This document shows, in pieces, positions 1-33,729 of a stretch of DNA of 33,729 bases. Both the position numbers and the translations under genes were made by a program. The stretch comes from Phycisphaerae bacterium (GTDB taxonomy: Bacteria; Planctomycetota; Phycisphaerae; SM23-33). The first letter of the stretch is position 1. The number at the start of each line of letters is the position of its first letter. The stretch covers positions 1 through 33,729 of the forward strand of contig JAIORC010000075.1 in assembly GCA_021108335.1 (NCBI GenBank). Reading direction: 5' to 3'. A model generated the notes under the pieces. That model had not been told where the DNA came from. It searched no databases and was given only the letters and a program-made list of their open reading frames with translations.

Positions 1-37
1 GCCGGGGCAAGATCCGGCCTACAAAAACTATCTTGTC

Positions 38-118
38 GGGTGCCATGCTTCTGCTCGCAGAGGCATGCTTGTTACGGACTCCATCATGGCGACCCCTGCG
101 GTGTCGCCATGCCACCCA
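38..118. repeat. Palindromic dispersed repeat, copy 1
   Basis: Two adjacent imperfect hairpins. The first (44-67) starts CATGC and ends GCATG around a CTCG loop. The second (85-111) pairs CATGGCGAC with GTCGCCATG and is followed by CCACCC. The CATG-palindrome-CATGCCACCC layout recurs at 14590-14617 and, in the opposite sense, at 32219-32359. It is intergenic, just upstream of the TAGNCATTAG-type repeat. Confidence 0.7.
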
Positions 119-124
119 AAACGT

Positions 125-178
125 TGTTTTTAGGCATTAGGCATTGGGCATTAGGCATTGGGCGTTAGACATTAGTTG
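125..178. repeat. TAGNCATTAG-type short repeat array, copy 1
   Basis: Degenerate tandem copies of a TTAGGCATTAG / GGGCATTAGG unit, ending in TTAGACATTAG. The same unit recurs at 14631-14660, 24286-24316 and 25791-25820. It lies directly upstream of the phosphatidyltransferase gene. Confidence 0.75.
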
Positions 179-224
179 TTATTTTGATTGCGGGTGTTGG
201 TGGGGGTGGTGTAGTCTTTGGCGT

Positions 225-1010
225 ATGATTGGTATTGGCAGAAGCGTCGGCTGGTTTTTTTCCCGTTCTCGTGACGGCATTGCCCGGGTTCTCGTGCGGT
301 GTCGCGTTACGCCGAATATGCTTACGATTTTCGGCGTGGTGCTTACGGTTCTCACGGGTGTGTGCATGGCTTTGGGCGTAAGTACGGGCAAGGGCGTGTT
401 TTTCGGCTTTGCGGTGTATCTGCTGTATTGCTGTGCCGCGTGCGACATGCTCGACGGGGCGGTGGCCCGCATCGGCGGCAAAGGCTCGAAGTTCGGGGCG
501 CTGCTGGATTCGACAACGGACCGCGTCAGCGATTTCGCGCTCTGGGCGGGGCTGGCTATGGGTTTTGCGATGCTGCCGAAGCCAAACCTGACATTCGTGC
601 TGCTGTGCATGATCGCCTTCCTCAACGGCTTTATGATTTCGTACATCAAGGCCCGGGCTGAGGATTTGATCGAATCTTGCCCGGTGGGATATTGGCAGCG
701 GGGCGAGCGGTTCGCGGCGATACTGTTCGGCTGCCTTGGGTGCAATCCCGGGGCGCTGGTGGTGCAGCAGGCGATTTCCCCCGCATTCACCGCTCTACGT
801 CGGCTGTTTTACGCAAAGGCGGTCATGGAGGGCAAAAACCCGCCGACCGACCCGCGGCAAGGCAGGTGGTATCACAAAATTCAGCCCTGGTACTGGCCTC
901 GCATGTCGCTGCCGTATGACCTCATCACGCTGGCGAACATCGCCTGGCTGTTCTGGGGGCCTGTCGATCCCGCCCGCTGGGATATCCTCGGCAAATGGAT
1001 AACCGGATAA
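225..1010 (+). CDS. CDP-alcohol phosphatidyltransferase family membrane enzyme
   Basis: Integral membrane enzyme that transfers a phosphatidyl group from a CDP-lipid to an alcohol acceptor in phospholipid synthesis. The acceptor cannot be told from sequence. The full family motif D-x2-D-G-x2-A-R-x8-G-x3-D-x3-D is present (D74, D77, G78, A81, R82, G91, D95, D99 in the 261-aa product). Hydrophobic segments lie at about residues 31-52 and 57-73, with more downstream. The in-frame ATG at 144 lies within the short repeat array and adds a Cys/Trp-rich stretch unlike the family, so the ATG at 225 is preferred. That start has no Shine-Dalgarno sequence but has TAGTCT seven bases upstream, consistent with a leaderless message. 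tRNA-Gln follows on the same strand. Confidence 0.85.
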   Translation: MIGIGRSVGWFFSRSRDGIARVLVRCRVTPNMLTIFGVVLTVLTGVCMALGVSTGKGVFFGFAVYLLYCCAACDMLDGAVARIGGKGSKFGALLDSTTDRVSDFALWAGLAMGFAMLPKPNLTFVLLCMIAFLNGFMISYIKARAEDLIESCPVGYWQRGERFAAILFGCLGCNPGALVVQQAISPAFTALRRLFYAKAVMEGKNPPTDPRQGRWYHKIQPWYWPRMSLPYDLITLANIAWLFWGPVDPARWDILGKWITG

Positions 1011-1089
1011 TATTCGAAAATCGGTTGCAAAATTAAACCCATTACGATATAAACCCCAATCCAACGCGGCGACAATTGCCGCATCCCTT

Positions 1090-1160
1090 AGGGGATTAGT
1101 GTAACGGTAGCACGAATGGTTCTGGTCCATTTAGTCGGGGTTCGAATCCCTGATCCCCTG
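1090..1160 (+). tRNA. tRNA-Gln (anticodon CUG)
   Basis: A complete cloverleaf can be folded. The acceptor AGGGGAT (1090-1096) pairs with ATCCCCT (1153-1159) and the discriminator is G1160. The D stem is GTG/CAC. The anticodon stem AATGG/CCATT encloses loop TTCTGGT with anticodon CTG at 1122-1124, which reads CAG. The T arm CGGGG-TTCGAAT-CCCTG has one G-U pair. CCA is not encoded. Confidence 0.95.
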
Positions 1161-1585
1161 TGATGTTTTGAAGCTGTTTAAGAAAGAGTGTGATATGCTC
1201 TGGCGGGAGCACACCCCACCCCGCCGCCTGTGAATTATCCCGCTATTGTAACATCGTGACTGTCGCTAACATTTTCGTCATGGCACCCGGCTATCCGACA
1301 TTTTCTTTTTTTTGGATTTTTTTGAGTTTTTTTAGATTTTTTTTTTGAGAAAAACCCGTATGGATGTTATAATTCCTTCGAGCAGTTAGGGAGGATTTGA
1401 CAATTTGGTGAGCAGCTCCATATTTGGAAACAACAAGGTGGCTGGCTGGAAGTTCATTCAGAAATAGTTATGCCTTAATTAATATTTTTTATTTCGGCAG
1501 CCGCGTTTAACTATAGATTGTTTTCATTTTATCGTGTTGTAGCTGGTTCCATTCCTATCATTCTTTTTATTTAAGGAGATGTACA
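1161..1585 (+). other. Gene-free AT-rich leader region of the pilus locus
   Basis: A 425-base space between tRNA-Gln and the major pilin. It contains a T-rich tract (about 1301-1345), a sigma70-like promoter (1345-1373) and then a long leader of about 205 bases before the pilin start. A 19-codon GTG-initiated reading frame (1408-1467) sits downstream of a GGGAGG in the leader, too weak to call as a gene. No other gene was seen. Confidence 0.6.
1345..1373 (+). promoter_or_regulatory. Predicted sigma70 promoter for the major pilin
   Basis: TTGAGA (1345-1350), a 17-base spacer and a perfect TATAAT (1368-1373), preceded by a T-rich stretch that could act as an UP-like element. Transcription would start near 1380, giving a leader of about 205 bases. 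Confidence 0.65.
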
Positions 1586-1903
1586 ATGAAGAAAAAAGCA
1601 TTTACCCTGATCGAAATCCTAATCGTCGTGGTACTCTTGGGTATCTTGGCGACCGTCGTCATGCAGTATTTCACGGATTCGACGGACGAAGCGAGAGATG
1701 CCGTTCTACTGTCCAATGCGAAGATCGTCAACAACGCGTTTGAACTCTACAAGAACAAAGCAGATCAAACCGCTTCTACGGTCACAAATTTGGTCGACCA
1801 GGGCTATATCGAAGACGTTCCTGATGGTATGACTGGAACTTGGAATTGCCCGATTGTTATCACCATAGCGGCTGACGGTAGTGTTACTGTCGCAGGTAGC
1901 TAG
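1586..1903 (+). CDS. Type IV major pilin / GspG-like prepilin
   Basis: A 105-residue prepilin and the likely main structural subunit of the pilus. It has a short basic leader and the type III signal KKKA|FTLIEILIVV, with cleavage expected before Phe6 and the conserved Glu at mature position 5. The hydrophobic helix is followed by a small globular domain resembling short GspG-like pilins. The start is supported by AAGGAG seven to eight bases upstream. It has its own strong-looking promoter and a large hairpin terminator right after it, so it is probably made in excess over the assembly proteins. It could be a type II secretion pseudopilin, but pilT in the same locus favours a retractable pilus. 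Confidence 0.85.
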   Translation: MKKKAFTLIEILIVVVLLGILATVVMQYFTDSTDEARDAVLLSNAKIVNNAFELYKNKADQTASTVTNLVDQGYIEDVPDGMTGTWNCPIVITIAADGSVTVAGS

Positions 1904-1942
1904 TTGAAATTGAGCCCCTCCGCTTATTCAGGTTGGGGTATT

Positions 1943-2020
1943 AACCAGAATATCGTCCCGGCCGGGTGTGGCTTTAAGTTGTGCCACGTATCGGCCGGGA
2001 TGGTAATCTGGTTTTTTGTG
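1943..2020 (+). terminator. Long hairpin terminator after the major pilin
   Basis: An extended inverted repeat. AACCAGA (1943-1949) pairs with TCTGGTT (2007-2013). The inner arm TATCGTCCCGGCCG pairs with CGGCCGGGATGGTA through two G-U wobbles, and an apical GTGGC/GCCAC can extend the stem. A run of T follows directly (2012-2017). It probably stops or attenuates transcription between pilin and pilM. Confidence 0.7.
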
Positions 2021-2036
2021 GGGGATAGCAGGGAAT

Positions 2037-2072
2037 GACTATCGGCAGCCTTGTAAGGTTGCGGTAGTTTTG
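2037..2072 (+). promoter_or_regulatory. Second hairpin with T tract, possible attenuator
   Basis: GACTATCGGCAGCCT-TGTA-AGGTTGCGGTAGTT folds into an imperfect stem and is followed by TTTTGTT. It lies just behind the main terminator and overlaps the predicted pilM promoter. A third small stem (CGGTCTGGC / GTCAGGCCG) lies at about 2100-2124. Confidence 0.4.
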
Positions 2073-2079
2073 TTATATT
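2051..2079 (+). promoter_or_regulatory. Predicted promoter for the pilM-pilC operon
   Basis: TTGTAA (2051-2056), a 17-base spacer and TATATT (2074-2079), downstream of the pilin terminator and about 95 bases before pilM. The match to sigma70 is moderate. It would let the assembly genes be transcribed separately from the pilin. Confidence 0.4.
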
Positions 2080-2173
2080 ATTTTGGAGGGGTGCGAGGGC
2101 GGTCTGGCGCGTAAGTCAGGCCGTTGTTGTGTTTATCGTAGATTTCTGGGAAAAGTTATCAGGGTGATTTTAG

Positions 2174-3238
2174 ATGGCACGGAAGAAAATTCTGCCGATA
2201 GGGGTAGATCTCGGCAGCAGTGCCGCCAAGCTTGTTCAGTTGTGTCATGTTCGTGATCACACGGAGCTGTTGGCCTGTAGCACAATCTCTATACCAAAGC
2301 ATCTCCGCACGGATCAATTAGGCCGGCTTGATTACCTGGCAAAGCACCTCCCCCAGACGATCAAAAAGCAGAAATTCAAGGGTAAGAAGTGTGTCCTCGC
2401 CCTACCGGCGTCGGATACCTTCGTCCGTCACATCCGCGTGAACAAGCGCGATATGAAAGAAATCAACACCGCCGTAATCAAGGCAGTGCGAGTGGAACTG
2501 CCTTATCCCGTCGACGAGGCGGTGCTCCGGCATATCCCGGCTGGGGATGTCTACGAAGGGGGCGAAGTCCGCCAGGAAGTAATCGTCGTAGCCATGCCGC
2601 TTTCGACCCTCAAAGCCTACCTGAACCTGTTCACGCGGATAGGCCTGGACGTGCTGAGCGTCAGCGTCGAGCAGGTGGCGTTGGTTCACTGCTTCTCCGT
2701 CCTGATGGGCAGCGACGAGGAAGAAGCGACAACGTTGTTTCTGGACATGGGCAACGCCGGTACGCAGGTAACTATCGCCCAGGGCGACCACATCAAATTT
2801 TCCAGGAACCTTCACGGCGGGGCGGACCACTTGAACAGAGCCATTGGTCAGGCGGTGAATATCTCGCCCGATGAAGTACAGCTCATGCGGCAGGATTTGC
2901 AGTATGGAAAAGATATCGGATCAACCGGCGCGGAGATCCAGCGATGGATAGATTTGTGGCTGGACGGAATTTATGGTGATATTGAGAACTGTATCCGTTA
3001 TTATGAAGCTGCTTTCAGGAAACATGACCTGGAGCGGGTGGTCTTCACTGGTGGCCAATCGCAGGACAGAAAGCTCTGCGAGAACCTGGCGCAACGGTTG
3101 AACCTTCCCGCGCAAATCGGCGACGTGGCGGCAATGCTTGGCGCCGACAAAAAAAATGTGTCCGGCTCGATAGCAGCCGACGAAGACTTCCAGAACTGTC
3201 TGGCGGTCGGCGCGGGGTTGAGTTTAAGCGCCCTGTAA
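2174..3238 (+). CDS. pilM: Type IV pilus assembly protein PilM
   Basis: A 354-aa cytoplasmic actin-like ATPase that in type IV pilus systems binds the N terminus of PilN and couples the motor to the inner-membrane alignment complex. The first phosphate-binding loop is visible near residues 10-20 (GVDLGSSAAKLVQL). A second (FLDMGNAGTQVTI) lies near residue 190 and an adenosine-loop-like VVFTGG near residue 290. Length and layout fit PilM. No canonical Shine-Dalgarno is obvious (AGGGTGAT lies about 10 bases upstream). It starts the unit that runs straight into pilN. Confidence 0.88.
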   Translation: MARKKILPIGVDLGSSAAKLVQLCHVRDHTELLACSTISIPKHLRTDQLGRLDYLAKHLPQTIKKQKFKGKKCVLALPASDTFVRHIRVNKRDMKEINTAVIKAVRVELPYPVDEAVLRHIPAGDVYEGGEVRQEVIVVAMPLSTLKAYLNLFTRIGLDVLSVSVEQVALVHCFSVLMGSDEEEATTLFLDMGNAGTQVTIAQGDHIKFSRNLHGGADHLNRAIGQAVNISPDEVQLMRQDLQYGKDIGSTGAEIQRWIDLWLDGIYGDIENCIRYYEAAFRKHDLERVVFTGGQSQDRKLCENLAQRLNLPAQIGDVAAMLGADKKNVSGSIAADEDFQNCLAVGAGLSLSAL

Positions 3239-3253
3239 ACAATAGGAGCAAAT

Positions 3254-3994
3254 ATGAGCGAGTTGAACCTGCTGCCGGAATCTTACGTCAAAGAACGCAT
3301 GCGATACCGGATCGACCTGCTTTGCGTTTTGTTGTTCGCGGTGATCATGGGCGGCCTGATTGTCATCGAAAGAACCACTCGTGGCAAACTGGAAACGGCG
3401 AAAAAAGAATATGTCGAAACAAACGCCCGGTATACTAAAGCCGTCAACAAAACCAAAACGTACTTCCAGTTGCAAAGCAAGCGGGACAAACTGTTGAAAC
3501 AGGTTGAAGCCGCCGCAACGGTAACGCAGCGTATCCCCCGCAGTTATCTGCTGGCTATAATCACCAACGCCCGCAGCACCAATATGCTGAACCTTACCAA
3601 GCTGAACATTATCGTCACAATACCCAAATCCAATGCATCGTCGGCATCCTCCGGTAACCAGAAGACTGTACGCGGCAAAAGTTCCACGAAACCACCACCA
3701 AAAACCGAATCGTTATCTCCGGTAATTACCATTGAATTGGAGGGCAATGCCCAAACGTATGATGATGTCAAAGATTTTTTTAAGAATCTCAAACGCTGTG
3801 ATGCAATAGATGAAGAAAACGCAACCTGGCCTGTGACCAGGGAGCCGACTAAAAGCAACCCCCGCTCCGGCTTTGAGATTAAACTCAAAGTCAAAAAAGA
3901 CTTGGACGTATTGAACCTGCTGAAGAGCGACAAACCCACCATACACGCCGCAAACGGCCCTGATGCAACCAACGGGAAAGGGACGCAAAAATGA
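3254..3994 (+). CDS. pilN: PilN-like inner-membrane assembly protein
   Basis: A 246-aa bitopic protein. The N terminus MSELNLLPESYVKER is the typical PilN cytoplasmic motif that docks on PilM. One membrane helix follows at residues 20-38, then a periplasmic coiled-coil segment and a ferredoxin-like fold region. A basic, Ser/Lys/Pro-rich insertion at about residues 128-152 looks like a flexible linker. ATAGGAGCAAAT precedes the ATG. It follows pilM by 15 bases and its end overlaps pilO by four bases, implying translational coupling. Confidence 0.82.
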   Translation: MSELNLLPESYVKERMRYRIDLLCVLLFAVIMGGLIVIERTTRGKLETAKKEYVETNARYTKAVNKTKTYFQLQSKRDKLLKQVEAAATVTQRIPRSYLLAIITNARSTNMLNLTKLNIIVTIPKSNASSASSGNQKTVRGKSSTKPPPKTESLSPVITIELEGNAQTYDDVKDFFKNLKRCDAIDEENATWPVTREPTKSNPRSGFEIKLKVKKDLDVLNLLKSDKPTIHAANGPDATNGKGTQK

Positions 3995-4557
3995 AATTCG
4001 GACTTCGAGAACTGGTTTTTGTCGCCATGCTGCTCGCCGTACCAGTGGGGCTTTACATGTATGTCCTTAAGCCGCGAAAATTGGACAAAGAGAAAATGGT
4101 TGCTGAAACCAGGGACAAAAGCAAACAATTGCAAAAGATGAAACTCGTTCGCTCGCAAGCGGATCAAAAAATCAGGGAAGACATAAAGTTTCTGGAAAAG
4201 GCCCTGGAAACAATCCGCATCAGGCAGCCCGTGGCTGAAGACACTGTTACGACAAGGTCCGCGCTCCGTGAAATAGCCCTGAAAAAAAACCTCACTATAT
4301 CGACGCTCAAACCTCGCCCTATATCCACCAGTGAACCCAAAGAAAAACAATACAACGCTCGAGGTATGACCATAGGGGCATCCGGGACATACCATGATAT
4401 TTATGCATTTCTTCTCGCAGTGGAGAACGACCCGAGGAGAGTTATACGAATAAACCGTGTCACCATAGAATCTGATGCCAGGGACAAAAAAGGTTTAGTC
4501 GGGGCAATCTTCTCCATGGCTGTCCTATCCCCAAAAACTAAGGACCAGAAAAAATGA
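3991..4557 (+). CDS. pilO: PilO-like inner-membrane assembly protein
   Basis: A 188-aa bitopic protein with a membrane helix at residues 8-25 followed by a Lys-rich coiled coil (about 30-75) and a C-terminal ferredoxin-like region. That is the usual PilO plan as heterodimer partner of PilN. The assignment rests mainly on position between pilN and the PilP-like gene and on topology, because PilO sequences diverge strongly. ATGA overlaps occur at both ends, with pilN upstream and the next gene downstream. Confidence 0.75.
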   Translation: MKFGLRELVFVAMLLAVPVGLYMYVLKPRKLDKEKMVAETRDKSKQLQKMKLVRSQADQKIREDIKFLEKALETIRIRQPVAEDTVTTRSALREIALKKNLTISTLKPRPISTSEPKEKQYNARGMTIGASGTYHDIYAFLLAVENDPRRVIRINRVTIESDARDKKGLVGAIFSMAVLSPKTKDQKK

Positions 4558-5204
4558 ACAAGGCACGCAAAGGTTGGCAGGTTTCCGGTACGGGCAATTC
4601 CGCTGCAAAGGCTGGGCAAGAGGTAACTGATGCCGCTCAATCAACTCGTAATATTTTCGGATTGAATCGTATTTCGGTGATGATGGGGTTGATGTTCGCC
4701 GGAGGAATGATCTGGGTATATTTCGCCAGCTTGCAAACCCAACCTGTCGCCAAAAACGAAGAAAATGACTTAAACGTAACAATTGTTACATCTGGACTCT
4801 TTGATATGACAAACGCCTCATTGGTCAAAGACAACCCAAAAACACAGGTTATGATGCAGGCAGTTTATTACAGTGCCAAAGAAAGACAAATCCCCTTGGT
4901 GAAATTGAGGGGGAATCTCTTCAAATTTGTAACCCCAGAGAAACCCAAACCGCCCACAGAGACTACCACTTTAGTAACAACACCTCCCACAGAAGACCCC
5001 GGGCCTCCGCCCAAGGTTCCCCCAACGGATGGTTTGAGCCTGCAGACAATTTTGTGGGAAGAGGGTAAACCACCCACCGCGATTATTGCCAACCATCTCA
5101 TCGGCGTCGGAGATGTCATAAACGACTGGACTGTGCATAAAATCGAGAAAAAACGGGTAATTTTGCGGTGGAAAAATAAAAGATTTGAATTGAAGATGCC
5201 TTGA
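4554..5204 (+). CDS. PilP/GspC-like periplasmic linker protein
   Basis: A 216-aa protein with an N-terminal cytoplasmic tail, a membrane helix at about residues 40-59, a Pro/Thr-rich linker at about 124-160 and a C-terminal beta domain. The C-terminal part (LQTILWEEGKPPTAIIANHL, then GVGDVINDW and VILRWKNKRFEL) reads like the homology-region domain of PilP/GspC and GspB. These domains contact the outer-membrane secretin, so the protein probably bridges PilN/PilO to a secretin encoded elsewhere. PilP is normally a lipoprotein, but no lipobox is seen, so a GspC/GspB-like anchor is more apt. It overlaps pilO by four bases. Confidence 0.65.
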   Translation: MNKARKGWQVSGTGNSAAKAGQEVTDAAQSTRNIFGLNRISVMMGLMFAGGMIWVYFASLQTQPVAKNEENDLNVTIVTSGLFDMTNASLVKDNPKTQVMMQAVYYSAKERQIPLVKLRGNLFKFVTPEKPKPPTETTTLVTTPPTEDPGPPPKVPPTDGLSLQTILWEEGKPPTAIIANHLIGVGDVINDWTVHKIEKKRVILRWKNKRFELKMP

Positions 5205-5231
5205 CGCAAATAGTTTTGCCGGAGATGTATT

Positions 5232-7043
5232 TTGGGACCTGTTGACAATAAGAAACCATCAATCAAGCTTCCCGGCGACCTTTCAGCAGCGCATTCGTCT
5301 GGAGGTTCCGGCAATGATTACCTGTGGCAGCCTTCGCCCGATCAGACAGCCCGTCGTGGGCCTGAAGGTCTGCTGCTTGCCAAGGGAGTCATCACGGCCG
5401 AGCTGTTGGACGAGGCTCGGGCAAAGCAGGCCGACGACCCACGCATCAGCGTGCTGGAGGCGTTGGTCAAAAACGGCGCGATTGACGAAATGCTCGCCCT
5501 TCAGACTACTGCGGAGTATTTCAAGCTGCCGTTTCGCCGAATTACGGAACAGGATGTAAACCCGGACGTGCTGGACATTCTCCCGATGGACTATCTTCGG
5601 GCCAAATCCGTACTTCCGCTCGACAAACACCAGAATTCCGTGGTTATGGCGATTTCCAATCCGGAGGACATTTTCCTCCTGGACGACTTCCGCCGCCGCC
5701 TGAATATGTCGGTAAAACTGGTGGTCAGCCCCCCCGCCGACATTCAAAAAGCCATCGCCGAGCTTTCGGCTGGGCCTTCCGCACAAGTCGATGAAATCCT
5801 CAGCGACTTCGACGTGGACGAAGGCTCCGTGGAGGTGATGGACGAGGAAGCCGAGCAGGTTGAAGACCTGGAAAAGATGGCCGGCGAAAGCCCCGTCATT
5901 CGATACGTCAACTTTCTCATTTCCAGCGCCGTCCACGAAGGAGCCAGCGATATTCACATCGAACCCGGCAAGAAGCGTCTTCGCGTTCGTTTCCGCATGG
6001 ACGGTATTTTGTTCGACCAGTCCGCCCCCTCCGTCCAGATGCAGGCTGCGATTCTCTCGCGTCTGAAGATTATGGCCAAGCTGGACATCGCCGAAACGCG
6101 CCTGCCTCAGGACGGGCGAATCCGCGCGACCGTCCACGGCAGAAATGTCGACCTTCGTGTCAGCACACTGCCGACGGTACATGGCGAAAAATGCGTAATC
6201 CGTATCCTGGACAATCGCTCGATTACTGTGGGCTTGGAGCAATTGGGCATGGCGGTTGACACTCTTGACGAAATACAGAATCAGATTCATCAACCAAATG
6301 GCATCATACTCGTAACCGGCCCGACCGGTAGCGGCAAAAGTACCACGTTGTACTCGGCCTTGCAGATACTGGACAGCAGCAAGCTCAACATCTCCACCGT
6401 CGAAGATCCGGTGGAATACGAACTGGCGTCAATCAATCAGGTACACGTACATGAGAGTATCGGGATGACTTTTTCCATCGCTCTTCGAAGCCTGTTGCGC
6501 CAAGACCCGGATGTCGTTATGATCGGCGAAATACGCGATGCCGAGACTGCCCGTATCGCCGTGCAGGCATCACTGACCGGCCACCTTGTTCTTTCCACGC
6601 TTCACACCAACGACGCTCCCTCCTGCATCACGCGTTTGATTAATATCGGAGTCGAGCCGTACCTGATAAGCGCAGCGCTGAACGCAATTCTCGCCCAGCG
6701 GCTGGTTCGGAAAATCTGCCCGGATTGCAAAATCGAAGTAACCGAAGCCAGCCAGCGCGAAATGGAGCATCTGACCCGATGCGGTGTTTCCGGGATCAAA
6801 CTATATCGTGGAGCAGGATGCGAAAAGTGTCGCCAGACCGGTTACAAAGGGCGGCTTGGTATTTACGAGTTGTTGACTGTAGACGATGAAATGGGCGATC
6901 TTATCTCCCATTGCCCCTCGCTTATGGAACTGCGAAACTATGCCAAAAAAATCGGGATGCGAAATTTGCGAATAGATGGATTCGAAAAAGTTGCCGCCGG
7001 TCTAACCACCGTGGCAGAAATCATGCGCGTAACACAATCTTAA
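5232..7043 (+). CDS. pilB: PilB/GspE-family extension ATPase
   Basis: A 603-aa hexameric motor that powers pilin polymerisation. The N-terminal MshEN-type domain spans about residues 40-170. The catalytic domain has Walker A GPTGSGKS near residues 363-370, an Asp-box/Walker B region (PDVVMIGEIRDAETARIA) near 428 and the LSTLHTND histidine box. A zinc-binding tetracysteine occurs as CPDC (about 497) and CEKC (about 530), typical of GspE/PilB and absent from PilT. The start is TTG at 5232, served by CGGAG eight bases upstream. The nearby ATG at 5225 is out of frame. It sits between the PilP-like gene and pilT. Confidence 0.92.
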   Translation: MGPVDNKKPSIKLPGDLSAAHSSGGSGNDYLWQPSPDQTARRGPEGLLLAKGVITAELLDEARAKQADDPRISVLEALVKNGAIDEMLALQTTAEYFKLPFRRITEQDVNPDVLDILPMDYLRAKSVLPLDKHQNSVVMAISNPEDIFLLDDFRRRLNMSVKLVVSPPADIQKAIAELSAGPSAQVDEILSDFDVDEGSVEVMDEEAEQVEDLEKMAGESPVIRYVNFLISSAVHEGASDIHIEPGKKRLRVRFRMDGILFDQSAPSVQMQAAILSRLKIMAKLDIAETRLPQDGRIRATVHGRNVDLRVSTLPTVHGEKCVIRILDNRSITVGLEQLGMAVDTLDEIQNQIHQPNGIILVTGPTGSGKSTTLYSALQILDSSKLNISTVEDPVEYELASINQVHVHESIGMTFSIALRSLLRQDPDVVMIGEIRDAETARIAVQASLTGHLVLSTLHTNDAPSCITRLINIGVEPYLISAALNAILAQRLVRKICPDCKIEVTEASQREMEHLTRCGVSGIKLYRGAGCEKCRQTGYKGRLGIYELLTVDDEMGDLISHCPSLMELRNYAKKIGMRNLRIDGFEKVAAGLTTVAEIMRVTQS

Positions 7044-7075
7044 CGCGGAAACCAACAATAACAGGAAAAATTATC

Positions 7076-8137
7076 GTGTCGAGCCTGAATGATATACTGA
7101 CGTATGCGGTTAGCAACCAGGCAAGTGATATTTTTATCGTGCCGTATCATTCCCCGATTATCTGCGTTCACAAACAAATGCAGACCGAAACACAGTACGG
7201 CGAAATCCAGCCTTACGATTCGGAAAACATGGTCAAGGAAATGGTCGGGGAAAAGCGTTTCTCGAGACTTGAGCAATATCGGGACCTGGACTTTTCCTAC
7301 CGGATTGAGGGTGTCGGGCGATTCCGTGTCAACGCGCACTACCAACGGGAAACCATTGCAATAGCATTTCGTGTAATCACCCCGGAAGTTCCTGGTCTGG
7401 ACGTATTGAACCTCCCGCCCATCGTTCAGGATTTTGCCAACCTGCCGCGGGGGCTGGTTCTTGTAACGGGTCCCACCGGTTCCGGAAAAAGCACCACCCT
7501 GGCTTCGTTAATCAGCGCCATGAATCAGGCACAGCGCAAGCATGTTATCACGCTGGAAGACCCCGTTGAATATGAACTGCTCAGTAATCAATGCCTTATA
7601 GAGCAGCGTGAAGTCGGTTCCGACGTTCCGGATTTCGCCAGTGGTCTGAAACATGCCCTTCGCCAGGCGCCGGATGTGATTATGGTAGGCGAAATGCGGG
7701 ACTTGGAAACTACATCCGCCGCACTCAGTGCCGGCGAGACCGGACACTTGGTTCTTTCGACATTGCACACGCAAAGCGCCAGCCAGACCATCGAGCGTAT
7801 AGTTGATATTTATCCCGGAGCGCGTCAGAAGTATATTCTGTCCATGTTGGCCAATACTCTTCAAGCCGTCATAACTCAGACGCTCTTCACACGGTCGGAT
7901 ACGCCGGGAATGATTCCCGCCCTGGAAATAATGATCTGTACACCGGCGGTTCGAAACTGCATCCGGGAGAATAGAATTCACGAAATTTCCAACATCATCG
8001 AAACGAACCGCTCCATGGGAATGTGTCTCTTGGACGATGCGATCAAAGTATTGTACCTGAACGGGCGGATCACCGCCTTCCAGGCAATTGAGCGGGCCAA
8101 CAACGCCGTAAAGCTTCGAAAAGAAATTGGAGTCTAG
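7076..8137 (+). CDS. pilT: PilT retraction ATPase
   Basis: A 353-aa retraction motor that depolymerises the pilus (twitching). It has the compact PilT plan: a short N-terminal PAS-like domain, Walker A GPTGSGKSTT near residue 131-140, and the PilT-type Walker B/His region GEMRDLETTSAALSAGETGH. A C-terminal AIRNLIRE-like helix appears here as AVRNCIRE, with a GMCLLDDAI box. There is no tetracysteine. The frame is open further upstream over the end of pilB, but that part is unlike PilT. The GTG at 7076, preceded by AGGAA and starting VSSLNDIL, is the likely start, 32 bases after pilB. Confidence 0.9.
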   Translation: MSSLNDILTYAVSNQASDIFIVPYHSPIICVHKQMQTETQYGEIQPYDSENMVKEMVGEKRFSRLEQYRDLDFSYRIEGVGRFRVNAHYQRETIAIAFRVITPEVPGLDVLNLPPIVQDFANLPRGLVLVTGPTGSGKSTTLASLISAMNQAQRKHVITLEDPVEYELLSNQCLIEQREVGSDVPDFASGLKHALRQAPDVIMVGEMRDLETTSAALSAGETGHLVLSTLHTQSASQTIERIVDIYPGARQKYILSMLANTLQAVITQTLFTRSDTPGMIPALEIMICTPAVRNCIRENRIHEISNIIETNRSMGMCLLDDAIKVLYLNGRITAFQAIERANNAVKLRKEIGV

Positions 8138-8146
8138 GAACAGAAT

Positions 8147-9370
8147 ATGGCAAAGTTCAAATGTGAAATGCAAATGCCGGACGGCCAGGTCAAATACCAT
8201 ACGATAACGGCCCCATCCCTTGCCGAGGCAACTCAAATCGCCCAAAGTCGCGAGGGATACCTGCTCAATATCATCGCGGACGGCTCCCAGCAAAATCTTT
8301 ACCAGCGAATGCAGAATGTTCGCGTGGAGTTTGGCCCGGGGCTCAGAGACCTCATGAGTTTCACCAAGCAGTTGTCTGTTATGATCAAGGCCGGTATCAG
8401 TATCCGAGACGCCATCGCGTCCATCGCCGACGGAACGCCCAATATGCGGTTCCAGGCGACACTCAATGAAGTTTGCCGCGACGTGGAATCAGGCATCCCG
8501 TTTTCCGGAGCACTGGGCAAACACCCAAAAGTATTCAGCTCCTTGTATGTGAACATGATTCGCGCCTCGGAAATCTCCGGTACATTTGCGCACATGCTGG
8601 ACCGGATCGTGGAATACCTCGACCAGCAGGACGAAACCCACCGCATGGTTCGCGGGGCGATGATCTATCCAATAGTTCTCTTTACGATGTCAATCGCCGC
8701 AGTTGTTTTTCTGCTGCAGTGGGTCGTGCCGAAATTCATGAAGCTCTTCAAAGGCAAAGAACACCTCCTACCCAAGCCGACAATTATCCTCCTGGCGATG
8801 AGTAATTTCATGCAAAATTACTGGTATATCCCGCTATCCATCGTGGTAGTTCTGGCCACGGGAATTATCATCACAGTTCGTACTCCCACCGGCCGGCGAG
8901 CGTGGGACCGGATGCTTCTGGCTATACCGATTATCAAAAAAATGATGCGAGCATTGTATATCACCAGAAGCCTCCAATCCTTGGGCGAACTGGTCAACGC
9001 AGGCGTGCCTATTCTCGAAGCTCTTGACATAACTGCTGAAATTTCAGGGAATTGCGTATACAAAGACATGTGGCGCGATGTGCGCGATACTGTTAAAGAA
9101 GGCGGTAAAATCGTCCATGAACTCCAGGCCAGCGACAATCTTCCAAGGAGCGTGGTGCAGATGATTTCCGCCGGCGAAGAATCAGGCCGGCTTGGCGAGG
9201 TACTGGATGAAATATCTAGATACTACAGCAAAGAACTCAAAGAGACCATCAAAACGGTAACCGGCCTGCTCGAACCGCTTATGATTGTGTTCATGGGCGT
9301 GGTTGTGGGTTTTATCGCGATGAGTATACTTTTACCAATTTTTTCCATGCAAAAACTCATGGGCAAATAG
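8147..9370 (+). CDS. pilC: PilC/GspF inner-membrane platform protein
   Basis: A 407-aa polytopic membrane protein that forms the pilus assembly platform turned by PilB and PilT. It shows the family's two repeated cytoplasmic T2SSF domains (about residues 65-190 and 270-390, the first with FTKQLSVMIKAGISIRDAI and the second with RSLQSLGELVNAGVPILEAL). Membrane helices lie near residues 170-190, 220-243 and 375-400, and length is typical. AGGAA precedes the ATG by seven bases and only nine bases separate it from pilT. Its last codons lie in a sequence block repeated about 127 bases downstream. Confidence 0.92.
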   Translation: MAKFKCEMQMPDGQVKYHTITAPSLAEATQIAQSREGYLLNIIADGSQQNLYQRMQNVRVEFGPGLRDLMSFTKQLSVMIKAGISIRDAIASIADGTPNMRFQATLNEVCRDVESGIPFSGALGKHPKVFSSLYVNMIRASEISGTFAHMLDRIVEYLDQQDETHRMVRGAMIYPIVLFTMSIAAVVFLLQWVVPKFMKLFKGKEHLLPKPTIILLAMSNFMQNYWYIPLSIVVVLATGIIITVRTPTGRRAWDRMLLAIPIIKKMMRALYITRSLQSLGELVNAGVPILEALDITAEISGNCVYKDMWRDVRDTVKEGGKIVHELQASDNLPRSVVQMISAGEESGRLGEVLDEISRYYSKELKETIKTVTGLLEPLMIVFMGVVVGFIAMSILLPIFSMQKLMGK

Positions 9371-9548
9371 GATATGCTCACGTAAAAACCCTGACAGAGA
9401 AACTCAAAGGCACTGCCATGAGAATCTATGCCAATCGGCATGAAGTAGGTCTTGGCAAATTTTTCAAAATTTTCTATGCAAAAACTCGTCAAATAAGTGT
9501 ATACTAACGTAAAATCCACTATGGAGGGCAGAAAGGTCCTGCCATGAG
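9339..9548. repeat. Diverged direct repeat at the pilC-pilin junction
   Basis: Two copies of an 80-86 base block, 9339-9424 and 9468-9548. Each holds the end of pilC (ATGCAAAAACTC then a stop), a TATGCTCACGTAAAA / TATACTAACGTAAAA segment and CTGCCATGAGAA, the start of the next gene. In copy 2 the pilC-like frame reads FSMQKLVK-stop against FSMQKLMGK-stop in pilC. In copy 1 the ATG opens a 29-codon relic frame (9418-9507). Confidence 0.7.
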
Positions 9549-10095
9549 AAACAAGAGTGTCACCCGTCGGCAAAACAAGAAAGCGGGAAGATCAGGGTTT
9601 TCCCTGATAGAAGCTATTATAGCTATCACCATTCTTGGTGTTGCCTTGACGGCTGTGGTTGGTGTTTTTAAATCCGGCACACAAATGAACGCCGAAGGTT
9701 CGCATCGCACACGGGCGGTTTACCTTGCGCAGGAAATCCAGGAATGGACAGCCAGCCTTCCATTTACCGATCCGCAGGGTGCCGGCTCAGGTTCAGGTTC
9801 GGAAGAAGGCAGCGCCCAAACCTACGTGGACGATCTGGACGACCTTTACCTTTCCGACGGCCTGACCTACAGCCCGCCAGTAGCAACTCCCGACGCCTCC
9901 AGCCCCACAACGCCAAACGAACTCACCGATCTGGCTGGCTGGTCTCAAATCATTACCATGTCCTGGCGGTCAGCTTCAGATCCCGGAACGTCCGTCGCAG
10001 TAGGAAGCAGCAACGTTGTACTGGTAACCGTTACAATCCAGCATCAAGGCGACGAAATACTCAGCACTTCGTGGCTTATAACAAACAACGAATAA
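9544..10095 (+). CDS. Minor prepilin, PilV/GspI-like
   Basis: A 183-aa prepilin-like protein. A basic leader of about 17 residues ends at Gly, followed by FSLIEAIIAITILGVALTAV, a standard cleavage motif with Glu at mature position 5. The Ile-rich helix and the AEGSHRTRAVYLAQEIQEW segment resemble PilV/GspI minor pilins, which prime assembly or sit at the pilus tip. A Gly/Ser-rich stretch (about residues 80-92) is probably a loop. TATGGAGGGC lies upstream. It begins a three-gene minor pilin set and its 5' flank is the second copy of a duplicated block. Confidence 0.75.
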   Translation: MRNKSVTRRQNKKAGRSGFSLIEAIIAITILGVALTAVVGVFKSGTQMNAEGSHRTRAVYLAQEIQEWTASLPFTDPQGAGSGSGSEEGSAQTYVDDLDDLYLSDGLTYSPPVATPDASSPTTPNELTDLAGWSQIITMSWRSASDPGTSVAVGSSNVVLVTVTIQHQGDEILSTSWLITNNE

Positions 10096-10139
10096 TTAAA
10101 TTGACTACGTAATAGTGTGCCCAGTTAAGGAGTCTTCCC

Positions 10140-12056
10140 ATGAAGAACAAGTTCCGAACCAAAAAAACGTCTTCCCGTAAAGGTGCCGCTTATCTCATGT
10201 CACTGATTGTCCTGGCGGTTCTGACCGCCCTGGGCGTTGGCTTGGCCGATATGGGCGTGCAGGAATTCCGCAAAGCCGATAACCAGACTCAATCCGCCGC
10301 TGCCCGCCTTGCCGCCGAAAGCGGAATGAATTTCGCGATCTACACACTGAAAGACTGCCAGAGCGACCGGACTCTGGGCGACCTGCCGGACATGCTGGAA
10401 TTAGTCAAAACACATCTCCAGACCAAACTCCCCGGCGCCACAATTAGCGAAGTTACGCAAAGCGGCATAAATATGATTTATGTCGCCCCCATTTCATATG
10501 AAGACGGGCGGAGTTTTTCGATGCTGGTATACGTCTCAGCCGTCGACCCGGATGACCCTTCCATCGCAACGGAGATGCAGTTGATTACAACCGGCTACAC
10601 CGGCGGCACCTCACGAACGCTCGGCCTGACGTTCGAGGTCGATTCCAATAAGGACCTGCTGAACTATGCCATTGCCTCTAGAAACCGGATGACACTCCGC
10701 GGCCTCAACACCGAAATCAACGGCAACATCGCCTGCAGTTGGATCAGGACATGGTGCGGCTCCGGCCATGCCTATCCGTTTGACATCGGACACACCAACT
10801 CCACCTTAAGGGCGCAAGAAGGCATCACGATTACTGGAGAAATCCACACGGTGATGTCAGAAGAAGAATTTTATGGTGAAGAGTCCGGTTACTCAGACAG
10901 CCGCCCCGGTATACGTTTCCCCGACATATTTGATAAAATCGTGTTTGACTCCCCACCCGTGATGGACCTCACCCATGAAGACTTCGATACCTCGATGCAC
11001 CAGAATCCCTCCAATTCCCTGGCCTACAACCAGAGCAACTCGCAAAGCCTGGTAACGGATGACAGCAACTACAAGGATGGGAGCGGAAACTGGCTGCATG
11101 GATACCCGAATGAATTTGGAGACTGGGTAGTTTTGCCCGAAGGGCAATCATCAATAATGATTGACGGCGAAAGCGTCTACTGCCCCCCATTTTATCAATC
11201 CTCTGGATATATAAAATGGAGTAACCAGCGTTCCAGCAAACCTTCTTACGAATATGTTACCACTCCCGCTCCCAACCCGGATTCGCCGAGAGTTACCTAT
11301 GAATACTGGTCGCACAGCCGGAGCTACTGGCGATCCCGCTACGACGGCACCGAGAGCACACCCATGGTATTTAATGATATCCATGTCCCCTGTGGTAGCC
11401 ATGCCCACTTCAGGAACTGTACATTTAACGGTATTACGTACATCGCCACCGACGAATCATCAGACCTTAGCAATTGGGAAACTTACGCCAGATATACGAA
11501 CATTCGCAGCGGTTACAGCAACTCGGAAGGCGCGAATAACATTGTATTTGAAAATTGCACATTTAACGGGCCTATCGTAAGCGGAGTACCAAAACACTGC
11601 CGATTCAAGGAATACGCTATCGGATTTACGGGCAACACCGTATTTAACGCCAGCGCGATTCAATCAGCACTGGCCGGCGCAACGATTCTTGCCCCCAACT
11701 TCAATATCAACATCGGCGACTTTGATGAATCCTCCGGTTCCAGTGATTCGCGAATTGTCGGATTGGTTGTCGGTTCGATTATTGATATTCGCGACAATGC
11801 AGTGGTCGATGGCACGATTTTGTCCATGGCTGACCTGGACTATGTCAGCGATACCGGCACGGGCTTCGCCAGTAATATCGGCAACTGCGAACTTAGCGGC
11901 GAAAGTGCCGGCGGCCTGGTGCTGGGTAGCCAGACATTTGCCCACAGCGGGAGCATCATACTCACCCCGGACCCGGAAAATGTCGTGCCGCTGGGAATCT
12001 TCAAACGTTACACCGTAATACCAATGATGTCCACATATACGGAATATACTGAATAG
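10140..12056 (+). CDS. Large PilX/GspK-like minor pilin with repetitive beta-rich domain
   Basis: A 638-aa protein. The N terminus (RKGAAYLMSLIVLAVLTALG, then QEFRKADNQTQSAAARLAAESGMNFAIYTL) matches the PilX/GspK N-terminal pattern of a basic leader, a hydrophobic helix lacking the usual Glu5, and an ARLAAESG-type segment. The remaining roughly 560 residues are unusually long for PilX. They are rich in Asn, Ser, Gly and Tyr with recurrent short strands (FRNCTFNGITYI, FENCTFNGPIVSG, GNTVFNASAI), suggesting a right-handed beta-helix. AAGGAG is well placed before the ATG. Probably a tip component of the pilus; adhesion is an inference. Confidence 0.6.
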   Translation: MKNKFRTKKTSSRKGAAYLMSLIVLAVLTALGVGLADMGVQEFRKADNQTQSAAARLAAESGMNFAIYTLKDCQSDRTLGDLPDMLELVKTHLQTKLPGATISEVTQSGINMIYVAPISYEDGRSFSMLVYVSAVDPDDPSIATEMQLITTGYTGGTSRTLGLTFEVDSNKDLLNYAIASRNRMTLRGLNTEINGNIACSWIRTWCGSGHAYPFDIGHTNSTLRAQEGITITGEIHTVMSEEEFYGEESGYSDSRPGIRFPDIFDKIVFDSPPVMDLTHEDFDTSMHQNPSNSLAYNQSNSQSLVTDDSNYKDGSGNWLHGYPNEFGDWVVLPEGQSSIMIDGESVYCPPFYQSSGYIKWSNQRSSKPSYEYVTTPAPNPDSPRVTYEYWSHSRSYWRSRYDGTESTPMVFNDIHVPCGSHAHFRNCTFNGITYIATDESSDLSNWETYARYTNIRSGYSNSEGANNIVFENCTFNGPIVSGVPKHCRFKEYAIGFTGNTVFNASAIQSALAGATILAPNFNINIGDFDESSGSSDSRIVGLVVGSIIDIRDNAVVDGTILSMADLDYVSDTGTGFASNIGNCELSGESAGGLVLGSQTFAHSGSIILTPDPENVVPLGIFKRYTVIPMMSTYTEYTE

Positions 12057-12085
12057 AAATAGTACTTTTTTACGGAAGTGTCGCC

Positions 12086-12592
12086 ATGACTAAAAAACAT
12101 TTCTCCCGCGCGTTTACGCTCGTGGAAGTTATCATCGCCATAACTATCACGGGAATCATACTGGCTGCGCTGGCTACCGCCCTGAGCGGGTCATTAACCG
12201 TCTATGACGGAAATAACCAGATCGCGGCGATCAACCAGGCCGCCAGGGTCATCATGGATCGAATGGGGCGGGAAATGCGCATGGCTGACAATGTGGACTG
12301 CTCCGCCAATCTGTTGAAAATATATCCGGACGGCCCCACAGACCCGTACCTTCAATACTCCCTGAATACGGACACCGGCGTGTTCTCATACATACAGGAC
12401 GGCACATCCCACGAACTGCTGGGCAGCGAAGACGACGTCTCCGTACAGTCTTTCACAATAGACCTGACGCAGGTTCTCGAAGAGAGCACGCTGTATACAA
12501 CTCTCGCCAGGATCAAGTTGGTACTGCTCATTGACGGCCAGAGCTACAGCTTCACCACCTCGGCGGTGCCTCGAAAGAATATGGACAAATAA
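12086..12592 (+). CDS. Minor prepilin, PilW/GspJ-like
   Basis: A 168-aa prepilin-like protein. The leader ends at Ala before FTLVEVIIAITITGIILAAL, with Glu at mature position 5. A QAARVIMDRMGREMRMADNV segment downstream is typical of GspJ/PilW. The C-terminal part is beta-rich. It follows the PilX-like gene by 29 bases with CGGAAG upstream and is the last gene before a strong terminator, completing the GspI-GspK-GspJ-like trio that caps pilus-like fibres. Confidence 0.75.
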   Translation: MTKKHFSRAFTLVEVIIAITITGIILAALATALSGSLTVYDGNNQIAAINQAARVIMDRMGREMRMADNVDCSANLLKIYPDGPTDPYLQYSLNTDTGVFSYIQDGTSHELLGSEDDVSVQSFTIDLTQVLEESTLYTTLARIKLVLLIDGQSYSFTTSAVPRKNMDK

Positions 12593-12656
12593 GGCCTTGC
12601 CACATCAATTTGTCGTTGTTCCCGCAAGCAGAACACAGCAGGGTTTTTGAATCACG

Positions 12657-12688
12657 GGAACCGGTCATAAAGCCGGTTCCTTTTTTTT
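12657..12688 (+). terminator. Rho-independent terminator of the pilus operon
   Basis: A perfect 8-bp stem GGAACCGG (12657-12664) / CCGGTTCC (12673-12680) with an 8-base loop, followed by eight T residues (12681-12688). Confidence 0.9.
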
Positions 12689-12785
12689 ATCCGCAAAATA
12701 AAAACACTCCGGGCTACCTGTCAGCGGTATTCGTCTGTAAAATCTCCTTAACCATGCGGCCTTGCGAAAAAGGAAGATTACAACC

Positions 12786-13265
12786 ATGACAAACGCGACA
12801 AACGAACAATTCATGCTACGGGCAATCGAAGTTACCCGGACCGGTATCGCCGACGGGCAGACCCCCTTCGGGGCCGTCATCGTCAAAAACGAGCGAATAA
12901 TCGCCGAGGCCCACAACAACGTATGGAACCAGACCGACCCCACCGCACACGCGGAGGTATGCGCGATTCGCCAGGCATGCCGCAAGCTCGACACCATCGA
13001 CCTGGGCGACTGCGTGATCTACTCGACCACCGAACCGTGCCCGATGTGCTTCGCCGCAATCCACTGGGCGAAAATTTCCCGAATCGTTTTCGGAGCCACA
13101 ATCGTCGACGCACATGCCGCGGGTTTCAACGAACTGCACATCTCGAACGAACAGATGAAATCCATCGGCCGCAGCAAAGTTGACGTCGTGGGCAACTTCA
13201 TGCGCCAGCCATGCGTAGAGCTGTTCACGGAATGGCTGGACTCCGGCAAAAGTAAAGTGTATTAG
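12786..13265 (+). CDS. GuaD-type guanine/nucleoside deaminase
   Basis: A 159-aa zinc-dependent deaminase of the cytidine deaminase superfamily. The zinc and catalytic motifs are H55-A56-E57 and P84-C85-P86-M87-C88. The spacing, PFGAVIVK near residue 27, NDP-like TDPTAHAEV and the DAHAAGFNEL segment resemble bacterial guanine deaminase (guanine to xanthine) more than tRNA deaminase TadA. An upstream ATG at 12762 is possible, but AAGGAAG suits the ATG at 12786. The neighbouring gene carries nucleotide- and deoxynucleoside-type domains on the same strand, suggesting a small purine salvage locus, which is inference. Confidence 0.8.
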   Translation: MTNATNEQFMLRAIEVTRTGIADGQTPFGAVIVKNERIIAEAHNNVWNQTDPTAHAEVCAIRQACRKLDTIDLGDCVIYSTTEPCPMCFAAIHWAKISRIVFGATIVDAHAAGFNELHISNEQMKSIGRSKVDVVGNFMRQPCVELFTEWLDSGKSKVY

Positions 13266-13295
13266 TGCTACTATGTGGCTTATCATTGTTGATGT

Positions 13296-13412
13296 ATAAA
13301 TCCGAATATCGAAATACGAAATTCAACAAAACACCCACTCCGCATGGTATTGTTGTTTTTGCTTTTTGAAATTTTTGGATTTTGAATTTGTTTCGGATTT
13401 CGGATTTGTTTT
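13296..13412. repeat. Imperfect inverted repeat of AAATCCGAA/TTCGGATTT type
   Basis: The intergenic space has AAATCCGAATATCGAAATAC-like sequence on the left (about 13300-13325). On the right (about 13382-13410) is the roughly complementary GAATTTG..TTTCGGATTTCGGATTTG. The two face each other around a T-rich core. It looks like a non-coding mobile or structural element. Confidence 0.45.
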
Positions 13413-13427
13413 TAAGAAAGCAGGATT

Positions 13428-14537
13428 ATGAAAGTAGTAGTTACCGGACAAGTAGGCCTGGACAAAAAAGAGTTTCTCGACCGTGTCGCTGAAATCGCCG
13501 CGGAGCAGGGCCATCGCCTCAAAACATTTCACGTGGGCGATATGATGTACCGCGAAGCCCCCGACGTCGCCCGGGGCAAAATACTCGACCTGCCGCTGAG
13601 CCGACTGGAAAATCTCCGCCGCAGCGTCTTCAAGGACATCCTCGCAGCCTCCAAAACCGAATCGAATATCCTGGTTAACACCCACGCCACTTTCCGCTGG
13701 CACCACGGGCTGTTCTTCGCCTTCGACCACGACCAGATGATCCAGCTCGACGCCGACCTGTATATCGTGCTGGTCGACAGCATCGACCAGGTTTACCGCC
13801 GGCTGAAAAGAGACGCCCAAGCCGACCACAGTCTCAAGGATCTCATGGTCTGGCGAGAGGAGGAAATTCTCGCCACCGAGCTGCTCAGCCGGATCGTCCG
13901 CGGCCACGGATGCTTCTACATCTGCGTTCGCGGCGACGACATCCTGGCCGAGACGATGAGCCGGCTGATGTTCCGCCCGGAAATGAAAAAAGCCTACCTC
14001 AGCTTCCCCATGTCACACGTGATGGACATGCCCGACGTGCTGCGGGAAATCGAGGAATTCCGCCGCGAGATGAAGCGGCATTTCATATGCTTCGACCCCG
14101 CTGACATGGAAACGGAAAAACCGCTCAGCTTCGCCGCCATCGATGCCGCACGCCAAGGCCATCGCACGGTAGACATCGGCGAACAGGACCGGCGGGTAAC
14201 CATGGACGTCCAGGAAGTGTTGGGCATTATTCCCGACATCGACGGACAGATTTACGTGCGGGACTTCAAGTTGATCGACCAGGCCGACATGATCGTCTCG
14301 ATCATACCGGCACTGCGCGACGGCAAGCCGGCGATATCCAGCGGCGTGGAACGCGAACTGCAACACGCCCACGAAAGCACACGCGACGTCTTCGTGGTAT
14401 GGAAGCCGGCCTGCGAACCGTCGCCGTTCATCACCGAAACCTGCACAAAAATCTTCCGCACCACCGACGAAGCCATCAAGTATTTCCTGAAAAACGGCTA
14501 CGCCGACCAGGAACCCCACGGGACGTTGTTCCAGTAA
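13428..14537 (+). CDS. Archaeal-Adk-like domain fused to a nucleoside deoxyribosyltransferase-like domain
   Basis: A 369-aa two-domain protein. Residues 1 to about 180 read like archaeal-type adenylate kinase: VVVTG at the N terminus, FHVGDMMY, ILVNTHATF and DADLYIVLVDSIDQVYRRL. The P-loop is degenerate, GQVGLDKKE in place of GxPGxGK[ST], so kinase activity is doubtful. Residues about 187-350 (KKAYLSFPMSHV, LIDQADMIVSII, SSGVERELQHA) resemble the nucleoside 2-deoxyribosyltransferase fold, with a D-x-A-D motif and a candidate Glu in SGVERE. AGGA precedes the ATG. It lies downstream of the guanine deaminase. The substrate is unknown. Confidence 0.55.
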   Translation: MKVVVTGQVGLDKKEFLDRVAEIAAEQGHRLKTFHVGDMMYREAPDVARGKILDLPLSRLENLRRSVFKDILAASKTESNILVNTHATFRWHHGLFFAFDHDQMIQLDADLYIVLVDSIDQVYRRLKRDAQADHSLKDLMVWREEEILATELLSRIVRGHGCFYICVRGDDILAETMSRLMFRPEMKKAYLSFPMSHVMDMPDVLREIEEFRREMKRHFICFDPADMETEKPLSFAAIDAARQGHRTVDIGEQDRRVTMDVQEVLGIIPDIDGQIYVRDFKLIDQADMIVSIIPALRDGKPAISSGVERELQHAHESTRDVFVVWKPACEPSPFITETCTKIFRTTDEAIKYFLKNGYADQEPHGTLFQ

Positions 14538-14589
14538 AACACCCGGCCGCTGTAGGGTGGGTGCTTGCCCCCACGCGGGACGAAAAACA

Positions 14590-14660
14590 CATGGCTTGCA
14601 AGCAAGTCATGCCACCCAGACTTTGGTTTGGTCATTAGTCATTAGACATTGGTCATTGGC
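14590..14660. repeat. Composite dispersed repeat, copy 2 (palindrome plus TAGNCATTAG array)
   Basis: The palindrome CATGGCTTG-CAAG-CAAGTCATG (14590-14611) is followed by CCACCC, then GGTTTGGTCATTAGTCATTA and further CATTAG/CATTGG units up to 14660. It repeats the order seen at 85-178. A GGGTGGGTGCTTGCCCCCAC stretch lies just upstream. Confidence 0.75.
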
Positions 14661-14708
14661 TTTTCCCTTAAAAGGTGATTTCTCCCGTTCCGGTGGTACA
14701 ATACATCC

Positions 14709-15758
14709 ATGCGACAAGAGGTACTCATTTTGATTCGGCCCCATGCCCGGCGGATGCTCCTCGCCAAGGTCGTGGAGTTTTCCGCGATGGCTGCCATCGC
14801 AGCCGAGATTGTCTGTGCGGTGGTAATTTGCCTCGCGGCGACAGCCCTGCCGGAAACAAACCTCACCGCCCTTCCGTGGTTGTTCCTGCTCGCCGGAGGC
14901 CTTGCCGGAGCGGCGACAGCTTTGTTGCGCGGCGTTACCACATCGCAGGCGGCAAAATTCCTGGATCGGCGATTTCACCTTGCCGAGCAATTGGCAACGG
15001 CGGTGGAACTGGCGGAATCCGGCGACGAAACGCCGGCGGCCATCGCGGTGTATTCCCAGGCGACCGCCGCGGTGAAAACAAAACTCCCTGCCCGACCCGA
15101 CGTATGGACGCGAACGAAAAAAACGCCCGCCGCCGGGCTGCTGGCTCTGCTTATCTGCGTGGTGCTGGCTTGGCTGGCTGGTGGCCGCAGCCAGACCGCC
15201 GGCGACGCCGACAGGATGATCGGCTCGCTGGACGCGATGAGCCAGGCTCGCCGGGCAGCGGTTGCCGAGGCGTTTCGCCGCGCGTCTCGCAAGGCAAACA
15301 ACACCGCAGCCGCCGAAAATCTCACGGAACTGGCGAGGGTGATTGAAGTTCCCGACGAAGCAAAACTCCGCCGACTGATCCAGGCCCTCAAGCAAGCGGG
15401 CGTGAATCTGCGTGAAGTTCTACCGCCAGACGTGCAGCGGGATTTGCAGTTGAGCCACACCAGGCAAAGCCAAGCCGGAAAAACCGCCGACATCGGCAAG
15501 GGCCAGGATACAACGGGCAAGCTCCAGCCCAGCGACGATACCGGCCTCGCCGTCAACGTTTACAACCCCCTGTACGCAGCCGAGATTCAATCGCACGGCG
15601 GCAAAAATTTGCACCCCACCACCCCCGCCGCCGTAAGCTTCGACGATGCATGGACAGCCGCACAAACCCATGCCGCAGCCGCCCTGAAAGGCGAAAACGT
15701 CCCCACGGAATACCGCCCGATAGTCCGGGCATTTTTCCGGGACGAGACAACTCCATGA
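14709..15758 (+). CDS. Membrane protein, DUF4175-like N terminus
   Basis: A 349-aa protein of unknown function. Two membrane helices near residues 20-46 and 56-78 and a third near 140-160 enclose a segment (AAKFLDRRFHLAEQLATAVELAES) resembling the start of DUF4175-type membrane proteins. The C-terminal half is polar and charged and ends with TEYRPIVRAFFRDE, a terminal motif I associate with planctomycete proteins near MoxR/vWA operons (from memory). No Shine-Dalgarno is seen; TACAAT lies six bases before the ATG, compatible with leaderless initiation. It is the first gene of a probable pair with the membrane-anchored protein at 15831. Confidence 0.5.
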   Translation: MRQEVLILIRPHARRMLLAKVVEFSAMAAIAAEIVCAVVICLAATALPETNLTALPWLFLLAGGLAGAATALLRGVTTSQAAKFLDRRFHLAEQLATAVELAESGDETPAAIAVYSQATAAVKTKLPARPDVWTRTKKTPAAGLLALLICVVLAWLAGGRSQTAGDADRMIGSLDAMSQARRAAVAEAFRRASRKANNTAAAENLTELARVIEVPDEAKLRRLIQALKQAGVNLREVLPPDVQRDLQLSHTRQSQAGKTADIGKGQDTTGKLQPSDDTGLAVNVYNPLYAAEIQSHGGKNLHPTTPAAVSFDDAWTAAQTHAAAALKGENVPTEYRPIVRAFFRDETTP

Positions 15759-15830
15759 AAACGCTTGCAGACCAGCCGAAAATGGCGCACACTTTCTCCG
15801 AGACAAGCAGCAATAAAACAGGAATAATTC

Positions 15831-16586
15831 ATGAAATTAAAAAAGACGATCCGTGGCGCGATTTTGATAGTGATTTTCGGCTTGATGCTGGCTTTGGCGA
15901 TTACTTTCCTGCTTGCAAGTATGGTTCCGCAAGACTATGAACCTCGCCAATTAACGCAGCAGGAGCGGCAAAACGTCGCCAGGAAATTCGCCAATAAGGC
16001 GATTAACGATTTGCTGAACAAATTCGAAGACGTCAAGCCGTTCACGCACACAATAACAGAAGACGAATTGAATCATTACCTCGCCTCGCTGGACGAGATC
16101 GCTTTTTTGCGGTTGGGCAAGAAAAACGCCGCCAGCAAAAGCACCGAGCTTTTCGAGGCGATGGACAAAGCGGGATTCCTCGACCCGATGGTCAAAATGG
16201 ACGACGGCGTGCTGACCATCATGGTTCAAACGCGGAGCAGCAAAAAGGTTATCTCGCTGGACTTATCATTCATGATAACCGATGACGGCAGACTGACTGT
16301 AAATCTGGAACAGGTCAGAATCGGGCGTATGCCCGTGCCGCAATTCATAATCAGCGAGGGGCTTGAGGCATTGCAAAAAACATTGCCTCAGTCTCAATCC
16401 GGGAAGCTCAACCGAATGTCGGTTCGCAATCTGGATCTCATGATAGCGACGATTATCGGTTCCATAGGCGAAACCCCCATCCCCACGAAAATCGCCATAT
16501 CGAGAAAAAAACCAAAACAATTGCGCCGCATAGATATCGAGGACGGCGAATTGAAGCTGCATTTCGTCCCAGCCGAACCGAAATAA
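15831..16586 (+). CDS. Membrane-anchored periplasmic protein, YpmS/DUF2140-like
   Basis: A 251-aa protein with an uncleaved-signal-like helix at residues 8-31 and a soluble extracytoplasmic region. The pattern TQQERQNVARKFANKAINDL, then an ITEDELNHYLAS segment and later paired beta strands (VISLDLSFMI, LTVNLEQVRIG) resembles YpmS-like proteins. That match is tentative and no enzymatic motif is seen. CAGGA precedes the ATG. It lies 72 bases after the preceding membrane protein. Confidence 0.5.
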   Translation: MKLKKTIRGAILIVIFGLMLALAITFLLASMVPQDYEPRQLTQQERQNVARKFANKAINDLLNKFEDVKPFTHTITEDELNHYLASLDEIAFLRLGKKNAASKSTELFEAMDKAGFLDPMVKMDDGVLTIMVQTRSSKKVISLDLSFMITDDGRLTVNLEQVRIGRMPVPQFIISEGLEALQKTLPQSQSGKLNRMSVRNLDLMIATIIGSIGETPIPTKIAISRKKPKQLRRIDIEDGELKLHFVPAEPK

Positions 16587-16610
16587 TGAGCCTCACACGG
16601 TGATAAAACA

Positions 16611-16690
16611 GGCTGTAGGCGGGAGGGTTGGCCATTTGGCGATTTGCCTCCAGTCTCAAGCCTCCGGCCTCAAACCCCTAAGGGGCAGGC
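16611..16690. repeat. GGCTGTAGGC-GGAGGGTTGGC dispersed repeat, copy 1
   Basis: GGCTGTAGGCGGGAGGGTTG followed by GCCATTTGGCGATTTGCC and CTCC-rich sequence. A close variant occurs at 23902-23965, inside a phage gene. A CCCCTAAGGGGCAGGCCTG element follows. No gene lies in this spacer between the host pair and the phage operon. Confidence 0.65.
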
Positions 16691-16697
16691 CTGTTTT

Positions 16698-17057
16698 TTA
16701 CTCCCTCCGCTGGAGTGTCCATTTGTCGTCTTTGAGGCGGCGCAGTATAAATCGGCCTTCCATGCCCTGACCGATAATCTGCACGTCCCATCGCTCCTCC
16801 GATACCAACGCAGCTTCGTATCGGCCTTGTTCGACGCGTCGAACGCTGCCGCGACCGCCGCTGATCGGCCCTTCGTAATCGAGATACGCCAGCCGGTGAT
16901 CCGGCAGTTTTTGACACGACATCGACTGGCCGACCGGCAACCCAGCCGGGTCCCGCGGACATTGCCACGTCGCCAAGGCTGTGCCTATAGAGAACATCAG
17001 GTCGAAATGGCTTGGCCCATGCCCGTCGTGGGCGAGAATGACAAACGACTGATTCAT
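16698..17057 (-). CDS. Stand-alone LigD 3'-phosphoesterase-like protein
   Basis: A 119-aa protein resembling the DNA polymerase-ligase N-terminal (3'-phosphoesterase) domain of bacterial NHEJ ligase D: FVILAHDGHGPSHFDLMF, then TWQCP and KLPDHRLAYLDYEGPISGG. The H-D...H-D pattern fits the family's metal-binding residues. Known members remove 3'-phosphates or ribonucleotides at DNA ends; here that activity is inferred. No ligase or polymerase domain is attached. The ATG at 17057 is preferred over an upstream TTG. TTGCCC-N17-TACGAT lies six bases before it, so it may have its own leaderless promoter although it trails the phage operon by 26 bases. Confidence 0.65.
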   Translation of the reverse strand: MNQSFVILAHDGHGPSHFDLMFSIGTALATWQCPRDPAGLPVGQSMSCQKLPDHRLAYLDYEGPISGGRGSVRRVEQGRYEAALVSEERWDVQIIGQGMEGRFILRRLKDDKWTLQRRE

Positions 17058-17083
17058 GCCGGAATCGTACCCCAAACCCGCCG

Positions 17084-17347
17084 TCAGGGCAATTCGCGTT
17101 TATCGGCAGCACCGGCTGCGTCCGGCTGCGACGCACCGACATTTTGCGACTTGGCATCGACGCCGGCTTCGATTTTTCCGTATCCAAGCCCAGCCAGCAA
17201 CAGGGTCGCCAGCGCGGCGATGCGAACCGCGGCGGACTCGAAAGCCGCTTCCTGTTCCGGCTGAAATATCGCCGCCACTGAGGCTATCTGCACAGCCAGG
17301 GCGACAAGAAACTTGCGGGACGAGATTCGTTGAAGAAATGAACGCAT
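17084..17347 (-). CDS. Small membrane protein, holin-like
   Basis: An 87-aa protein with hydrophobic segments at about residues 12-30 and 40-57 and a polar Ala/Gly-rich tail. Size, topology and place near the end of a phage late operon suggest a holin, but there is no diagnostic motif. GAAAGGAAATTCCC gives a good ribosome site. No endolysin gene is next to it. Confidence 0.45.
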   Translation of the reverse strand: MRSFLQRISSRKFLVALAVQIASVAAIFQPEQEAAFESAAVRIAALATLLLAGLGYGKIEAGVDAKSQNVGASQPDAAGAADKRELP

Positions 17348-17415
17348 GGGAATTTCCTTTCAGGTTCGTGAGATTTATTGGTTACGTGCAACGGACGTGT
17401 ATGTTTATAGGTTCC

Positions 17416-17673
17416 CTACAGATGCAGAATTGACTGAATGACCGGCCCGGCGATGTTGGCCAATTGGTTGAGCAGATCGGCTTCGTTTCGGCTTTGATGG
17501 TAAGCCGCGACAGCCTGTTTGTACTGGGCCGAATTCCGCAGAGATTCCGCAGCCCGCTCGGTAATGGAAACCTGGTCGATCACCGCCGCCAGGGACGGAT
17601 GGGCGACTGCCCAATCATCGTAGGCTTGTCGGGTGGCTTTGTTTACGGCATTTTTCACGATTTCATTCGGCAT
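17416..17673 (-). CDS. Small phage-operon protein of unknown function
   Basis: An 85-aa, mostly helical soluble protein beginning MPNEIVKNAVNKATRQAYDDW. AAAGGAGAC lies upstream at ideal spacing, supporting expression. No family is recognised. It sits between the lipoprotein and the holin-like gene. Confidence 0.6.
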   Translation of the reverse strand: MPNEIVKNAVNKATRQAYDDWAVAHPSLAAVIDQVSITERAAESLRNSAQYKQAVAAYHQSRNEADLLNQLANIAGPVIQSILHL

Positions 17674-17713
17674 GGGGTTTGTCTCCTTTGAGAAGTAAAT
17701 AGAAGTCGTGCGA

Positions 17714-18217
17714 TTATTTTTTGTCGGCTGCGATGCGATTTTGCAGCTTTCGAAATTCCTGCTTCAGCCGCTCGGCAATGTTCCATTGCGCGATGGTCAA
17801 CTCCGCCGCCATTTGCAGGGCTTCGTCGCCGGCCCGGAGGTTGTCCAGTTCAACGGCATGGACATCGCGAGCTGCCTGGGCCTGCTGCGCAAGTATATTC
17901 CGAACGGCGGCGTATCCCTTCCTCGCCGAAATAACCCAATCGGCAGAGAGGCCCACCGGCTTGCCGGCGGCGTTTTTGATTCCGCCGGCAGCGGCTAGTC
18001 GAACGTCGGCATCGAAGGCGGCGTCCAGTGCGGCAAGTTGTTTTTGGTAATTCCTCACGGCTGCGGCGTGGGATTGTTCCTGGGATGTGCGGGCCGAGGC
18101 CAGGGCTTCCCTGCCGACCGACAGCAGTTCCAGCGTCGCCGCCGGGCTTGAACAACCAGCCGCCAGGACGAGCAGGAGGCACAATGCGATAATTCGTAAT
18201 TTATTGAATACGGCCAT
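17714..18217 (-). CDS. Small lipoprotein of the phage operon
   Basis: A 167-aa protein with a signal peptide and lipobox LAAG|C (Cys22), followed by long Ala/Gln-rich helices (about residues 40-160) likely to form a coiled coil. A lipoprotein among holin-like genes could be an outer-membrane spanin subunit, but it is longer than typical o-spanins, so this is speculative. GGAGGAATTACACC precedes the ATG. It overlaps the upstream coiled-coil membrane protein by 17 bases. Confidence 0.6.
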   Translation of the reverse strand: MAVFNKLRIIALCLLLVLAAGCSSPAATLELLSVGREALASARTSQEQSHAAAVRNYQKQLAALDAAFDADVRLAAAGGIKNAAGKPVGLSADWVISARKGYAAVRNILAQQAQAARDVHAVELDNLRAGDEALQMAAELTIAQWNIAERLKQEFRKLQNRIAADKK

Positions 18218-18473
18218 GGTGTAATTCCTCCAGGATGTGTTTGATTAGTTCGGACTGTTGTTTTTGATGTTGAATGAACCGCACAATGGCGGAGGTGTTT
18301 TTGTCGACGACGTCGGTCAGGCAGGAAAGCCTCTGCTCGTCGCGGCCGATGCGGTCATGGCTTTGGCTTAGCTGCTGCTCGCGATCTCGATTGAGTTTTC
18401 GCTCGCACAGCCAAAGCGCGCCCATCAGCCCGGCAGCGCCGAAACTGGTCAGACTGGAAACAATGCTCAACAT
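18201..18473 (-). CDS. Membrane-anchored coiled-coil protein, XhlA/BhlA-like
   Basis: A 90-aa protein with a membrane helix at about residues 5-23, then a heptad-rich region (RDREQQLSQSHDRIGRDEQR and onwards). That is the reverse of the usual XhlA order, where the coiled coil precedes the helix, so the family link is weak. A role in lysis or membrane attachment is inferred from position. ACGGAGAAATATC precedes the ATG. Confidence 0.5.
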   Translation of the reverse strand: MLSIVSSLTSFGAAGLMGALWLCERKLNRDREQQLSQSHDRIGRDEQRLSCLTDVVDKNTSAIVRFIQHQKQQSELIKHILEELHHGRIQ

Positions 18474-18485
18474 GATATTTCTCCG

Positions 18486-19484
18486 TTAGCTTGGCGGGGA
18501 GTCCAGGTCGAATTCGACCCGGCAACTTCCGCTGATTTGAATGGTTTCGCTGCCGGTGTCTCCCCGGCGGATGAGGAAATTCTGATTGCTGCCGTCGACC
18601 ATATTCTGCAAGGCGGACTGCACCGCCGAGCCGCTCAACGTGCCGGGTTGGCCGGCGGTGAGGCTCAGCGAGCCGATCAACGTACTATCGCCTGCGCCCA
18701 GCCCACCGGACCAATTGCCGCCGGCGGAGGGGTCGTACTGATTCCATGTCGGCGGGTCGGTGTCGAAATCGATGTGTCGCAGGCAGTGGTAGACGTACAC
18801 GGTACAGGCGGCGTCGGCGGTGATTTTAATGTTGCTGCTGTTGCGGACGGTTACGTTCGTCAGGCCCTTGACGGGGCTGGCACCTTCCATGCGGAGGATG
18901 GCATAGCCGGCGCTGCGAAGCTCGCCATATTCGCTGTGGGCGATGCATTGGCTCAGCCAGGTCGTGTCCGGCAAAATCGAGAACAGCCCGGCGGAAAAGT
19001 AAATCGGCAAATCCCATCGGCCTCGCCGAATCGCCTCCGTAGCAGCGCGAAGCTCATTACAGTGCACCGCCCGAACGGCGGTCTGCCCGCTGGTAAACGA
19101 CGGGTCGGTCCAATTGCCGCTGGGCGTGATCTTCGCCAGCAGGCTCACTTCTCCCTGACCGGGCGAACCGGAGACGATGATTTTATTCTCGTCGCCCCCC
19201 GCTTCCGGCCATAGCCATTTCATGCCCGACGGTGTCGGCGGGCTGCCGCCCAAGCTGCCGGTAGCCGGACTCAGCAGGCTAAGCAATTCGCTGCGGAATG
19301 TGTTAATCGGCGCCGGCGAAACCCACGTGGGAATCGTAACGGCCAGGTCGTTCTGATACACCAGCCGTCTGCGCCGGGTGATTGCGGCAGTCAGTTCCGT
19401 CATGTCGATCTGCCGGGCGAAATGCGAGCCGGCTTCGACTCGGCCGGAACCGTTCTGGTATGTCCATGCGGGGCTGTAGCTCAT
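18486..19484 (-). CDS. Phage tail/baseplate-associated protein, unknown family
   Basis: A 332-aa soluble, beta-rich protein. No enzymatic motif is recognised. The N-terminal part has a helix with ITRRRRLVYQ. The rest alternates Gly/Ser/Thr-rich strands, as in virion surface proteins. It lies downstream of the other tail genes, about where distal tail or fibre proteins are encoded, and begins only four bases after the preceding gene's stop. Confidence 0.5.
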   Translation of the reverse strand: MSYSPAWTYQNGSGRVEAGSHFARQIDMTELTAAITRRRRLVYQNDLAVTIPTWVSPAPINTFRSELLSLLSPATGSLGGSPPTPSGMKWLWPEAGGDENKIIVSGSPGQGEVSLLAKITPSGNWTDPSFTSGQTAVRAVHCNELRAATEAIRRGRWDLPIYFSAGLFSILPDTTWLSQCIAHSEYGELRSAGYAILRMEGASPVKGLTNVTVRNSSNIKITADAACTVYVYHCLRHIDFDTDPPTWNQYDPSAGGNWSGGLGAGDSTLIGSLSLTAGQPGTLSGSAVQSALQNMVDGSNQNFLIRRGDTGSETIQISGSCRVEFDLDSPPS

Positions 19485-19488
19485 GATG

Positions 19489-20046
19489 TCAGCTCAGGTA
19501 CTTGGCGTATGTGGGATGATCGAACACGTACATCAACGTCGGCGGAGTTCCGGCGGAGGTTAGCGTGGTAACCAGCACGATGGTGTCGTTGTCCACCGCC
19601 GCGCCCGGCCCAAGCGACAATTCCGCGAGATTCTGGGCGGTGATGTTCGTCGTGTCGTCGGCGTCGCTGAATACGCCGGCTGCGCTTATTTTCTGCTCGC
19701 GAACCGAGTAGACCGCCCCACCGGAGGAGCTGGCAATCTTGGCGGGGAACATCGCCGACCCAGCCTGCCGGACACAGATAATCCAGCAACCATCGACGTC
19801 CACGGCGACCGCGTCGGTGTCGGCGTCGAGTTGGCCGGCCTGGTCGGCAGGCTCGGCGAGGTTCGTTACGACCAGCGTAACGTCAGTGTCAACCTGCACG
19901 TCGCCGTCCGCGTCGAACTCCAGCGGATTGGCGGTATAACGGTTGTACTCGTCAAGCTCGACGAGCCTGACCAGCCGCACTCCGCAAGCGGGGCCAGCCT
20001 GGACGAAGCGACCCAGCGCGTCGACGGGACGGGAATTCACGTACAT
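19489..20046 (-). CDS. Phage structural protein, unknown family
   Basis: A 185-aa acidic protein beginning MYVNSRPVDALGRFVQAGPA. It contains an Asp-rich run (about residues 40-85) and a beta-rich C-terminal half. An upstream in-frame start at 20151 would overlap the previous gene by about 100 bases. The ATG at 20046, preceded by GAAAGGC, begins two bases after that gene's stop and is preferred. Probably a small tail component by position. Confidence 0.5.
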   Translation of the reverse strand: MYVNSRPVDALGRFVQAGPACGVRLVRLVELDEYNRYTANPLEFDADGDVQVDTDVTLVVTNLAEPADQAGQLDADTDAVAVDVDGCWIICVRQAGSAMFPAKIASSSGGAVYSVREQKISAAGVFSDADDTTNITAQNLAELSLGPGAAVDNDTIVLVTTLTSAGTPPTLMYVFDHPTYAKYLS

Positions 20047-20048
20047 AA

Positions 20049-21746
20049 TCAGCCTTTCAGAATGAGTTGGGTTTGCCGGGCCGGGCCGAAATCGTGCCGG
20101 ACGGAATGGACATACGGGCGGCTTTGCGGATTGGAAAACAGTTCCAGCCATCGCCCGTCAACGCGGCTGACGATGTCGCCGGCGTGGAAGGACGTGTCGA
20201 TCCAGCCCAGCCGGAGTGTCGCGTCGGTGGCTCGGGCGTAGAATTCCGCATTACGGCGGGCATGGATTCTCAGCCTAGCCGAATCGTCGCGAACTACGGA
20301 TACGCCTCCACTGCCGCCGGCAAAGATGCTGGAGGAATGAATCGCCCACCACCCCGCCTGGGCCGAGAGGTCGTGCAGGCTGGTCGGCAGGCTGACGTCT
20401 CCGCCGAGCCTCGCTTCGATACGCCGATCGGATTCGACCGAAGCCGTGATGCGAACTTCCACCCCGCCGGAAACCGCCGCCGCGAAAAACTCGCCCGGCA
20501 AAGCGCCACCACCCAGACGAATCGAACATTCCTCGTCGGAGACCCACACCGACCCGGCCCACCGCTGCCACGAATCGCTATCGGAAAGGCGAAATTCCAC
20601 GACAATGCCGCGGCTGCGACTTTCCGAATTCGTCGAGACGCACGGCAGAAAACGCCTGGCCCGGCGGGCGATAAAGTCCTCGTCGCTCAATGCGGAAAAA
20701 TCATACTCCTGCCCGTCGTACCGGTCATTTTCGTTCAGCACCCACTTGCGGAATACGTCGCGATGTGCATTCCAGTCGTCCGAATCGTCGTGGAGAAAAT
20801 CCCGCCAGCGGCCTGTCTCTTCGCTGGAATCCCAGCCGGGTTGAAGGCTGAACGTCGCTTCGTACTGCCTGGGCGCTCCCAGCACGCGAATAGGTCGGCG
20901 CGATGGCCTGGTGCCCAGCAGGATGCACCCACCGGCAAGATTCGTTTTCGACAGATCCAGCGTTTCGCCGGCTTTCTGGAGCCGCACGCGGCTACGCCGG
21001 CCCTGCCTGCCGGGGTTATACACCACCACACCCAGGCCGGTTCGCGTCGAGCGGATTTCCAGCCCACCGCGATGGGCAATGTCGATCAGCGCCTCACCAA
21101 GCGTCCTGCCGGTGGCGTTATATCGGCCGAGGTCCACATCGCCGCAGAGATATCTCAACTCCGACAAGCCCGGCGACTTGATGCCGGCAGGCAGATGGGC
21201 CGCCAGCAAATACGCCAACCCGTCGGCAACCGTCCACCGCCGCGTATCTCCGCAGGCCGCGAAAACAACCGACCTGCCGGAGGGAAGACTGTGCGACGAA
21301 CCGCCGGCAAGTGTGTCCGGGCTGGTATTGAATTCCAGCGGCATATTTCCCAGCAACACCGGAGAACCGTCGCTGTCATGCCATCGGCCAAGCAAAGCCC
21401 GGTTCAGCCCGGTAGTCAGCCGATGCTCGACCATCGCGACAAGACGCTCGCCATCATCGCCTACCTCGACTTCATGCTGGACGACAACGCCGTGGAACTC
21501 GCCAAGGCCGAATCCGACCGGCGACTTCACAAGCACCCTCGCCCCAACCCGCGGCAGACGAAATAGCTGCTGAATGTAACCGCTTGCCGCTTCCAGACAA
21601 ACCTCGCCGAAGGCCGGGGCGTTGCAGACTTCCCACGTGGTTACACGCAGGTCGCGTCGCCGTCGGCCGTCTATGTATACCCGCGCAGGCCCGGGATGCA
21701 GAATTGTATTTTGCCGACTGTGCGGCTGGAGTGTTACGGTTTGCAT
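20049..21746 (-). CDS. Baseplate/tail-hub-like phage protein
   Basis: A 565-aa, Arg- and Gly-rich, mostly beta protein. The early segment (LPRVGARVLVKSPVGFG, EFHGVVVQHEVEV, ERLVAMVEHRL) reads like the interlocking beta domain of tail-hub proteins. A TLGEALIDIAHRGGLEIR segment resembles gpD/gp27-type hub proteins. The remainder is unique. These matches are impressionistic. GAGGAATC precedes the ATG. A long antisense reading frame (20067-21566) over this gene is an artefact of codon bias. Confidence 0.45.
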   Translation of the reverse strand: MQTVTLQPHSRQNTILHPGPARVYIDGRRRRDLRVTTWEVCNAPAFGEVCLEAASGYIQQLFRLPRVGARVLVKSPVGFGLGEFHGVVVQHEVEVGDDGERLVAMVEHRLTTGLNRALLGRWHDSDGSPVLLGNMPLEFNTSPDTLAGGSSHSLPSGRSVVFAACGDTRRWTVADGLAYLLAAHLPAGIKSPGLSELRYLCGDVDLGRYNATGRTLGEALIDIAHRGGLEIRSTRTGLGVVVYNPGRQGRRSRVRLQKAGETLDLSKTNLAGGCILLGTRPSRRPIRVLGAPRQYEATFSLQPGWDSSEETGRWRDFLHDDSDDWNAHRDVFRKWVLNENDRYDGQEYDFSALSDEDFIARRARRFLPCVSTNSESRSRGIVVEFRLSDSDSWQRWAGSVWVSDEECSIRLGGGALPGEFFAAAVSGGVEVRITASVESDRRIEARLGGDVSLPTSLHDLSAQAGWWAIHSSSIFAGGSGGVSVVRDDSARLRIHARRNAEFYARATDATLRLGWIDTSFHAGDIVSRVDGRWLELFSNPQSRPYVHSVRHDFGPARQTQLILKG

Positions 21747-21756
21747 GGCTGATTCC

Positions 21757-23868
21757 TCATAGCGTTACGGGCGGCAGCGGCGGGGCAGCGGCAGGGACAA
21801 TGAGCGTTTTGCTGAGCGGGCCGGCCTGGGCATCACGAGTCGCACGAACCGCCAGTTGGATCGGAAGTGTGGAAAAACTCACGACGGCGGAGTGTTCCAG
21901 GTGGTCGACGGCCGTTATCGAAACGACGGCTACGGGATTTTCCATGTCCAGCGTTCCGCTGCCGGAATCGCTGAAGACTTCAAAGCCGGTCGGCTGGGCA
22001 TAACCCGGCGGAATCTCCCAACAGAACCCCAGTTTCAACGAATCTTCCGCCGTCAGTTCCGCGGTCAGTTCCACGGGAACCGGAAGCGGCGACGGCTGCA
22101 ACTCGTCCGCCTCGTCGATGTCGGCCAGGCACATAACGTGAGTGTTATGCTCCTCCACACCGGCGGCGGAGACGGCTGTGATTTTGTACCAGTAGGCAGT
22201 GTCGCCCGGCTGAGAGATGTCCACTTCGGTAACACCGCTACGAGGTGCAGCCACCAGCGTCATGTCGTCCTGGGTGAGTCCGCGATAGATGTTATAGCCC
22301 GCCTGCCGGAACGTTACGCCGAACAGGCCGGCCCCGGCGGTTACGAGGTAGCCGTCTATTTTATTGGCGGCGACCATCATTGCCTCGGCGAATGTTCCGT
22401 CGGATCGCAGCATCTCAAAAAACGCCTCCACGTCCAGCGTCTCGACGGTATCGGCAAATCCCATCGCGGCGGCGTAATCGGCTGCCAAAGCGTCGTATGC
22501 CTCGCTCGTAGCCCGGAGTGTGTCGGCGGAATTGGCGGTGTCGTCTACGAAGGCAACCCGGCTTCCAGCGGGTGAACCGAAGGCCGATAACGACGTAGCA
22601 TCGCCGAAGGTGAATGCGTCATTCGTCAATTGCGCCGGGATTGCCGCTGTCTCGATGCGCAATTTTTGCGCCGCGAGGCTTGCCGCCCAGGCGGTTTCGT
22701 CGGTGTAAAGTTTGTCGGTAGCGGTTACGGTAATATCGGCGTCTGAATTGTCCAGTATCGTCTTGGCAGCTGCGAGATTCTGCGCGTCGATCCGTGTGCA
22801 GAGGTATTTTCCGGCCAGTGCGGTCTTTGTCAATCGATCGGTCGTCTGGTATAGAGGATTGTCAATCGCGCCGGTGAATGCAGTACCGTAGTTCATCAAT
22901 CGCGCGGTGGCCGAGTGGCGGTTGCCGGAGTGCATAAAATATCCCGGTACGCCGTAGCCGATTAAAAAATGCGTACAGTTGGCCGCGACGGTCGGGTTGC
23001 GGCCAAGCCATGCGGCGAGATCTGTCTCGACCTCGGCCTGGAATGTCGCGTAATCAGCGAGGACCTCATTCGCCGATGCGTTTGGCAACGGGCAGAGATT
23101 CGACAGCGGCACGCCGAGTTGGCTGTGGCAATAGTACGCAAATTCCTGGCTGTCGGCGGAGGCCTGGCGATACAAAACCACCGTCCGGGCCGGACATGGT
23201 GTTAAAATTTCCGGCGTAGCGACGTAAGGCTCCGGGTAGTTGTCGGCGATTTTGACCTCATCAAAATCATAAGCGTTATCTACGTTGTCGGATATACAGC
23301 CAAACAATACGGAACTTAAGGTGGTGGCCAGGCGATCGTAATTATCGATACCGGTTAAACTCGAAACCGCGACGCCATTAAAATACAAAACAGCCTCGCC
23401 GTCGCAGGCTATATTTGTCGTGGCTCTCTTATACGCTATTACCACATATATCAACACATTGATATTTATCGCAGATGTTTCGGTTAACCAGGCATACCCG
23501 GAATCAGCATTTATTTGCAGCTTCATTTTCCCGGCATAACTCAAATAAAGTCGGGCGTATGTCGTGCCGGAAGCGCTCAAGTGAAAAACTCTGGCGCGAT
23601 AAGGATAGGTTGATGATTGGCGAAATACTATCGGCCTGAAATAAAACCCCGTCTGTATCCAATCTCCGGGAGTAATCGTATGGGACAGACTGCGAGTAAC
23701 GTAAGCGGCATCTGTGCCGACAGAAGTACATTGTAGAATCTTATTGCCCCGGGCTGTCGGCGAGCCGTCCCCACGAATCGCAGTGCTGGCTCCGGCCTCG
23801 ACGGGAGTCAGATTTTCGGCCGCGAACTCCGGCTCAAAGTCTATATGGGCTATAGTTTCACTACTCAT
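21757..23868 (-). CDS. LamG-like / TIGR03790-like / fibronectin-III-like phage-operon protein
   Basis: A 703-aa multidomain protein. Residues about 1-215 form a concanavalin/LamG-like jelly roll (HIDFEPEF, VIAYKRA, AVLYFNGVAV). Residues about 228-480 resemble the uncharacterised TIGR03790 family, with VVLYRQASADSQEFAYYCHS and a VPLSN motif comparable to its N-terminal signature. Fibronectin-III-like modules follow (about 515-590 with YNIYRGLTQDD and WYKITAVSAAGVEE; another at about 605-690). It is probably a virion surface or host-binding protein. The ATG overlaps the upstream stop (ATGA), and its GGAG ribosome site lies just after a dispersed repeat. Confidence 0.5.
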   Translation of the reverse strand: MSSETIAHIDFEPEFAAENLTPVEAGASTAIRGDGSPTARGNKILQCTSVGTDAAYVTRSLSHTITPGDWIQTGFYFRPIVFRQSSTYPYRARVFHLSASGTTYARLYLSYAGKMKLQINADSGYAWLTETSAININVLIYVVIAYKRATTNIACDGEAVLYFNGVAVSSLTGIDNYDRLATTLSSVLFGCISDNVDNAYDFDEVKIADNYPEPYVATPEILTPCPARTVVLYRQASADSQEFAYYCHSQLGVPLSNLCPLPNASANEVLADYATFQAEVETDLAAWLGRNPTVAANCTHFLIGYGVPGYFMHSGNRHSATARLMNYGTAFTGAIDNPLYQTTDRLTKTALAGKYLCTRIDAQNLAAAKTILDNSDADITVTATDKLYTDETAWAASLAAQKLRIETAAIPAQLTNDAFTFGDATSLSAFGSPAGSRVAFVDDTANSADTLRATSEAYDALAADYAAAMGFADTVETLDVEAFFEMLRSDGTFAEAMMVAANKIDGYLVTAGAGLFGVTFRQAGYNIYRGLTQDDMTLVAAPRSGVTEVDISQPGDTAYWYKITAVSAAGVEEHNTHVMCLADIDEADELQPSPLPVPVELTAELTAEDSLKLGFCWEIPPGYAQPTGFEVFSDSGSGTLDMENPVAVVSITAVDHLEHSAVVSFSTLPIQLAVRATRDAQAGPLSKTLIVPAAAPPLPPVTL

Positions 23869-24293
23869 TTATGGGTCTCCGGGGGCAGACTTGAGGCGGC
23901 TGGCTGTAGGCCGGAGGGTTGGCTGTTCGGCAGATTTCCCTCAAACCTATCGTCTCCGGTCTCCAGCATGTTGTTCAGCAAATCGGCGACGGTGGCCTTC
24001 ATCGTGGCCTCCGGGGTTTCCCCAGCAGCGGGCAGGATGCGATACTCCACGCTTGCCCCCAGGCCTGCCCCAAGGGGGGGGCCGTCAATCTCGGCGAGAT
24101 ACCAGCCGTCGCGGTCTTTTGTGCGGTCGGTACGCGTAGGCATAAGTCGGGCGGTAATCGCCAGTGTCTCGGACGGCTTACCGGCCACGGCGGGAACACC
24201 GGGCTTTGCGGCCACAGCCTCCACGGCGGGCCACACGGCGTCCCCAAGGGACAAGTCAAACTTGATTTGTTGCGGTTGTGGTTTTTTAGTCAT
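23865..24293 (-). CDS. Phage-operon protein built partly from dispersed repeats
   Basis: A 142-aa protein of unknown function. Residues about 40-110 look like a small beta domain (ETLAITARLMPTRTDR, GWYLAEIDG, SVEYRILPAAGETPEATM). The ATG falls within a TAATGTCTAATGACTAA repeat and has no Shine-Dalgarno. The GPPLGAGLGAS segment is encoded by a 23-base sequence found exactly at 32331-32353. The last roughly 30 residues are encoded by a copy of the GGCTGTAGGC repeat. The original gene was probably shorter or differently bounded. Confidence 0.5.
   Translation of the reverse strand: MTKKPQPQQIKFDLSLGDAVWPAVEAVAAKPGVPAVAGKPSETLAITARLMPTRTDRTKDRDGWYLAEIDGPPLGAGLGASVEYRILPAAGETPEATMKATVADLLNNMLETGDDRFEGNLPNSQPSGLQPAASSLPPETHK
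23890..23967. repeat. GGCTGTAGGC-GGAGGGTTGGC dispersed repeat, copy 2 (intragenic)
   Basis: GGCTGTAGGCCGGAGGGTTG followed by GCTGTTCGGCAGATTTCC and CTCC-rich sequence, aligned to 16611-16672 with few differences. It lies in the 3' end of the 142-aa gene. Confidence 0.7.
24057..24079. repeat. Intragenic 23-base repeat shared with the purB upstream region
   Basis: The reverse complement of this segment is identical over 23 bases to 32331-32353 (C6-TTGGGGCAGGCCTG-GGG). A shorter version, GGGGCAGGCCTG, occurs at 16681-16692. Confidence 0.8.
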
Positions 24294-24316
24294 TAGACAT
24301 TAGGCCTTAGACATTG
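24286..24316. repeat. TAGNCATTAG-type repeat, copy 3
   Basis: TAGTCATTAGACATTAGGCC followed by TTAGACATTG. It overlaps the start codon of the 142-aa gene on the minus strand and fills the gap to the tail-fibre-like gene. Confidence 0.75.
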
Positions 24317-24320
24317 TTGT

Positions 24321-25550
24321 TTACGGGTTCCCGGTAATCGCGACGCTGCCGGAATAGACTATCCCGTCAATTGTAGCCATGACGTAGACGGTCTTATTTG
24401 TGGCCGTATCGATATTCATGTTTGCGTAACCACTACTGTTTGTGATTACTTCGTAGTCCGCATCTGCTTCAACCTCTCGCATTTGTTCGCCAGTGAGTAC
24501 AGAAAAAACAGTCTGTGGATCTGGTTCGGATTTATCGGCATCGGCAATCCAAACACGCATGAATATTTCTTTTGCGAGATTGTTCCCGGCAACATCCTTG
24601 ACTTGAATCGCCATTGTACCAGTGCCGTCCGCATCATCAGTGCCAGTCAATACAATCGTCGGAATCAAGTCTTGTAGAGCGGCGGCAAGCTTCGCGACGG
24701 TAACGGAACTATCGGTCGGCGTTCGCTCATTTGTGTTCCGCGAGTCGGTATTTGTAACATACGGATTCCCGACTGACGGTGTGCCGGATGTACCTTCCAA
24801 GGCATCTTTCTCTGTGGCAGACGGTAAATCAGTGTGGTCATAGGTTGACTCGTGCGTAGTCATGGTGCCGGCGTCTTCGTAGTCGCTGTCTTTGTGGCCG
24901 GAATCGGCCAAGTTGCCGTTGGCGTCCAGGGCCGCAAAATTACCGGCCGTCGGGGCAGCTACTTTATCAGCCTTGGTCGGATGCAAATGCAATGCGTCGG
25001 CGTCCGAGCCGTCAGAAAGGGTTTCAGCTTCGGTGCCGGTGATGTTAGTGGCCTGGAAAAAGGCAGCGGCCTCGGCCATGTCGGCAGCGGTGAGTCCGCT
25101 GCAGACGGTCAGCATTGTCCGGCCTCGATAGTCGGTTATGTCGTCGTGATCGTAAACGCCTGCGGCGGTTACGATAGTCGCCAGGGGCAGGTGCGGCGTA
25201 GCCGAGGCCGTGGGAAATCCGGTAGTGTTTACCGTCAATACGCCGGCGGCGGTGAGGTAGATGTAATTCGTGGCGTTATTCGTAAGCGACTGTTCGGAAA
25301 CTCCGGCGTAGTTGACGGCGGTGTCGCCGTTGAGGTATCGCCCGGCCCGGACGCCGAAGGTAAGGTCGCCGTCTTTGAAGACGCGCAGGTCGCCGGCCCG
25401 GCGGGCGACGTCCAGCAGGCGGTAGAGCATTTTGTAGAACGACGTGTAATACGGCGACTCATAGATCGTCGGGAAAGCAACCTCTTGCTCGAAGTCGGAA
25501 GTGCCGGAAAGTGCATTCAATTCGCTGTCGGTAAGATAGGATTCAGTCAT
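24321..25550 (-). CDS. Tail-fibre-like phage protein
   Basis: A 409-aa protein. The N-terminal segment (SYLTDSELNALSGTSDFEQE, then TIYESPYYTSFYKMLYRLLD) is followed by a beta-rich region with fibre-type motifs (LTFGVRAGRYLNGDTAVNYA, YIYLTAAGVLTV, HLPLATIVTAAGV). The central HTDLPSATEKDALEG and ALHLHPTKAD segments resemble collar/fibre shaft repeats. The C-terminal roughly 100 residues form a beta-sandwich-like domain (IVLTGTDDADGTGTMAIQVK, VYVMATIDGIVYSGSVAITG) that may be Ig-like. GGAGATAACC precedes the ATG. Host recognition is inferred. Confidence 0.6.
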   Translation of the reverse strand: MTESYLTDSELNALSGTSDFEQEVAFPTIYESPYYTSFYKMLYRLLDVARRAGDLRVFKDGDLTFGVRAGRYLNGDTAVNYAGVSEQSLTNNATNYIYLTAAGVLTVNTTGFPTASATPHLPLATIVTAAGVYDHDDITDYRGRTMLTVCSGLTAADMAEAAAFFQATNITGTEAETLSDGSDADALHLHPTKADKVAAPTAGNFAALDANGNLADSGHKDSDYEDAGTMTTHESTYDHTDLPSATEKDALEGTSGTPSVGNPYVTNTDSRNTNERTPTDSSVTVAKLAAALQDLIPTIVLTGTDDADGTGTMAIQVKDVAGNNLAKEIFMRVWIADADKSEPDPQTVFSVLTGEQMREVEADADYEVITNSSGYANMNIDTATNKTVYVMATIDGIVYSGSVAITGNP

Positions 25551-25593
25551 TGGTTATCTCCATTGTTTTCGTTGCGTTTTCAGTCATTGGTAA

Positions 25594-25781
25594 AAAACAG
25601 GAACCGGGAACCAGGAACTGGGAACCGGGAACAACAAAAACACAGCAAAGCAAAACGGCGACAATGTGTTGTGTTGTTGTTCATGGTTCCTGTTTTTCCC
25701 GGTTCCTGTTTCCCAGTTCCCGTTGTTAGTTGTTCCTGTTTTTCCCCCGGTTCCCAGTTCCTGGTTCCCGGTTCCTGTTTT
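25594..25781. repeat. 36-bp perfect inverted repeat of GGAACC units inside the phage operon
   Basis: The left arm 25594-25629 and right arm 25746-25781 are perfect reverse complements. They are built from GGAACCGGGAACCAGGAACT-type units, and the 116-base spacer holds more GGTTCC/TTCCCGG units. It lies in the 264-base gap between two tail genes. That gap otherwise holds only TCATTGG/CATTAG repeats (25581-25590, 25791-25820), with no gene seen. Confidence 0.85.
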
Positions 25782-25790
25782 CCCGTTGTT

Positions 25791-25820
25791 TAGTCATTAG
25801 ACATTGGTCATTAGTCATTG
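25791..25820. repeat. TAGNCATTAG-type repeat, copy 4
   Basis: TTTAGTCATTAGACATTGGT followed by CATTAGTCATTG. The minus-strand stop codon of the 243-aa tail gene (TGA at 25815-25817) lies within it. Confidence 0.75.
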
Positions 25821-26546
25821 TTTTATTGTCAAAGTCAGTTGGTTGGTGGCGGGGTTGTAGTTGGTGGCTGTCAGGCCGGCAGCCGGGTTTGGCGGCGGAT
25901 GGGCCTGGTGGGTTTCTTCCGTCGCGGTGGATTCCTCCCCGTCGGCGGAGCGAACCCGCAGTTCGATATGGTGCAGGCCTTCGACGGTCAGCGGCAGTTC
26001 GATGTCCAGCAAATCTCCCCCGACGCCGAACGGCCCGACGCCCCAGTTGCCGGCCCCGAAACCAGGCCCGCGGTCGCCGTCGATGCCGAAGCCCCCCCTG
26101 CCGAATTCGCCCAGGCCGAACCCCCAGTGCGGAACGGACGGCGGCCAGATGTCGCGGAGAATCGCCGGCGTCTCACCGACGGTGCCGGTGGCGTTATCGT
26201 GATACACCGCCAGTTGATCGCCGGGCCAATGCGTAATGCTTCGTACCACGACAGGCCGATACGCCCAGCCTGGCTCACCGACGATATCCGGCAGTTCGTC
26301 GGCAAAATCCACTGCCCGGTCGTCATACGCGACAGCCGCAACGGCAAGCTCTCGCGGGGTATCATCAGCCGTAATTTCAAACGTCCGCTGCTCCGGCAGA
26401 TCGGTAAAATCCCCAAGCCGCCCGTTGACGTACAACTGATGCACCATGCCGGCGTTCGCCGACCGGAAGGCCAGCTTCCAGCCGAGTGGCCGGCCCAGCG
26501 GCGTCAGTTCCAGCCGGTCGATATTGTCGATTACTACGTGGCTCAT
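25815..26546 (-). CDS. Glycine-rich phage tail protein
   Basis: A 243-aa protein. N-terminal FN3-like strands (LGWKLAFRSANAGMVHQLYV, then DDTPRELAVAAVAYDD) are followed by a Gly/Phe-rich stretch near residues 140-178 (GFGLGEFGRGGFGIDGDRG, GVGPFGVGG). Another beta segment follows (IELPLTVEGLHHIELRVRSA). Such glycine-rich spacers are common in tail-tip proteins. Exact role unknown. It overlaps the preceding gene by four bases and its stop codon lies in a dispersed repeat. Confidence 0.55.
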   Translation of the reverse strand: MSHVVIDNIDRLELTPLGRPLGWKLAFRSANAGMVHQLYVNGRLGDFTDLPEQRTFEITADDTPRELAVAAVAYDDRAVDFADELPDIVGEPGWAYRPVVVRSITHWPGDQLAVYHDNATGTVGETPAILRDIWPPSVPHWGFGLGEFGRGGFGIDGDRGPGFGAGNWGVGPFGVGGDLLDIELPLTVEGLHHIELRVRSADGEESTATEETHQAHPPPNPAAGLTATNYNPATNQLTLTIKQ

Positions 26547-26908
26547 GGCAGTTGCCTGTACGTGATTCGATAGTCGCAGTAGAACGCCCTGCCGCGACGG
26601 AGCGGCGTTTCAAGCTGGAAGCTCTCCAGCAGCACGTTGGAATATGTCTGGTTGTGATTGTCGGTGAGGCTGTGGAGTTGGCCGTCGGCCTTGGCCTGGA
26701 TCGCGTCGATAAGCGATTGCAAAGCCGAGGCGCTGCCGGCGGAAAGCCTGCCGGTCTGGACGACGGTACGGCTGCGTTTACCGAGGTCGAACACCAACTC
26801 GCCGTCAAGACCGACGAATCCGCGGCGGACAGTCTGCCGCTCCCACGGGCCGGGCGTAATCTCGCAAGGCCCGGACGAAAATAACGATTGCGAATCAAGG
26901 CTGGTCAT
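26543..26908 (-). CDS. Small phage tail protein
   Basis: A 121-aa protein starting MTSLDSQSLFSSGPCEITPG. The sequence RTVVQTGRLSAGSASALQSL, then HSLTDNHNQTYSNVLLESF, resembles small tail or baseplate proteins with a GpU/distal-tail-like beta barrel, but no family is certain. An upstream in-frame start at 27013 would overlap the previous gene by more than 100 bases. The ATG at 26908 has GGGAG upstream and the usual ATGA overlap with that gene. Confidence 0.55.
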   Translation of the reverse strand: MTSLDSQSLFSSGPCEITPGPWERQTVRRGFVGLDGELVFDLGKRSRTVVQTGRLSAGSASALQSLIDAIQAKADGQLHSLTDNHNQTYSNVLLESFQLETPLRRGRAFYCDYRITYRQLP

Positions 26909-27309
26909 CAGGCTGCTCCCGCGGTAAATGGATCGGTCGTGCCGTCGGATGATCGGACGGCGAAACTCAGCGTCGCCTCGGCAAGGTTTGCCTGCGAGTA
27001 GGCCAGTTCGCATCCGACCAGGACGGTGCCGGTGAGGGTAATTGTCCGTGAGGTGTTATCGTCGGCACAGACGACCTCGATGCTCAGCGTCCCTTCCCGC
27101 CCCAACTCCAGGCCTTCAGCCGCGGCGGTGTCGCGGGTTCGCAGTTCGGCGGTGAGCGTCGCCGGGGCGGTTTCCAGGCTGGTGGGGAAGGTGTGATTAT
27201 CCGCCGTCGCCGGCAACGGCTTTCGGCTGCGGGAGATTTTAAGTCCCATCGGCAGCGAGAGCGACACGCCGTCGAACCCGGCGGATTTTATTCGAGCGTA
27301 ACGGCTCAT
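26908..27309 (-). CDS. Small phage tail/neck protein
   Basis: A 133-aa protein starting MSRYARIKSAGFDGVSL. It has alternating beta strands (PATLTAELRTRD, GTLSIEVVCADD, SRTITLTGTVLVG, EATLSFAVRSSDG). By position after the tail-completion-like gene and by its beta-rich character it might be a tail-tube-like protein, but no family is recognised. It overlaps both neighbours by a few bases (ATGA), so it belongs to a tightly coupled unit. Confidence 0.5.
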   Translation of the reverse strand: MSRYARIKSAGFDGVSLSLPMGLKISRSRKPLPATADNHTFPTSLETAPATLTAELRTRDTAAAEGLELGREGTLSIEVVCADDNTSRTITLTGTVLVGCELAYSQANLAEATLSFAVRSSDGTTDPFTAGAA

Positions 27310-27740
27310 GCGCCACCTCCCACCTGCTCGTAGTGGCATTTGACGGCAAGGCGAATCTCGGCTGCCGGGGCGCGAACGTCATCTGGCAGGGTACTTTTAA
27401 TTTCCGTCGCCAGGCCGATGGGCAAATCGCCGCAAAGTCCGTCGCGATATGGATCTTCCATCAGGGCGTCGGCGAGGGTTTCGCTGAGGTCAACGGTTCG
27501 CGTGATTCCCTCCATCGCCGTCGCCGCACGGGTTCGCACGAGAATTTCCGCCTCCAGCCGCACCCATTGAGTATCGCCGGTGTCGTCGGCTGGGAAAATC
27601 TGCCGGCCCTCGAAAAGCACTTCCGCACTCGGGACAGCCGAGTTCGAACCCATCGGCCCGATGGAAACCATCGCCAGTTCGCCGGTGCTGCGGAGCGTTT
27701 CGGCGAGGTCGTTAAGGATGTCGTTTGCCACTGATGTCAT
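27306..27740 (-). CDS. Tail-completion-like phage protein
   Basis: A 144-aa protein starting MTSVANDILNDLAETLRS. An N-terminal helix, then VRLEAEILVRTRAATAMEGI, TVDLSETLADALMEDPYR and a C-terminal EIRLAVKCHYEQVGG strand match the alpha/beta plan of tail terminator or minor tail proteins that cap the tail tube. AGAGGG precedes the ATG at 27740. An upstream in-frame start would run into the preceding gene. Confidence 0.5.
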   Translation of the reverse strand: MTSVANDILNDLAETLRSTGELAMVSIGPMGSNSAVPSAEVLFEGRQIFPADDTGDTQWVRLEAEILVRTRAATAMEGITRTVDLSETLADALMEDPYRDGLCGDLPIGLATEIKSTLPDDVRAPAAEIRLAVKCHYEQVGGGA

Positions 27741-27742
27741 GG

Positions 27743-28396
27743 TTAGACCCTCTTGAGTGAAACGTTGCCAAGGGTTCGCGTCCGCTCGGCCTCGCCGTCG
27801 CCGTCGATGTCCACCGCCAGGCGGAGCTGGTTCTGCATACGCTTGAATTCGTCGCGGTAATACTCCGCTTTGATCCAATTGGCGTCGTGCGGGCGGGCGT
27901 TATCGGCCCGGGCCAGGTACAACTTCGCCAGCACGCCGGCAACGGCGGTGTGCTTCAACTGAACCGAGTCGGCGAAGTCCGCGGCGACAATCCCCGCCGC
28001 TTCGGAAATCCGCCGAAGCTTCTCGGCCAGGCCGCCGGAGACGTTTGCGATCTGCGCAGCGAACGTGCGGACGTAAAAATTCAACGACGTTCCCGCCAGC
28101 GGTGCGATGGCGTCGGCGTCGGTGTCGGCTCGCAGAACCGAGACCGTCAACGCCGTAGCCGAATCCACGGAAATGATTTCCAACGCCGTTCCCTCGGCGG
28201 GAATAGTTTGGGTAACGCACAGCACCATTCCCGCAGCCAGGCCCGCCGAAGTGAAGTCGCTGCCGGCGGAAGTAAACGTCGTGCCGCTTAACGCGCCGTC
28301 GCTGCCGGCGGCGATTTGCTGCCCGCTGCCTCCGCCGCCCAGATAGGCGATTGGTTCGACAGCCAGGATGTCTCTATCCAGACAGAAACTGCTCAT
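27743..28396 (-). CDS. Head-tail connector-like phage protein
   Basis: A 217-aa protein lying directly after the major capsid gene, the usual place for adaptors. The N-terminal half has a beta module (FTSAGLAAGMVLCVTQTIPA, ALEIISVDSATALTVSVLRA) reminiscent of the VGDQIQ...LVTAVSSDTLTVARGYGA module in the major capsid protein. The C-terminal half is helical (AEKLRRISEAAGIVAADFAD, EYYRDEFKRMQNQLRLAVDI), as in gp6-type head-completion proteins. GGAAGGAG lies about 20 bases upstream, with GAGGAATTCACC nearer to the ATG. Confidence 0.5.
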   Translation of the reverse strand: MSSFCLDRDILAVEPIAYLGGGGSGQQIAAGSDGALSGTTFTSAGSDFTSAGLAAGMVLCVTQTIPAEGTALEIISVDSATALTVSVLRADTDADAIAPLAGTSLNFYVRTFAAQIANVSGGLAEKLRRISEAAGIVAADFADSVQLKHTAVAGVLAKLYLARADNARPHDANWIKAEYYRDEFKRMQNQLRLAVDIDGDGEAERTRTLGNVSLKRV

Positions 28397-28508
28397 GGTG
28401 AATTCCTCGTGTGTTGGAAGGAGTAAACGAAACCTCTTAAAGGGAACTTCTTAAACAAAATCCCTAAAGAAAATCTTTAAAAATCGCCGCTCCCCTGCCG
28501 TCCCCGCC

Positions 28509-28524
28509 CGCCCCCGAAGGGGCG
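28509..28524 (-). promoter_or_regulatory. UUCG-capped GC hairpin after the major capsid gene
   Basis: On the minus strand CGCCCC-TTCG-GGGGCG forms a 6-bp stem with a UUCG tetraloop 33 bases after the capsid stop. No U tract follows directly, so it may stabilise or attenuate the message rather than terminate it. The rest of the 160-base gap is A/T-rich with TTTAAG/TTTAGGGA units. Confidence 0.55.
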
Positions 28525-28556
28525 AACAGGAAGGCGGGAAGATGAATCAGGTTACG

Positions 28557-29714
28557 CTAGGCGGAGACGTCCAGGTTGGTGATGATGCCGTGGGCCTCCT
28601 GGTTGCGAAGCTCCGCGGTGTACTCGCCGATGACCTCGCCGGCTTCGAAGTCGCCGGTGGACGCCAGGGGCTTGTAGTGGAAGTTTCGGCCGGCCAGCGG
28701 CAGTACGTCGATACGGCTGGAGTCCAGCAGCAGAATCGTATCGGTGGGCACCGAGCGGCTGAGGACAATCCGGCAGACGCCGAAATCGCTTTCGTACATG
28801 CTGACCATGTCGCGGTAGGAGTCGTCCTTGTTGCCGTAGCTGCGCGAGGACGTGATGAACCCGTTGATCCGCCGCTTCTGGTAGCCGTTGACCACGATGG
28901 TGTCGATGCGGCTGGAGGCGTTCTCCCAAATGTTCCGCATCGCCAGGTTCAACTGCTGCTCCGTCAGGTCGGTGTCCGACGGGAAGTCCGAATCGGTGGG
29001 CTTGAAGATGTTGGTCGTCAGCGAGGGGATAATGCCCTTCATGCTCCGGCGGACGGTTGACGAACCCTGCGGCGTGCTGCTCGCGGCGGCACCGTTGATG
29101 ACGGTGTTTTCCAGGTCGCGCAGCAATTCGCGGATGCGCTCCTGTTTCTGGTAATCCAGTTCGTCGTTGACGGACAACTTGCGAACAGCCAGGTCGCTGC
29201 CGGAAACGCGGACGGCGGAGGTGAATATCTGCGTCCAGTTGCCGCGACGGACGCGGTCGGAGAATCGCATCGTGGGGGCCTCGTCGCCTTCGAGGGCGGC
29301 GTTGCCGAGGATGTTGATGACCTTGTCGTCGGCGAGGTCTTCGGGAATGGTCGCGCCGTAGCCGCGGGCAACGGTCAGCGTGTCGGAACTGACTGCCGTT
29401 ACCAGCATCAGCTCGCTGCTGCCGGTAGCCTGTATCTGATCGCCGACGCGGAAACGCTCGCCGTGATCCACGTCGAAGGTGGTGTCCGCCGCCGGATCGG
29501 TCCAGGTGGCGTCGTCAATGGCGTCCTTGTTCGGCAGCAGCGAATCTTCCAGCCATTCGTGATAGGTGCTGGTCGCGGCCCGCTGCGGGTCGCCGAAGTG
29601 ATCCAGCAGCGGCGTTTCGTACGGCGAAACGATGCCGATGATATCGGATACATCCTCGGCGATTTCCGGGAGGGTCGAGCCGGCGGTGTAAGTTGCTTTT
29701 CCTGTAAAACTCAT
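28557..29714 (-). CDS. Major capsid protein, SU10/DUF5309 type
   Basis: A 385-aa HK97-fold capsid subunit of the SU10-like (DUF5309) group. Visible features are an N-terminal DIIGIVSPYETPLLDHFG segment, an inserted beta module (GERFRVGDQIQATGSSELML, TVARGYGATIP), RGNWTQIFTSAVRVSGSDLA and LRDLENTVINGAAASSTPQG with a following RRSMKGI. The C terminus includes TIVVNGYQKRRINGFI and SRIDVLPLAGRNFHYKPLAS. These match the family from memory. Length is typical, it lies downstream of the scaffold-like gene, and a good AAGGAAATCCC site precedes the ATG. No prohead protease gene is nearby. Confidence 0.8.
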   Translation of the reverse strand: MSFTGKATYTAGSTLPEIAEDVSDIIGIVSPYETPLLDHFGDPQRAATSTYHEWLEDSLLPNKDAIDDATWTDPAADTTFDVDHGERFRVGDQIQATGSSELMLVTAVSSDTLTVARGYGATIPEDLADDKVINILGNAALEGDEAPTMRFSDRVRRGNWTQIFTSAVRVSGSDLAVRKLSVNDELDYQKQERIRELLRDLENTVINGAAASSTPQGSSTVRRSMKGIIPSLTTNIFKPTDSDFPSDTDLTEQQLNLAMRNIWENASSRIDTIVVNGYQKRRINGFITSSRSYGNKDDSYRDMVSMYESDFGVCRIVLSRSVPTDTILLLDSSRIDVLPLAGRNFHYKPLASTGDFEAGEVIGEYTAELRNQEAHGIITNLDVSA

Positions 29715-29763
29715 GGGATTTCCTTTCGTTGAATTTAATTAACTGTTTCTGATATTTCGTGAT

Positions 29764-30348
29764 TTACGGCGTCATGTTCGAGGCCTGTCGTCGGAGGCGC
29801 AGATACTCGGCCATGTCTTTGCGATTGCCGGACGCCGTGGCCCGCTGGGCGACGGTGGCAATCTGTGTTGCCTCGGAAAGCTGCGGGCCTCGTGCGGAAC
29901 TGGTTACCGACGGCATGGCCCGGGCCGGTATCACCGTGTCGCTTGCCCGCAAAAAGGGCTTGCTCTGCAGAAGTTGCTCGACAGCCCCGCGAAGTTGATC
30001 GTCCGCGAGGTCTTTGGTGAGATCAACCCGCCTGGCCAACAGCAGCGACGCGGTTTCGATATCGACCGCGCCGGCCTCAGCCAGCATCCTATCGACGTTC
30101 CGACTGTTTTCCACCTCAGCCAATCGCATGTTCGTCTCGTCGCGTTGGGCCTCGGCGGTCGCCAATTCGTCGTTGCGGCTGTCCAGTCGCATATGTAATT
30201 CCTTGAGCTGCTGCTCGAATTCGTTGACACGGGCCTCGGCCTGCTGGGCACGCCGGCGATACTTGATGGACTCCGCCACCGGGACGAGTCGCGCACCGCC
30301 GTCATCGGCAAGGGTCTGGTCTGCTTGTTCGGAAATTTGTTCGGTCAT
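29764..30348 (-). CDS. Scaffold-like phage protein
   Basis: A 194-aa, highly charged protein with a long coiled coil (about residues 28-85; YRRRAQQAEARVNEFEQQLK and following heptads). A C-terminal helix-rich tail ends in DMAEYLRLRRQASNM. Its place between portal and major capsid protein and its composition fit a scaffolding protein guiding procapsid assembly. The terminal basic helix may contact the capsid protein, which is inference. The ribosome site is weak (AGGAAACACA). Confidence 0.65.
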   Translation of the reverse strand: MTEQISEQADQTLADDGGARLVPVAESIKYRRRAQQAEARVNEFEQQLKELHMRLDSRNDELATAEAQRDETNMRLAEVENSRNVDRMLAEAGAVDIETASLLLARRVDLTKDLADDQLRGAVEQLLQSKPFLRASDTVIPARAMPSVTSSARGPQLSEATQIATVAQRATASGNRKDMAEYLRLRRQASNMTP

Positions 30349-30408
30349 TGTGTTTCCTGAGTGATGGTTTGTGTGAATAGGATGCGTGGCAAACGTTTTT
30401 TACATTGC

Positions 30409-32004
30409 TTACTTTTCTTCGATGGCGTCGCGGCTGTAGCCCAGTTCCGCCAGGATGCGATCGGCAGGTACGCCGAGTTGCTGTTTGATCTGTGCGTCGT
30501 GGAGCCGCTGGGTTTCGTCGGTCGGCAGCGGATTGGGCCAATGGATTTCGATTCGCCGGTCGGCGGGACTGGTCGGCAGCACGCCGCTGCGATCCAGCCA
30601 GTCCAGCGCCAGTTCCACAATGCCCTGCAACCCGTCGGCGAAGGTCAGCCGCTTGCGGGCCGTGCGGCTCAGCAGGCCGCTGAGGGTAATCTTCAGCGCG
30701 GTGGCGCTGGAGAGGTTGCCGAGCTTGTCGCGGAGCAGACCCGCTGCCAGCGGCGTAACGCCGGACATCTTGTCGAGCGCCTGGCGAACCTGCTCGATGT
30801 GAATATCCTCACTGGGCGAACCGTCGTCGGAGCCGAACTCCTCGATGCTGGCCTGGAGGTTCTGGGTGGCCCACATCTGCCCCGGGCCGACCGGCCGCTC
30901 CAGAAAATCGTCAATACCCTTGCCGAGATACATCTTGAACGATTGATACGTTACGCGATGCGCCCGGTCGGACAGCCGCGTGTTCAGCTCGTCCTGCAGA
31001 GGTATCAGCGGCTCGACGTCGCTTTGGCCGGCGTACGTGCCCGGCGAAGCGATGTTCTGCACGTGCACAATCGGAATGCGTCCCAGGGCGTTTGGCCCCT
31101 CAGCCACGAGCAGGCGGTCTTCGTATCGCTGCCACCAGTCGGCTCCGAGAATTTCGACCACCTCCACGGTTTCGGGCGAGCCGTCGCCGCCTCGGCCCCC
31201 GCCGAATCGCAGCCAGGGCTTCTTCGCCGCAGCCATTCGCGAGGGGTGCTTGTAGAACCGTTGAATCCAGTAGCGTGTGCGGCGGTAATCGTTCTCGTCG
31301 AGAATCGGCAGAACGCGGGCAGCCTCGATTGTCTCCAGCCGCAACTGCTTCGCGAGTTGCACGGCACGGGCGATATCCAGCTTGCCGGCGGCGGAGTCGG
31401 GAGTGCCCGGCCGGCCCGCCGAGGGACGATTGTTGCTCGTCTCCTCGACGGGCGTACCCGCGGGCTGGGCAAGGGCAGGAATCGCGGGCCAGTCGGCCGG
31501 AATGCGAAGGGCAATATCAACAAATCCAAACACAGCACCGTAAAGCCCCAGCTCCTGCAACAGAACCGTGCCGCCATTGGCGCCCAGCATCGCCGCGATC
31601 ACTTCTTCAATCGCAGTTGCGAGGTCGGCGTCGGCAGCTTTGGAGCGGATGTTTATTTCGCCGCCGAACAGAAAATCCACCATCGTCGAAATACGCCAGC
31701 CGATGTCGTTCTCGATGACGACCTCCTTGCGGCGTAAATCGGTCAGATGCTCGCTGCCGCCGCCGGATCGCTGCACGCCGGTAATGCGGGCGGGCAGGCC
31801 GACTTCCTGGGCGAGAAAATACGGGCGGCTGTTCTCGTTCAGCGACCCCGCCGAAACACCCGTCGCCGGAACCAGCGGATTACGATAGTAATTCCAAAGC
31901 CGATTGTGGAACGACTCGTTCCGCAAGGCCTGCTGATCCACGAGATGGGCGATGTACTCGGCGTTAATGTCGGGGTCTTGAAAATTATTCAATTCAAATG
32001 CCAT
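30409..32004 (-). CDS. Phage portal protein
   Basis: A 531-aa protein fitting the dodecameric DNA-entry portal. The N-terminal region (LWNYYRNPLVPATG, RRKEVVIENDIGWRISTMVD) leads into a wing domain with ADWWQRYEDRLLV and GRIPIVHVQNIASPGTY. A stem/clip helical pattern follows (EPLIPLQDELNTRLSDRAHR, TPLAAGLLRDKLGNLSSATA). A C-terminal crown region has ALDWLDRSGVLP and PNPLPTDETQRLHDA. This order is typical of portals paired with HK97-fold capsids. GAGGAG lies nine bases before the ATG. It is the first gene of the operon. No terminase lies upstream; purB follows in the opposite orientation. Confidence 0.82.
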   Translation of the reverse strand: MAFELNNFQDPDINAEYIAHLVDQQALRNESFHNRLWNYYRNPLVPATGVSAGSLNENSRPYFLAQEVGLPARITGVQRSGGGSEHLTDLRRKEVVIENDIGWRISTMVDFLFGGEINIRSKAADADLATAIEEVIAAMLGANGGTVLLQELGLYGAVFGFVDIALRIPADWPAIPALAQPAGTPVEETSNNRPSAGRPGTPDSAAGKLDIARAVQLAKQLRLETIEAARVLPILDENDYRRTRYWIQRFYKHPSRMAAAKKPWLRFGGGRGGDGSPETVEVVEILGADWWQRYEDRLLVAEGPNALGRIPIVHVQNIASPGTYAGQSDVEPLIPLQDELNTRLSDRAHRVTYQSFKMYLGKGIDDFLERPVGPGQMWATQNLQASIEEFGSDDGSPSEDIHIEQVRQALDKMSGVTPLAAGLLRDKLGNLSSATALKITLSGLLSRTARKRLTFADGLQGIVELALDWLDRSGVLPTSPADRRIEIHWPNPLPTDETQRLHDAQIKQQLGVPADRILAELGYSRDAIEEK

Positions 32005-32427
32005 GTGCGTTACTCCTCACTTTTTCCGCAGCGTCTCCGCCATGCGCGCGCAAAAACGGTCTCGCCAACGCCGACGCCGCTTTTTGAGTGTTGACTGACA
32101 AGGCGCGGGAAGGCGTGAGAAAAATTTTCGCGAAAAATCGCCGCCCCGGTTATCCACAACAATTGCTGCGCGCATGTTGTTGGGTAGCCGCACGCAATTG
32201 GGTAGCCGCATGTTGTTGGGTGGCATGGCTTGCTTGCAAGCCATGGGTTTGGTGGCACAGGTTTGTAACCTGTGCCGCGGCGGCCTGGGAAGGCCGCCGC
32301 GCTGGGGTTAATAGTTTGGGTGGCATGGTTCCCCCCTTGGGGCAGGCCTGGGGACCATGTGCAATGCGCAAGAGCGAAAATGAATTTTTTGAGGCCCCCT
32401 TCAGTCGAATTCGTTACACTGTGCGGC
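32005..32427. other. Gene-free divergent spacer between the phage operon and purB
   Basis: A 423-base space. Next to the portal gene it has a GCGTCTCC-rich stretch and the palindrome TTTTCGCGAAAA (32125-32136). A DnaA-box-like TTATCCACA lies at 32150-32158, then GGGTAGCCGCA direct repeats and four hairpins (32224-32359), then a short A/T-rich segment before purB. No convincing gene was seen. A minus-strand frame at 32017-32244 lacks any recognisable product. Confidence 0.6.
32189..32359. repeat. Chain of four hairpin repeats upstream of purB
   Basis: Direct repeats of TTGGGTAGCCGCA-type units lead into four palindromes in a row: CATGGCTTG/CAAGCCATG (32224-32245), GGCACAGGTT/AACCTGTGCC (32254-32276), GCGGCGGCCT/AGGCCGCCGC (32277-32300) and CATGGT..CCCC/GGGGACCATG (32324-32359). 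The first and last are each preceded by GGGTGG. The CATG palindromes match the elements at 44-111 and 14590-14611. Confidence 0.85.
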
Positions 32428-33729
32428 ATGAGCGAAACACAAAAAACACGGAACGTGCGGGATACGTATCGCAGCCCGCTGGCGTCGCGATACGCCAGCC
32501 TGGAAATGCGGGAGCTTTTCGGCGAGCAGAAGAAGTTTTCCACCTGGCGGCGGCTTTGGCTAGCCCTGGCCGAGGCGCAGCAGCAACTGGGGCTGGACAT
32601 CACCGACGAGCAGTTGCGGCAGATGGGCGAACACCTGGACGACATCGACTACGACCGGGCCGAGCAATTCGAGAAAAAATTCCGCCACGACGTGATGGCC
32701 CACATCCACACCTTCGGCGAATCTGCCCCGGCTGCGGCGGGCGTGATCCATCTCGGCGCGACCAGCCAGTTCGTCAATTGCAACACGGACATACTGCAAA
32801 TGCGTCAGGGCCTGACGATACTCGTCGGCCGGCTTGCGTGCGTGATCGACGCGCTGGCGAAATTCGCCGAGCAGTGGCGGGATCAGCCGACACTCGGCTT
32901 TACGCACTTTCAGCCCGCGCAGATGACCACCGTCGGCAAGCGGGCGACGCTGTGGTGCGCCGATTTTATCCGCGACCTGCGGGACATGGAGTATCGCCTT
33001 GACGGCTTGGAGTTCCGCGGCGTCAAGGGCACGACCGGCACGCAGGCCAGCTACCTTGCCCTGTTCGACGGCGACCACGAAAAAGTCAAGCAGCTCGACA
33101 AACTCGTCGCCGAGAAGATGGGCTTCGCGAAAATCGCCTGCGTTACCGGCCAAACCTACAGCCGCAAGGTCGACGCCGAAATCGCACAGACGCTGGCTGG
33201 TATCGGCGCCAGCGTGCACAAATTCTGCAACGACGTCCGCCTGCTGGCCCACCGCAAGGAAGTCGAAGAACCGTTCGCCAAAACGCAGGTCGGCTCGTCG
33301 GCGATGGCCTACAAACGCAACCCCATGCGATGCGAACGGGCGACGGGGCTGGCGAGATTCCTCATGGACATCTCGGCAAGCCCGCTGCACACCGCCGCCG
33401 AGCAATGGCTCGAACGCACGCTGGACGACTCAGCCAACAAGCGGCTGGCGATTCCCGAAGCGTTCCTCGCCGCCGACGCCTGCCTGCAAATCGTCGCGAA
33501 CGTCGCCGGCGGCATGGTGGTCTACCCGGCTGTCATCGCCACGAACACCACCGCCGAACTGCCCTTCATGGCGACCGAAAACATAATCATGGCCGGCGTC
33601 AAAGCAGGCGGAAACCGCCAGGAACTACACGAAGTTATCCGCACCCACAGCATGGCCGCCGGCGAGCAGGTCAAACTCCACGGCAAACCAAACGACCTCA
33701 TCGACCGCCTAAAAGCCGACCCCGCCTGC
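32428..33729 (+). CDS. purB: Adenylosuccinate lyase, animal-like type (3' end beyond window)
   Basis: Fumarase/aspartase-superfamily enzyme of purine synthesis. It releases fumarate from SAICAR and from adenylosuccinate. 434 codons are open to the window end with no stop. Signatures: [11 protein letters not shown] at the start, [53 protein letters not shown], the lyase signature [15 protein letters not shown] and [14 protein letters not shown]. This wording follows the animal ADSL family more closely than short bacterial PurB. The signature has Ala where Pro is usual. The ATG at 32428 lacks a Shine-Dalgarno and has TACACT seven bases upstream, suggesting a leaderless message. Confidence 0.93.

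Follow-up and report, generated by a model that had tools for sequence, protein, structure and literature searches.

The gene at positions 13428-14537 (+) of the window, i.e., the whole 33,729-nucleotide stretch of DNA that was analysed, encodes one protein in which an archaeal adenylate-kinase fold is joined to a nucleoside deoxyribosyltransferase (NDT) fold, as confirmed in predicted structural models. The kinase-like half carries an altered P-loop in every orthologue examined, and the other half keeps an invariant set of glycosidase-type active-site residues. With slightly better than even confidence, we propose that the protein is an enzyme that would remove or exchange the base of 2'-deoxynucleoside 5'-monophosphates (dNMPs), the N-terminal domain serving as its non-kinase nucleotide-binding partner. 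Both folds are known; judged from sequence and relative to the open-licence literature searched, what appears to be new is their pairing in one protein, as a kinase-fold/NDT-fold combination with an altered P-loop and a kept glycosidase site was not found in that literature.

Results

Two folds in one open reading frame

The open reading frame opens with ATG and was judged to be real; its start agrees with those of its orthologues, with Met at residue 1 in 42 of the 43 rows that reach this residue (49 rows aligned). No second copy of the fusion gene was found in its own genome (~91% complete). Its overall layout is as follows.

13428-14537 (+): whole gene, 369 amino acids, comprising a kinase-like N domain, an NDT-like C domain and a flexible tail
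13428-13979 (+): N domain, residues 1-184, predicted archaeal adenylate-kinase fold, from AAA_17 matches and structural similarity to 3h86 (Z 19.5)
13980-14504 (+): C domain, residues 185-359, predicted NDT/DNPH1 fold, from structure comparison
14490-14534 (+): tail, residues 355-369, ending HGTLFQ, at which other orthologues in the alignment have Q..LF, QLDLL or QLSLP

An AlphaFold2 model of the whole protein, built from 37 aligned sequences (pLDDT 89.3, pTM 0.88), displays both folds that a sequence-only reading of this DNA had claimed and had proposed to check by structure prediction, i.e., an adenylate-kinase-like first domain followed by a deoxyribosyltransferase-like second one. In this model, residues 1-182 superpose on the Methanococcus maripaludis adenylate kinase 3h86 (Z 19.5, rmsd 2.2, 179 residues aligned) and residues 184-361 on the NDT 7o62 (Z 13.8, rmsd 2.0, 128 aligned). 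Modelled alone (pLDDT 90.0), the C domain has its best fold match in 7o62 (Z 16.6, rmsd 1.9, 132 aligned) and also matches other NDTs, DNPH1 (8rpt, Z 14.7) and MilB (4jem, Z 12.8). The top Foldseek matches of the C domain were 7o62, DNPH1 and NDTs; lower down, at about E 1e-3, came ThsB2 of the Thoeris system and chains of Sir2, so that by fold the substrate may also be of NAD type.

Profile searches of each half, a further check proposed with that reading, came out above the curated Pfam cut-off for the N half and below it for the C half. Pfam AAA_17 matches the N-terminal half (E 4.3e-9) and is found in 37 of 37 aligned family members (E up to 0.1), while solved archaeal adenylate kinases match the same half by profile at E 1.5e-10; the NCBIfam adenylate kinase model PRK04040 scores 35.1 bits, far under its cut-off of 155. 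On the window protein PF05014 reaches 11.7 bits against a cut-off of 28.8 in one search and is absent from the matches listed in two others; across the family, 17 of 33 C domains show a match at E up to 1 (best E 0.023), the cut-off not being reached. Searching the PDB with the sequence of the C domain returned chance-level matches only, so a fold search was needed for this half; a fragment of an NMP-type relative likewise gave only chance-level PDB matches by sequence.

Conservation was assessed over 118 distinct orthologues, these being the best-scoring rows (52-79% identity over 117 aligned rows), to which 24 weaker-scoring ones were added (48-56% identity, and 64% for one split piece), some of them cut at contig ends or holding an internal stop. 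An in-frame TGA lies inside the match in L176 and L198, two genomes of group f115. Two full-length copies per genome occur in G586 (C9, C28) and G658 (C6, C11), the usual number being one match. The window's own genome also holds, on C69, a protein (L131) with a C-terminal NDT/TIR-like domain (PF05014 E 7e-4, below cut-off) and a different N-terminal part.

An adenylate-kinase fold with an altered P-loop

Three stretches of the N domain are of particular bearing.

13446-13472 (+): degenerate P-loop GQVGLDKKE, residues 7-15, aligned to GVPGVGKTT of 6ln3
13677-13715 (+): NTHATFRWxHGLF, residues 84-96, where archaeal adenylate kinases have their DTH...GY region, from alignment and conservation
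13833-13865 (+): LKDxMVWREEE, residues 136-146, lid region, from conservation (family form KDxxVWREEE)

As the sequence-only reading had it, GQVGLDKKE stands in place of the Walker A motif: in the alignment to 6ln3 the Gly and Thr of GxGKT are replaced, and the archaeal-type P-loop GxPGxGxTT, as seen in three aligned adenylate kinase chains, is absent from the window protein. Conservation of this loop, which that reading had wanted checked, extends through all orthologues examined, with no homologue found to carry an intact P-loop: GxxxxGK[ST] occurs in 0 of the 118 distinct orthologues and in 0 of the 20 weaker-scoring ones spanning the loop (20 of the 24 fetched reach it), all 20 of which read G.[VI]G.[DN]K[KRT]. 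Among the 117 rows with a residue at these places, G7 and G10 are invariant (117/117 each), position 12, i.e., the second P-loop Gly, is Asp in 108, Glu in 7, Asn in 1 and Ala in 1, and position 13 is Lys in 112 and Arg in 5. Position 14, the Thr/Ser place, is Lys in 93 of the 117, with Thr in 2 and Ser in 1, none of these having the full GxxxxGK[ST]; one of the 20 weaker-scoring orthologues also has Thr there, again outside a full motif.

Since the canonical P-loop is absent from every orthologue examined, kinase activity is improbable, and the N domain has most likely lost phosphate transfer from ATP. The altered loop need not mean a dead kinase: 6pjw and 1ki9, methanogen proteins that bear the name adenylate kinase, are themselves without the P-loop Lys (GVPGVGGTT), and a few rows of the family carry Thr or Ser at position 14.

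Elsewhere in the domain, N84, H86, F89, R90, W91, H93, G94 and L95 are each present in 118/118 orthologues, as are K137, D138, W142, R143, E144, E145 and E146. Such conservation is consistent with the N domain being a non-kinase nucleotide-binding domain.

A canonical ADK gene is found elsewhere in the same genome (180.5 bits), which rules out the fusion as a replacement of adenylate kinase.

Predicted active-site residues of the C domain

The C domain carries the following residues of interest.

13995-13997 (+): Y190, corresponding to the catalytic Tyr24 of DNPH1, 118/118
14097-14099 (+): P224, at the place of the NDT-type reference proline, 118/118
14262-14264 (+): D279, corresponding to the catalytic Asp80 of DNPH1, 118/118, also from hhalign
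14337-14369 (+): SSGVERELQHA, residues 304-314, with S304 at the 5'-phosphate position and E310 at the nucleophile position, from conservation and alignments
14421-14423 (+): S332, equivalent of DNPH1 Ser128, a partner-subunit residue, and Asn in NDTs, 118/118

S304, G306, E308, E310 and S332 are each found in 118/118 orthologues, and the weaker orthologues keep Y190, D279, S304, G306, E310 and S332 wherever the fetched piece spans them, with a single Asp aligned at 304 among weaker rows cut near that position. By hhalign against a mixed NDT-superfamily set (probability 95.1), D279, S304, G306, E310 and S332 fall on the matching residues of the first member. Equivalences between DNPH1 or DmtZ and the fusion family were mapped through relatives and published descriptions.

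These residues can be placed among known enzymes by aligning 40 rows of the family jointly with 11 references in four MAFFT modes. Tyr occupies position 190 in 11 of 11 references in all four modes, and Pro occupies position 224 in 11 of 11 in three modes and in 9 of 11 in the fourth; at position 279, 8 references have Asp and 3 have Cys, the Cys being in three of the six NDT-type references. In those six, which include 7o62 and 8qc0, position 304 is Asp and position 332 is Asn, the latter giving way to Tyr for two of them under one of the modes. Four NMP-type references (L157-L160) instead have Ser at both places, as does the fusion family, along with Pro at the 224 place; these four count as about one case, because identity to the first of the four is 85-87%. 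In the eleventh reference, position 332 is Asn and position 310 is Gly, with Ser aligned at 304 in three modes.

Ser98 of DNPH1 and Ser128 of its partner subunit are described as holding the 5'-phosphate, with Glu104 as nucleophile and Asp80 as acid (PMC10603095, PMC10483697), and MilB is described as having Ser97 and Glu103 with the same spacing of six as in DNPH1 (PMC4081090). The S304-to-E310 spacing is also six. Because S304 and S332 replace the Asp/Asn of NDTs with the DNPH1/MilB spacing, the expected substrate is a nucleoside 5'-monophosphate. A deoxy sugar would be favoured by Y190, since MilB has Phe here in association with ribose, and its F17Y variant reverts preference toward deoxyribose (PMC10603095). 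From these residues, the C domain should act on deoxynucleoside 5'-monophosphates.

According to the DmtZ report, transferases conserve a proline of the P224 kind and hydrolases lack it; DmtZ itself is described there as being without the 5'-OH Asp/Asn, as keeping the transferase Pro, and as both hydrolysing dAMP and transferring deoxyribose 5-phosphate to a base (PMC12884076). The proline is present in 118/118 fusion orthologues, so the proline-free state expected of a dNMP N-hydrolase was not found. P224 would thus argue against plain hydrolysis and favour exchange.

As a separate observation, the four NMP-type references come from genomes of another planctomycete group (f54) than that of the fusion gene; in each, the gene for the small Ser/Ser protein lies less than 1 kb from an ordinary NDT-type gene (L157/L139, L158/L142, L159/L141 and L160/L155).

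Discussion

Proposed mechanism

In our proposal, the C domain would bind a 2'-deoxynucleoside 5'-monophosphate whose 5'-phosphate would be held by S304 and S332, the latter probably contributed by the other subunit of a dimer. E310 would attack the sugar C1' and D279 would help the base leave, such that deoxyribose 5-phosphate would remain bound to E310. Water would then accept this bound sugar, which would be DNPH1-like hydrolysis, or a second base would, which would be DmtZ-like exchange; P224 would tip the balance toward exchange. The N domain, which retains its own invariant pocket-like region, would probably bind a nucleotide and thereby select the substrate or regulate the C domain.

This dNMP reading draws on the two folds, on the invariant Y190, D279, S304, G306, E310 and S332, on the Ser/Ser pattern, and on the parallels with DNPH1, MilB and DmtZ. 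It is weakened by the top fold match being a true NDT, as 7o62 (Z 16.6) ranks above DNPH1 (14.7) and MilB (12.8). Were it to hold, it would add a cellular dNMP base-hydrolase/base-exchange enzyme, DmtZ being a phage enzyme, and confirmation would provide an example of a nucleoside-monophosphate kinase turned pseudoenzyme. Such a protein may help to control the supply of DNA building blocks; as the gene is common across one bacterial class, cells likely rely on its role.

The C-terminal tail and possible tethering to the sliding clamp

The tail raises the possibility of a clamp-tethered nucleotide or DNA-end enzyme, i.e., that the tail would bind the sliding clamp and so take the glycosidase half to sites of replication or repair. 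The clamp-binding motif, as given in a review, is Q-aliphatic-x-[LM]-[FL], with some examples placed in C-terminal tails (PMC11139829). Among orthologue tails (after residue 354), Q..L. is found in 46/118 and either LF or Q..L. in 104/118. A pattern chosen after viewing the tails, Q[LMTKPRV].L[FLPSD] (e.g., QLDLL, QLSLP, QTNLF and QKPLF), is found in 37/118; over 300 shuffles of the tails the mean count was 0.76 and the highest 4. DNA_pol3_alpha (PF07733) frames of the class carry QMNLF, QGGLF, QGSLF, QLGLF, QLTMF or QMTMF, followed by Gly, in 8 of 13 cases, one in each of 8 class genomes, and a relaxed clamp motif therefore seems to be in use in the class.

On the other side, the strict motif is present in 10/118 tails (with Ala and Pro counted as aliphatic), some orthologues are without the tail, related rows are not independent, and 5 of the 13 polymerase frames are without the motif. 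Among the 18 rows of the window's own family, none has the Gln and all have LF, the window protein having LF only; residues 361-369 of its tail have a mean pLDDT of 57. We consider tethering doubtful, and treat the clamp-like tail as a lead for the family, with no claim for the window protein. More ambitious is the notion of a replisome-tethered editor, in which a dead adenylate kinase would present non-standard dNMPs (or 5'-phosphate DNA ends) to a base-swapping or base-removing NDT-type site kept at the fork by the clamp tail. This strikes us as a long shot; if true, it would constitute a class-wide DNA-precursor quality system of Phycisphaerae, and clamp binding by the tail would in itself link nucleotide cleaning to replication.

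A tail end of the form RGRxG (e.g., RERGRFG) was also seen in 28/118 orthologues, such as L066, L071 and L087, where in the examples it follows the clamp-like motif.

An unlikely alternative: an ordinary nucleoside deoxyribosyltransferase

It is quite unlikely, in our estimation, that the protein is an ordinary NDT that would exchange the bases of free deoxynucleosides for salvage, with the N domain a structural leftover. Such an enzyme would account for the NDT as top fold match and for the kept Tyr, Asp, Glu and transferase-type proline, but not for the 5'-pocket Asp and Asn both being Ser in 118/118 orthologues, the pattern of enzymes acting on 5'-phosphates. The deoxyribosyltransferase likeness perceived by the sequence-only reading hence survives in the fold and in the Tyr/Asp/Glu set, but not in the nucleoside signature, for which a 5'-monophosphate Ser/Ser pair is substituted. 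Of the roles which that reading had suggested, a non-kinase nucleotide-binding domain fits the conservation, whereas free-nucleoside salvage becomes the less likely one because of this Ser/Ser signature.

Apparent inheritance with the class

The fusion gene was found in 346 of 397 genomes of one planctomycete class, inferred from record titles to be Phycisphaerae, and in 258 of the 283 good ones (at least 90% complete and at most 5% contaminated). Across a phylum sample, 40 of 392 genomes had a match, split as 38/41 for the same class versus 2/351 for other genomes if the 332 rows outside the listing are taken to be of other classes; one of the two out-of-class matches (G156) is a 79-residue C-terminal match only. 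Ordinary PF05014 proteins occur in 21 of 149 phylum genomes, all outside this class. A contig scan gave at least 437 relatives; of the 80 best, 79 had planctomycete titles, with Phycisphaerae or Phycisphaerales named in many, and 1 was titled Alphaproteobacteria. The last (L071) carries the gene at 58% identity and is probably a mislabelled or misbinned planctomycete.

Among the 20 listed of the 51 non-matching class genomes, good ones without the gene include three of f6 (G127, G311 and G331), with two other f6 genomes carrying it, as well as rows of f103, f109, f110 and f116; the gene is therefore not indispensable everywhere. A 48-row gene tree agrees with the families, needing 9 changes for 10 groups, which is the minimum, against a shuffled mean of 28.6, strong support being found for 7 of its 45 inner branches. 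The fusion gene has thus apparently been inherited with the class.

Relatives were found neither in viral contigs nor in plasmids or phages, the PHROGs search gave one chance-level match, and a mobile or viral origin was set aside; 0 families of the PADLOC defence models matched at E up to 1. Wide presence, clustering by family and this lack of viral, plasmid, phage and PADLOC matches together point to a housekeeping gene rather than a defence or mobile one. A nucleotide-sensing regulator or defence-like effector, in which the N domain would sense a nucleotide and switch on a dNMP- or NAD-degrading C domain, would parallel the anti-phage dCTP deaminases, in which kinase-like domains are fused to nucleotide-destroying enzymes, and would suit the Foldseek matches of ThsB2 and Sir2 chains near E 1e-3, but is highly unlikely given wide family-wise inheritance in place of the patchy pattern expected of defence genes, and the same absence of PADLOC, plasmid, phage and viral-contig matches.

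Genomic neighbourhood

One upstream gene had been singled out in the sequence-only reading as a guanine deaminase.

12762-13265 (+): guanosine/guanine-deaminase-like neighbour, from sequence; not a conserved partner

The assignment holds in that this protein is closest by sequence to guanosine/guanine deaminases, with NF041025, of the anti-phage dCTP deaminases, as a weak match, but the implied partnership does not: by blastp with ORFs of at least 90 aa, a deaminase lies directly upstream in only 1 of 80 named loci, namely that of the nearest relative, L050 (60% identity), 74 of the 80 holding at least 1 kb of upstream sequence and 6 less than 1 kb. The neighbour therefore says little on function, and a guanine-deaminase partnership as a general link is ruled out. 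Downstream of the fusion gene, L116 has a 62-residue deaminase match of 34%.

Across the class, no conserved operon was found among the 80 named loci. Of the clusters common to at least 8 loci, four consist of ORFs that overlap the fusion gene in antisense or in another frame, and one is antisense over a neighbour; the real shared clusters lie upstream in a single sub-lineage (8-11 of the 80 loci) and, by reading of their sequences, are MqnA/D-like, FHA/SpoIIE-like and CAP-like. With no operon conserved, context does not indicate a pathway.

The window also holds type IV pilus/type II secretion genes at 2174-9370 (PilM, a PilN-like gene below the Pfam cut-off, and T2SSF) and a prepilin-like gene at 12086-12592, identified by sequence reading. 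An SU10-type major capsid protein is encoded at 28557-29714 (-) (E 9.8e-84), with four long minus-strand ORFs without Pfam match to its left (18486-26546), and a prophage may make up the right part of the window.

Comparison with known systems

The N domain resembles archaeal adenylate kinase AdkA (PRK04040) in its predicted fold over residues 1-182 (Z 19.5), but differs in that the P-loop Gly and Thr are replaced, in having its own NTHATFRWxHGLF, and in scoring 35 bits against a cut-off of 155. The C domain shares with nucleoside 2'-deoxyribosyltransferases (PF05014; 7o62, 8qc0) the fold, the nucleophile Glu, the Tyr and the Pro, but has Ser/Ser for the Asp/Asn of the 5'-OH pocket and does not reach the Pfam cut-off. 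With DNPH1/Rcl, a 2'-deoxynucleoside 5'-monophosphate N-hydrolase, it has in common the fold (Z 14.7), the Tyr/Asp/Glu set and the two phosphate-position serines; the fusion differs in its invariant transferase-type Pro 224, and to our knowledge DNPH1 is without a kinase-like domain.

DmtZ, the dAMP hydrolase/deoxyribose-5-phosphate transferase of Z-genome phages, is likened to the fusion by description: it too is reported to have the transferase Pro but no 5'-OH Asp/Asn and, in some phages, to be joined to a second nucleotide enzyme, but it is a phage gene whose fusion partner is dUTPase-like rather than adenylate-kinase-like (PMC12884076). The HGPRT/adenylate kinase fusion of Zobellia galactanivorans likewise joins an adenylate-kinase domain to a base-handling enzyme, but has another partner enzyme and is described as bifunctional (PMC7326950).
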